This document shows, one piece after another, positions 1 to 46,247 of a stretch of 46,247 nucleotides of DNA. How positions within the stretch are numbered: position 1 is the first letter of the stretch; each line of letters starts with the position of its first letter. The notes under the pieces were generated by a model that saw only the letters and a program-made list of their open reading frames with translations, did not search any database and had not been told where the DNA came from. The position numbers and the translations under genes are program-made. The stretch lies in the NCBI RefSeq assembly GCF_001536285.1, contig NZ_FAOZ01000047.1, positions 1-46,247 of the forward strand. The letters run 5' to 3'. The DNA comes from Parafrankia irregularis (GTDB lineage Bacteria > Actinomycetota > Actinomycetes > Frankiales > Frankiaceae).

Positions 1-35
1 CGGCCGTCACCGCCAGCGCCGGCGCCGGCGGCTGA
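1..35 (+). CDS. 3' end of a truncated upstream gene (possible)
   Basis: One frame reads ten Ala/Gly/Ser/Thr/Val codons and ends with TGA at 33-35, directly before a strong hairpin. This is what the tail of a gene cut by the window edge would look like. Nothing can be said about function. It could also be chance in GC-rich DNA. Confidence 0.3.
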   Translation, partial: AVTASAGAGG

Positions 36-44
36 CCCCGCCCC

Positions 45-79
45 GGGGTGCCCGCGGGGCCGGTTCCCGCGGGCACCCC
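45..79 (+). terminator. 14-bp perfect hairpin after the truncated upstream frame
   Basis: The arms 45-58 and 66-79 are exact reverse complements with a 7-nt loop. There is no T tract, which is common for actinobacterial terminators. Its place just after a stop codon supports transcription termination. Confidence 0.55.
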
Positions 80-132
80 ACGAGGCCCCACGGCCCCAAC
101 CACACCCCACAAAGACCTCCACGTCGATCTCT

Positions 133-172
133 GTGAGCGCCCCTGCCAAAGGCCAATGGCAGGGGCGCTCAC
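133..172 (+). terminator. 16-bp perfect hairpin followed by a short T run
   Basis: Arms 133-148 and 157-172 pair perfectly around an 8-nt loop, followed by TGTTTT. This resembles an intrinsic terminator. It lies only about 30 bases before the start of the next gene, so it could instead insulate or attenuate that gene. Confidence 0.6.
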
Positions 173-199
173 CTGTTTTGCCTCTGAATGGAGATCCCG

Positions 200-1111
200 A
201 TGAGCGCATCGTCCCAACCCGTTCGGGCACCCGGCCCGGCCCGCCCACGGCCCACCACGCCGACCGGCGCGCTCGCGCAGGCCCATCGGATCGCCGAGGC
301 CGTCGACCAGGCATGGCACACCGCCGCGGCCAGCGACCGGACCGAGATCCCGCTGTCGGTCGTCGCGGCCCTCGCACTGCGCACCCCCGACAATGCCGAC
401 GAACGAGCCTGGGTCGCAGCCCAGCTGACCAACACGGACGACAACGGGCTGCTCGGGTTTCTACGCGCGACCTGGCAGCTATTTGCCCGCGTCCGCCCCG
501 ATCTGTTCCCCCGGATCGCGCTGCTGGCCGCGCCGTGGTTCACCGAACCCGCTCCCGACCGCGACCTACTGCGCGCCGTACGCCGCGTCGTGCACGCCGC
601 GCTGCGGGCTGGGCTGCACGAGCTGCTGGACGCGGCCCGCTACGACGTCGACCTGTTCGGCCCGCTGCTGATGGTTCTGCGGACCCGCGGCGCCCGCGCG
701 GCACGCGGCCAGTACTACACCCCGCCCGACCTGGCGGACCTGCTGGCCCGGCTCGGCGGCACGGTGCCGCAGGCCGGCGAGCTGGTGGTCGAGCCCACCG
801 CCGGAACCGGCGGGCTGCTGCGCGCCGCCGCGCGGGCGATCCGCGACGCCGGCGGCGATCCGCGCACCATCCGCTGGGTTGCGGTCGACCGCGACGAGCT
901 CGCGCTCGCCGCCCTCGCCACCAATGTGATCATCTGGGATCTCGGGTCGCAGGTTCTGATCGCGCACGGCGACGTCCTGGCCGACGACTGGCAGGCCCGC
1001 TCCCTCGGTGAACGCGCCGAAGTCCTCGCGCTCGCCCGTGACGTCCACCAGACCTCACGCGCGCTTGCCCTCCTCCGCCATCTTGACCGAGGAGACAGCG
1101 ACCCGCTCTGA
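200..1111 (+). CDS. N6-DNA-methyltransferase-like protein without catalytic NPPY motif
   Basis: The middle of this 303-residue protein carries GQYYTP, typical of the start of HsdM/N6_Mtase domains, followed by VVEPTAGTGG, which matches the SAM-binding motif I (usually DPxxGTGG). After the next strand (AHGDVLAD), where these enzymes normally have the NPPY/F catalytic motif, there is none: the chain goes into a charged helix and stops. It therefore probably binds SAM or DNA rather than methylating adenine. The start at 200 is chosen because GGAG at 190-193 is 6 bases upstream; an in-frame ATG at 188 has no such site. Small methyltransferase-like proteins of this kind occur on actinobacterial conjugative elements (family knowledge). 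The gene stands alone, behind a hairpin. Confidence 0.72.
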   Translation: MSASSQPVRAPGPARPRPTTPTGALAQAHRIAEAVDQAWHTAAASDRTEIPLSVVAALALRTPDNADERAWVAAQLTNTDDNGLLGFLRATWQLFARVRPDLFPRIALLAAPWFTEPAPDRDLLRAVRRVVHAALRAGLHELLDAARYDVDLFGPLLMVLRTRGARAARGQYYTPPDLADLLARLGGTVPQAGELVVEPTAGTGGLLRAAARAIRDAGGDPRTIRWVAVDRDELALAALATNVIIWDLGSQVLIAHGDVLADDWQARSLGERAEVLALARDVHQTSRALALLRHLDRGDSDPL

Positions 1112-1562
1112 CCACACCCCAGAGCCGTCGCGCCAACCCGCCCGGCGGGGCCCTTGATCCGTACCGCCCTGGCCCTGGCCCGCTCTCCACCGCCGGTACG
1201 TAATGCGCTCAAGGCCGCGCGGCCATGACGTACAAGGAAACCGGCCTGCGGCCGGTGCTCATCCCGCACTCGACGGCCACGCTAACGCGGGCCGTCGAGC
1301 CAGCGGCCACGGTCCCGCACTCGCGCCGGCAGCGGGGAGGCCGCTGTATTCCGGGCTTCGCAGCCTCGCACGCGCGGAGGCCGGCCGCAACCGTGCGGCT
1401 ATTCCGGGTGGCCAACATCTTTTGGCTCGCGAAAAAGAGCCGCGATCCAAAACATGTTCGCCACCCGGGCCGCCCAGTTGCACCCGACCCCCACGCGCGC
1501 GTGTCTCCCAGCACCGAAACACACCAACCACCCCGCCTCAGGGCCGACCGCTGGGAGACACC
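1112..1562. other. Gene-free stretch with inverted and direct repeats
   Basis: No convincing gene. It contains a perfect 10-bp inverted repeat (1269-1278 with 1290-1299), an 11-mer TCCCGCACTCG repeated at 1262 and 1313, and a long imperfect inverted repeat at 1414-1458. It is probably the leader or control region of the small gene at 1563. Confidence 0.5.
1414..1458. repeat. 18-bp imperfect inverted repeat
   Basis: Arms 1414-1431 and 1441-1458 match at 16 of 18 positions when one is reverse-complemented. An alternative inner hairpin pairs GGCTC (1424-1428) with GAGCC (1437-1441). The A/T-containing core stands out in GC-rich DNA. It could be an operator or an attenuator for the gene at 1563. 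Confidence 0.55.
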
Positions 1563-1790
1563 ATGACCGCCAACCTCACCGCCCTCGTCCGGCTCGGGGC
1601 CACCGAGCTGCCCGCGGAGATTCTCTCCCTCACCGAGTGCGGAAACTGTGATGCCCCCTGCACGGGGCCCTTCTGCTCCGGCTTCTGCCGGGCCGCCGTG
1701 CTCGGCGAGCTCGACGCTGCCTTCGACGCGGCGCTGTTGGACAGCGCAGCCGGTCGTTACGAACTCCACGAACTTGAGATCGACGCCTAG
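1563..1790 (+). CDS. Small cysteine-cluster protein (75 aa)
   Basis: A 75-residue protein starting at an ATG with GGGAGA upstream. Residues about 26-42 hold the cluster CGNCDAPCTGPFCSGFC, five cysteines in 17 residues, suggesting a small zinc- or metal-binding knuckle. The rest is acidic and helical (ELDAAFDAALLD). No family is recognised. A strong hairpin follows the stop, so it is probably a single-gene transcript. The function is unknown; a zinc-ribbon accessory or DNA/protein adaptor is a guess. Confidence 0.6.
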   Translation: MTANLTALVRLGATELPAEILSLTECGNCDAPCTGPFCSGFCRAAVLGELDAAFDAALLDSAAGRYELHELEIDA

Positions 1791-1797
1791 CGGCGCC

Positions 1798-1834
1798 GAT
1801 CTGCGGTGGGGCCACAACGGCCCCACCGCAGATC
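1798..1834 (+). terminator. 16-bp hairpin terminator
   Basis: Arms 1798-1813 and 1819-1834 are perfect reverse complements with a 5-nt loop, 7 bases after the stop of the small Cys protein. There is no T tract. It probably terminates that transcript. Confidence 0.65.
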
Positions 1835-1883
1835 CGCGGTAACCGCCTCCGCTGACCGGTTCGTAATAACAAAGGACGAAAAC

Positions 1884-2519
1884 ATGACCTTCGCTGAGAG
1901 TTCCAGACCTCTCACTGAGACCGCCCGAGCCATAGCGGCGGCATTGGGAATCACGTGGACTTCGGCACGTCCCGCGAGCGGGCTGACATCAGAGGTATCT
2001 CTCTACAGTGAAACCGGCGAGGCGATCCTCATAAAGCGTCGACGAGGGGGTCGACGGATCGAGATATCCGCACTTACGGGTCACCCTGACGAAGGTCTAT
2101 CAAACTACTGGACCCACCATCGAAACTTCCCAAACGTGATCACTGTAGATGCTCGGCGGGCGCCGATCGACATTGCCCGCGACATCGAGCGGCGTCTGCT
2201 ACCTTCCTATCGGATTGCTTTGGCCCGAGCTCGTGACGCCAAGCGTGCGGCCAGTGCTACAGAGAGAGAAAGGCGGCGGATTATTCAAAGCCTCGCTCTA
2301 ATTCTTCCCAGTGCGCGCATCGCCGTGGAAGCCAGCGAACACGACCTAGAAATAGGTGGCGTCGAAGGTAGTCTCCTGCTCGGCAGAATCAAGGTTCCAC
2401 CGAGTGACTGGCCGGTGGAAATGAGCATCGATATTCCTAAGGCTCTTGTTCTCGAATTTGCGCGCCGTCTTGCTGTACTCGAGTCTGAGATCTCCCACAC
2501 GCCGCGGGAGACGCGATGA
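1884..2519 (+). CDS. Unknown protein, lower GC than its neighbours
   Basis: A 211-residue protein with AGGA (1873-1876) 7 bases before the ATG. It is predicted soluble, with a basic arginine-rich helical middle (residues about 95-140, many RA/RR/ER) and an alternating beta C-terminal half. No family is recognised. Codon third positions are visibly less GC-rich than in flanking genes, suggesting separate acquisition. Its stop overlaps the next start in ATGA, so it is translationally coupled to the PP2C phosphatase and is a candidate partner or substrate of it (inference). Confidence 0.65.
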   Translation: MTFAESSRPLTETARAIAAALGITWTSARPASGLTSEVSLYSETGEAILIKRRRGGRRIEISALTGHPDEGLSNYWTHHRNFPNVITVDARRAPIDIARDIERRLLPSYRIALARARDAKRAASATERERRRIIQSLALILPSARIAVEASEHDLEIGGVEGSLLLGRIKVPPSDWPVEMSIDIPKALVLEFARRLAVLESEISHTPRETR

Positions 2520-3259
2520 GCCAGTCCGCATGGCCCATCGCCCGGCTCGCCGCCGGCACGGTCAGAGACCAGGGACCGCGTCGTGTTCAGGCCGACGCTG
2601 CCGCCACATGGCGTGACACCAACGGCGTCGCCGCCTGGGCAATCGCAGACGGCATCGGAGACGACTACAGCGTCGCGCAGATGGCCGCTGACGCCGCCCG
2701 AACCGCAGCGAGGACCGCGACCCGTGCCGGAGCGTGGGCCGGGATCAATGCGGCCCGCCACGAAGCCGCCATGTTCTTTGCCGGCGCACCCGCAGGCCAG
2801 GTCGACGACGCGGTTCTCGTGGTGGCCGTGCCGATTCCAAGCCGCATCGGAGGCGGCGTCGACATCGCGTGGGTGGGAGATTCGCGCGCCTACGTCCTGC
2901 GTGAGGGCATGGCCGTGCAGGTGACCACCGATCGAACCCGCGGACAGGAGTACCGCGACGTCAACCAGCCGGAATGGGCACGTCGCATCGCCTCACGCTA
3001 TGACAACGTCGTCACTACCTCTGTGCACCACGGCGACATCGACACGATCCGCGTCGTCGGACCGATCACGCGAATCATGCTGTGCTCGGACGGTGTCCAC
3101 GGGGTCGTGGACACAGAGGCCATTGCCGCCGCCCTGGCGACCGACGCCGCCCCCCGCGCCGCTGCCCACCGCGTGATGGCAGCTGCCCGAGCGGCGGGCC
3201 TCCGCGACAACGCCACCGTCACCGTCATCGGACCGCCGCCAGGCGGACGCTGGCCATGA
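2516..3259 (+). CDS. PP2C-family Ser/Thr protein phosphatase
   Basis: A 247-residue cytosolic phosphatase of the metal-dependent PP2C/SpoIIE superfamily. The landmarks are present in order: AIADGIGDD (about 42-50, metal-binding Asp), WVGDSRAY (119-126), MLCSDGVHG (187-195, second metal Asp) and RDNATVTVI (229-237, third metal Asp-Asn). It should remove phosphate from Ser/Thr residues of a partner protein. No kinase gene is visible in the window, so the kinase would be elsewhere or in the host. It is coupled by ATGA overlap to the lower-GC orphan upstream and followed by a hairpin, giving a two-gene unit. There is no membrane segment. Confidence 0.85.
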   Translation: MSQSAWPIARLAAGTVRDQGPRRVQADAAATWRDTNGVAAWAIADGIGDDYSVAQMAADAARTAARTATRAGAWAGINAARHEAAMFFAGAPAGQVDDAVLVVAVPIPSRIGGGVDIAWVGDSRAYVLREGMAVQVTTDRTRGQEYRDVNQPEWARRIASRYDNVVTTSVHHGDIDTIRVVGPITRIMLCSDGVHGVVDTEAIAAALATDAAPRAAAHRVMAAARAAGLRDNATVTVIGPPPGGRWP

Positions 3260-3270
3260 TCTGACGCCTT

Positions 3271-3308
3271 CTGGCCGGTCGGCTTCGCGCTCGGATCCGA
3301 CCGGCCAG
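3271..3308 (+). terminator. 12-bp hairpin after the phosphatase gene
   Basis: Arms 3271-3282 and 3297-3308 are perfect reverse complements around a 14-nt loop, just after the stop codon. It probably ends the two-gene phosphatase transcript. Confidence 0.6.
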
Positions 3309-3345
3309 CGAATCGCCCAGCAGAGCGACCCCGATGCAGGAGACG

Positions 3346-4032
3346 ATGACGGCGAACCCTGAGGATCAGAAGCAACAGCATACCGTTCACACTCAGCTTC
3401 CCCTACCCCACATGCCGGCCGGGCCAGCCCCGGCGGTGTCAGCCCCACCCAGCCCGGCCGAAAGAGCGCGGGCCCGCGTTGCCGCCCGCATCCGACGCCG
3501 CCTACGAGCCGCCGGCGCGGACCCGTACACGGGCACCCTCCTCTACCGCAGCGACGACCTCCGCTGGTGGTTGCATCGCGCACAGCCCACCCGCTGGCGC
3601 GCCGGATACGTCGATGTCCATGATCGGAAAAATGGCTCGTCCGACGCCTATCCCCCACCTCGGTTGCCAACCCTGACCGCTGCCTGCTGCCACATCGCCG
3701 ATGTACTCGCCAGCGAACCGCGTCCACGCTTCGGTCCACAGCGAGGCCGCTTCGTTCTTGTCGAGCGGCAGGCCGGCCAAGTGGAGCTGGCCCGGATCAC
3801 CAGCGTCCGCGCTGGCGCAGTTCGCGAAGTCGCTCTCGTGAGCGATCCGGCCCAACGGTTCGCCGTTGGCGGCCTCACTCTGTGGCGGCACCTGCCGATA
3901 CCCGGCCGCTTCACCCTCCGCGAGGCGCGCACTGCGCTGGCGCACCACCCTGACCCCTTCGCGTCCTTCGCCGACGCCCGCCAGTTCCTCACCGGCTACA
4001 CGCGCCACGACCGGCCGGCGAAGGCGAGATGA
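3346..4032 (+). CDS. Unknown basic protein
   Basis: A protein of about 228 residues with a disordered Gln/Pro-rich first 40 residues, then an arginine-rich helix (ERARARVAARIRRRLRAAG) and a mixed alpha/beta body containing WWLHRAQPTRWRAGYVDVHD. No family is recognised. The basic helix and small globular body would suit a nucleic-acid-binding or plasmid accessory protein, but that is inference. The start at 3346 follows AGGAG closely; an ATG at 3334 is the alternative. Confidence 0.6.
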   Translation: MTANPEDQKQQHTVHTQLPLPHMPAGPAPAVSAPPSPAERARARVAARIRRRLRAAGADPYTGTLLYRSDDLRWWLHRAQPTRWRAGYVDVHDRKNGSSDAYPPPRLPTLTAACCHIADVLASEPRPRFGPQRGRFVLVERQAGQVELARITSVRAGAVREVALVSDPAQRFAVGGLTLWRHLPIPGRFTLREARTALAHHPDPFASFADARQFLTGYTRHDRPAKAR

Positions 4033-4069
4033 CACCCGATCATGCCGGCAACACGAAGGAGCCGCCCCA

Positions 4070-4372
4070 ATGGATCACACCATGAACTGCGGATCGATCG
4101 ACATGCAGACCATCCTGCCCCCGCATCCGGCTGCAAGCTGGGAGCCGGGAAACCTGGGGGCCTATCCCCTGCGCATCACCGCACTACTCGGTGAAAGAGG
4201 CGAAATCATCCTCCACATCGACACCGCGCTCACTCTCGGAGGCGGAGAGGAACCGCCGATGTCCATCTACGCAGACGATCAAGAAATCTACACCAGTCCC
4301 ACCGCGGCAGGCGGGGACTGCGCCGATCCCGACCACGGTCACCCCGTCCCCTGGCGCACACCCAGCCGCTGA
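4070..4372 (+). CDS. Small acidic protein (100 aa), unknown
   Basis: A 100-residue acidic protein with GAAGGA about 9 bases upstream of the ATG. The middle (residues about 25-60) reads as a single beta-rich segment with ITALLGERGEIILHID; the tail is rich in Gly/Asp/Pro. No family is recognised. It lies 37 bases after the preceding gene in the same direction and may share its transcript. Confidence 0.5.
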   Translation: MDHTMNCGSIDMQTILPPHPAASWEPGNLGAYPLRITALLGERGEIILHIDTALTLGGGEEPPMSIYADDQEIYTSPTAAGGDCADPDHGHPVPWRTPSR

Positions 4373-4424
4373 CTGTCGGGCGAGCCGACCGGGAACGACG
4401 GGCACACCGCGATGTGAGCCCAGA

Positions 4425-4931
4425 TCACCACAGCAGATACTGCCCCGGCCGCGGATTCCCGTCCGCGTTCACGCGCTCGAGTGTCGCGGCGAGCGTAGCC
4501 TCCCAGACATCGAGGTCGATCTCGGGAGTGCGGGAAAGAAGCTCCAACAGCGCCCCTCGCAGCGCCCGCGATCGGGCTGCCGCTCCCCGGATGTCGGCGC
4601 GCCCGAGCCGATGCGCGTTCCGGGCCCGATCTCGGGCGACAGTCACGGCCACGTTGTCCGCCTGCGTGGACTCTCGTAGATGCTCACGGCGCACGCACAG
4701 CGGTTCGTCACACTCGTGCTCCACCACTCGGCCTGCGCCGATCGGTCTCCCCGTCGTCCACTCGAATGCCCACCGGTGCGCTCGCAACGTGACCCATTCC
4801 TGCCCGCGCCACGCGGTGAACCGGCCATACCCGTCGTCGGCAAGAGCACCCAGCCAGTACGCGCAACCTGAGGTCACCAGTACCTTCCGGGCGAAGCGGA
4901 GATGCTCCGCCACGAGCAGCCGACCGACCAT
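4425..4931 (-). CDS. HNH endonuclease
   Basis: A 168-residue protein matching the phage-type HNH nuclease pattern: GCAYWLGALADDGYGRF, then AHRWAFEW, then VVEHECDEPLCVRREHL and TQADN. The likely metal and catalytic residues are the His of AHR (about H52), His-Glu-Cys (H72, C74), C79 and H84. Such enzymes cut DNA, often as homing or packaging nucleases; next to a relaxase region it may act on plasmid or invading DNA (inference). The ATG at 4931 is preferred because AGGAAG lies at proper spacing; a GTG two codons upstream overlaps that site. It follows the gene at 4954-5394 by 22 bases, so the two probably form one transcript. Confidence 0.82.
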   Translation of the reverse strand: MVGRLLVAEHLRFARKVLVTSGCAYWLGALADDGYGRFTAWRGQEWVTLRAHRWAFEWTTGRPIGAGRVVEHECDEPLCVRREHLRESTQADNVAVTVARDRARNAHRLGRADIRGAAARSRALRGALLELLSRTPEIDLDVWEATLAATLERVNADGNPRPGQYLLW

Positions 4932-4953
4932 GGTCACCCTTCCTGACAGGTCG

Positions 4954-5394
4954 CTAGCCCCACTCTCCCAGCTTCACCGGCCCCGCCGGACCGACCGCTG
5001 TCTCCTGCAGCGTCGCCCCCGGCGGCACCTCGCCCCCGCGAGGGACCACCGTCTGATCCTCCGTCTGAACCCCGGGCGGATCCTCCTCCGACACATTCTC
5101 GTCGACGCTGCCAGGCGTCACCGCAGAACCATCATCATCCTCGGCCGCCTGCTGCGGCGGGTGGGCGCTGCGCGCCTTGCGAACCTCCGCAGGCTGCAGT
5201 CCCGTAACTGTCGCGGTGGTCGAGACCCCGAGCTCGCGCGCCATCTCGGCGAGACGACGATCTCGCTCCGTCGCGGCGGCGGCGACTGCGGCCTCGGCGT
5301 CGAAGTACGCCCTGGTCACTTCCTGCTCGACCCGGTGACGGTCTCGCAACCTAGCCAGTGCCTCCGCGCCCCGCTGACTCCGTGTCCGTGCCAT
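4954..5394 (-). CDS. Small coiled/acidic protein beside oriT, candidate relaxosome accessory
   Basis: A 146-residue protein. The N-terminal half is helical and charged (heptad-like ARLRDRHRVEQEVTRAYFDAE), followed by a possible helix-turn-helix around AEMARELGVSTT, residues about 48-72. The C-terminal half is acidic, Pro/Gly-rich and probably disordered. It is divergent from the relaxase across the candidate oriT, where auxiliary nicking proteins or repressors are commonly encoded. The role is inferred from position only; no family is recognised. Confidence 0.6.
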   Translation of the reverse strand: MARTRSQRGAEALARLRDRHRVEQEVTRAYFDAEAAVAAAATERDRRLAEMARELGVSTTATVTGLQPAEVRKARSAHPPQQAAEDDDGSAVTPGSVDENVSEEDPPGVQTEDQTVVPRGGEVPPGATLQETAVGPAGPVKLGEWG

Positions 5395-5510
5395 GACGGC
5401 AGGCTAACCCTCCGTCCTGACAAATGCGCAGATTCCTCATTATCTGACGGTCCCCAACCCACCTCGAACGAACCCCCCGACGAACCCGCCTCTCAGTCCC
5501 CCGTCCTGCT

Positions 5511-5562
5511 CATGATCTTTTCTTTCGATCTTCGCAAGCGAAGATCGAAAGAAAAGATCATG
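5511..5562. repeat. oriT: Perfect 25-bp inverted repeat, candidate oriT
   Basis: Arms 5511-5535 and 5538-5562 are exact reverse complements with a 2-nt centre, giving a 52-base near-palindrome rich in A/T (the arm includes CTTTCGATCTTCG). It lies about 50 bases upstream of the relaxase start. MobF relaxases bind an inverted repeat beside the nick site, usually next to their own gene, so this is the best oriT candidate. A strong bidirectional terminator or an operator is the alternative. No nick sequence could be matched. Confidence 0.6.
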
Positions 5563-5567
5563 GTATG

Positions 5568-5602
5568 ACACACCTCTTGCACTAATAGTGATCTAGGTGT
5601 GT
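5568..5602. repeat. 8-bp inverted repeat flanking CACTAATAGTG
   Basis: ACACACCT at 5568-5575 pairs with AGGTGTGT at 5595-5602, and the space between holds the odd palindrome CACTAATAGTG (5580-5590). The right arm includes the only AGG-like ribosome-binding candidate for the relaxase. Protein binding or RNA folding here could control relaxase translation or nicking. Confidence 0.5.
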
Positions 5603-5614
5603 AGTTATCCCGTG

Positions 5615-8600
5615 ATGACCGTCCATCGCGTCGGCGCGGGCGATGGATACACCTACCTGACACGTCAGGTCGCCACTGGCGACAACCTCCACGGCTGGGA
5701 GACGCTGGCCAGCTACTACGCGGCCAGTGGCAACCCGCCCGGCGTCTGGTATGGCCGAGGAGCGCAACACGCCGGCATCACTGGCCAAGTCGATGAAGCC
5801 CAGATGGCCAACCTCTATGGCCAAGGGCTGCACCCAGACACCGACGAGCCCTTGGGCCGCAGGTTCCCCGCCTTCCAGCCCCTTGAGGAACGGCTAGCCG
5901 CTCGCCTCGCCCGCCGCCAGACCGAGCTCGGCGCACCGGTCCCCCCGGACGAGGCCGAGCGGATCCGGATCGAGGAGCTCGGTCGAGAACGCCAGGCAGT
6001 CAGCGCCTGGGACCTGGTCTTCACACCGGTCAAAAGCATCAACGTCCTGCTGGCACTGGCCGACGAAGAGATCCAGGCAGAGATCAAGGCCGCGCACCAG
6101 GTGGCGTGGCAGTCAGTTCTGGACTACGCCGACATCGAGATCGCGCTCACCCGCCGCGGCGCAGGCGGCATCGCACAGGTCGAGACCCACGGCCTGATCG
6201 CCGCCGCGTTCGACCACTTCGACTCCCGTGCCGGTGACCCAAACCTGCACACCCACGTGGTCATCAGCGCGAAAGTCCAAGGCCTCGACGGAAAGTGGAG
6301 GGCGTTGGATGCCACAGCCCTCCACAGAGCCGCAGTTGCGCTGTCCGAGCGCTACACCAGCCGCATCGAGCAGGAGCTCACTGCTCGGCTCGGTGTCGTG
6401 TTCGCGAACCGGACCGAACCCGGGGTCCGCGGTGGTAAGCGACCCGTGCGGGAGATAGTCGGAGTGCCCGACGTTCTCCTACTGGAGTTCTCCTCGCGGC
6501 GCCAGGCGATCGAGACCCACCTTGCTCGCCTCGTCGCCGACTACCGCACCACCCACGGCCAGGCCCCCGATGCATCCACCATGTACCGGTTGGCCGAGCA
6601 GGCGACGCTGGCCACCCGCGCACGTAAGCAGCACACGTCCCTGCTTGACCAGCAGGCTGAATGGCGGGCCCGTGCGGAGGCACTCATCGGCCGCGACGGC
6701 GTCGACCAGCTCATGGATGCGGTCCGCCAGACTGGGCAGGACACCTCGCGAGCACCGGCGGTACCCATCACCGCCGTTGCCGTCGCCCAGCTGGCTGCTG
6801 CCACCGTTGAGGCCGTGCAGGAGCAACGCTCCACCTGGGGACGCTGGCATGTCGAAGCCGAAGCACACCGGCAGGTCCGCGAGCAGCCACACGTCCTCGA
6901 CCGGGCTGCACTCGTCGCGCAGGTCACCGCCGCCGTTCTCTCCCCCGTCCACAGCGTTCAGCTGACCGTGCCGCGTGCTGAACCTCCCGCGCCTGACGTG
7001 CTACGTCGAAGCGTCGACGGCGGCGTCGTCTTCGATCGCAAGGACGCCACCCTCTACACCTCGATGGCGATCCTCGCGGCCGAGGACCGACTCCTCGCTG
7101 CCACAGCGCGCCCGGCCGGTGTCGCCGTCGACCCGCTGTTGGCTGCCGCGTTTGCCGAACGCGGCGGGCTGTCTGACGAACAGTCCCACGCGGTTCGTCA
7201 GCTGGTCAGCCGTGACACCCTGCTCGGCGTCCTGATCGGCCCCGCTGGCGCGGGCAAGACCACCACTATGCGAGCGGTCGTGCAGGCCTGGCAGGCCGCC
7301 GGCCGTGAGGTGCTCGCGCTCGCGCCCTCCCAGGTCGCCGCGGCCGTCCTGGCCGAGTCGATCGGCGGCGGTGTGCGGGCGGAGAACACCGCCAAGTGGC
7401 TCTACGAGACCACCACTCCCGGCCGGGGTGGACCTGCCTGGGAGCTACGTCCGGGAACGCTCGTGCTCGTCGACGAAGCGTCCCTCGCCGGGACGCTCGC
7501 CCTCGATCGCATCGTCGCCCAGGCCGCGGCCGTGGGAGCCGCCGTCCGCTTCATCGGCGACCATCGTCAACTTGATGCCGTCCAAGCCGGCGGCGCGTTG
7601 CGGCTGCTTGCTACCGACACGTCTGTCGCCGAACTCGCCGAGGTACGGCGCTTCACCGCCGAGTGGGAAGGGCCGGCATCACTGCGTCTACGTGCCGGGG
7701 ACACCGCGGTGATCGGAACCTATATCGACCACGGGCGGGTAGTGGATGGCGACAGAGAGACTCTGCTGACCACCATGCTCACCCGATGGGCGACCGATAC
7801 CGCCGCAGGCAAGCGCAGCCTCCTCATCGCTGCCGACCGCGACACCGTCACCGAGCTCAACGCTCGAGCTCGGGCCTATCGACTCAGCCGCGGGGAGGTC
7901 TCCGCCAGCGGCGTCACCCTTCCCGACGGGACAACCGCCGGTCTCGGGGACGTCATCGTGACACGGCGCAACGACCGCACACTCGTCGCCCGTGGCGGGC
8001 GGGACTTCGTGAAGAACCGCGACGTCTGGATCGTCACCCAGGTGCACGCCGACGGTGCTCTCACCGTCACCCACACCGACCACGAGGGCACTCTCACCCT
8101 GCCTGCCAGCTATGTCGCCACTGCGGTCGAGTTGGGCTACGCATCGACCGCCCACGGCGCCCAGGGCATAACCGTCGACACCTCCCGTGTCCTCGTCACC
8201 GAAGCCGATTCCGCCAGCTACCTCTATGTCAGTCTCACCCGCGGACGCGCGACGAACGAGGCCTATGTGGTTGTCCATCCCCTGGTCGATATCGACGCCG
8301 ATCACGCTGCACCGCTCCCCCGCGACGTGCGGGCCGTACTCGGCACGGTGCTGAGCCGCGACTCCGGCCAACGCAGCGCGACCGAAACGCTGCGCGAGGC
8401 CTTCGCTGTCGCCGACGGAGACCTCGCTGGCTTCACCGCCCGCTACCACTATGCGGCCGATCTCAGCCGCATTCCCGCTCTCGTCGCGTTGCTCGAGCAA
8501 GTGCTGCCCGCGGAGGTGGCCGCGGCCGCGGCGTCTGATCCCGCTCTCGGCGCCCTCGCCCACACCCTCGACGTGGCCACTCCGATCGGCGGCGACCAAG

Positions 8601-9337
8601 CGGAGACTCTCGCCGCAGCCATCGCCTTCCAGGACCGGCCCATCGACGACGCCCGTTCGGTTCCACAGCTGCTCACCTGGCGACTTCAACGACTCATCGA
8701 TGCGCATCCGGACCGCTTCGGGCCCGAAGCCTCCCCATCCCTCCCCGATGCAGTGCCGGACGCGGCCACTGTGCTGCTCGGGCCCTCCCCCGCGGAGGAA
8801 GGCCTCCTGCGGGACTATCTGGACCACCTGCGTAGCCAGGTGACCGAGCGCGCCGAGGCCTTGGGTGAGGCGGCAGTCAACGTGCCGCCTACCTGGGCGC
8901 TCGACGCCCTGAACGCTGTCCCGGAAGACCCGACGATCCGTGCCCTGTGGCAACACACTGTCGGCGTGGTGGCCGCCTACCGCGAGGCATCCGCCATCAG
9001 CGGCGACGCCCAACCGCTTGGCGCTCCCCCTGACCAGTCGATGCCCGCTCACCAGCGTGCCGCCTATCTCCAGGCGAGCCGCCTCCTGGAACACAGCCGC
9101 GCCCGGATAGCCACCACCGCCCGCATGGCTCGCCTCGCTGACCTCCGCACTCGGTTGGCTCAAACCAGCCCGACATCGACCGGCGGCCAGCCCCGCCAGC
9201 CACAGGATCGGGCACAGAACCCCTCACAGTTCTACAACCGCTCGAATCCGGGGTACGAGCAGGAGCAGCCTCCGCTGCAGAACCCGACTGATCCCTACGA
9301 CCCGCCCGAATACACCGGCCCAGACCGCGACCGATAA
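5615..9337 (+). CDS. traA: TrwC/TraA-type conjugative relaxase-helicase (MobF)
   Basis: A 1240-residue two-part enzyme that nicks oriT, stays attached to the DNA 5' end and unwinds the strand. The relaxase domain begins MTVHRVGAGDGYTYLTRQV, with the nucleophilic Tyr candidate in YTYL, and has the metal-binding triad HFD (H201) and LHTH (H212, H214). The helicase half has Walker A GPAGAGKT (542-549), Walker B VDEAS (D620, E621), GDHRQL (about 648), STAHGAQG (about 845) and YVSLTRGR (about 870), the SF1/RecD-TraI order. The last 60 residues are Pro/Gln-rich and disordered. Length fits actinobacterial TraA proteins. The start at 5615 is chosen from the conserved N-terminus; GTG at 5612 or 5597 is possible. 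The ribosome site is weak and sits in an inverted repeat. Confidence 0.95.
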   Translation: MTVHRVGAGDGYTYLTRQVATGDNLHGWETLASYYAASGNPPGVWYGRGAQHAGITGQVDEAQMANLYGQGLHPDTDEPLGRRFPAFQPLEERLAARLARRQTELGAPVPPDEAERIRIEELGRERQAVSAWDLVFTPVKSINVLLALADEEIQAEIKAAHQVAWQSVLDYADIEIALTRRGAGGIAQVETHGLIAAAFDHFDSRAGDPNLHTHVVISAKVQGLDGKWRALDATALHRAAVALSERYTSRIEQELTARLGVVFANRTEPGVRGGKRPVREIVGVPDVLLLEFSSRRQAIETHLARLVADYRTTHGQAPDASTMYRLAEQATLATRARKQHTSLLDQQAEWRARAEALIGRDGVDQLMDAVRQTGQDTSRAPAVPITAVAVAQLAAATVEAVQEQRSTWGRWHVEAEAHRQVREQPHVLDRAALVAQVTAAVLSPVHSVQLTVPRAEPPAPDVLRRSVDGGVVFDRKDATLYTSMAILAAEDRLLAATARPAGVAVDPLLAAAFAERGGLSDEQSHAVRQLVSRDTLLGVLIGPAGAGKTTTMRAVVQAWQAAGREVLALAPSQVAAAVLAESIGGGVRAENTAKWLYETTTPGRGGPAWELRPGTLVLVDEASLAGTLALDRIVAQAAAVGAAVRFIGDHRQLDAVQAGGALRLLATDTSVAELAEVRRFTAEWEGPASLRLRAGDTAVIGTYIDHGRVVDGDRETLLTTMLTRWATDTAAGKRSLLIAADRDTVTELNARARAYRLSRGEVSASGVTLPDGTTAGLGDVIVTRRNDRTLVARGGRDFVKNRDVWIVTQVHADGALTVTHTDHEGTLTLPASYVATAVELGYASTAHGAQGITVDTSRVLVTEADSASYLYVSLTRGRATNEAYVVVHPLVDIDADHAAPLPRDVRAVLGTVLSRDSGQRSATETLREAFAVADGDLAGFTARYHYAADLSRIPALVALLEQVLPAEVAAAAASDPALGALAHTLDVATPIGGDQAETLAAAIAFQDRPIDDARSVPQLLTWRLQRLIDAHPDRFGPEASPSLPDAVPDAATVLLGPSPAEEGLLRDYLDHLRSQVTERAEALGEAAVNVPPTWALDALNAVPEDPTIRALWQHTVGVVAAYREASAISGDAQPLGAPPDQSMPAHQRAAYLQASRLLEHSRARIATTARMARLADLRTRLAQTSPTSTGGQPRQPQDRAQNPSQFYNRSNPGYEQEQPPLQNPTDPYDPPEYTGPDRDR

Positions 9338-9390
9338 TCTCATATCCCCGAAACGGGCCGGTTCTGAATCACGATGGGGAAAGGCTCGTG

Positions 9391-10053
9391 TCAGACTCGT
9401 TCCGGACCTTCGTCCCCGTACTCAGGGCCGTCGATCTCGGGGTGCTCGGCACGTTCGTGCTCCTGCCTCCGGACCGGATCAGGTGGCGTGGCATTCAGGC
9501 GAGCGCGCAGATCCTGCGCAGTGACCCGAGCCTCCCTCCTCCTGACAATTTCCTCCATCATCTTGTCGATCTTGCGTACGTCCTCCGGAGATAGCTCGGG
9601 ATCATTGGCGCCCTGCGCCGAGAGCCGCTCCGCCGCTTTTCCTGCGGCCCCTCGCAACATTTGTTGCATTTCGGGATGTGCCTCTGGGGGAAGGCCCGGC
9701 CGGTCGAGGCGCAATGCGGCCGTCCGGGTCACTCCTCGCACGGTATCGCCTAGAGTCCGAGCCGGATCGTCGTCATCCCTCAGCTGCTCCTGAATGTCCT
9801 CCGGAACTACGAATCCAGCAGCGGCGACACGAGCAACGAGTTCCGAGCTCTCCAGAACGTCGAAAGGTTCTCCGCCAACAATCTCTTCTGGATGATCTTC
9901 CGGGTCATAGGTCTGCGGCGTGTAGCCCTGGTCAGCCAGATGTGCTGGCATTGTGGGATGGTAGATCTGAGCCCAGAACGTCCCGGTCGGTCCGTCCCAA
10001 CCAAGAAAGACCTCCTCACCGCCAGGTCCATAGAAGCTGTATCGACGGCCCAT
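9391..10053 (-). CDS. Unknown last gene of the transfer operon
   Basis: A 220-residue protein. The first 45 residues look like a small beta domain (MGRRYSFYGPGGEEVFLGWDG, with a Tyr/Trp-rich sheet), followed by an acidic linker and two helical segments rich in Arg/Glu (about 95-200). No family is recognised. Its start overlaps the stop of the DUF4913 gene as TAATG, so it is translated as part of the secretion operon and is its last gene. The convergent relaxase ends 54 bases away. A role as a soluble transfer accessory is inferred from linkage alone. Confidence 0.7.
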   Translation of the reverse strand: MGRRYSFYGPGGEEVFLGWDGPTGTFWAQIYHPTMPAHLADQGYTPQTYDPEDHPEEIVGGEPFDVLESSELVARVAAAGFVVPEDIQEQLRDDDDPARTLGDTVRGVTRTAALRLDRPGLPPEAHPEMQQMLRGAAGKAAERLSAQGANDPELSPEDVRKIDKMMEEIVRRREARVTAQDLRARLNATPPDPVRRQEHERAEHPEIDGPEYGDEGPERV

Positions 10054-10568
10054 TACACCTCGGTAGCTATGGTCGTGGCCGCCTGCAGGTCAACAAACGC
10101 GGTGAAGTCACCCTCGCCATGGACCAGCGGGGAACCATGCTCCTTGTGCGCGTTTATCTGGCAGCGAGGAGAACGGCGGGCGAAGCGAGCTCGGGCGCGG
10201 GCGAGCCAGTCCAGCCAGCGGACCGGATCCTCCGAGCGGGCACCCGCATGGTAGGCACCTAGCCAGGCCAGCCACAAGCCCGTGAGTTCCTCGACGAGGT
10301 CGCCGTGCAGGTACCAACACGGCGGAATGTCGTCGATCCGGAAACGTTCGCACAACCAGCGCACCCACGCACCGAGCTCGTGCCAGGTCTCACGCAGCTC
10401 CTCGGCCTCGAGTTCCTCCCAGCAGAATGGCGGTCGGGCGTCCGCGGTGTCCTGCTCGGGTCGCTGGTCGCGCTGTTCGATGGCCAGTACCCGGTCAACG
10501 AGTTCGGAGACGACCCCGAGCAGCTCATCGAGCTCACCTCGTGCTGAGGGCGGCACGGGCCTGGTCAT
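10053..10568 (-). CDS. DUF4913-family protein
   Basis: A 171-residue protein with the DUF4913 pattern: a Trp-rich helical region WEELEAEELRETWHELGAWV, then CERFRIDDIPPCWYLHGDLVEELTGLWLAWLGAY (residues about 49-125), then a basic DWLARARARFARR stretch. DUF4913 proteins are small cytoplasmic proteins commonly found in actinobacterial conjugation or plasmid regions; their function is not known. It overlaps the coupling-protein gene by ATGA upstream and the next gene by TAATG downstream, so it is translated with the transfer machinery. An acidic N-terminal helix precedes the domain. Confidence 0.82.
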   Translation of the reverse strand: MTRPVPPSARGELDELLGVVSELVDRVLAIEQRDQRPEQDTADARPPFCWEELEAEELRETWHELGAWVRWLCERFRIDDIPPCWYLHGDLVEELTGLWLAWLGAYHAGARSEDPVRWLDWLARARARFARRSPRCQINAHKEHGSPLVHGEGDFTAFVDLQAATTIATEV

Positions 10569-12208
10569 GGCGCTGAGACTCCGTGGGGGTAGTAGGCATC
10601 GTGATCGGCACGCAGCCGCGCACCGTCTCGACGCCGGTCGACCTGCTGCAGACGGATCCAGGTCGGGGGCGCGGAACGAGGCAGCAGCAGGGCGTTGCCG
10701 AGAGGGGCGTTGCGGATCTCATCAGGTTCCAGCACCCGGCGACGACGAGGGCTGACGCTGATCTGATCCGGCCCCGCGGAGGCCCCACCGAGCAGGCCTC
10801 CGCGGGTATAGACCGAGGCGGTCGGTTCGTCGAACTCGCCGGCGGTCTTGGACAGGTCTTCCAGGTCGGCGACGTCGGACACACCAGGCAGGATCAGCTT
10901 GTAGGTGGCCGCATCCCACATCGCCTTCGCGGCGTGTTCGCCCCAGGCACGCCTCGCCTGGTTCAACGACTGCAGGACCGCCATGAGGAAGACTCCAGAG
11001 CCGCCGCCGTAGCTAAACAGGTCGGGCAACCGTGGCAGGGCGGCGATGTTCGAGGCCTCGTCGAGCATGAGACCCAGCGGCGGCGCGAGCCGCCCGCCCG
11101 GGGACGTCGCCGCCCGTTGCAGCCCGGCCTCGACAATCTCATCTACGAGCAACGCCGTCAGCGGTCCGATCGTCTGCTGTGAAGCGGGGGTGCCCTGGAT
11201 GTGGACCGTGCCGCCGGCGAGCAGGTCGACGATCTCGAAGCCGGTACCAGGCGGCGGGCAGGCAGCATCGAGGACGACCGGATCCCACAACGACGCGAGC
11301 GCGAGGCGGACCCCGAAGAAGATGTTGGCCTGCATCCGCGGGTCCTCGGTGGAGTAGCGGGCCAGAGACTCAGCCCAGGCCTGGGTGGCCAGGCCGGCAC
11401 GGCGGATGGCGGTGACAGGGGTGGGATCCGCCGGATCGGAGGACCATGCCAGAACGTCGCGCATGCTCGCCCCGGACAGCGCCGCCGCGTGTAGGTAAGC
11501 GGCGAGGACGATGGCGGAGACCTGCTGCCAGTCGGAGCCGTTCTCCGTGCCGGCGCCGATCTGGGCCGCGGAGGCGAGAACTTGACCCCGGCGCAGGGCG
11601 GTCGAGGGGTCGTCAGCCCCGCCGGTGGGGTCCCAGCGCAGCGGCTGACCGACCGGGGGCATAGGTTGCCAGGGATTCCACACCCAGACGGGGCCATGCT
11701 CACGTGCGCGGGCCGCGGCGGTCCACGCGGCCAGGTCCGGGCGGATGGACGTGGCCACGACCGGTCCGGGCCAGTCGACCACTGCACCGGCCAGCAGCCC
11801 GCGGGTCTTTCCGGAACGGGCGGGGCCGACGATGAGGCAGCCGTCCTCGACAGTTGCGTGGACGGCGCTGGCGCCGGCGAAACCTAGGCGGATCGCGGCA
11901 TCGATGGCCGTTGCGGCTTCCCCGAGATCAGGACGTAGGTGGGCGGCGCGTGCGGTGACCGCCCGGGCGGAGGCATCGCGGCGAACCCGAGCGGACCCGT
12001 CGCCCCGCAGGCGCCGCAGAGCAAGAACCGCCAAGGCGAACAGCCCGGTCGCGCCGAGTAGCAGAATCGCGAACAGCACATAGCCGCCCGGTCCGCCGAG
12101 CCTGGCGCAGACTCGCCAGAGGTAGTAGACAGCGCCGGCTCCGATGATGGACAGCGGCAACAGCAGCCCCTGCTTGGTCCCGCCGGGCGACGATCCGGGG
12201 CCCTGCAT
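10565..12208 (-). CDS. VirD4/TraG-type coupling protein
   Basis: A 547-residue inner-membrane ATPase that would bring the relaxase-DNA complex to the secretion channel. Two transmembrane segments come first (about 13-36 and 41-65), then a hexameric ATPase domain with Walker A VGPARSGKT (K134) and a Walker B with LMLDEASN, followed by SYGGGSGVFLMAVLQSLNQAR as in TraG/TraD proteins. The final 60 residues include a basic patch. The start at 12208 is chosen because it gives a TGATG junction with the preceding stop; a longer frame to 12334 would overlap that gene heavily. Confidence 0.9.
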   Translation of the reverse strand: MQGPGSSPGGTKQGLLLPLSIIGAGAVYYLWRVCARLGGPGGYVLFAILLLGATGLFALAVLALRRLRGDGSARVRRDASARAVTARAAHLRPDLGEAATAIDAAIRLGFAGASAVHATVEDGCLIVGPARSGKTRGLLAGAVVDWPGPVVATSIRPDLAAWTAAARAREHGPVWVWNPWQPMPPVGQPLRWDPTGGADDPSTALRRGQVLASAAQIGAGTENGSDWQQVSAIVLAAYLHAAALSGASMRDVLAWSSDPADPTPVTAIRRAGLATQAWAESLARYSTEDPRMQANIFFGVRLALASLWDPVVLDAACPPPGTGFEIVDLLAGGTVHIQGTPASQQTIGPLTALLVDEIVEAGLQRAATSPGGRLAPPLGLMLDEASNIAALPRLPDLFSYGGGSGVFLMAVLQSLNQARRAWGEHAAKAMWDAATYKLILPGVSDVADLEDLSKTAGEFDEPTASVYTRGGLLGGASAGPDQISVSPRRRRVLEPDEIRNAPLGNALLLPRSAPPTWIRLQQVDRRRDGARLRADHDAYYPHGVSAP

Positions 12209-13716
12209 CAGGCAGCCATGCGTTCGTCGGTGTGGTAGAGGCGGGCTTCGGTGTCGGTGAGGACGAGCTGCACCGGGTAGCCCCCCAGCCCCGCGATCTT
12301 CCACAATGCCCGCCCGCGGTCGCCGCCGCCCCACGAAGCGACGAGAAGCCGCTCGGCATCAGTGAGCCCAACCGTGTCGGCCAGATCGGCCAGCGGGCGG
12401 GTGTCCTGGGCGAGCAGGATCCGCACGTCGCAGGACGACACCAGCTCACGAGCGATCGCGACGGCTTCGGAGCCGGCAGCGCCGACCGCCTCGAAGTCGG
12501 CCAGACGGTGGGTGGCGAGCACCTGAATGGTGCCTTCGGCACGGCTCAGCCGCAGGTCAGAGTCGATCTTGCGGACGAAGTCGACGCCGGCCCGCAGTTG
12601 GCGCCACACCTCATCGCGGATCACCATGCGCAGCCGGCCGGGTTCATCGATCGCGGCCTGCCCCCAGCTCGACAAGCAGGTCAGCCCGACCACCACAGCG
12701 TCCTCACCCCGCTGGGAAAGGCGGGAGATGTCGACCGACTGCATGGGCCCATCGAAGTCCAGCTGCACGGTGGTCGGCGCGTCGAAGATCCCAGCGAGGT
12801 TCCGGACCATGCTGCCCAGCGCGTCAGTGACCCGGCGGAACAGGCTGACGAACTCGACCCGGGACGTGCAGCGGACCGCGGCGACCAGGCTGTCCGGGGC
12901 ATCGAGCAGCACCCGATGCACGTCGGGGATCGTCGGATCCGCCAGCGTCGTATAGGCCAGCTGCTCACCCGTAGTGATCCGCAACGCTTCGGCGAGAACC
13001 GTCTCATCCTCGGGGCCGACGGGAGTACGGGCACCGACCAGGGTCACCAACAACCGCAGCCGCCGTCGTCCGATCTCAGCGAGCCGCTCGGTCAGCAGGA
13101 TCGGATCGGCCGGCAGCCGGGCCCCCAGCGGTCCTGCGTCGAGAGGATTCAACCGGCCAGGCAACCCCGGGCCAAGCTCGCTCACAGTGCCACCGACCGC
13201 CTGAACCAGCGCACCGTACTCACCTTTGAGATCACCAAGGACCAGCGTGGATACCCCGAACTGGGACAGCCGCAATGCCAGGGCCTTCAGCGTCGCGGAC
13301 TTGCCGGCGCCGGGACTGCCGGAAACAAGCATGTTGGGGTTGCGGACCAGGCCACGGCGCAGCCATTCCACCGGATGGCACGCAAACGCAGCGCCAGTGA
13401 TCACGTCATAGCCGATGTAAGCGCCTACTGGGGGAACCCCGGCCCGTGTCAGAAGCGGATAGAGGCCCTGCACCGAAGCCGTGGACCCTCGCCACACCGC
13501 AGCCTGCGCGCTGTTCGCGGCGCGGCCACCGAAAGCACCGCGCCGTCCGCGGCGTGGAATCCACGTCCGCGGCGGGCCCACCTTCTCGGTCGGGCCGGAG
13601 GGTCGCGGTGCCGCTGGGCGGGTTGCGGGAAGCAGATCCCCCAGCGCCCAGGCCGGCAAGGAGGTCAGATCATCCCGGCTATGCCGGGGGTGTGACCGAG
13701 CTGCGTGTCGGCTCAT
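12208..13716 (-). CDS. VirB4-like secretion ATPase
   Basis: A 502-residue cytoplasmic ATPase of the VirB4/TraC/ConE type. Walker A is GSPGAGKS at about residues 133-140, a VLGDLKGEY segment follows, and RMVIRDEVWRQL supplies the Walker B acidic pair. The C-terminal part (IQVLATHRLADFEAV) fits a sensor region. It lacks the usual N-terminal VirB4 half; in actinobacterial systems that part is contributed by the SCO6880-type protein encoded just upstream (established arrangement, applied here). The first 90 residues are Pro/Arg-rich. The ATG at 13716 overlaps the preceding stop as ATGA; a longer frame to 13815 is unlikely. Confidence 0.9.
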   Translation of the reverse strand: MSRHAARSHPRHSRDDLTSLPAWALGDLLPATRPAAPRPSGPTEKVGPPRTWIPRRGRRGAFGGRAANSAQAAVWRGSTASVQGLYPLLTRAGVPPVGAYIGYDVITGAAFACHPVEWLRRGLVRNPNMLVSGSPGAGKSATLKALALRLSQFGVSTLVLGDLKGEYGALVQAVGGTVSELGPGLPGRLNPLDAGPLGARLPADPILLTERLAEIGRRRLRLLVTLVGARTPVGPEDETVLAEALRITTGEQLAYTTLADPTIPDVHRVLLDAPDSLVAAVRCTSRVEFVSLFRRVTDALGSMVRNLAGIFDAPTTVQLDFDGPMQSVDISRLSQRGEDAVVVGLTCLSSWGQAAIDEPGRLRMVIRDEVWRQLRAGVDFVRKIDSDLRLSRAEGTIQVLATHRLADFEAVGAAGSEAVAIARELVSSCDVRILLAQDTRPLADLADTVGLTDAERLLVASWGGGDRGRALWKIAGLGGYPVQLVLTDTEARLYHTDERMAA

Positions 13717-15251
13717 CCCCACAGCCCCGCGCTGGGCAGGCCGAGCCCCAGGGGCAGGGTGGCGGCGAAGGCCGCATCCTGGGCCATCCACAGCCGACGC
13801 AGGACCAGCCGGCAACCCTGCCCAGCCGCGTCCGCCTCCAACTCCGCGCAGGCTTCCTCCAACCGCTCGGGATCAGTGACCGTCACCGTGAGGTAGCCGG
13901 CGAACCGCACCAGGCCGTGACCGAGGGCGTTCTCAGCTTCCTGACGTTGGGCGTCAGCCAGGGCCTGGCGTTCGGTCGTGCGCACAATGCCACCGGTGCG
14001 CTGACGCATGGATACTGAGAACGACGAGCGAGTGATGTCGCCCAGCACGGCCCGTTCCGCCTGCGACGGTGGAAGCGGCTCGTAGAGCATCGCCACCGCG
14101 CGGCGCGCGGTCGCGGTCGACCGCAGCACCGGAACCAGCCCACCGGCCGCCACCGGCGAGCGCGGCCATTCGTACACCTGATAGGTCACCGACCATCCGC
14201 CGTCGTGATGGTAGGAGCCCAGCAGCGCCTCCGCTGCAGCCGGGCCCGCGAGCGCCAAGTCCACCCCCGCCGGAAGGCCCGCCCAGGTCGGGTCCGCGGC
14301 CGCGGCCCGGTGCGCCGTATGCGGTGCCGCCGAATGCGGGTCGAACGCCGTGCGGATCACCTCCGCCAGATCGCGTACTGCAAGCCAACGCCGAACCTCG
14401 ATGCCCGCCGAACGCATGCGGTCCAGCGCCGCTCCGACCTCCCGGATCAGGACCGCCGCCGCTCCGGTGTCCCCCCCTCCCGCAGCCTTGATCGCTGAGC
14501 GGGCCCGCTGCTGGGACAACGAAATCGTCAGGTAGGCCTCGTGCCGAGACTGCCAGACTTGCTGCCCCCCCAGCAGCGCCGCCGAGGTCCGGGCCGCCAG
14601 GTATGGGGCGTCGGCGCTGGTGTGTGCGGCGGTCCACTGCACCAGCTCGGCACCGTCCTCAGGCAGATACCGCTGGTACAGCCCCACCCGGGACACTGGT
14701 TTCCCCTCCTCACACCAGCCGGCGAGCAACCCACCCCAGGTGCCCACCCGGCGGGCAGCGGCCGCGGCGTCAGCCAGCGCCAGCCCGGGAAACTCGATGT
14801 GCAGAACCAGCGTGTAGAGCTGCTCATACGGGTGATGCACGACCGCCACCGGCATGCCGGCACCCCATTCCTCCTCGAGGAACCGGAGCGGGGCCAACAC
14901 CCCCGGTAGATCCATCCTCGGAAGTCCGGTCGGATCCGACGGATCCGCCGCCGGCTGCCACGCCGCCCCCGCGTACCACGTCTCGCGCCGAGTCCTTGCA
15001 CGTCGAAACCGCACCATTCGCAGCACCCACTCCCCTACCGCGAGCCCCTGCACCCGCAGCCATGCAGTGACCAGCAGGACACCAGAAAGCGGAAGCACCA
15101 CGGGTACCGCCGACCAAGCCCCGTAAGCGACTGTGGACCCCGTCATCACCACCGCAGCAACCACCAACAGCGCCCGCGGCACGCTCAGCCCCAACGCCCA
15201 GCTACCGGCCCGGTCCCGTTTCCAACCGTGGTAGGTCTCCACCGAGCTCAC
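13713..15251 (-). CDS. SCO6880-family type IV secretion protein (VirB3/VirB4-N-like)
   Basis: A 512-residue protein of the SCO6880 family: two transmembrane helices near the N-terminus (about 22-45 and 47-68, resembling PrgI/VirB3) followed by a large cytoplasmic domain corresponding to the N-terminal region of VirB4 proteins. Features include the HIEFPGLALADAAAAARRVGTW stretch, DAPYLAARTSAALLGG and LGDITRSSFSVSM. It has no Walker motifs, so it needs the ATPase encoded next in the operon; the two genes overlap by ATGA. It sits at the base of the conjugation channel in the membrane. Confidence 0.87.
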   Translation of the reverse strand: MSSVETYHGWKRDRAGSWALGLSVPRALLVVAAVVMTGSTVAYGAWSAVPVVLPLSGVLLVTAWLRVQGLAVGEWVLRMVRFRRARTRRETWYAGAAWQPAADPSDPTGLPRMDLPGVLAPLRFLEEEWGAGMPVAVVHHPYEQLYTLVLHIEFPGLALADAAAAARRVGTWGGLLAGWCEEGKPVSRVGLYQRYLPEDGAELVQWTAAHTSADAPYLAARTSAALLGGQQVWQSRHEAYLTISLSQQRARSAIKAAGGGDTGAAAVLIREVGAALDRMRSAGIEVRRWLAVRDLAEVIRTAFDPHSAAPHTAHRAAAADPTWAGLPAGVDLALAGPAAAEALLGSYHHDGGWSVTYQVYEWPRSPVAAGGLVPVLRSTATARRAVAMLYEPLPPSQAERAVLGDITRSSFSVSMRQRTGGIVRTTERQALADAQRQEAENALGHGLVRFAGYLTVTVTDPERLEEACAELEADAAGQGCRLVLRRLWMAQDAAFAATLPLGLGLPSAGLWG

Positions 15252-15257
15252 TGACGC

Positions 15258-16850
15258 CTACTTCCCATGTCTGCCTGCTGGGCCCGATCCGGACCTCTGA
15301 CCGATGGGGAGAGGGACAACCGGCCTCACTGGCGGCCGGCCGTCGGGTACCTGCTCGGGCTCGACAGGCGGGACCACCGGTCCCGAGGGCTCAGGCCGGG
15401 TGGACGGCGGCCTCGCGATCGGCAGACCGTCGCCAGGCCGAGAGATCATCGGCCCGTCCGGCACCAGCGGTCCCTCGATCACGCCGGGATCCGCCGCAGC
15501 GGCCAACCCACCGCCGCCGGCCCCATCGGGTGCCGACGGCGGTGGCACCGGCGCGGGCGAAAGCGCGGGCGAAGGCGCGGGCGAAGGCATGTCGCCCCCG
15601 CCACCAGGACGTGACGGCGCTGCGGGCCGCGAACGCCCTCCCCCACGTCCGCCCCGAAGCCACGGAGTGTCCGGCGACTCGCCAATACCCCCCAGACCCG
15701 CGTGCGCCGCCGTACGGCCCATGCCACGCTGGAACCCACCCACCGCAGCCATCGCCGCAGTCGCCGCGATCGGCAGAAACCCCGCGCCGGCCGCTGAGAG
15801 CCCGCCACCGCTGGAGGCCTGACCGGCCCCACCTGCTCGCTGCAGGGCGACCGGGTCCAGCGGGTTACCCGCACTCTGATTTCCCATTCCGGAGAACCGC
15901 GAGCCCAGATTCGAGGCGGCGCCGAGGAGTAGCCCGAGACCTCCAGATACCTGCCCATCCACATCGATGGCAAAGAACCGGGCCAGCGCCGGCCAGCACA
16001 GCACAGCGGCAGCCAACGTCATCAACGCCACAATATTCGAGGTCAGACCCTCCGCAGTCTCGGCTTCCTTAAAACCGAGCGCGAAACATAGAGTGATAGA
16101 TGGTGGCACGAGAAGTAGCCGGAACGTCGCCATCGCCTGCCGCTGCCACCACACCGACGTGGCCTCAGACAGCAATCCCGAGGCTCCGATCGGCGACGTC
16201 GCGACCAGCGCCGCGATCGCCAACTTCACCAGAAGAATCTCCGCCCACAGCACCAGGAGAGTCACGATCGAAACAAGCGCAAATACCAGTGTCAGTGCAG
16301 TATTGGGCTGCTGTACCGTCACCTGCCTTGCACGATCAAGGAAATTTTGCGCATCACCGTGGGTTTCCGTTACGATCCAGTCGCAGATGCCCCCGGACAA
16401 GCTTGCCCCCGTCTGTGTGACCGTCACGGTGACAGCGATCGCCAATGCCGCTTTCGCTAGGCCAACAAGAGCGGCTGTCACATACCGTCCGTCAGCGGCC
16501 AGCTGCGTCCGCACCACCGCGATCAGGAGCACCAGCACCGCCACCAGCGCACCCAGCACCGTACACAGATCGTAGATGCCCTCAATACCCTCACCGTCGA
16601 AACCGACACGCGAGATATCCGGCCATGCCGATATGAAACTTTCTATAAGGCCAAAGGCGGCATCTGAGAACTGTCTTACAATCGCACCCCAAGCGCTGCT
16701 TGCAACGGCGTCGCTAACACCTCCGAAGACGTCTCCAGCTAGATCTCCGGCGGCGTTTAGGTTCCTACCTGCAAAATCCTTCAGGCCATCAGTGAACGTG
16801 CCCGCCAAGCAGTCCGGGCCTAGCTTTTTGTAACCGCTACAGTCAGCCAA
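15258..16850 (-). CDS. VirB6/TrbL-like polytopic membrane protein
   Basis: A 530-residue protein with about five to six hydrophobic segments between residues 90 and 295 (for example LCTVLGALVAVLVLLIAVV, LVFALVSIVTLLVLWAEILL, VALMTLAAAVLCWPALARFF), preceded by a soluble N-terminal part with amphipathic helices. The C-terminal 230 residues are Gly/Ala then Pro-rich and probably disordered. This layout matches VirB6/TrbL subunits that form the inner-membrane part of the channel. The gene ends 7 bases before the SCO6880 gene and starts inside the previous one (8-base overlap), confirming operon membership. Family assignment rests on topology and position. Confidence 0.8.
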   Translation of the reverse strand: MADCSGYKKLGPDCLAGTFTDGLKDFAGRNLNAAGDLAGDVFGGVSDAVASSAWGAIVRQFSDAAFGLIESFISAWPDISRVGFDGEGIEGIYDLCTVLGALVAVLVLLIAVVRTQLAADGRYVTAALVGLAKAALAIAVTVTVTQTGASLSGGICDWIVTETHGDAQNFLDRARQVTVQQPNTALTLVFALVSIVTLLVLWAEILLVKLAIAALVATSPIGASGLLSEATSVWWQRQAMATFRLLLVPPSITLCFALGFKEAETAEGLTSNIVALMTLAAAVLCWPALARFFAIDVDGQVSGGLGLLLGAASNLGSRFSGMGNQSAGNPLDPVALQRAGGAGQASSGGGLSAAGAGFLPIAATAAMAAVGGFQRGMGRTAAHAGLGGIGESPDTPWLRGGRGGGRSRPAAPSRPGGGGDMPSPAPSPALSPAPVPPPSAPDGAGGGGLAAAADPGVIEGPLVPDGPMISRPGDGLPIARPPSTRPEPSGPVVPPVEPEQVPDGRPPVRPVVPLPIGQRSGSGPAGRHGK

Positions 16851-17568
16851 GCCGGAACTCCTCCCAGCCGGCCGCCCGGATCTGGGCGGGATCGTTTGAA
16901 GTAGGAGTGCGAAGCTCTATTGGAGCATCCTCGATCGTATCCAGACGCCAGTCGTCCTCGAACCATACAAGAAGATGGGAAGCCGTCCGGAAAACTGTCT
17001 TGACCGGGCCTCGGGCATCGCCAACCTCCATGGAATCCAGCAGCGCTACCACGACCTGGTCGTCACTAGCCGATACGATCTTTACGCCAAGGGTGATAAT
17101 GGTCGCCCACAGGTCGGGGGACATTGTCTGCCCCCTGAATTCCTCCTGAATCTCTGGAATCGCTGATGCGATGAGGTGCTGCGAACCGATGGTCCGCAGA
17201 ACATCGACCTCTCTGGATTCATTGACGGGAACGATTAGAGAGTTCCAGCGGACGATGGCAGAGGCGGCGCCATCGGTCGTGTGGGGAAAGCCGACCGGTA
17301 CACCGTTGGCCGCAGTCCTGGCGGGACGCGGCAGGATTAGCGGCTCGGAAGACATGCCCGTCGTGGGTGACACGACCGGTTGCGGTGAGGGGATTCCGAA
17401 CCGGGTGGGCGCTGGGGGGGTTGGGGCCTCGTCGTCATCGCCTCCCGTGACGACAAGGGTCAGGATGACCGTGATGGCGACCAGGGCCACGGCTGCGAAG
17501 GAGACAAGAAGGCCGGAGGGGCGTCGGGACGGTCTACCGTTCGGTGACATCTGCTGGGTCAGACTCAT
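16843..17568 (-). CDS. VirB8/TcpC-like bitopic transfer protein
   Basis: A 241-residue protein with a basic cytoplasmic tail, one transmembrane helix (about 19-41), a Pro/Thr linker and an extracytoplasmic domain of about 150 residues containing VRWNSLIV, EIQEEFRGQTM and HLLVWFEDDWRL. One N-terminal anchor plus an NTF2-like domain is the plan of VirB8/TcpC proteins that scaffold type IV channels in Gram-positive bacteria. Sequence identity is too low to be sure, so this rests on topology and operon position. It overlaps the VirB6-like gene by 8 bases. The start is the ATG preceded by GGAGAG. Confidence 0.72.
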   Translation of the reverse strand: MSLTQQMSPNGRPSRRPSGLLVSFAAVALVAITVILTLVVTGGDDDEAPTPPAPTRFGIPSPQPVVSPTTGMSSEPLILPRPARTAANGVPVGFPHTTDGAASAIVRWNSLIVPVNESREVDVLRTIGSQHLIASAIPEIQEEFRGQTMSPDLWATIITLGVKIVSASDDQVVVALLDSMEVGDARGPVKTVFRTASHLLVWFEDDWRLDTIEDAPIELRTPTSNDPAQIRAAGWEEFRLG

Positions 17569-17604
17569 TTATCGGGCTCTCCTGTTTCCCGTCCCGTCGA
17601 CAAC

Positions 17605-17985
17605 TCAGATCGCCAGGTTGTAGAAGCTGTTCACGAGCGGGATCGCGATGCCGACCAGGAACCCGCAGCCGACCGCCCAGACGAAGGCAGTCAACCCGCG
17701 GTCGAAGTGCTGCGGGCGAGCCGTCATGCGCGCCCACCCAGTGAAGCCTGCAGAAACCAACGCCGCGATCCCACAGGCGGTCACCGCTCCGTACATCGCC
17801 CAGCCGAGAATCCTCTGCAGCGCCTCCGCGCCCTGCGGGGGAAGATCGGTCAGACTCGGGTTCACGGGGCCGAGCGGGTCGCGCTGCGTCGGAGCGCCAC
17901 CTCCCCCGGTGCCGGGGCTCTGAGTGGCAGGAACCTGGGTATCCGCCAGCAGAAGGGTGCCTCGGGCCATGAGCTCCTGGATCAT
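17605..17985 (-). CDS. Two-helix membrane protein, pilin-like (VirB2 position)
   Basis: A 126-residue protein with a Pro/Gly-rich N-terminal third and two transmembrane segments (LGWAMYGAVTACGIAALVSAGF, about 61-82; TAFVWAVGCGFLVGIAIPLV, about 99-118) separated by a short basic loop. This is the layout of VirB2/TrbC-type pilins and of small membrane subunits in actinobacterial secretion operons. No signal cleavage site is clear. It overlaps the ParA-like gene by 4 bases (ATGA). Assignment as a pilin or channel subunit is inference from topology and position. Confidence 0.72.
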   Translation of the reverse strand: MIQELMARGTLLLADTQVPATQSPGTGGGGAPTQRDPLGPVNPSLTDLPPQGAEALQRILGWAMYGAVTACGIAALVSAGFTGWARMTARPQHFDRGLTAFVWAVGCGFLVGIAIPLVNSFYNLAI

Positions 17986-18710
17986 GCGGCTTCCTCCAGC
18001 GCGAGTCGTCGTACCAGAGCATCGGCAGCGTGTTGGGCTGCTCGGCCGCCGTGACCAGCCTCCAGCCGCCCCGCGGCGCGCACGGAGGGCATATGGGGTA
18101 CGCGCACGAGCGCGCCGACTTCGCCTTCCAACATCACCATCCGGGCAAGTGTCGGCCTGGGGATTCGGCCGTCGCTGATGTCGACGACCGCAGCCACCAA
18201 GTCCTCAGGTGCTACTCCGGCCTCACGCAAGGCCCGGGCGGCACCGATCGCCTGTTGCAGGGGGCCGGTAGCGGATGCCGACACGAGCACGACACGCACT
18301 CCTGGCTCGGTCATCAGCCGGTACCAGGAGTCGGCGTACAACAGCTGCAGGACGGAGTCGTAGGAGTCGACGACCAGGGTTGTCCAGGCAGGGTCAGCAG
18401 TCTCCACGATGTCGATCGTCTCGATTCGCGTCATGGGGGCCTCCGGCGCGAGGACCTGGTAGTTGCCGCGGTAGCCCGGCATCGCGACCAGACCGTTGCG
18501 ACCCCGCGGCAAGTTCCTCCTGGAGCTGAACAGCCCCGGAGCATCGTCGATGAGCACGAGTGGTCCGGCGGCACACAGCCTGCGTGCGAGAAGATCCGCG
18601 GTCGTTGATCGGCCCATCCCTCCACTAGCCGCCACCACCAGCACAAGATCGCTCATCGCTGGCGCATCAGGAGCCGCAGGCAGGGCCGCGGACGTGCCAG
18701 GTCCGTCCAT
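17982..18710 (-). CDS. MinD/ParA-like ATPase with degenerate Walker A, first gene of the transfer operon
   Basis: A 242-residue protein with the fold signature of MinD/ParA-type ATPases: LVLVVAASGGMGRSTTADLLARRL (22-45) at the deviant Walker A position, LVLIDDAPG and TLVVDSYDS as the A' and B strands. Both signature lysines of the KGGxGK motif are missing (Ser29 and Arg34 instead), so ATP hydrolysis is doubtful. TadZ- or MinD-like proteins position secretion machines at the pole or membrane, which would suit a gene heading a type IV secretion operon (inference). The start at 18710 is chosen because a repeated GAGGAG precedes it; an ATG at 18758 and one at 18656 are alternatives. It is not the partition ParA, which is at 21.5 kb. 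Confidence 0.8.
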   Translation of the reverse strand: MDGPGTSAALPAAPDAPAMSDLVLVVAASGGMGRSTTADLLARRLCAAGPLVLIDDAPGLFSSRRNLPRGRNGLVAMPGYRGNYQVLAPEAPMTRIETIDIVETADPAWTTLVVDSYDSVLQLLYADSWYRLMTEPGVRVVLVSASATGPLQQAIGAARALREAGVAPEDLVAAVVDISDGRIPRPTLARMVMLEGEVGALVRVPHMPSVRAAGRLEAGHGGRAAQHAADALVRRLALEEAA

Positions 18711-18947
18711 CTCCTCCTCCTCGCTCTGCGGAACCCAGCCCCGTGACGTTGCGGACATCCCGGCGCACCCCCGGTAGCGGCTGTAGCTGGATATGACATA
18801 GAGCGAGATGACTTGCGCGTATTGCGGTGGATGGACTCGTCACGGTAGCGTCATCCTCACAGCAAATCAAATCTAATGATCGTAAACGAGATCATGTACA
18901 CGTGAAGGCAACATAACGATCACAAACGCATCGTTCCGAGGGTTGTG
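18711..18947. promoter_or_regulatory. Divergent promoter region of the transfer operon and the wall hydrolase
   Basis: About 240 bases between divergent genes, with an AT-rich core at 18860-18935. ATGATC (18877-18882) and GATCAT (18889-18894) form a short inverted repeat. A repeated purine-rich GAGGAGGAGGAG at 18711-18722, read on the minus strand, is a very strong ribosome-binding site for the operon's first gene. Confidence 0.6.
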
Positions 18948-19985
18948 ATGGCCGCGGAGTCCACGTCCGGGTCCACCTCACCCACGTCGCCGATCGTGAT
19001 CGCCGTGCTCGCTGTACTCGTCTTCGGCGTCGCTGGCACCGGAATCCTCGGCGGTCTCGCCGGCGCTGGGGTGTTCTCGTCAGGCGCCGACGACACCAGC
19101 GCATCGGCGGTGACCGGCCCGGTCGCCGGCATCCCCGCGGAGTACGTCGGGCCAATCATCAACGCCGGTCGGTCCTGTCCTGCCCTCAGCCCGGGGCTAC
19201 TGGCCGCACAGCTCCAGCAGGAGTCCGGTTTCAACCCGCTCGCGCGATCGTCTGTTGGAGCAGAGGGCATCGCCCAGTTCATGCCCGGCACGTGGGCAAC
19301 CCGCGGCCTCGACGGTGACAACGACCACCGTGCGGACCCCTTCAACCCAGCCGACGCAATCCCGGCCGCAGCCCGCTACGACTGCGCATTGGCCGCATCC
19401 GTCGCGCACCTCGGCGACCCTGTCCGTCTTATGCTCGCCGCTTACAACGCTGGCCCTGGGGCTGTTCTCTCCGCCGGTGGTGTGCCGCCCTATCCCGAGA
19501 CACAGACCTATGTCGCGAAGATCATCGCCGCCGAGCCTGCGATGACCGCCGCGCTCGCCGCAGCCTCCACGCCGAGCGGCACAGTTGCCCCAGCCGCCCG
19601 AACTGCCATCGCCTACGCCCGCCAGCAGCTCGGCGAGCACTACCTATGGGGCGGCACGGGCCCCGATCTCTGGGACTGCTCGGGACTTGTCCAAGCTGCC
19701 TACAAGGCAGCCGGCGTCTCTCTACCCCGTCGAACCTTCGAACAGGCCGGCGAGTCTGGGCCGAGCATCCCCGTCAACGATGTCTCAAGGTGGCAGCCCG
19801 GTGACCTCTTGTTCGCGGCCGGATCCGATGGAACCCCAGACAACCCCGGCCACGTAGGCATCTATCTCGGAGATCGTCAGGTACTGCACGCCCCGAAGAA
19901 GGGAGACGTTGTCAGGATCGTCGACTTGGACCACTACCTGACGGTGACCGGTGTCACCAGACCAGCATCACTTGCGGGGTACTGA
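18948..19985 (+). CDS. VirB1-like bifunctional wall hydrolase: SLT plus NlpC/P60
   Basis: A 345-residue membrane-anchored or secreted enzyme that opens peptidoglycan for the transfer channel. One hydrophobic segment (about 15-42) is followed by a lytic transglycosylase domain with QQESGFNP (catalytic Glu about E92), GIAQFMPGTW and AAYNAGPGAV. A C-terminal NlpC/P60 endopeptidase follows, with WDCSGLVQAAY (Cys about C244) and GHVGIYLG (His about H302). The first domain cuts the glycan strand, the second the stem peptide. The ATG at 18948 is preferred because GAGGG is 5 bases upstream; GTG at 18945 is too close. It is divergent from the secretion operon, as expected for VirB1-type proteins. Confidence 0.93.
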   Translation: MAAESTSGSTSPTSPIVIAVLAVLVFGVAGTGILGGLAGAGVFSSGADDTSASAVTGPVAGIPAEYVGPIINAGRSCPALSPGLLAAQLQQESGFNPLARSSVGAEGIAQFMPGTWATRGLDGDNDHRADPFNPADAIPAAARYDCALAASVAHLGDPVRLMLAAYNAGPGAVLSAGGVPPYPETQTYVAKIIAAEPAMTAALAAASTPSGTVAPAARTAIAYARQQLGEHYLWGGTGPDLWDCSGLVQAAYKAAGVSLPRRTFEQAGESGPSIPVNDVSRWQPGDLLFAAGSDGTPDNPGHVGIYLGDRQVLHAPKKGDVVRIVDLDHYLTVTGVTRPASLAGY

Positions 19986-20811
19986 GCCGAGAGTCTCCGA
20001 AGTCCGCCGTCCTGGCGTCCTCGTCTCCTCGCCGCACCACACCCCCGACGGAGTGGCTGACGATCCGGGATGCGATCCCCACAGGACCCTCGAGGTGAGG
20101 CATGCCCCCTGGCCATGGCCGGCCAGGACGCCGCCCACGAAGCTAGCTCATCCTTCGTGAGTTGACCATGGTCGTACCCGACGCTGCCGCCATCTGCTCG
20201 CGTCATCGCCGGCGTCGGCGCAGGCTTCTCGGCCTGCTCGATGAACGGGCACCGTCCTCACCAAGGACGTCAACACCGCCTCCGCCTGGAATGATGCGTA
20301 CTCGCCGAGGGCTCGCTGCCAGATGTTTGATCCAGCAGCCGCCATCAAACCCTGCGTGCCAGCCTCGATGCTGACCTCTCACCCCTCCATGCCCACAGTG
20401 AAACTCTCTCCTCTGCCTCCGGACTAGCCCGGTCGCCTCGCACATTCGGCAGCTCCATCTGCAGCGAGGTCCGCTCCCAGCGCGTCAACCACGCCCGAAC
20501 CCGGCCCTGTGCTTGTCAGCCTTCGTCAGCCTCAGCGATGCTGCCAGCCCAACACCTAGCTCGACCGTGACAGCGCTGGAGGAGCTCGCGGGCGACGCGG
20601 TCCTCATCTGCCTCTGCCCCCGGCCTCGGCCTCCTCTACGTCGTCACGCGCGTCCGGAAATCACCTACGCCGCTTGGCGTCCACGGCCAGGAAACCCTGG
20701 AGATAGGCCCTCTGACCTCTGGAATCTTGCGCTTCTGCGTAGCGATGCAAGACGACGACCCCTCGTGCGAGAGTCGGAGTACACGCATGGCATCCCAGCC
20801 GATCAACACCA

Positions 20812-20823
20812 GGTTGATCAACC
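20812..20823. repeat. 12-bp perfect palindrome GGTTGATCAACC
   Basis: A self-complementary 12-mer, flanked by GATCAAC at 20801 and TTGATCAT at 20828, so three related GATCA boxes lie within 35 bases. It is a candidate binding site for a dimeric DNA-binding protein near parA. Confidence 0.5.
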
Positions 20824-20876
20824 TTGCTTGATCATCTATACACTCAGGCTGGTGCGTGGAGGCATGCCTCTATGTC

Positions 20877-20940
20877 GCCAATAGTGCTCGCACGTTTGTT
20901 CCCAATAGTTCCCGCACGAATGAGGCCAATAATGAGTGAT
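20877..20940. repeat. 24-bp imperfect direct repeats (iteron- or parS-like)
   Basis: Units begin at 20877 and 20901 (17 of 24 bases alike, sharing CCAATAGT and CGCACG), with a third, degenerate unit at 20925 starting CCAATA. AATGAG is also repeated at 20919 and 20931. Regular spacing of about two helical turns near partition genes suggests centromere or origin iterons (inference). Confidence 0.45.
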
Positions 20941-21524
20941 AGGTGTGCGGCATGATATGGAGCAACAATGCATCTCCACTATTAGGCGAGGTGACTCGCC
21001 ACCGTTTGACGAACCTGTCGGGCCAACCTAGTGGGCAGGGTTGGAGGTATATAACGGGCGCTGGTGCGATCCCCTTCGCGAGCCCCAAGCGAGGGTCACG
21101 CACTTCCCGGCATCCGACCACGTGGTCATCCGGGGACTTCGCCACGTAGGTGTACGGCTGTCGATGCCACCACAGGCCCATCAGGACGGGTAGCTGAAGT
21201 TGAGGGGCAACACGCTGACGTCCACCCACGTGCGCCCGTCACCACTTGCGGCACGGCGGTGGTTACGGTCCAGCAGTGTTGATGTCTCCTCCGGCCTGCG
21301 CAGCCGGATGCACCTCACGATGCCCTGCCTTGCGAAGGCGCGTGGACCAGTGCGCGACGCACTACGTGAGGACACGGGGCTGTGGGGTGCCTGGAGAGGT
21401 TGGGTGACACGTACGTGGGCTATTACGTCGCCATGTTCTCTGCCCCTACACTCAAGCCCTGCGGCCTCTATCCCTCTTGAGCGGGGGAGTAGGGGGGTGG
21501 TCCTCGACCAAAGAGGTGGGCAGC

Positions 21525-22490
21525 GTGACGACAGACCCGTGGACACGACCCGACGAGCCCAGGTTTCCTCACGAGAACCTGGAACACGTCATCGCCGTTG
21601 GGAACGGCAAGGGGGGCGTCGGGAAGACCACCCTGACCACCAACATCGCTGCCCTCGTCGCCGCAGGCGGCGCGAAGGTCCTCATCATCGACGTGAACGC
21701 CCAGGGCAACTGTGGCGAGGACCTCGGCTACACCGGACAGCCGGAGATCGACGACGACGGCAAGGGCCTCGTCGACGCCATCCGCTACGGCACCCCTCTC
21801 GTCCCGGTCCGTGCCGTGGGGGGGCGACCCGGGCTCGACGTGGTGCCCGGGGGAGCGGAGGTCCGTCAGCTTCCGACGTACATGTATGAGCGGTTCGCCG
21901 ACTCCGGGGAGTTCGCCACCCTCGCCTTGGCGCGCTCCCTGCTGCCGATCGCCAGCCAGTACGACTTGATCTTGATCGACTCCCCGCCGGAGAACCGTCC
22001 GCTACAGCAGCTCGTCCTCGGTGCCGCACACTGGTTGATCATCCCCATCAAGTCCGACGACTCGTCGCGCAAGGGCATGCAGCAGATCGCCTACGAGTTC
22101 GCGCGAATGCGTCGGGTCAACCCCAACCTCGAGCTTCTCGGCGTAGCCCTGTTCGCGGCCGGCACCAGTGCTCGCCGCATTCGGGAAGAGGTGCGTCGCG
22201 ACGTCGCCTCTGACTTGGGTGGGCGCGATCTCATGTTCGAAGCAGTCATCCGCCACGCCGAAGCCCCGGCCCGGGATGCCCGCCGCCGTGGACAGCCGTT
22301 CCACGAGCTGGAGGTTGCCGCAGCGAACGGACCGACGGGCCTCGACGTCTTGCGCGGCCTGGCGGATCGGTCACAGTTGATCGCTGGATCGTCCGGCGCA
22401 GTCGCCGCTGACCTGGCGACACTGACCCGCGAAGTCCTCACCCGGCGCGCAGCACTGCTCGAGGAGACGGAAAGCGTGGTCACGGCATGA
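21525..22490 (+). CDS. parA: ParA partition ATPase
   Basis: A 321-residue deviant-Walker ATPase for plasmid segregation. KGGVGKT is at 29-35 with both signature lysines, VLIIDVNAQGN is the A' region (the usual DxDPQ has become DVNAQ), and LILIDSPPENRPLQQ is Walker B. It should bind nucleoid DNA as an ATP dimer and be released by its centromere-bound partner. The GTG at 21525 is chosen because AGGTGGG lies just upstream; earlier TTG is unlikely. The N-terminal extension is too short for a repressor HTH, so repression would fall to the partner. The next gene overlaps by ATGA. Confidence 0.92.
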   Translation: MTTDPWTRPDEPRFPHENLEHVIAVGNGKGGVGKTTLTTNIAALVAAGGAKVLIIDVNAQGNCGEDLGYTGQPEIDDDGKGLVDAIRYGTPLVPVRAVGGRPGLDVVPGGAEVRQLPTYMYERFADSGEFATLALARSLLPIASQYDLILIDSPPENRPLQQLVLGAAHWLIIPIKSDDSSRKGMQQIAYEFARMRRVNPNLELLGVALFAAGTSARRIREEVRRDVASDLGGRDLMFEAVIRHAEAPARDARRRGQPFHELEVAAANGPTGLDVLRGLADRSQLIAGSSGAVAADLATLTREVLTRRAALLEETESVVTA

Positions 22491-23161
22491 TCGACACCTC
22501 AGGCGGCGAGCTCGGTGCGCCGCGTCGCATGCCCCAGCAGGACCTTGGTCAGCTGTTCGCACGTCCGGACCGGACGGCAGACTTGGGGGACCTTGTCCGG
22601 CGGCGGCCAGCCGAGCCCCCGGCGGAGCCTCCGGCTGACTCTCCGGCACCGCGGCCCGCACTCGTTCCGGTCTCCCCGCCGAGTAGCGCGCCCTCCGACG
22701 GCGCTGAGGCGGTGGCCGCGTCGGCAATGGACACGGCCGCGTTCGCTCCCCGGCACATGCACCCCGGCCAGCACGACGAGATCTCTCCGACCTCGACCGT
22801 GCGCGTCACCGCGATCCTGGTGAGTCCAACCGTCTTCAAGCGTCTGGAGGAATTCCGTCGGGCCGTACGGGGGCGCACCAACACCTCAATCCTGCTGCAG
22901 GCCTTGGACGAGTGCCACGGCCGGATTCCCGACCTCATCAACGCTGCCCGCGCGGCGGCACAGCCACGCGGATCACTGTTCCCCGCCCGCGACGATCGCC
23001 TGCGCCTACCTGGTCACGGAGGAATGCAGGTACAGGTCCGACCGACCCTGGCTCAGCTAGAGATCATCGACAAGCTCGCCCATGGCCACGGGCTCGACAG
23101 CCGCTCGCAGCTTGCCGCCGCTGCTCTCAACGAGTTTCTTCCCGGACGCAAGGACCGCTGA
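22487..23161 (+). CDS. ParB-type centromere-binding protein with two ribbon-helix-helix segments
   Basis: A 224-residue partner of ParA. A disordered Pro/Arg N-terminal 95 residues, probably the ParA-contacting tail, precede two segments with ribbon-helix-helix character: TVRVTAILVSPTVFKRLEEF (about 104-140) and GMQVQVRPTLAQLEIIDKLA (about 178-218), each a beta strand followed by two helices. Two RHH units in one chain would give a pseudo-dimer able to bind direct repeats as a monomer. It is not an HTH-type ParB, so CTP-clamp behaviour is not expected. The four-base overlap with parA shows coupled translation. Confidence 0.8.
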   Translation: MIDTSGGELGAPRRMPQQDLGQLFARPDRTADLGDLVRRRPAEPPAEPPADSPAPRPALVPVSPPSSAPSDGAEAVAASAMDTAAFAPRHMHPGQHDEISPTSTVRVTAILVSPTVFKRLEEFRRAVRGRTNTSILLQALDECHGRIPDLINAARAAAQPRGSLFPARDDRLRLPGHGGMQVQVRPTLAQLEIIDKLAHGHGLDSRSQLAAAALNEFLPGRKDR

Positions 23162-23172
23162 CACTACGGGGC

Positions 23173-23200
23173 GGCGGCGAGGCGAGTCTCGCCGCCGCGT
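23173..23200 (+). terminator. 10-bp hairpin after the partition operon
   Basis: Arms 23173-23182 and 23191-23200 are exact reverse complements with an 8-nt loop, 11 bases after the stop codon. There is no T tract. It is the likely end of the parA transcript. Confidence 0.6.
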
Positions 23201-23446
23201 TGGATGCCAAGGGTCGACGCCTACATCGTTATGCCGACCCGCGGCCGCCCCCAACGGTCCGCGCCGGCGGCAACGCCTGGCCGCCGTGCGCCGAACCACC
23301 GAGGCGCCGCTCTCCAGCCCCCGCGGCCATGGGGGAGAAAACATCGCCTGGCCGCCCCTTCGTCGCGCCCTGCGGCCTCTCGCGATCTCGCCATCCATGG
23401 ACCCGGCGGCGCGTGCATGGGACTGCCGCAGAGTAGGGACATGGCC

Positions 23447-24046
23447 ATGACGGCTGGCAACGCACACACCCCACCCGCAGAGGCTCGTGTGCTGCTCAAC
23501 CGAGCCGCCGAGTGCTCCCGCCAGGCAGCAGAGATCGATCTGTAGCTGCCCAACGCCGCCCGTGCCGTCGAGATCCTGACCGCGACCGCCGAGCAATGCC
23601 GCCAGGTGGCCACCGCCTTCGACATCGACCCGACACTCGCCGATGAACGCCGGACCTCCACCGGCCGGCTGCGCCTCGTCGACCTTGTCGCGGAACTCAG
23701 TCGCCAGATCCCGCCGCTCGTACGCCATGCGCTGTCCACCCGCAATCTCGACCGCTGGCCTACCGGCGACCGCTGGGCCGAACTCGAAATACTCGCCACC
23801 CGCGGCGCCGAGCTCGCAGCCCGGGCCTTCGCCGAAGTGCCACGACGCGACCACGCCACCGTCACCGGCTCCCAAGCGATCTCTCTCCTCCGCCTCGCTG
23901 CCAACCGTGACCGGCTGCAGGCCGCTGCGGCTGCGATCCGGGATGCCGTGGCCCCAGCGGTACTCCGTCTACCTCACCCCGCCGACGAGGTCGGCGAACT
24001 CCTCCGTATCGCCACGCTGGACTCCGCAATCAGCCGGGAGACCTAA
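23447..24046 (+). pseudogene. Unknown gene interrupted by a single in-frame amber codon
   Basis: One frame runs from ATG 23447 (GTAGGGA upstream) to TAA at 24044-24046 and is broken only by TAG at 23543-23545. Both sides have the same high third-position GC and the same helical, Ala/Arg-rich style; the residues before (AAECSRQAAEI) and after (TAEQCRQVATAFD) the stop resemble each other. Without the stop it would be 199 residues. The downstream part could still be translated from ATG 23606 (146 residues). No family is recognised. The likely cause is one C-to-T change in a CAG codon, or a sequencing error; suppression is less likely. Confidence 0.6.
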
Positions 24047-24296
24047 CCACCCGGCCTCCTTTCGCACGGCCGAGCGGACTCAGCATTTACTTGGCAAACG
24101 CCGTTGTCAACAGTGATGACTATCCTGGACGGGTAAGTTTGATCATGACGGATGGCGCTCGACGACTCTCACACCGCTCCCACCTCGTCGAAGATCCAGA
24201 GTCGACCTTGGCGTCAAGTAATCGCAATCGATGCAGGTAGTGAGACACATGCATGCACAACGTTGGGCGACACGCCAGGCGATGTCCTAGTCATGC
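24047..24296. other. Intergenic, AT-richer, no clear gene
   Basis: About 250 bases with no supported gene; an open frame at 24152 overlaps the next gene and lacks a ribosome-binding site. An odd palindrome GTTGTCAAC lies at 24103-24111, and TTTGATCATG follows at 24138. It probably holds the promoter of the small protein at 24297. Confidence 0.4.
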
Positions 24297-24674
24297 ATGA
24301 GCAAGCCGGACATCATCTGTCCTATGTCGCAGCTGAAGGGACGTCGCCGCCGTCTGCACGTCGGTCCGACCAAGACGCTCCAGACGAGGGTCGCACTTGA
24401 GGATCACAGCGGCTTTCACGAGGTCGCGGCCAGCACCGGGCTTGGCATCAGCGAACTCTTGGAGGAGCTCGTCAAGACGCACCCAGTCCTGCTCGCTGCA
24501 GCTAGCAACGCGGCCGCACTCGGTATGTCGCTCGGGGAGTTCCTTACTGCGCTGATCGTGCAGTGCGAGGTCGACGACAGCGGCCAGCCCGTGTGGGCTG
24601 GGGGAGCGGCGCGCACGGGCGGTACACCAGAGCTGCCAGGCATTCGGGAGGGGCTGCACGCCTCAGCAGCATGA
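24297..24674 (+). CDS. Small RHH-like DNA-binding candidate upstream of rep
   Basis: A 125-residue protein with a basic start (QLKGRRRRLHVGPTKTLQTRVALEDHSGF) and then helices SELLEELVKTHP, a beta-strand-helix-helix arrangement like ribbon-helix-helix proteins, followed by a second helical pair and a Gly-rich tail. Its place just before the replication gene would suit a copy-number or rep regulator (inference). No ribosome-binding site is evident at either ATG 24297 or 24324, so the message may be leaderless or the start may differ. No specific family is recognised. Confidence 0.55.
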   Translation: MSKPDIICPMSQLKGRRRRLHVGPTKTLQTRVALEDHSGFHEVAASTGLGISELLEELVKTHPVLLAAASNAAALGMSLGEFLTALIVQCEVDDSGQPVWAGGAARTGGTPELPGIREGLHASAA

Positions 24675-24745
24675 CCGCGCTCGGATAGGCGAGCCCATCC
24701 CCTACCTGATCAAAGACGAAGGAGAGAACTAGGCACAACGAAAAA

Positions 24746-24794
24746 ACGACGGTCCGGGAGATCTTGCTTGGCGGCTGACTCCCGTGACCGTCGT
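24746..24794 (+). promoter_or_regulatory. Large hairpin in the rep leader
   Basis: ACGACGGT-C-CGGGAG (24746-24760) pairs with CTCCCG-TG-ACCGTCGT (24779-24794), 14 base pairs with one small internal loop and an 18-nt loop. It lies between the upstream small gene and a GGAGG ribosome-binding sequence at 24806-24810. Leader hairpins before rep genes often mediate copy control by attenuation or antisense RNA; that role is inferred. Confidence 0.55.
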
Positions 24795-24819
24795 CTCTAA
24801 CGACCGGAGGTAACGATAG

Positions 24820-24840
24820 CACCCGCGCCTTCGGCGGGTG
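24820..24840 (+). promoter_or_regulatory. Second leader hairpin adjoining the rep start
   Basis: CACCCGC (24820-24826) pairs with GCGGGTG (24834-24840) around a 7-nt loop ending two bases before the GTG start at 24843. Folding would bring the strong GGAGG at 24806 near the start codon or hide the start, so this stem could control rep translation. Confidence 0.5.
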
Positions 24841-24842
24841 AA

Positions 24843-26858
24843 GTGCTGCCTGAAACCGGTGTGTCCGGCTCATCGTGCGCTGGGCGTACGCATTCGGCAT
24901 CGCAACCCGTCGACGCATCCATCCAACTGAAGATAGTTGATCTTGAAGGGGTGTCGGCGACCGTCAGAAATGGCGGTAGTCAGCCCGACGAGCTTTGGCG
25001 TGCCTTCGCACCGGCGATCGCAGGACAGCCGCGAGTGAGGATCAGCCGTGGCGGCCGCTACTTCGCCCGCTACGAACAGGCACTGACGCCACGGAGACCC
25101 TCCGCCGCAGCCGCCGTCCGTACCTATGACGACGACGGCTACGCGAAGACGCTCGTCCTCGACCTCGACATGGCCAGCGGCGGCCGCCGCCAGGTCCTCG
25201 CTGACAGCGCGGCCGCCGCAGCACTCGCCGCGGCGATCGGCGCACGCGCCTTCGCGGACGAGTCACCAAGCGGTGGACGCCACATCTACATTCCGCTGGC
25301 CACCCCACGCCACCTGCAGGAGATTCGCCCAGTCGTCCGAGCTCTGCGCCTCTTGCTGCCCAGCCTGGACATCAGCCCGATGTGCAACCTGGCCGCCGGA
25401 TGCATCCGCCCTCCCGGCGCCGCGCATCCTCGCCTAGGTGGCTACCAGGTTCTGTGCTCACCCCTGGCCGCAGCTCTCGATGCAGTCCAGCGGCCGAACC
25501 CCGACGCGGTCTGGGACCGGCTACGCGCCCGTCTCGCACCTCAGATCGCACACGACGAACTCCCCGCCGTCGTCCCCGACTCCGCCGCGCCCCAGACCCA
25601 AGCAACTACCCGTCGGCCGCTGTCCGACCGCTACGAACAGATAGCCCGAACGGCGGAGTACGACACCACCCGCTACGCAACGCCCAGCGAGGCACGCCAA
25701 GCGGTCATCACATCCGCCGTGGCACGAGGCTGGACATCGCCCGACATCCAGGCCCAGCTGTCCGACGGAGGGTGGCCCGGGCTGGCCACCCTCTACGCCC
25801 GCTACCGCAGCCACTGGAGCACCGCGCTGCAGCGAGACGTGGAGAACGCTCGCGTCTGGATCACCCAGCGAAACGCAGCATCGCGAGAGCTTGTCTCTCA
25901 TCACCCCACAAGTGAGCACACCCCACAGGGGGGGCACCCTCGAGCGTTACAGAAAGTTACAGGTGGAGCCGGCTCTCTCACACGCGGATCGGCCGAGGAG
26001 TACCGGTACCTCCGGCAGTGGTGGTCCGCTGTCCAGCTCTCCGCAGCCCAGCGATACCCAGGGGAACGAGGCCTCACCCTCCGAGCCGTCCTGGCAGCGA
26101 TGGGAGCGGCGGCCCAGCAGCTCGGCAGCCGATACGTCGCACATGGGACACGCTCACTGTCGCTCGGAGCGGGGGTTGACCCGACGACCGTCGCCGGAGC
26201 CCTGCGGATCCTGCGCGCCGAACCCGACCCCTTCATCGAGCTTCTCGAAGACGACCGTGGCCCGGGAGGAGACCTCTACCAGCTGAGAATCCCCACAGCA
26301 CTCGTCGAGGCGGTCACAGTCAGACCATGGCCGAGAGGTCGTATCCCTGCCGTCGACCCGGTCTTCTCGGCCGACGGTCTCGGTCTCCCCGCCCACTTCG
26401 TCTACCAGGCTCTACCTGCTGAAGGCTCGGTCATGGCTCGTGGCCTCCAAACGGCCGCAGGAGTGTCGCGTGCGGCCTTGTACCGCGCGCTCAACCATCT
26501 CGCTGACCACGGTCTCGCGCGCCGAGTAGTCGGCGGATGGCGCCGAGGCCGTCGAGCACTCCTGGCCGTCCGTGACGATCTTGATCTCGGCTCGCGACTC
26601 GCGGCACGGCATGAACGATTCGCGGCCGAACGACGGAAATGGTGGGCCTACCTCGGCTACGTGCCAGCAACGACCAGCTCTGGTCAGCTCCCCGCACCAG
26701 ACCTACCTGGCGAAGCCAGCGACGACCACAGTTCCGTCGAGCCCATCACGGCGATTGACCTGCTGATGGACCGGCTCGGCGCTGTGCTTGTCCCACCTGA
26801 TGATCTCGACTCGTTACCGCACCCGGTCGAGCTCCCCCACACCTACCTCCCACCGTGA
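24843..26858 (+). CDS. Replication protein with AEP-type primase domain and C-terminal winged helix
   Basis: A 671-residue protein with archaeo-eukaryotic primase features: LVLDLDMA (D107, D109), SPSGGRHIYIPL (H147) and GCIRPPGAAHPRLGGYQVL. It should synthesise primers or extend DNA at the plasmid origin. Residues about 215-340 hold a helical linker, and 520-580 a winged-helix-like region (GLQTAAGVSRAALYRALNHLADHGLARRV) that may bind the origin. No helicase Walker motifs are visible, so unwinding must come from the host or the relaxase. The start is uncertain: GTG 24843 is the first usable codon, yet GGAGG lies 32 bases upstream with a hairpin between. This is the best replication initiator candidate. 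Confidence 0.8.
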   Translation: MLPETGVSGSSCAGRTHSASQPVDASIQLKIVDLEGVSATVRNGGSQPDELWRAFAPAIAGQPRVRISRGGRYFARYEQALTPRRPSAAAAVRTYDDDGYAKTLVLDLDMASGGRRQVLADSAAAAALAAAIGARAFADESPSGGRHIYIPLATPRHLQEIRPVVRALRLLLPSLDISPMCNLAAGCIRPPGAAHPRLGGYQVLCSPLAAALDAVQRPNPDAVWDRLRARLAPQIAHDELPAVVPDSAAPQTQATTRRPLSDRYEQIARTAEYDTTRYATPSEARQAVITSAVARGWTSPDIQAQLSDGGWPGLATLYARYRSHWSTALQRDVENARVWITQRNAASRELVSHHPTSEHTPQGGHPRALQKVTGGAGSLTRGSAEEYRYLRQWWSAVQLSAAQRYPGERGLTLRAVLAAMGAAAQQLGSRYVAHGTRSLSLGAGVDPTTVAGALRILRAEPDPFIELLEDDRGPGGDLYQLRIPTALVEAVTVRPWPRGRIPAVDPVFSADGLGLPAHFVYQALPAEGSVMARGLQTAAGVSRAALYRALNHLADHGLARRVVGGWRRGRRALLAVRDDLDLGSRLAARHERFAAERRKWWAYLGYVPATTSSGQLPAPDLPGEASDDHSSVEPITAIDLLMDRLGAVLVPPDDLDSLPHPVELPHTYLPP

Positions 26859-26975
26859 CCGCCCTATTTCTGACGGTCGCCCAGGACGCCGGATCGAGGT
26901 TCGTGGCGGTCTACGTTGATCGTTCAGGCCGGCGGCTTTCCGCCTCAATTTCGCCACGATCGGGGGAACCGCTCC

Positions 26976-28760
26976 ATGACTGAGACCGCTCCGGGTAACC
27001 GCCGGACGACCGCGCACGATCACGCGCAGCTCGCCGAGGCTCTCGGCTGGACCGTCATTCAGGTCGGGAAGGCAGTCGCGCTCGGTCTGCTGCCCCCGTA
27101 TGACCTGAAGTCGCCACGCTGGAGAGCCGCCACCGTGGACGCCTTGGTCGAGAGCCGGGATGCGCTGGCGAGCACGTTGGACGAGGAGGCACTGCTCACT
27201 GGGGACGAGCTGATCGCGCTGCTCCGGCTGGAGTACGCCGACTGGCGACGCGGCCGCGAGCATGCGGTGATCCCCGACCCCGACTGCGGCGAGTACTGGA
27301 GCAGGGCACTCGCCGACGACCTGGCCTCCCGCGGTGAATGGCTGCGCGAACAGATCCCCCCGCAGCCACTGGGAGCGCGACGATGCGCCGAGCTGCTGGC
27401 TGAACTCACCGGGCTGGAGGTGACCGACGACGACCTACGTCTGCTAATCGAGCAGGGGCAAGTCGCTGAGGTCGCCTTCTACAAGAAGTGGCCGCTCTAC
27501 GACACCGCCGCCGTCCGCCGGCTTGGGACCACCGCCGAAGGGATCGCCCTCGTCACGAGCACCGTCGCCGATCGGCAGGCATGGCTGGCTGGCTCGATGA
27601 CCAGTGAGGACACCGCCGCATGGCTGGGCTGCCACCCGCGGGATCTACCTCGCGTTGCGGCTGACCATGGCATCAGCCCGGGGCGATTCGGCCGGTGGGC
27701 CCGCATCGACATCGCGCGCCTCACCGACGACGAGGACGCCCTCGAGCAGGTTCGCCGCGGGCAGGTGCTCGGTCCCGAGCAGGCCGCACTGCACATGGAG
27801 ATCCGCCGCCGGGACTTCGACTATGTGGTCGCAGCCGGCTGGGTGGCACCGGTTCGACATGTCACCCGAGAGGTTGGAGTCCGCAAGACGGTCGATATCC
27901 CGCTGTACGCAATCGGTGGCCTAGAAGACGCCCTGCGCACTCAAGGGGTGGACTGGGAGGCCGTGCGTGCGGTGCGCGCCGGGGAGGCCTCACCGCTGAG
28001 GGAGTACACCCGGCTGCCCGCGGCCCGCGCCGACACCGTCCGAGCGTTCTGTGCCCAGCTCGCCGTGGCCTGGAGCGTCGAGGTGTGGCCCCACTTCGAC
28101 AACCCCACCGACAGGTGGGAGATCGACTGGGAGCAGCGTCACGATGGCCACCCCACCAGGGCCGAGGTCGTCGACGCGCTCGCCGCCCACCGCGGTGCTT
28201 CGAAACACGCCGAGCACATCGTCTTGTCGACAGCGGTTGGCGACGTCATCCGCCGCGCCCGCGCTGACCTGTCCCCCGGGGCCGCTGTCGTGATCGATAC
28301 CGAGACGACCGATCTCGACGGAATCGTCGTCGAGATCGCGGTTCTTGACGCAGCGACCGGAGCGGTCCTCGTGGACACTCTGGTCCATCCAGATGGCGTT
28401 CCGGTGGCAGCCGGCGCCCGCGCCGTCCACGGCATCACTGACGAAGCGCTGGCGGACGCGCCTCGGTGGGCTGACATCGCTGACGAGGTCCTCAGCACGC
28501 TCGCGGGCCGACGCATTCTCGCTTACAACGCTTCCTTCGACCGCGCACGGATCGCCGCGACCCACGCCCACGCTGGTCTCGACGCCGGTCGGCTGCCCTC
28601 GGCCGAGCAATGGGACTGCCTGATGGAAGCGCAGTCGACCTGGCTACGGATCGGCCGCTGGCTTCCCCTCGGCGCCAACCACCGCGCCCGCGGAGACGCC
28701 GCGGCCGCTCGCCGAATCCTGCAACAGCTCGCTGCTCCCCCCGACGCCTACCGGCCATAA
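26976..28760 (+). CDS. Fusion of HTH-like helical segments with a DEDDh 3'-5' exonuclease
   Basis: A 594-residue protein. The C-terminal domain (about 435-594) is a DnaQ-type exonuclease with VIDTETTDLDG (D441, E443), AYNASFDRARI (D522) and HRARGDAAAA (H569, D574), all five catalytic residues present. The N-terminal 430 residues contain several segments resembling DNA-binding helix-turn-helix units (LAEALGWTVIQVGKAVALGL near the start; TAAWLGCHPRDLPRVAADHG near 210; others near 145 and 265), each followed by a short strand, like a tandem array of MerR/excisionase-type headpieces. It probably trims DNA 3' ends during plasmid replication or transfer. The ATG at 26976 has GGGGGA 8 bases upstream. 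Confidence 0.82.
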   Translation: MTETAPGNRRTTAHDHAQLAEALGWTVIQVGKAVALGLLPPYDLKSPRWRAATVDALVESRDALASTLDEEALLTGDELIALLRLEYADWRRGREHAVIPDPDCGEYWSRALADDLASRGEWLREQIPPQPLGARRCAELLAELTGLEVTDDDLRLLIEQGQVAEVAFYKKWPLYDTAAVRRLGTTAEGIALVTSTVADRQAWLAGSMTSEDTAAWLGCHPRDLPRVAADHGISPGRFGRWARIDIARLTDDEDALEQVRRGQVLGPEQAALHMEIRRRDFDYVVAAGWVAPVRHVTREVGVRKTVDIPLYAIGGLEDALRTQGVDWEAVRAVRAGEASPLREYTRLPAARADTVRAFCAQLAVAWSVEVWPHFDNPTDRWEIDWEQRHDGHPTRAEVVDALAAHRGASKHAEHIVLSTAVGDVIRRARADLSPGAAVVIDTETTDLDGIVVEIAVLDAATGAVLVDTLVHPDGVPVAAGARAVHGITDEALADAPRWADIADEVLSTLAGRRILAYNASFDRARIAATHAHAGLDAGRLPSAEQWDCLMEAQSTWLRIGRWLPLGANHRARGDAAAARRILQQLAAPPDAYRP

Positions 28761-28764
28761 AATC

Positions 28765-28786
28765 GGATTTCTGTTTCCGGAAATCC
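28765..28786 (+). terminator. 7-bp hairpin followed by AGTTTTAGGG
   Basis: GGATTTC (28765-28771) pairs with GAAATCC (28780-28786), 4 bases after the stop codon and followed by a short T run. It fits a small terminator, or an operator of the next gene, whose promoter must be in the same 48 bases (TAGGGTATGGT resembles a -10). Confidence 0.5.
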
Positions 28787-28808
28787 AGTTTTAGGGTATG
28801 GTGATCGT

Positions 28809-30230
28809 GTGACCGAACTTCCTCTCACTGCTGCCGAGCCCGGTGACTCCTCCGCTCCTTCATCGCCCGAAGAAGCTGCTGTTCCGACGTTGCCTTGCCA
28901 GTGGTGCAACCGCGACGTGCCCCAGAGGCTGTCCGGCGCCGGTCGCAGACGCCGGTACTGCGATCCGGTCTCGACGGGTCGGACCTGCCAAGAGGAGGCA
29001 AAACGCGCTCGTGCCGCCCGCCGGGCCGGCGGCGGAATCGGCGCAGACGTCGTCGCGGCCGAGGAGATCGCCGAGAAGCTTCAGGTGTACGTCGATCGCA
29101 TCGCCGACGGGTTGGCCGCCGAACTCACCCCCACCGGCGTACAGACCGCGATATCCCGGGCCGAAGCTGCGGCGGCAGCCCGGGTAGCAGCCGCAGCGGC
29201 CGAGGTGGAGGAGGTGCGTCGCACCGCGGCTGAGCAGGTCGCGCAAGCGTTCGCCGACCGGGACCGCTCCGTGTCTGCCGCACACGCCGAGCGGGACACC
29301 GCCCTAGCTGACTCTCAAGCCGCACGGGCATCCGCCGAGGCGGCGGACCAGGCGGCCTCGGCCGCGCGGGCCGCGGCCGCCGACGCCGATCAGCGAGCCC
29401 AGACCGCAGAGACCGCTGCCTCCCGAGCGGAGGACAACGCCCAGACTGCTCAGGACGCGCGAGATGCTGCCCTCGCGGACGCCCGCAACGCCATGACTGC
29501 CCGCGACGCCGCGCTGGCCGAACGGGATCGCGCATTCGTGGAACGAGATGGTGCCCTCTCGGAAGCGTCGACAGCACAGACTCTCGCCGAACAGGCAGCA
29601 GAGGACCGGGCCACAGCGCGAGCTGAGGCAGCCCGGGCCGCGGCCGTCGCAGAGGCTGCCCAAGCGGCGCAGACTGCTGCCGAGGAACGGGCCTCGGCAG
29701 CGGAGAAGTCCTGGCGAGCCGAGACAGCAACCGCTGCCCGTGCCGTCGCCGAGCGCGACGCGGCCCGCACCCAAGCCAGCCAAGCGCAACAGCAGGCCGA
29801 AGCCGACCGGGCCCTCGCCGCGACAGCGATGGAACGTGCGGACACAGAAGTCGAGGCCCGCCGGCAGGCCGAGGACACCCTCCGCGGCCTACGTTCCGAG
29901 TTGACTGCCACTACCACTGACCGTGACCGGCTCACCGCCGACCTGGACCGTCTGCGCGCTCAAATCGACGATGAGCGAGCGGCAGCGACCACCCGCCTGG
30001 AAACAGCGCAGGAAGCCGCCACCCGTGCCACTGCGGCTGCCGAAAGCCATCAGGCCCAACAGATCGCCGCGCAGGCAGAACTCACGGAGCTCCGCAGGCA
30101 GCTTCAGGATGCGCGCGACCGGGCAGTCCGGGCGGAGACCGAACGGGACGCGGCCCGCGCGCAGACCGAACAGGCAACCGCCAGTCGACGTACACCTAAG
30201 AAGACCCCCCAGCCACCAGCCGACAGCTGA
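28809..30230 (+). CDS. Zinc-finger plus long coiled-coil protein (KfrA-like)
   Basis: A 473-residue protein. Residues about 30-62 carry a four-cysteine finger, CQWCNRDVP then RRRYC and GRTCQEE, a type frequent at the start of actinobacterial plasmid proteins. From about 95 to 455 there is an almost unbroken coiled coil of Ala, Glu, Arg, Gln and Asp with heptad periodicity. KfrA-type plasmid proteins share the small DNA-binding head and long alpha-helical tail and help nucleoid or plasmid organisation; this is an analogy, since the head here is a Cys finger. The GTG start follows AGGG at long spacing. It lies 48 bases after the exonuclease gene. Confidence 0.78.
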   Translation: MTELPLTAAEPGDSSAPSSPEEAAVPTLPCQWCNRDVPQRLSGAGRRRRYCDPVSTGRTCQEEAKRARAARRAGGGIGADVVAAEEIAEKLQVYVDRIADGLAAELTPTGVQTAISRAEAAAAARVAAAAAEVEEVRRTAAEQVAQAFADRDRSVSAAHAERDTALADSQAARASAEAADQAASAARAAAADADQRAQTAETAASRAEDNAQTAQDARDAALADARNAMTARDAALAERDRAFVERDGALSEASTAQTLAEQAAEDRATARAEAARAAAVAEAAQAAQTAAEERASAAEKSWRAETATAARAVAERDAARTQASQAQQQAEADRALAATAMERADTEVEARRQAEDTLRGLRSELTATTTDRDRLTADLDRLRAQIDDERAAATTRLETAQEAATRATAAAESHQAQQIAAQAELTELRRQLQDARDRAVRAETERDAARAQTEQATASRRTPKKTPQPPADS

Positions 30231-30768
30231 CGTGCGGCCGTTCCGGTCCGGGTATAGCAACGATAATGGCGGACGAAGCCTACACGTCCTGATCCCGCGA
30301 TCATTAACCGCTCGCGAAGGATGAGGTCGAAGAATGCGGCCTTGCTGCCCTCGAAGGTTCGATTGGGACCCCTGAGTCCGACTGCCGGAAGAGCCGAAAA
30401 AAATACTCTGCCGCGCCTGCAACGCTCTACGTGAAGCCTCGCTCCGGACCGCTGAGGCTTCACGCCACCTCAGGCGAGGCTTCATACGAAGCCCTCCGGC
30501 TCGCAGAGCAAGCGAGCGACCCTCTCCAGTGTCGGAAACCTGCAGGCAGGAGCCGCCCGGGCGACCGCAAGCCGGCCGCCTGTAATTGATCATCAGGTGG
30601 ACATGACGTCTACAGGTGTGTAGAAGTTGATAGTCTGGAGCGGGCTTGCCGGCCTTAGTAGATGATAAGTTTTTGTTTCTGTGTTCTACGTCTCATCGAC
30701 CTCGATAGAGCTCGTGTGCATGCGTTACCGTCCCTTTGCTGATCAACAAATTGGCAGGGGTGGGCGAT
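30231..30768. other. 540-base intergenic region with tandem hairpins and an AT-rich promoter zone
   Basis: No gene. The first half holds inverted repeats at 30431-30463 and 30478-30493, probably ending the coiled-coil transcript. The second half (30600-30720) is AT-rich, with a TCTACA-GGTG-TGTAGA inverted repeat (30609-30624) containing AGGTGTGTAG, a 10-mer also found at 5595 before the relaxase. Confidence 0.55.
30431..30463 (+). terminator. 10-bp perfect hairpin with repeated right arm
   Basis: GTGAAGCCTC (30431-30440) pairs with GAGGCTTCAC (30454-30463). The arm core GAGGCTTCA recurs at 30476-30484, where GGCTTC-ATAC-GAAGCC (30478-30493) forms another small hairpin, so alternative pairings are possible. 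A terminator is most likely; switching between hairpins cannot be excluded. Confidence 0.5.
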
Positions 30769-31926
30769 GTGAGAATCTCCGAGCTCGGATTCGAGGAGCT
30801 AGACGAGTTCTCTGATGAGCTGTGGCGAACGGTAGCGCGTCACCCCTACTGTGACACGGACATGCTGGCGGAGTGGCTTGGTCGTCCTGAACCGATTGTC
30901 GAGGTGGAAATCCAACGGCTTGTGAGTCGAGGCCTCCTTCGGCAGATCGGCCGCCGATGGGAGCCGCAGGATCCGGTAAAGATTCTACAAGCGCACCATG
31001 CGGAAAAAGAGGCAGCGCTCAGCGCCGAGCGAGCGAAGATGGACGAGGAGAGAGCACGCCTCTACCGCTCTGGGCTGTTCGGGGATTATATCGCTGGGCG
31101 GCGGCGCGCTGATACCAGCTCCGGTGTTCAGGTTCTCGCGCGAGATGAAATCTTCCATCGGATGTCAGAACTCACCGAACAGGCGACGGAGTCCGTTCGA
31201 TTCCTTCAGAGCGGTCCTCCTCCGCCCGGCCTCGGCGGCAACGTTCCCGATCTTCTGAAGGTCGCCGTAGCGCGAGGGGTGCGCATCAGCAGCGTGTGGA
31301 CGTCGATCGCACTGGCGTCAGCGCATCGGCGGCAGGCCCAGCGGCGCCTGCCGCCCATCGGAAGCATCGGAATCGCGCCGGCGGTGCCCATGCGCACCAT
31401 CGTGTGGGATGCGACCGCCGCCCTGGTTCCCGTCCGTGACGACGATCTCGACGAAGGCGGCCTCGTCGTAGTAGCACCTACCCTGGTGCGCGCTGTCACG
31501 GACATGGTCACACGGACCGAACAGGCTGTCACCACCCGACAGCCACGGCCGGCTCCCGACGAACCCGCGACAGCCCGGCGACAACGAGCACTGCTGCTCC
31601 TGCTCGACCGCGGATTCGACGACGTCCGCGCCGCGCGGGAGCTGCGGGTCTCCGACCGCACGGTGAAGCGTGACGTTGCTGAGCTGTGCAACCGGTTCGG
31701 CGTGGTCACCCGCTTTCAGCTCGGTGCCGCGGCGGCGAGAGCCGGCTACCTCCCCACCAGTCAGATCTCGGTGGATCTTTCCGATCAGTCCCGCGACCTG
31801 GCCGCACGGGGGCGATCTCTCACCCGGCCTATCCTTGCGCAGGCCAGCCCGGCCCATCGGCCGGGCGTGCACACCCCCGACGGCACGGAACGGATGGGGC
31901 CCGCCGACCGCGCCCATCCCAATTGA
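30769..31926 (+). CDS. Transcriptional regulator with TrmB-like N-terminus and LuxR-type HTH C-terminus
   Basis: A protein of about 385 residues. The N-terminal winged helix reads DMLAEWLGRPEPIVEVEIQRLVSRGLLRQIG (about 32-62), as in TrmB-type regulators, and is followed by a short coiled linker. A central domain has MSELTEQATESVRFL and VARGVRISSVW, typical of the phospholipase-D-like sensor part of such proteins. The C-terminal HTH is LLLLDRGFDDVRAARELRVSDRTVKRDVAEL (about 275-320), LuxR-like. This combination is common in actinobacteria and acts as a one-component regulator. GTG 30769 follows AGGGG at good spacing; TTG 30736 is the long alternative. It may control its own AT-rich upstream region. 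Confidence 0.82.
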   Translation: MRISELGFEELDEFSDELWRTVARHPYCDTDMLAEWLGRPEPIVEVEIQRLVSRGLLRQIGRRWEPQDPVKILQAHHAEKEAALSAERAKMDEERARLYRSGLFGDYIAGRRRADTSSGVQVLARDEIFHRMSELTEQATESVRFLQSGPPPPGLGGNVPDLLKVAVARGVRISSVWTSIALASAHRRQAQRRLPPIGSIGIAPAVPMRTIVWDATAALVPVRDDDLDEGGLVVVAPTLVRAVTDMVTRTEQAVTTRQPRPAPDEPATARRQRALLLLLDRGFDDVRAARELRVSDRTVKRDVAELCNRFGVVTRFQLGAAAARAGYLPTSQISVDLSDQSRDLAARGRSLTRPILAQASPAHRPGVHTPDGTERMGPADRAHPN

Positions 31927-32415
31927 TCTTTCCGGGCTTCAGGAGCACAGCTACCGGATGACCAGATCAAGCGGAAACTGACGTCACCCGACCCGACACC
32001 CAGATGCTGGCATAAACATGCCAGGGCGTCCTTATCGGGACAAGGTGGTTCATTACTCTTCGTCCACGGCTGTTTGCTCGCTAGCGTCATGGCTGCTGAC
32101 GGGATCGAGGCAGTGACCCCTGTGCCATGGCGGCGGCACGGTGGCGAGGCGAGCGGCCGCTCCGTGCATGGAGTGGCTGGCAGGAAGATGACGCCGATCT
32201 TCGTAGCTTCAGCTCTTCGATCCTGTCAGCACCACCAGGGTTCTCCGGGGAGATCCGGATCGCAGGTCGGGCCCACTGGCCATCGGCCGGTGCGCGTCCG
32301 CGACACCCTGTTCTGACCACCTGAGACTGTCGTGCAGCGGGCTGACTTTCAGGGCCCCGAGCGCCCCCGACATCACTGGCCTGTTCCCCCGGTCGGCTTC
32401 GCCGGATGGCCCGCG
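31927..32415. other. 490-base stretch without a supported gene
   Basis: It contains a small perfect hairpin CTGGCAT-AAAC-ATGCCAG (32007-32024), likely a terminator for the regulator gene. A plus-strand frame of 65 codons from 32127 is open but has no ribosome-binding site or recognisable features. It borders a decayed kinase gene and may contain relics. Confidence 0.4.
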
Positions 32416-32976
32416 TCAGGCGAGCTGGGTGAGGAAAGCGATGATCGCCTCCAGCCCGGGGCGGTAGCCATCGCGGGTGTCGACCGTGAGGCAGGGGAGG
32501 TCCAGGCGGATGTCGGCGAAGGCGTCCAGGGCGTAGACGGCCCGCGGCGATGTCGTCGAGGAGGACCTGGTCGCCGTGGGCGGCGCGATGGGGGTCGAGC
32601 CCGGCGCGGGTGGCGATCTGCTGGTACGCCACGGCCGGATCGACGGTAGCGCGGATGATCCGCACGTCGGCGTGGGCGGTGAGCGGTTCCAGGCGGGGCT
32701 CGAGAGCCGGTCCTGGAACGCAGCCTCGGCCACGACCATCACACCCGCCTTCGCCAGGGTCTCCAGGACACCGAAGAAGACGTGGAGCGCGGGGACGTTG
32801 AGCGGGTCATCGCCGCCAGCCTGGTAGCCGGGGCTGGCCAGGACCATCCCCTACTTGATCTCGTCGCGGATCACCACCGGGCAACCGACGGCCGTGGCGA
32901 GCGCGCGGGCGAGGGTGGTCTTGCCCGTTCCTGGAGGGCCGCTGACGACGGCCAGCACCGGCCTCCCCGTGGTCAT
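32416..32976 (-). pseudogene. Decayed P-loop kinase (AAA-type small kinase)
   Basis: The minus strand starts at ATG 32976 and reads MTTGRPVLAVVSGPPGTGKTT, a clear Walker A of small nucleotide or antibiotic-type kinases, then VVIRDEIK and a TAG at 32851-32853. The frame continues to AEAAFQDRL near 32705, shifts to another frame reading RLEPLTAHADVRIIRA and AYQQIATRAGLDPHRAAHGD, and returns near 32545 to end with IRLDLPCLTVDTRDGY. One nonsense codon plus two frameshifts in about 187 codons show a dead gene. Intact relatives are predicted cytosolic ATP-dependent kinases of unknown substrate. Confidence 0.75.
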
Positions 32977-33252
32977 ACGTCACTCCTCGCCGCCGAACCG
33001 GCGCTGCTCACCCACATCCGGATCGGCTACGCCTTGGGTGTCGACCGGCTGAATGGCGAGCTGCCGGTGCCGGCACTGGCGGATGACGTGCTGGAAGCCT
33101 CCGGCGCGAGAGCCGGCTCTAGCGGTAGGAGGGCAATGTCTCCGGCCATGCTCTGAACGAGCTGCCGAGGGCCCCAGACCCTCTGGGTCGACTCCTCCAG
33201 CACGAACACTGCCTCCACACAAGATCGTGATCATCGGGGAAGCTACAGCTCC
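32977..33252. other. Region with possible gene remnants
   Basis: About 275 bases between the kinase relic and a DUF397 gene. Minus-strand frames carry coding-like stretches (for example EAVFVLEESTQRVWGPRQLV near 33215-33155) that end in stops or change frame, suggesting further decay. No family could be recognised. Confidence 0.35.
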
Positions 33253-33471
33253 CTACGGCCGCTCGAACTCGCCGTCCTTTGCGCCGCCGATAAACGCGTC
33301 CCATTCACTCGGAGTGAATATCAAAACGGGTCCGTTCTGATTCTTGGAGTCGCGCACAGCGACATTTCCAGCGTCCAGGAAGGCGACCTCAACGCACTGG
33401 CCGTTGCCGCCACTGTGGCTGCTCTTGCGCCACGCTGCCAGGGAGACATCTACCTGCTGCACGGTCTGCAC
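33253..33471 (-). CDS. DUF397 protein
   Basis: A 72-residue protein with the DUF397 signature: AAWRKSSHSGGNGQCVEVAF, VAVRDSKNQNGPVLIF and EWDAFIGGAKDGEF. These small cytosolic proteins pair with XRE/DUF5753 regulators in streptomycetes and relatives (the WhiJ-type systems), where the pair controls development or behaves like a toxin-antitoxin; the exact activity is unsettled. Its XRE partner upstream survives only as a C-terminal relic (33476-33568), so this copy is an orphan, perhaps served by the intact XRE gene 300 bases upstream. The GTG start lies four bases after the relic's stop. Confidence 0.85.
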   Translation of the reverse strand: MQTVQQVDVSLAAWRKSSHSGGNGQCVEVAFLDAGNVAVRDSKNQNGPVLIFTPSEWDAFIGGAKDGEFERP

Positions 33472-33475
33472 CCTC

Positions 33476-33568
33476 TCACTCCTTGCCCTTCGTTGCCAGG
33501 CTGGCGATCAGGCTCGTCGAGTCGTCGGGGCTGAGTGCCACGGCAGCGAGATTGTCAAAGGAGAAATT
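33476..33568 (-). pseudogene. C-terminal relic of an XRE/DUF5753 regulator
   Basis: The minus strand reads FDNLAAVALSPDDSTSLIASLA and stops at 33476-33478, just before a DUF397 gene. This matches the usual last helices of XRE/DUF5753 proteins; the intact one at 33802-34677 ends MDLIRAIALRPQQSLEMIRKV. A stop (TAG at 33569-33571) and unrelated sequence lie upstream, so the rest has been deleted. Confidence 0.65.
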
Positions 33569-33602
33569 CTATACCGCCGCATGTCGGCCTGGGCATGGAA
33601 AC

Positions 33603-33815
33603 CTACACTTCTCTAGGGAGATCGAACTCGCCATCGACGGCGCCGCGCAGGAACGCGTCCCATCCCTGGGAGGTGAACGTGAGGATCGGCCCGGAAGGAT
33701 CTTTCGAGTCACGAACCGAGACCGTCACGCCGAGGCGGACCTCGACGCAGTTGCCTCCGGAGGAGTTCGAGTGGCTGCTCTTGATCCAGACTGGCCCTGG
33801 TTCAGCCGAGGTCAT
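33603..33815 (-). CDS. DUF397 protein paired with the XRE regulator
   Basis: A 70-residue DUF397 protein: VWIKSSHSNSSGGNCVEVRL, VSVRDSKDPSGPILTF and GWDAFLRGAVDGEFDLP. It overlaps the end of the XRE/DUF5753 gene by 14 bases, so the two are made together and are expected to interact, as in known DUF397/XRE pairs of streptomycetes. It is clearly related to the DUF397 copy at 33253-33471, suggesting a local duplication of the pair. The ATG at 33815 lies inside the XRE gene. Confidence 0.88.
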   Translation of the reverse strand: MTSAEPGPVWIKSSHSNSSGGNCVEVRLGVTVSVRDSKDPSGPILTFTSQGWDAFLRGAVDGEFDLPREV

Positions 33816-34677
33816 CAGCTACCTTCCTGATCATTTCGAGGGACTGCTGCGGTCGTAGGGCAATGGCTCGGATGAGGTCCATGCGGGCGACATATCGGCG
33901 GACGTCTGCGGGTCGTTCGACGTAGATCGCGCTGTCGAGTGCCTCGATGTACACCACGTCTTCGTCGCCGGCACCGGCGTCGAACCGCAGGATCGTGAAT
34001 CCGGTTCCCAGCGCCGGGTGCGCGCCGGCGTCGAACGGCAGGACCTGCAGGGTGAGGGCCGGCAGCTGGGCCTGATCGGCGAGGTGCAGGAGCTGCGCGC
34101 GCAGCACATCGGTGCCGCCGATGGGCCGACGGAGCACGGCTTCGTCGAGGACGGCCCACACGTTGGGGGGCGTGTCCCGGGTGAGTAGCCGCTGTCGCTG
34201 CGTGCGCAGCTGCACCTGGCGGGCGACGTCGCTCTCCGAACGCCGGGGAATCCCTGCGGCGAGGACCGCCGCGGCGTAGCCCGGGGTCTGTAGCAGGCCG
34301 GGGACGAGCTGGGTCTCGTAGGCGCTGATGGCACTGGCCTCGGTCTCCAGACCGATGTATCCACCGAACCAGTCGGGGAGGAGATCTCCCCAGGACTGCC
34401 ACCAGCCGCGTTCGTTGGACTGCCGCGCCAGGGCGGTGAGCGCGGTGACCGTGCCCGGGTCGGTGACCTGGTAGAGCTCGAGCAGGTCGGTGACGTCCCG
34501 GGGCGTGGTGGGGCTACGCCCCAACTCGATCCGGGAGATCTTCGATGGGGAGCACCCAAGGCGGGTGCGTGCCTCATCGGGAGTGATGCCCGCGGCCTCT
34601 CGGAGCCGGCGTAGCTCGGCGCCGAGTCGGCGCCGGCGCACGGTGGGGCTGGCGTCCTCTGACTGTGTCCGATCCAC
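33802..34677 (-). CDS. XRE-family regulator with DUF5753 domain
   Basis: A 291-residue DNA-binding protein. The N-terminal XRE helix-turn-helix is LGAELRRLREAAGITPDEARTRLGCSPSKISRIELGR (about 18-54). The DUF5753 (Scr1/WhiJ-type) domain from about 95 has GGYIGLETEASAISAYETQLVPGLLQTPGYA, WAVLDEAVLRRPIGG and LTLQVLPFDAGAHPALG. Proteins of this family work with a DUF397 partner, here encoded in overlap downstream, to repress target promoters. It diverges from a whiB-type gene; the shared 200-base region with a GAAGATCTTC palindrome near 34772 is a likely operator. No ligand is known. Confidence 0.92.
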   Translation of the reverse strand: MDRTQSEDASPTVRRRRLGAELRRLREAAGITPDEARTRLGCSPSKISRIELGRSPTTPRDVTDLLELYQVTDPGTVTALTALARQSNERGWWQSWGDLLPDWFGGYIGLETEASAISAYETQLVPGLLQTPGYAAAVLAAGIPRRSESDVARQVQLRTQRQRLLTRDTPPNVWAVLDEAVLRRPIGGTDVLRAQLLHLADQAQLPALTLQVLPFDAGAHPALGTGFTILRFDAGAGDEDVVYIEALDSAIYVERPADVRRYVARMDLIRAIALRPQQSLEMIRKVADDLG

Positions 34678-34892
34678 GTTGGGCAGTCTGCCATCGCCGT
34701 CACCGCGGGTCTGCCGGGTCGCGCATGTGCAGCAGGTAGGCGAGGGTGTTCCTCCTGCCAGGCCATCCCATCAGAAGATCTTCATAGAATTTCATCATGG
34801 TATTGCATGATCTTGTGGTGACGGGGATCCTGTGAACATCGATGCGGATCCGAGCGCAGGATCTGCCCCGCGACCCCGGGAGTGCAGACGCA
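34678..34892. promoter_or_regulatory. Divergent promoter region of the XRE and whiB genes
   Basis: AT-richer stretch at 34765-34825 containing the palindrome GAAGATCTTC (34772-34781) and a nearby CATGATCTTG (34806-34815). It is likely to hold both promoters and the binding site of the XRE/DUF5753 regulator. Confidence 0.5.
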
Positions 34893-35141
34893 ATGGACTG
34901 GCGACACCGAAGCCTTTGCCGTGACGAGGACCCAGAGCTCTTCTTTCCGATCGGAACGACCGGTCCGGCCGAGCGGCAAGTCGAGGAAGCGAAGGCCGTC
35001 TGCAGGCGGTGCTCCGTCACCAGTGACTGTCTGAACTGGGCCCTGGATACAGGTCAGGACTCCGGTGTGTGGGGAGGGCTGAGCGAAGACGAACGCCGAG
35101 CCTTGAAGCGGCAGGTCCGCCTACGGGTACGCACCGCGTGA
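34893..35141 (+). CDS. wbl: WhiB1-type iron-sulfur regulator
   Basis: An 82-residue Wbl protein. It begins MDWRHRSLCRDEDPELFFP and has the four cluster cysteines at 9, 37, 40 and 46, the same positions and spacing as actinobacterial WhiB1/WblE, then DSGVWGGLSEDERRALKR, the sigma- and DNA-contacting loop and basic tail. It should bind a [4Fe-4S] cluster that reacts with nitric oxide and associate with the principal sigma factor. ATG 34893 is chosen from the conserved WhiB1 start; a frame from 34842 would add 17 unrelated residues. A GTGA overlap couples it to a small downstream frame. An accessory-element copy could reprogram host transcription (inference). Confidence 0.92.
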   Translation: MDWRHRSLCRDEDPELFFPIGTTGPAERQVEEAKAVCRRCSVTSDCLNWALDTGQDSGVWGGLSEDERRALKRQVRLRVRTA

Positions 35142-35356
35142 CCAGCCGTGCCGGAAACGGATCCCCTGGAACAGCAGCTGGAGGCGGGCACGGGGGATCC
35201 GTTCTGCCGCGCAGGCAGCCCGATCTCGCCGGACCTTTCCGAGCGGGGGACCGCCGGCGTCAGCCGCCCCTTATCTGGCCGAGCGATCTTCCCGTCGACT
35301 GGTCCACCGATCCTGACGTAGTCACACGGCTCCGATCAGGGCTGGCCCGGCTCTGA
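35138..35356 (+). CDS. Small protein coupled to the whiB gene (72 aa)
   Basis: A GTG overlapping the whiB stop (GTGA) opens a 72-residue frame with an Arg/Gly/Pro-rich N-terminal half and a more ordered end (PSDLPVDWSTDPDVVTRLRSGLARL). No family is recognised. The coupling and the ordered tail favour a real gene; the low-complexity start argues for caution. It overlaps the convergent gene end by 21 bases. Confidence 0.45.
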   Translation: MTSRAGNGSPGTAAGGGHGGSVLPRRQPDLAGPFRAGDRRRQPPLIWPSDLPVDWSTDPDVVTRLRSGLARL

Positions 35357-36607
35357 CCGACCTTGTCCTGTCCGTCTCCCATCCGTGAAGTGGTCCGAGC
35401 CGTCGGCGTGCCGCAGCCACCAACCGGGCACGCACCTGTGCCTGCAGATCAAGAGGATCAGCGTTGGAATGGCGCTGAAGAGCAGGAGTCCCGCCCCGAG
35501 CGTGAGCTCCAGCTCGACGCGGCTGCGTAGGTCCGGCGCGCCGACAATCGTCATGCGGCTGGCGGCGATGAGGAGCACGACCGTGACGACGGCAAGCGGC
35601 CAAAGCGGGAGCATGGCCGAGGTCGGGTTGACCAGCCTCCGCTGGACGCGGAGACGTTGTGCCTCCAGCTCGTCGCTGTCCCGCTGGATGCGGGCCATCA
35701 GGGTGGCGTGCAACTGCCCGGCCTGAATCAGTTCGCGTTCCCGCTGGCATCGCCTGGTGACGGGATCCGTGTTGTCGACCGGGAGAAGTCGCAGCGCGGC
35801 GTCGATGGTCGACAGTGCGGCCTCGAAATCGCCGCACATACGTTGCCCGGTCGCCAGACGACGGCGGATATCGGGATCGTCGGGGAAGGTGGCCGAGGCC
35901 TCGGCCGCATGGGCCCGCAGCAGCTCACGCTGACCGGGAAACGGCGGGGCGACTGACAGTGCGTCCAGACAGACGTCCGTGACTAGCCGGGACGGGGCGA
36001 TCCACGCCTGGCGGAGAAGACCGGTGGCGTATTCGGTCGTCAGTCGTCGGCTACCGAACGCGCCGTACGCGCGAAGGGCTAGGACCAGGGGGCCGCTGTC
36101 GTGGTCGTGAGTCGCGAAAGGCGACTGGAGGAACTGGTGCAGCTCGTCGAACCAGAGGTTCGCTCGTAGCTTGCTCGCGTGGAAGAGCGTCGCGAAGAGA
36201 TGCGCGTGCGGGTCGTCGACGTCCTTCATGATCTGTTGGGTGGCGACGGCCAGGTCTTGGGGCGAGTCGACCGTGTCCCGGGTACGGGTGCCGAATTCGA
36301 GCGCCCACGCCTGGGTGATCTCGTGACGATGGTCGGGCTGCTCGATGTGGCTGCCCAGCCAGGCCCCGCAAGCAGCTGCGATGGTGATGCTGGGGTTGGC
36401 ACGCAGGCGCAGCGCCCAGTACTGCCGGGCGAAGATTAGCCACCGGTCGGTGCTGTCCACCGAGGTCACCGTGAACGGGGGCTGCGCCCCCGCCGCGACG
36501 AGGGCCGCTGCCGCATCCTCACCCACGCGGGCGATCTCCCGCGGGTCGTCCACCTTGATCTGGCCGATCCGAGCCACGATTCCGGCGACGTCGTTCTCAC
36601 TCGTCAC
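35336..36607 (-). CDS. Helical-repeat protein with two C-terminal membrane segments
   Basis: A 423-residue protein. The first 330 residues are almost entirely helical, with repeat-like units (for example RRLATGQRMCGDFEAALSTIDAALRLLP), suggesting TPR-type packing, then a coiled segment RIQRDSDELEAQRLRVQRRL. Two transmembrane helices follow near 341-361 and 374-396, with a basic cytoplasmic-looking tail. No family is recognised; the layout suggests a membrane-tethered scaffold. The start is GTG. It ends the minus-strand group that includes the repeat protein and the methyltransferases, 67 bases after the preceding gene. Confidence 0.75.
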   Translation of the reverse strand: MTSENDVAGIVARIGQIKVDDPREIARVGEDAAAALVAAGAQPPFTVTSVDSTDRWLIFARQYWALRLRANPSITIAAACGAWLGSHIEQPDHRHEITQAWALEFGTRTRDTVDSPQDLAVATQQIMKDVDDPHAHLFATLFHASKLRANLWFDELHQFLQSPFATHDHDSGPLVLALRAYGAFGSRRLTTEYATGLLRQAWIAPSRLVTDVCLDALSVAPPFPGQRELLRAHAAEASATFPDDPDIRRRLATGQRMCGDFEAALSTIDAALRLLPVDNTDPVTRRCQRERELIQAGQLHATLMARIQRDSDELEAQRLRVQRRLVNPTSAMLPLWPLAVVTVVLLIAASRMTIVGAPDLRSRVELELTLGAGLLLFSAIPTLILLICRHRCVPGWWLRHADGSDHFTDGRRTGQGRSEPGQP

Positions 36608-36674
36608 CCCCGCACCTTAAACCGGATAGATCCTCCTTGATCCGTGAACAAGGGGGGTCGTTGTGATTCGCCGA

Positions 36675-37106
36675 TCACGAAGACCTGGGGGGAGCGCAAC
36701 TCCCTCGCTTCTCGGGTGGCGCCGTGGCCCTGGGGGCCGCCGTTACTGCTGGAGCTGCCGTGGAGCGCCGGCCCGAGGGAGGGGTCGGGTGGTCGATGGG
36801 GACCACGGTGTAGCCGGACAATTGCAGAGAGCGTGCGTGTCGGTCGGCCTCCTGCTGGCACCCGAACTCGGCGATGATCTGCGTGGGCCGGTCGGCCGAG
36901 TCCAGTGCGACGACCGCCCAGTCGCTCTCGCCGGTCCACTCTGTGGGCAGCACCCTGGCGTCGATTCCGGGTTGGGTGCGCGCCCATTCGTCGGCGAGCT
37001 GGGGGGCCGCGAAGCCGACGACCGCACGGACCGCACGGTCACGGCTGTCAAGTGTCACGACTCCCCACCCCGCCATGGTGGTGAGGCCGGAGGTGGAGGT
37101 GCTCAT
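36675..37106 (-). CDS. Small protein made of two tandem repeats
   Basis: A 143-residue protein with an internal duplication: GWGVVTLDSRDRAVRAVVGFAAPQLADEW then DWAVVALDSADRPTQIIAEFGCQQEADRH, each about 45 residues, ending in ARVLP or TVVPID. The repeat looks like a small alpha/beta unit with a conserved W-(G/A)-V-V-x-L-D-S. The tail is Pro/Ala-rich. AGGAAGG precedes the ATG at 37106, which is why the longer frame to 37409 is rejected. No family is recognised. It lies 41 bases after the PCMT-type methyltransferase gene and is probably cotranscribed. Confidence 0.65.
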   Translation of the reverse strand: MSTSTSGLTTMAGWGVVTLDSRDRAVRAVVGFAAPQLADEWARTQPGIDARVLPTEWTGESDWAVVALDSADRPTQIIAEFGCQQEADRHARSLQLSGYTVVPIDHPTPPSGRRSTAAPAVTAAPRATAPPEKRGSCAPPRSS

Positions 37107-37147
37107 GCCGCGCCTTCCTGGTTGTCGGCATCGAGGGGGACGGGGGA

Positions 37148-38311
37148 TCAATCCCAGGCGATCATGAACTGGTTGTACGGTGCGGTGATCTGCCGTCCCG
37201 GCAGCGGACTGCCGCAGGCGGTGGAGGGCGGGTAGACCCTGATCGTCGGGTCGGGGCCCTCGCGGCGGTGCGCGTCCCACATCTGGATGTCGTAGCCGAG
37301 CAGGTCCGCGACCTCGTGTCGATCCGGGCCGTAGGCGGCAACCCGGACCTCTACGGCGCTGTCTTCGATGGGCTCGATGTCGAGGAAGGCGAGGGTGCCG
37401 CGCTTCCACACCGCTGACACGCCGTCAGGGCAGGGCCGGGTCATCGGAGTCTGCTGGTCGCTGACCGGCTCGACGTACAACCGGCCATAGAGTGGCCGGA
37501 CGACGGCCAGCGTCAGATCCAGATGGGGGAGCAAGCTGGCGGGCAGTGTCACACCGGTGCGTACCAGGTGTCGCTGCCCGATGATGGCGTCCCGCAGCGC
37601 GCCGGCGTCTACGTCCTGGCCCGCGGCGTCCAGCCGCACCCCGGCGGACAGAAACGTCGCAGTGCGCCGAGGGCTCTGAGACCGTCCAGGGAACGGACGT
37701 ATCGAGTCCGAGACGAGCAGACCGCCGTCGCGCACGAAGGCCACCGCCCTGTCCAAGCCACGCAGCCGCAGAGGGAGGACGAGTCGTCCTCCCTCTGCGA
37801 CTTCGCTAACCAGCTCCGGGTGGATGTCCGTCGGAGCGTGGAGAAGCACTCGGTCGTAGGGCATGCGTAGCCGCCCCGCGATGTCCCCACCTACCAGCTC
37901 GACGTTGAGGAAGCGGGGATCGTTGAGTCCTGCGGCATTCCTGCTGATTTTCAGGGCGTCGACATCTGTCGTCACGACCTTGCCGGTCCTACCGGCCAGC
38001 ACGGACAGCAACGCCGTGCTGTATCCGTCAGGAGAGCCGATCTCCAGAACGCGGGAACCGGGCTCGACCGCGAGCTGGTCGAGCATCACCGCGACCGCGG
38101 CTGGTACGGATGCCCACCGCCCGACGCCGTAGCCGCCGAAGGCGCCGTCGCCATACACCTCCTCGAAGGCGACGCCGGACACGAACCGCTCGCGCGGAAC
38201 CGCGCGCATCGCCGCCTCGACCGTCGTGGACACCGCCGCAACAGCGAGAACGCGGTCGACCATCACCGCGCGCAGTGCTGCAGCCGAGACGACCGACCCG
38301 TTGGAGGTCAT
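37148..38311 (-). CDS. PCMT-family SAM-dependent O-methyltransferase with C-terminal extension
   Basis: A 387-residue enzyme of the protein-L-isoaspartate methyltransferase family. The family landmarks are AMRAVPRERFV (about 34-44) and the SAM-binding motif VLEIGSPDGYSTALLSVL (about 88-105), followed by TTDVDAL. The C-terminal 180 residues are an extension absent from housekeeping PCMT but present in versions tied to peptide natural-product clusters (FxLD and ATP-grasp types). No precursor peptide or ATP-grasp gene is visible here, so substrate and pathway are open. It overlaps the upstream DUF397 gene by ATGA. Confidence 0.85.
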   Translation of the reverse strand: MTSNGSVVSAAALRAVMVDRVLAVAAVSTTVEAAMRAVPRERFVSGVAFEEVYGDGAFGGYGVGRWASVPAAVAVMLDQLAVEPGSRVLEIGSPDGYSTALLSVLAGRTGKVVTTDVDALKISRNAAGLNDPRFLNVELVGGDIAGRLRMPYDRVLLHAPTDIHPELVSEVAEGGRLVLPLRLRGLDRAVAFVRDGGLLVSDSIRPFPGRSQSPRRTATFLSAGVRLDAAGQDVDAGALRDAIIGQRHLVRTGVTLPASLLPHLDLTLAVVRPLYGRLYVEPVSDQQTPMTRPCPDGVSAVWKRGTLAFLDIEPIEDSAVEVRVAAYGPDRHEVADLLGYDIQMWDAHRREGPDPTIRVYPPSTACGSPLPGRQITAPYNQFMIAWD

Positions 38312-38538
38312 GACGCCGAGGGGAGCATGTCGTCGTACTCCCCGCGCTTCGCCGCGCTCACGAAGTCGCTGAATGCACCAGGTGAGTTCCGTACCGCCTG
38401 GCCCAGACTCGACCGGATCAGAACGCGGGGCCCATCAAGGGCGACCTCGATGATGTCGGGCACTGCGGGGTTGACCTGGGACGGTCGTCGCCATTCCAGC
38501 GCGGGAAGGACGGGCGCGGCGGTGGGGGGTAGGGACAC
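38308..38538 (-). CDS. DUF397-like protein coupled to the methyltransferase
   Basis: A 76-residue protein resembling DUF397: EWRRPSQVNPAVPDIIEVAL, PRVLIRSSLGQAV and AFSDFVSAAKRGEYDDML. The usual SSxS and VRDS motifs are weakened, so it is a divergent member. The GTG start follows GAAGGA. Its stop overlaps the methyltransferase start (ATGA), an uncommon partner for DUF397, which normally sits beside an XRE regulator. It could bind or direct the methyltransferase (inference). Confidence 0.72.
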   Translation of the reverse strand: MSLPPTAAPVLPALEWRRPSQVNPAVPDIIEVALDGPRVLIRSSLGQAVRNSPGAFSDFVSAAKRGEYDDMLPSAS

Positions 38539-38631
38539 GGTTTCCTTCGCAGGTTGTGGATGGAACCGCCGAACCCGAGCCGTTCTTTGACGGCGCGGGC
38601 CCGGCGGGCTCGTGGGAAGGTTCTGTCGTAA

Positions 38632-39513
38632 CTACGGAGAAAGCACCCGGCGTACGGCGGTCAAGTGCATCACCCGCTCGGTGATGCGCACACCGCTCTG
38701 TTCCGCGCCGAGGAACAGCGCATGCTCGTATCTGCTGATCAGACTTTGATCTCTGATCACTTTTCTCATCATCGCCTCTGTGGACAGGCCACCAGGCGTG
38801 ACCGGTCTCAGTAAGTAGGCCTTTACGGAATCGGCGTCTCTGAGATCCGTTGTCACCGAGTCGAATCGGGGAAGACCCGCATCCAGGCCTACGAGCTGAC
38901 CGGAGAGAACGATCCCGCGTTCGCTGAAGAGGTGCGCAGCGCGCAGCGCGGGGATCGAGTTCGCGACAGCAGCGTGGACGAAGTGAACCTCGGAACGGCT
39001 GATGCCCTGCCAGCCAATGTCCATATGTCGTTCCGCGTGGAGCGGCTCGCAGATGGAAAGGCGCCCGCCCACCTGGAGGACCCGCGCGGCCTCGGTCATG
39101 AGGCCACGCAACGGCGACCAGTATGCGAACACCCCACTGCCTACAACCACCTGCGCCGACGCAGAGGGAATGTCCAAGATGGACGGATCCGTACCGATCC
39201 ATCGGGCCGTACCTCCGTCAGGTATCGGCCGCGCCTGCCGGATCGGGGGCACCACCGGCGTGACCGTCGACACGCTGCCGGACGAGCCGACCCGACGTAG
39301 CGCCTCAAGCGTGAGCAGCGCGGTCTCGTCGCCGAGATTGACGACATGGTCACCGGGCCTGATACCGGCGTCGTCGAGAATCCGGGCGCATTCAACCTGC
39401 GCGCGCCTCTGATCTACCGGTGACGTTCCGGCGGCCCAACCGGGCGCGGGTCGCGACTCCACCGCTTCAGACCTGAGCATCGCGGCCCGCCACATGAGAT
39501 TGTCCGAGTCCAT
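38632..39513 (-). CDS. Divergent class I SAM methyltransferase-like protein
   Basis: A protein of about 293 residues with a Rossmann methyltransferase plan: GDHVVNLGDETALLTLEAL at motif I, where the usual D/E-x-G-x-G-x-G has become LGDETA, then IRQARPIPDGGTARWIGTD, and VVVGSGVFAYWSPLRGLMTEAARVLQVGGRLSICEPL, the motif IV-VI region typical of UbiE/SAM methyltransferases. The C-terminal part contains VRITERVMHL. Loss of two motif I glycines may impair SAM binding. ATG 39513 is chosen; a longer frame to 39585 starts in Arg/Ser-rich sequence. It shares the control region with the plus-strand TPR regulator. Confidence 0.72.
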   Translation of the reverse strand: MDSDNLMWRAAMLRSEAVESRPAPGWAAGTSPVDQRRAQVECARILDDAGIRPGDHVVNLGDETALLTLEALRRVGSSGSVSTVTPVVPPIRQARPIPDGGTARWIGTDPSILDIPSASAQVVVGSGVFAYWSPLRGLMTEAARVLQVGGRLSICEPLHAERHMDIGWQGISRSEVHFVHAAVANSIPALRAAHLFSERGIVLSGQLVGLDAGLPRFDSVTTDLRDADSVKAYLLRPVTPGGLSTEAMMRKVIRDQSLISRYEHALFLGAEQSGVRITERVMHLTAVRRVLSP

Positions 39514-39732
39514 CACTGCCAGCGGCGGACCACGGCGCGGTGAACTGCGCGTGCCCGTCGAGCATGCCCGCGATATGCGCGGCATGCGGACCCGCCTTTC
39601 TCGGGTCCGGCCGGTTGGCGGCGGCGTCGATGATCACATCTACTCCATGAATAGCGGAAAGATCCTTGGCGAATGTTTGGCGTCGCCGACGCCGGAATTT
39701 CCGGTTCCCTGGCAACCAGATTCCTGGGGCTG

Positions 39733-39780
39733 CGGGTGGGAAGGCGCTACTCGGCGGAGAGACAGCTTCCTTCCCACCCG
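39733..39780. repeat. 12-bp inverted repeat built on GGGTGGGAAGG
   Basis: Arms 39733-39744 and 39769-39780 are exact reverse complements, 24 bases apart, each carrying the 9-mer GGGTGGGAA. The wide spacing suggests two bound protein units rather than a terminator hairpin. Confidence 0.55.
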
Positions 39781-40005
39781 GCCATCCCGTCCCGTTCACC
39801 ACCGGACCGCAGCAGGGCGGCAACCGCCGGTCGCGGTGGGGCGGGTGGCCCCAGCGGGAACCTCCAGCGAGCCGGACCCGGCCGGCGCATCTGTGGGGCA
39901 CGCGCGCTCCTCTGCAGGTCCGGGCGGGTGGCCAGTGGTGTCCCGCTGTGCACGACTCATGACACAGGGCGTGACGTGACTGTGGAAGGGTGGGAACTTC
40001 CTTTT

Positions 40006-40034
40006 CGTGGGTGGGAAATTTTTTCCCACCCACG
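40006..40034. repeat. 13-bp inverted repeat built on GGGTGGGAA, near the regulator start
   Basis: Arms 40006-40018 and 40022-40034 are exact reverse complements with a 3-nt T centre, 26 bases upstream of the GTG at 40061. It overlaps where the promoter or leader of the regulator gene should be, so occupation would be expected to autoregulate it. Confidence 0.6.
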
Positions 40035-40060
40035 GCGCGCCGAGGACGAGAGGGAGACTG

Positions 40061-41380
40061 GTGGACGCTGACGGGGTCGAAGTGCTGAAGGAGGCCCTGG
40101 CCACACGCTTCATCGAGCTTCAGGAGGCACACGGCCTGTCGGGCATCCAGCTGGAGCTCCGCACCATGCACGACAAGAACAACGTCTATGCCATCCGCAA
40201 CCGGGGGCGGTTGCCCACCCGCGAGGTTCTACAGTCCTACGACCGCGAGTTCGGGACTGGCACGGAGCTCACCGATCTTGGTGAACGGGTCCGCGCGGCG
40301 CAGAAGGCCCGAAGAGCCGCCAACGCGGCCAACGCGGCCAACGCGGCCATCTCCCGGACGCGGCCCGCACCGGTGGACGAGGAGGTGAGCGGAACGAACA
40401 GGAGGACGTTTTTCGAGTTCGGCGCGACGAGTGTCCTGGCAGTTGAGGCCTACCGGCGGCATGCGGGGAACAGCCTTGACCCGCTGACGCTCGAGGAGCT
40501 CGACGACGAGCTCGCCGACTACGCTGAGCGGTTCACCACGACCCCGCATGACCAGCTCGCGCCCGAGATCGCGAAGACCTGGCGACACGCCGAGACGCTC
40601 CTGGAAGCCGGCCCCCGACCACGAGCGCAGGCCCAGCTCACCAGAGTCGCCGCGTTCTCCGCCTACTACCTGGGCCGGCTAGCGTTCAACACCGGGAACC
40701 GCACCGCGTCACGAAGGTTCATCCACCTCGCGGCGGAGCACGCCCAAGAGATCGACGACCCGGTGCTCACCGGCTCGGTCTTCGAGATGCTCTCCACGCT
40801 CGCCTTCTACGGCCACCAGTACAAGAAGGCGGCGAACTTCGCCCGCCGCGGCTTCACGGCGTCCGGCGCGGACCCCTACGTCGCCGGACGTCTCGCCTCT
40901 TACGAGGTACGGGCCCACGTCGCGCTCGGTGACGAGTCTGCAGCGCGAGCCGCGCTCACGCTGATGACCAAGCACGTCAGCGTCAGCCCGCCAATCCCTG
41001 GAGCGTCCCCGTTCGGACCCACGCACGCAGACCAGACCACCGCACGGACACTCGCTCTCCTCGGAGATGGTCACGCGGCCGAGCCCCTGGCCCGCGCCTC
41101 TGTCGAGGCCTACGAACGGACGGGCGGCGGGTTCGAGGATCGGGGAAACGCTGCGCTCAACCTCTCCTGGGCGCTGCTGCTTCGGCCCCACCCCGAGCCC
41201 GAGGCCGCTGCCGTCCTCGCGCAGCAGGTCCTGAGCGCGGTCGACATGACCCCAACCTTCTCCGTCCTGAACAAGATCGTCGATGTCGACCGGCGCCTGG
41301 ACCGGTACGCGCAGCTGCCCGCCGTCCGCAGCCTCCGGGCGCAGCTCGCCGAACGTCCGCGGCCGGCGATCACACAGTGA
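40061..41380 (+). CDS. TPR-domain transcriptional regulator
   Basis: A 439-residue protein. The first 80 residues resemble a degenerate XRE-type DNA-binding region (ATRFIELQEAHGLSGIQLELRTMHDKN, then EVLQSYDREFGTGTEL). A low-complexity linker AANAANAANAA follows, encoded by three 9-base repeats, then a segment NRRTFFEFGATSVLAVEAYRRH that mimics a twin-arginine signal but is internal. From about 150 to the end it is helical with TPR character (GSVFEMLSTLAFYGHQYKKAANFARRGF). Such proteins are common one-component regulators in actinobacteria. AGGGAG precedes the GTG. It is coupled by GTGA overlap to a GNAT acetyltransferase. Confidence 0.8.
   Translation: MDADGVEVLKEALATRFIELQEAHGLSGIQLELRTMHDKNNVYAIRNRGRLPTREVLQSYDREFGTGTELTDLGERVRAAQKARRAANAANAANAAISRTRPAPVDEEVSGTNRRTFFEFGATSVLAVEAYRRHAGNSLDPLTLEELDDELADYAERFTTTPHDQLAPEIAKTWRHAETLLEAGPRPRAQAQLTRVAAFSAYYLGRLAFNTGNRTASRRFIHLAAEHAQEIDDPVLTGSVFEMLSTLAFYGHQYKKAANFARRGFTASGADPYVAGRLASYEVRAHVALGDESAARAALTLMTKHVSVSPPIPGASPFGPTHADQTTARTLALLGDGHAAEPLARASVEAYERTGGGFEDRGNAALNLSWALLLRPHPEPEAAAVLAQQVLSAVDMTPTFSVLNKIVDVDRRLDRYAQLPAVRSLRAQLAERPRPAITQ
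40321..40347 (+). repeat. Three 9-base tandem repeats inside the regulator linker
   Basis: CAACGCGGC is repeated three times without change and encodes the Ala-Ala-Asn linker of the TPR regulator. Slippage here would change linker length by three residues while keeping the frame. Confidence 0.6.
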
Positions 41381-41922
41381 CCACCCCGCAGATCCCGACG
41401 GTCGTCACCGATCGGCTCATCCTCCGCGGATGGCGCGACCAGGACATCGAACCGTACGCGGCGATGAACGCCGACCCAGAGACGATGCTCTACCTCGACG
41501 GCATCTGCGGACTCGATGACACGATCCGGCTGGTCCAACGCGCGCGGGCACTGTGGGCCCGCCGCGGTCATGGCATGTGGGCGGTCGAGGACCGGGCAAC
41601 AGGCGAGTTCCTCGGCAGAGCCGGAACCTTCTACGGCGAAGGTTGGCCTGGCGTCGAGGTCGCCGTCTCGCTGCGCCGGGACCGGTGGCGGCAAGGCCTC
41701 GGTACGGAGGCCATCACCGCGTCGCTCGACTTCGGATTCGACACCCTCGACGTCGACAGACTGATCACCGTCACCCATCCGCAGAACGCCGGGATGAACG
41801 CGATCGCCCGCAAGCTCGGGATGACCTTCCAGGAGGTCGCCGACGTAGGACCATGGCGCGCGAACAACGTCTACACGATCACTCGTGGCGAGTGGGCTGC
41901 CCGCCGCAGAGAGGCCGAGTAG
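41377..41922 (+). CDS. GNAT acetyltransferase (RimJ/RimL type)
   Basis: A 181-residue acetyl-CoA-dependent N-acetyltransferase. It begins TDRLILRGWRDQDIEPYAAMNADPETM, has GMWAVEDRATGEFLGRAG, the CoA-binding loop RRDRWRQGLGTEAI (motif A) and THPQNAGMNAIARKLGM, the usual RimJ/RimL order at normal length. It acetylates an amino group of a protein terminus or small molecule; the substrate is unknown. It overlaps the regulator stop by GTGA and is the middle of a three-gene unit. Confidence 0.92.
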   Translation: MTTPQIPTVVTDRLILRGWRDQDIEPYAAMNADPETMLYLDGICGLDDTIRLVQRARALWARRGHGMWAVEDRATGEFLGRAGTFYGEGWPGVEVAVSLRRDRWRQGLGTEAITASLDFGFDTLDVDRLITVTHPQNAGMNAIARKLGMTFQEVADVGPWRANNVYTITRGEWAARRREAE

Positions 41923-41956
41923 GCCGCCGAACTGAGCGTGGACAGGAAGGGGCTAC

Positions 41957-42199
41957 GTGAGTTACCTGTGGGTTGATCTCCACGACATCAAGGTCAGCGA
42001 GGGCGCTGCGACCACGACCGCCTTCGCCAACAGCGACTTCGGATGGTCCGGACCGCCGCCCACCGTTGGGACTGATCTCACCGTCGGCGACGACGAAGGC
42101 CACCGCTGCCCCGGCGCAGTCGTCGCTGTGGACGGAGATCTCGTGACGGTCCGACTCGCCCTCAATGATCTCTGTCGACAGCAAGGTCGGCGGCGCTGA
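41957..42199 (+). CDS. Small beta-rich protein (80 aa), unknown
   Basis: An 80-residue protein with AGGAAGG before its GTG start. It reads as alternating strands (SYLWVDLHDIKV, TDLTVGDDEGHRCPGAVVAVDGDLVTVRL), suggesting a compact beta barrel. No family is recognised. It is 34 bases after the acetyltransferase gene, so the third gene of that unit. Confidence 0.55.
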   Translation: MSYLWVDLHDIKVSEGAATTTAFANSDFGWSGPPPTVGTDLTVGDDEGHRCPGAVVAVDGDLVTVRLALNDLCRQQGRRR

Positions 42200-42254
42200 C
42201 CGCGCAGCTTAGGCTTCGTCTTGACCGCCGTCCCTCGTCCCCTACATGAAGATA

Positions 42255-42269
42255 GTCAACGTCGTTGAC
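42255..42269. repeat. Palindrome GTCAACG-T-CGTTGAC
   Basis: A perfect 7-bp inverted repeat around one base, in the space between convergent genes, in an AT-richer patch. It is either an operator-like site or part of a terminator. Confidence 0.4.
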
Positions 42270-42407
42270 GAACCCGCGCCATTCTCGATCTTGAAATTGA
42301 TGATCAGTGGCTCTCGGCGATCCTGACCGCCGCGCGACAGTGATTTCATCGTGGCGGTGAACTGAACGTCACTGTGGCCGGGGCCCCACGGCGCCGCCTG
42401 GCCATTC

Positions 42408-42695
42408 TCAGGATTTCTCCGCTGGTTCGACGCGTATCGCGGTGCACTGCGGACGCCATGCCTGCGCTCGGCGGTACGCCCACGCCACCCGCGAGGCCTC
42501 CGACCGAGACGTCCAAATCCGGGCCTGGTGCGCAGCCGTGAGCGCCCAGTCCTCCCCGTCGGGACCACCCGTGGCGATGTAGATGGTCGTTCCGTCCCAC
42601 GTCACCGCCACCCGCCAGCCGGCGGCGGGTTCCGGGCTAGGGGCGTCAGGCACGGTGTACAGCTCACCTTGAGCTTGCCAGAAAATCGAACACAT
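42408..42695 (-). CDS. Small unknown protein (95 aa)
   Basis: A 95-residue protein with a mixed composition typical of a folded domain (WRVAVTWDGTTIYIATGGPDGEDWALTAAHQARIW, then SRVAWAYRRAQAWRPQCTAIRV). No family is recognised. The ribosome-binding site is weak, so the start is uncertain. It lies alone on the minus strand. Confidence 0.45.
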   Translation of the reverse strand: MCSIFWQAQGELYTVPDAPSPEPAAGWRVAVTWDGTTIYIATGGPDGEDWALTAAHQARIWTSRSEASRVAWAYRRAQAWRPQCTAIRVEPAEKS

Positions 42696-43573
42696 GTTCT
42701 CTATTGGGTGGCGGGCGGATCCGCTGGGTCCACCTCGAACAGACGTACGGCGGCCACCTCACGCCCATAAGTAGAGCTACCGGTTCGCCGGGCCTACCGT
42801 GATCCGGTCCGGCCCGACCGGCGCGCGGCTGCGGACTGCGCACGTGGGGCGAAGCCGGTGCGGGCTGACCGGCTTGCTGGCATGCGTGCTGCTGTCGACT
42901 GCACCCGCGCCGCCGCCTTCGCCGTCATCGGCGCTGGCCGAGCGGCTGAGGTGCTTCGTGCGGAGCCTTTTCCACTGCTCATCATGGTCACCTTCCTTGC
43001 GTGGCCGCCCGCCGCCGGCGGCGACCCGACCGGGTCGGGTGTCGCCATGGTGCTGACCGGCCGGTGGTCGTCTGGTTGATGCGGCTGCCGTGGCCCCCGC
43101 GGGATCCGCCCACGGTGCCTAGGCTCGCCGGCAGCGGGCCGTCGGAGGGTAGTCCCAGCGCGGCGCGGTACGCGGCATCCCGCGCGGCGCGTCGGCGCCT
43201 TGCCCGCTCGTTCGTCACCGTCACCACCCCCGCTCGCGTCCCCCTGTCGTCCTTCCCCGCAACCCGTTTCAGCGACCAGATCGCTCATGGCACGTCTCCC
43301 GCCATACCGGAGACCACGAAGTCCGGTCGGACACACGCGCGTGGTGGCGTGGCGCTGACCCCGCCGGGCGGGTGATGGGAAAAGTGCCACGGAAGCCGTG
43401 GGCCGGCAAGCCTCGGCCTTCGGCCGACCCCTTCGGGGCTGACGGGCTGGCCGGCCCGCAACTCCCGTGGCCTCCGATCGGTCAACCCGCCCGGCAGGGT
43501 CAGCAGATTCCACGGCCATCTGCGCTGCCGCGGCGGGCCTCCCCCTCCGCCACGTTCGAGCAGGTGATCGGTC
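42696..43573. other. 880-base stretch with no convincing gene
   Basis: Several open frames exist on both strands but are Arg/Ser/Gly-rich and overlap each other. The most plausible is a 63-residue basic minus-strand frame (42794-42985) with AAGGAAGGTGACC before ATG. A minus-strand frame at 42988-43227 (RAARDAAYRAALGLPSDG) is another weak candidate. No terminator-like structure stands out. Confidence 0.4.
42794..42985 (-). CDS. Possible small basic Ser/Ala-rich protein
   Basis: A 63-residue frame starting at a double ATG preceded by GGAAGGTGACC, a good ribosome-binding site. The product is highly basic and low in complexity (repeated A, S, R, T), which could be a nucleic-acid-binding tail protein or simply GC-driven noise. 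Listed because of its start signal only. Confidence 0.25.
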   Translation of the reverse strand: MMSSGKGSARSTSAARPAPMTAKAAARVQSTAARMPASRSARTGFAPRAQSAAARRSGRTGSR

Positions 43574-44062
43574 ATGCCTCGCAAGATCTGCCTTATCTGT
43601 TCCCGGCCGCTGGTCATGTTCCAGCTGCTCGGCGCGGAGATCTGGATACACGCGCCCGGCCAGGTCGAGGACCGCGACCACATGCCCTTGCCGGTCGACG
43701 ACATCGACTGGTCGGTGCGGCAGCGGTGCGACTTCTGCAACGCGGATCCGGCCGTGGGCCTGCTGCCGGTCGCTGGGGAGATCCGGATGCCCCTTTCCGT
43801 CATCTGCGTGAACGAGCCGTGGGCGGTGTGCGCGACCTGCCGGGACCTGATCTCCGCCAACCAGTGGGACGACCTCATCCGCCACATAGCGGACACGGTC
43901 ATCGCCACCAGGATTGTCTCGGAGACGACGAAGCACAGCCTGCTCGACGAGCTAAGCCAGCTGATCCGCGAGGTCCGCACCCACGCCACTGGCCCAGTCC
44001 AGCCCCTTAACGAATGCACACCCGAATCACCCATCGGCGGGAAAGACGAGGAAGTGTCGTAG
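43574..44062 (+). CDS. Cysteine-pair protein, unknown
   Basis: A 162-residue protein with AGGTGA before the ATG. It has three CxxC pairs, KICLICSRP at the start, QRCDFCNADP near 51-60 and AVCATCRDL near 84-92, suggesting a zinc-binding fold. A helical C-terminal third follows (IADTVIATRIVSETTKHSLLDELSQLIREV). The first CLIC pair followed by a beta region resembles small zinc-ribbon accessory proteins found on actinobacterial elements; no specific family is recognised. Confidence 0.65.
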   Translation: MPRKICLICSRPLVMFQLLGAEIWIHAPGQVEDRDHMPLPVDDIDWSVRQRCDFCNADPAVGLLPVAGEIRMPLSVICVNEPWAVCATCRDLISANQWDDLIRHIADTVIATRIVSETTKHSLLDELSQLIREVRTHATGPVQPLNECTPESPIGGKDEEVS

Positions 44063-44241
44063 AGGTCGCCTACGATAAGGGACGGCCGTCACGCTGGCCT
44101 GCTCCGAGCCTCACCGCTCCTGCGCGTCCACGCCGCGCTGCACGAGGCGACGAGGACAAGGGTCCACGACTCGCGTGATCTCCCCCTCGTCATCGACCCC
44201 GAGCGGGATGAGCGTGGGACATCCCGCCGCGGAGAACGACG

Positions 44242-44925
44242 ATGACCAGCGACAAGGCCCGCAAAGCCGCTGTCCGCGCCCGAGCGGGTGCCACCGGCGA
44301 GCCATACTCGGTAGCTGCCCGCGCCCTGGCTGACCAGACGACCACCACCCCAGGCGTGACCGGTCTCGACCCGCAGCTACTGGCCCCGTACCCCGACGAG
44401 TCCGACGTAATGGTCGACGAGCTGGGCTGGCGAGTGCTCCCCATCGACGCGGCGCCGGAACTTCGCGCCCGCGTTGAGGCGACATGGCGGCCGGTCGCTG
44501 CGGCGCGGCCATGCCGCTGCTCGGGCCCGTGTAGCCACGGCGCGCCCTGCACGTCCCAGGCAGAAGCGGCCGGAGGCTGTCCTGGCCGGCTGATCCACGT
44601 CGACCGGTACCCAGGCTCACCGTTCTCCGAGACCACCTGGGAAGACACTTACCAATGCGACGACGCCTGCGGCGAGCAGTTCACCAGCGTGCTGGAGCTG
44701 CCCGGCCTGCCGTGGGGCGACCGTCCCGAGACCAGCGGCGCCCTGCGGATCTACGAGGGGACCCGGCACCCCGCGTTCGAGGATGCCGGCGGCTGTCCAG
44801 AATGCGGCGCCGGGCCCGACTACTACTCCTGCTTCTGTAGTACCGACGACGGCTGTCCGGAATGCGGCGCTGGCGGCTCCGACGATCCGTACGGGGAGTG
44901 CGTGTGCGAATCGGAAGCGGCGTAG
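44242..44925 (+). CDS. Cysteine-rich protein with tandem CPECGAG knuckles
   Basis: A 227-residue protein. The N-terminal region KARKAAVRARAGATGEPYSVAARALA is a motif seen at the start of many actinobacterial element proteins of unknown role. The middle has CRCSGPCSHGAPC and GGCPG. The C-terminal 45 residues repeat a Cys knuckle: GGCPECGAGPDYYSCFC then DGCPECGAGGSDDPYGECVC, with near-identical DNA (GGCTGTCC-GAATGCGGCGC), so a recent duplication. Metal binding, probably zinc, is likely. GGAG is 8 bases before the ATG. The next gene starts inside its last codons. Confidence 0.68.
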   Translation: MTSDKARKAAVRARAGATGEPYSVAARALADQTTTTPGVTGLDPQLLAPYPDESDVMVDELGWRVLPIDAAPELRARVEATWRPVAAARPCRCSGPCSHGAPCTSQAEAAGGCPGRLIHVDRYPGSPFSETTWEDTYQCDDACGEQFTSVLELPGLPWGDRPETSGALRIYEGTRHPAFEDAGGCPECGAGPDYYSCFCSTDDGCPECGAGGSDDPYGECVCESEAA

Positions 44926-45509
44926 ACGCTGCGCTGGCTGCGGCTGCCCGGGGCCTGGCTCTCTTCCCACTGGCCCCGGGCAGTCGCCAACCGGCTCCCG
45001 GCTGGCAGCGCCACTGCACCACCGACCCAGGCCAGGTCGCCCAGCTGGCATCAGCCGGCACCGCGTTGGGGGTCGGGTGCCGTGCCTCCGACATCGTCGT
45101 TCTCGACCTCGACCGTCATCCCGGCGAGCCGGACGGGATCGCCGGATTCGCCGCGGCCTGCGCCGCGCACGGCGCCCGCTGGCCGGACACGTTCACCGTT
45201 CGCACCCCGCGCGGCGGATTACATGTGTACTTCGCGGCCGCCGGCCGGCCGATCGCGTCGACGTCCGGTGGGCGCACACTCTTGGGCCCCGGCATCGACA
45301 CCCGCGGTCCCGGCCGACGCAGCGGCGGATACCTGCTCGCCCCCGGCTCCCGTACAACGACCGGTCGCTACCTCATCGAGCACGACCGGCCGATCACGCC
45401 ACTGCCCGCCTGGCTCGTTCGACTGCTCGCCGTCCGACCTCTCCCCCGCTCTATCGGATCCGTGACAGCGGCGCCGCCTAAGACAAGCGCGAGCGATGCT
45501 GGTACCTGA
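44904..45509 (+). CDS. Stand-alone primase-polymerase (PrimPol, AEP) domain protein
   Basis: A 201-residue protein of the bifunctional DNA primase/polymerase family. It starts with a helix ALAAAARGLALFPLAPGSRQPAPGWQ, followed by IVVLDLDRHPG (D68, D70), VRTPRGGLHVYFAA (H107) and LGPGIDTRGPGRRSGGYLLAPGS, the conserved PrimPol order. Length equals the catalytic domain alone; no helicase or PriCT extension follows. GTG 44904 is chosen because GGGGAG lies 5 bases upstream, giving a 22-base overlap with the preceding gene. PrimPol genes are regular cargo of actinobacterial conjugative elements and prime lagging-strand synthesis. It is the second AEP on this window. Confidence 0.88.
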   Translation: MRIGSGVDAALAAAARGLALFPLAPGSRQPAPGWQRHCTTDPGQVAQLASAGTALGVGCRASDIVVLDLDRHPGEPDGIAGFAAACAAHGARWPDTFTVRTPRGGLHVYFAAAGRPIASTSGGRTLLGPGIDTRGPGRRSGGYLLAPGSRTTTGRYLIEHDRPITPLPAWLVRLLAVRPLPRSIGSVTAAPPKTSASDAGT

Positions 45510-45714
45510 CCCTCGATGGGAAGCGCATCGCGCCCAGCTCGCTCAACATTCCGTTCCGCGCCACCGCAGAATTTCGCGCCCGCGTCGCTACAGAATGAGT
45601 CTCCATACCCCGCACTGCGAGCGCGATATCGACGATCCGTCGTGCCGGAGTATCAGATTGTGGCGTAGTCCCTCTGCCTACCTGGTTGTGGACATGGAGG
45701 CAAAATGACTCCTT
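45510..45714. other. Short intergenic region, nothing recognised
   Basis: About 200 bases between the PrimPol gene and the HTH-like gene, somewhat AT-richer at 45640-45715. It probably holds the promoter of the next gene. No repeat or hairpin stands out. Confidence 0.4.
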
Positions 45715-46101
45715 GTGGTTGATCTGGATGCGCGTGATCGGTGTCGCTGGTTGTTGACCCATCGCTACTGGATCGGTTGGAGTGGCAGCAGTCCAGTCCC
45801 CTCCGCGGAAGCGATCGCGATGGTGGCCACGGTCGCCTCGACGACCGTCGATACCGCTCCGCTCGCCGACGACATTCACGCGGCCCTGGCCCTGCTCTCC
45901 GACGCCCGCGAGACCCTGGACTACTGCGAGCTGGTCCTGCTGGATGCCGGCCGCCGCGCTGAAATGACCTGGGAGACCCTCGGGACCGCCCTTGGTCACA
46001 CCACATCCACCGCCCGCAGCACCACCTCCACCCGGGCCCGACGGCTGCTGGCGCGTTGGCCCGGCTATCGTTCCCAACTCCCCCGCGGCCTTCGCCAATG
46101 A
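45715..46101 (+). CDS. Small HTH-like DNA-binding candidate
   Basis: A 128-residue protein. A helical N-terminal half (DIHAALALLSDARETLDYCELVLLDAGR) is followed by AEMTWETLGTALGHTTSTARSTTSTRARRLLARWPG, a helix-turn-helix pattern like that used by small actinobacterial regulators (G-x-LG-x-A-LG-xT-x-x-AR). It may bind DNA as a dimer. GTG 45715 has no strong ribosome site, and ATG 45820 is a possible shorter start. No target is evident. Confidence 0.55.
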   Translation: MVDLDARDRCRWLLTHRYWIGWSGSSPVPSAEAIAMVATVASTTVDTAPLADDIHAALALLSDARETLDYCELVLLDAGRRAEMTWETLGTALGHTTSTARSTTSTRARRLLARWPGYRSQLPRGLRQ

Positions 46102-46247
46102 CCGTTGTCAGCCTTTGTCATGCGTGGTCCTGTCCCTGTCCGGTGTAGCCGGGCAGGTGGCGCCGTGGCGGGCGGGCTGATCTGTGGTCTCCCTTTCCCG
46201 GCTGGTCAGCCTGCACCACGTCCGTGGCCGTCGTCCACCGTCGGCCT
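46102..46247. other. Window end, no gene recognised
   Basis: The last 146 bases hold no supported gene or clear structure. Joining of this end to position 1 as a circle can neither be shown nor excluded from the sequence. Confidence 0.3.

Follow-up and report, generated by a model that had tools for sequence, protein, structure and literature searches.

The 46,247-nucleotide stretch of Parafrankia irregularis DNA that is analysed here (the window; contig C47 of the genome G000) carries five copies of the 9-mer GGGTGGGAA between two divergent gene groups, and the question that this locus raises is which protein reads these copies and what it would control by doing so. The original prediction described them as an operator array that joins a methyltransferase group to a TPR regulator. 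Our analysis points to a narrower answer: with a probability of roughly 0.8, the array at 39988-40031 is the operator of the HTH-TPR regulator that is encoded directly behind it (40061-41380), a regulator that putatively represses its own gene and whose HTH is exchanged together with the operator as a cassette. The elements that are needed for the argument are the following, in coordinates of the window:

39733-39744 / 39769-39780, no strand: second pair, an exact 12 bp inverted repeat that holds the copies 39734(+) and 39771(-), with 24 nt between the arms
39958-39966, plus strand: conserved block CATGACACA, ~104 bp before the start codon of the TPR gene
39988-39996, plus strand: candidate operator copy 1, GGGTGGGAA (count in the window, comparison of arrays)
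40009-40017, plus strand: candidate operator copy 2, GGGTGGGAA, 21 bp after copy 1
40023-40031, minus strand: candidate operator copy 3, GGGTGGGAA, inverted, 14 bp after copy 2

An exact count agrees with the prediction that GGGTGGGAA occurs exactly five times in the window, at 39734(+), 39771(-), 39988(+), 40009(+) and 40023(-), a number found in none of 100 dinucleotide shuffles of the window (mean 0.28, maximum 3); it is also confirmed that four of the five copies lie inside exact inverted repeats of 12 and 13 bp, the longer of which (40006-40018 / 40022-40034) is formed by copies 2 and 3. The array, whose geometry the original prediction did not give, is composed of a direct repeat at 21 bp, followed by an inverted copy at 14 bp, and ends ~30 bp before the start of the regulator gene. 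Further upstream, the pattern of the CATGACACA block is found in 20 of 36 upstream regions of regulator homologs, compared with 26 of 2220 background tiles, and the block probably belongs to the core promoter from which the TPR gene is transcribed.

The expected rarity of the word, counted over the whole genome, has held for the array and not for the single word: in 9.54 Mb, GGGTGGGAA occurs 103 times and its reversed control 33 times, with ~58 copies expected by arithmetic from the shuffle rate of the window, so that lone copies are not special, and the plain count of the 9-mer has been rejected as a test of the operator. Copies less than 60 bp apart occur only on contigs C43, C47 and C48, as judged by eye among the 100 of the 103 sites that were listed.

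The gene that follows the array, together with its partner, is laid out as follows:

40061-41380, plus strand: HTH-TPR regulator of the NsdA family (NF053720), 439 aa, GTG start (profile match, predicted structure)
40061-40360, plus strand: predicted five-helix HTH-like N-terminal domain (codons 1-100), co-inherited with the operator (prediction, tree)
40375-41900, plus strand: TPR and GNAT stretch, 83% identical to contig G018:C159, locus L103 (DNA comparison)
41377-41922, plus strand: GNAT acetyltransferase, overlapping the end of the TPR gene (profile search)

The regulator matches the family of Streptomyces NsdA above the cut-off of NF053720 (119.8 bits vs 75; residues 25-427, profile positions 25-431 of 432), and all 27 aligned proteins, that of the window included, match the same profile at E up to 0.001. 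Its N-terminal helices are predicted at residues 4-24, 28-35, 39-46, 54-64 and 69-100, with helical repeats at 112-439, and the structure model that was built from the alignment of 27 (mean pLDDT 86) combines a HTH N-terminus with a TPR domain, i.e. both elements of the layout of the RRNPP regulators. HTH_31 is matched in 18 of the 27 proteins (E up to 1; best 1.9e-14), and a Pfam search gives no HTH match for the window protein itself. The pair of regulator and GNAT is kept in 10 of 11 loci compared, the exception being L110, where the gene is cut short; no GNAT has been found beside the homologs L055 (C43) or L127 (G018:C149).

In order to judge whether the array belongs to this regulator, we have compared the upstream regions of its homologs, which 33 of the 35 Frankiaceae genomes contain. 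The comparison covers 36 loci, in which several start codons were assigned by rule or by hand; three partial matches (L192, L193 and L195) in a set of 34 loci had been left out beforehand; nine of these loci (the window, L101, L110, L162-L166 and L169) have the HTH type of the window and are referred to as group A. In gene orientation, a three-copy array lies ~30 bp before the start in all nine group-A loci, and likewise in L127, whose HTH is group-A-like by eye. Its geometry is constant and is shared by an array on contig C48: in a free search, the inverted step of 14 bp was the best in 11 of 11 arrays and the direct step of 21 bp in nine of 11, with L164 and L110 giving 30; the step of 21 bp was imposed in the main comparison of the 11 arrays. 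Scored against a consensus that, like group A itself, was defined from the window after inspection, the triple copy reaches at least 21 of 27 in 9/9 group-A loci (range 21 to 27) and in 0/27 of the other HTH-TPR loci, the highest of which is L186 with 19. Among 33 further loci, L127 scores 24, the next value among the best 12 of the 33 being 17.

Scans beyond the homologs agree with this distribution. When every position of 46 sequences was scored on both strands (1,313,244 positions, with some loci present twice and the array of the window reading 21 on the opposite strand as well), all sites at or above 21 were group-A operators, at -73/-74; of 7682 background tiles of 110 nt, which could split an array, none reached 21, two scored 20 and four scored at least 19. 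When a pattern for the array was run against 393 genomes of the class, among which 35 are Frankiaceae, it returned seven arrays in six genomes, with no match for the reversed control; all seven are within the Frankiaceae, and six of them lie, by their coordinates, 29-31 bp before a group-A gene. A looser scan of the 35 family genomes gave 13 matches, of which 10 precede genes of the HTH kind of the window, one is on contig C48 and two (G027, G032) look like chance, the reversed control giving one match (G009). The original prediction is thereby sustained on its regulator side: homologous genes that have this HTH type are preceded by the array and those with a different DNA-binding domain are not, as would be expected of an operator array of the TPR regulator.

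Tight palindrome patterns alone match in just 1/35 and 2/35 of the family genomes, because the relatives carry variant copies: in L127, each of the three copies has the variant GGGTGCGAA, and in L169, copies 2 and 3 have GGGTGGAAC. Such concerted variants would follow from the reading of all copies by a single protein. Before more distant members of the NsdA family in the same genome (8 of 30 matches, with rough starts), the inverted repeats are of at most 7 bp or there are none.

The seventh array of the strict scan has no such gene behind it. It lies on contig C48 (G000:C48:42438-42481; L031 5439-5482) and matches the array of the window at 86% over 49 bp; tblastn finds no HTH-TPR gene on this contig, and the four ORFs around the array have no Pfam match at E up to 0.1. 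The ends of C48 match the stretches 28757-28840 and 28891-29242 of the window, which neighbour each other; on this basis, C48 is possibly a circular plasmid of ~43.7 kb, and its array is possibly a target in trans.

The different histories of the two halves of the regulator gene bear on how operator and regulator are connected. In trees of 34 proteins (the partial proteins L110 and L190 were left out of the trees and of the partial Mantel tests), the group-A HTH domains (8 rows) form one clade with support 100/100, and the TPR parts of group A fall in four places, a single clade being rejected (AU p = 3e-32). The window and L103 (G018:C159) are sisters in the TPR tree (100/100), with 81% identity in the TPR part vs 24% in the HTH, and their grouping is rejected by the HTH data (p = 4.8e-5); at the DNA level, the two loci are alike only from +314 to +1839 (83%), through the GNAT gene, and their operators and HTH regions are not homologous, 432 bp of upstream sequence being available in L103. 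The converse mosaic is formed by L162 (P. colletiae) and L101, which are alike only from -214 to +359 (86%), i.e. over promoter, operator and HTH; in Frankia sp. CIT1, the HTH domains of L177 and L187 are 96% identical and their TPR parts 43%. From these boundaries, it is likely that operator and HTH move as a cassette of ~0.57 kb while the TPR part stays behind.

Across 561 pairs of related sequences, operator similarity tracks HTH identity when TPR identity is given (partial Mantel r 0.35, p 0.0005) and not TPR identity when HTH identity is given (r 0.03, p 0.27). Since the operator adjoins the HTH, this co-inheritance alone shows linkage or co-transfer rather than recognition; that the HTH recognises the array is suggested by the repetition of one word, by the fixed spacing and orientation of the copies and by the variants that change in concert.

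Homologs with other HTH types are preceded by other words, which by eye are of the GTTGCA, GTTACGG, GGAACA, GCGAGAG, GTCACG and TTCCCACCC kinds; each kind goes with its own recognition-helix region, and both direct and inverted orders occur. In an exact 7-mer test, 12 of 36 homolog upstreams gave p < 0.05, as did 24 of 168 control upstreams, which thus exceed 5% and which were taken from a home-made gene finder that listed too few genes in the window; mean coverage was 24.8 nt in the homolog upstreams and 13.2 nt in the controls. Within group A, the window, L101 and L169 alone pass, the copies of the other loci not being identical. L103, L175, L179 and L190 score zero in this test. The trend is thus present but not shared by all members, and the idea of a clear exact repeated word before every homolog has been rejected. 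One homolog of another HTH class shares the word of the window: L055 is preceded by the palindrome TTCCCACCCtGGGTGGGAA (G000:C43:27934-27952), which has 1 nt between its arms and is built on GGGTGGGAA. Judging from these two upstream regions, one and the same word may be read by two HTH classes in this genome.

The same observations bear on two other explanations of the array. The 13 bp inverted repeat could act as an RNA hairpin in the leader of the regulator mRNA, i.e. as a terminator, an attenuator or an occluder of the start site: when the leader (39975-40064) is folded, copies 2 and 3 pair to form the stem, at -35.8 kcal/mol (z -1.90 vs shuffles), and these copies are, by eye, mostly complementary throughout group A. 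The z-score is modest, however, with 7 of 200 shuffles folding equally well, and a hairpin leaves unexplained both copy 1, a direct copy 21 bp upstream, and the C43 palindrome with its single nucleotide between the arms; the different words of the other HTH classes, in direct as well as inverted order, also speak against it, and we regard this explanation as quite improbable. Equally small is the chance that a different regulator with a more global role reads the array, the HTH-TPR gene being a mere target. Such a regulator would fit the block near -104 that is common to homologs of different HTH types, the orphan array on C48 and the use of the GGGTGGGAA word before the different HTH of L055, but one would not predict that its sites go with the HTH type of a gene that it controls, and homologs with a different HTH lack the array even where their TPR and GNAT parts are similar; moreover, all but one of the seven arrays in the 393 genomes adjoin HTH-TPR genes of this kind.

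Recognition of the array by the regulator encoded next to it therefore remains the preferred reading, and the geometry suggests how it might operate. A dimer would probably bind the inverted copies 2 and 3 through the N-terminal HTH, and more of the protein could sit on copy 1, which lies two helical turns further upstream and faces the same side of the DNA. Protein bound in this way would lie over the stretch that separates promoter and ribosome-binding site, with repression of the regulator-GNAT operon as the result. The TPR superhelix may sense a ligand that changes binding and releases the operon. Promoter, operator and HTH (~0.57 kb) would be exchanged as a unit between TPR-GNAT modules in the Frankiaceae, a change of sensor leaving operator and reader matched.

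The sign of the proposed regulation could be the opposite one, with the array as an activator site from which the bound regulator turns on its operon or the divergent methyltransferase genes, given that copy 1 is close to the presumed promoter and that the possible methyltransferase starts follow the second pair at a distance of some 150-260 bp. Copies 2 and 3, on the other hand, are downstream of the presumed promoter and end ~30 bp before the start codon, and a site between promoter and start codon is a usual place for repression. Furthermore, NsdA of S. rimosus is described as a negative regulator in the abstract of PMC12243394; activation appears unlikely, and autorepression is retained as the favoured mode of action.

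On the other side of the array, the divergent region includes the following elements:

39905-39912, minus strand: ribosome-binding-like GAGGAGCG, divergent (also in L101, L102, L107 and L109 of 12 loci looked at)
38632-39513, minus strand: SAM methyltransferase-like protein (Methyltransf_11 just under the Pfam cut-off; start unsure: 39477, 39513 or 39585)
38308-38538, minus strand: DUF397-like protein, 76 aa (below the Pfam cut-off)
37148-38311, minus strand: PCMT methyltransferase (related to the FxLD-system family, under its cut-off)

The second pair of copies (39733-39780) may place this group under the control of the regulator, and it is here that the predicted link between the two gene groups is weaker than on the TPR side, as it depends on the copies at 39734 and 39771. 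A second cluster of the home word occurs in three loci (the window, L168 and L181) of the 28 among the 36 that are testable, i.e. in which an exact repeated 8-mer could be sought nearby, and in the window only among the six testable group-A loci. The block of three genes (methyltransferase, DUF397-like, PCMT) is also present on C43, with 73% identity over 2272 nt, and no such pair is found in the 700 nt upstream of the C43 block. From this distribution, the odds seem about even that the second pair is a local gain by which the methyltransferases would have been added to the regulon. The two blocks are located at 37217-39483 in the window and at G000:C43:32690-34951, each ~4 kb or less from a HTH-TPR gene with a GGGTGGGAA-type operator.

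The PCMT protein scores 221.7 bits with the FxLD-system methyltransferase profile TIGR04364, below its cut-off of 320. It also matches the defence model mads_2 (E 1.1e-9), an identity that we have rejected in favour of a shared methyltransferase fold; the regulator, the GNAT and the protein encoded at 38632 have no match among the defence-system models. Two further reading frames have been observed in this area. A small divergent gene (39796-39950, minus strand), which goes with the ribosome-binding-like GAGGAGCG and has a start of the type VxSxxxAPxGSAGR, is open beside L101, L102, L107 and L109; the copy in the window looks degraded. The ORF at 36675-37409 (minus strand) has no Pfam match and shares 54% identity across 193 aa with a frame in P. 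colletiae (L102), where the counterpart adjoins an FxLD-type methyltransferase; as listed, it overlaps the PCMT gene, so its start is probably further in.

Elsewhere in the window, three genes indicate the kind of element on which the regulator resides:

5597-9337: TrwC relaxase with helicase domain (domain search)
10565-12334: TraG/VirD4-type coupling protein (domain search)
21525-22490: ParA-like protein (read from the translation)

With these three genes, the window looks like, and on their predicted functions probably is, a conjugative element. This recalls the RRNPP regulators (Rap, NprR, PlcR and AimR), some of which control conjugation: the predicted HTH-TPR layout is the same, and the gene of the window is on an apparent conjugative element. 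The structure model aligns with Rap of Phi3T (8rtc_B: Z 20.6, rmsd 5.8, 287 residues), Rap (4gyo_B: Z 19.2, rmsd 7.9, 297 residues), AimR (5zw5_A: Z 18.4, rmsd 16.7, 327 residues, model residues 10-436), pLS20 Rap (6t46_G: Z 18.2, rmsd 6.7, 309 residues) and NprR (5dbk_A: Z 16.6, rmsd 8.8, 295 residues). Scores of this height are also reached by MalT (1hz4: Z 21.4, rmsd 4.6, 286 residues) and by many TPR proteins of eukaryotes, so that the fold alone does not identify an RRNPP protein, and the best RRNPP match of the regulator profile, PlcR, is weak (E 0.22) and confined to the HTH part. RRNPP systems also include a propeptide gene, whereas none has been identified in the window with the FxLD precursor profile: the three matches of this genome are all on contigs other than C47. 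In the family, the FxLD lanthipeptide precursor (TIGR04363) has 62 matches in 34 genomes, five of them below the cut-off, of which 15 lie within 10 kb of a listed regulator homolog (0.9 expected from gene density) and eight within 5 kb (0.5 expected), counted among at least 150 listed homologs with contig ends ignored.

Exchange of a regulator together with its sites has a precedent in lambdoid phages, whose immunity regions carry repressor and operators and are exchanged as a whole. Here too, the DNA-binding part and the operators are swapped as a matched block, but the break lies inside the regulator gene, the sensor half and the GNAT are left behind, and the carrier looks like a conjugative element instead of a phage. 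XRE-DUF5753 and DUF397 proteins form pairs in actinomycetes, and both kinds are present in the minus-strand neighbourhood, the XRE regulator with DUF5753 at 33802-34677; the array, however, precedes the HTH-TPR gene and not this pair. The NsdA protein of S. rimosus binds DNA according to ChIP-seq and EMSA (PMC12243394), and the term "motif" is absent from the main text of that report; in passages on NsdA, neither an operator sequence nor an exchange of operator and HTH nor a mobile element was found. A limited search of titles and abstract openings has found no operator-HTH cassette exchange within a TPR regulator gene. Regulators of the NsdA and HTH-TPR types are thus already known, and what would be new is the cassette break within a TPR regulator gene.

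For the NsdA-like regulators, which form a large family, the array provides a concrete candidate DNA target, and the natural domain swaps allow operators to be matched to the domains that read them. The proximity of FxLD precursors to these genes beyond expectation (15/62 vs ~0.9) offers a handle on the regulation of FxLD-type peptide clusters. The exchange of cassettes would be a simple route by which a bacterium changes the sensor of a regulator with the operator match kept. On a wider and rather doubtful view, the Frankiaceae may hold a pool in which cassettes (promoter, operator and HTH) and sensors (TPR and GNAT) are recombined, partly on conjugative elements and often by FxLD-type clusters, with some of the regulators sensing peptides made next door, as an actinobacterial counterpart of RRNPP; if this were true, each swap would rewire a signal to a private operator in one step.
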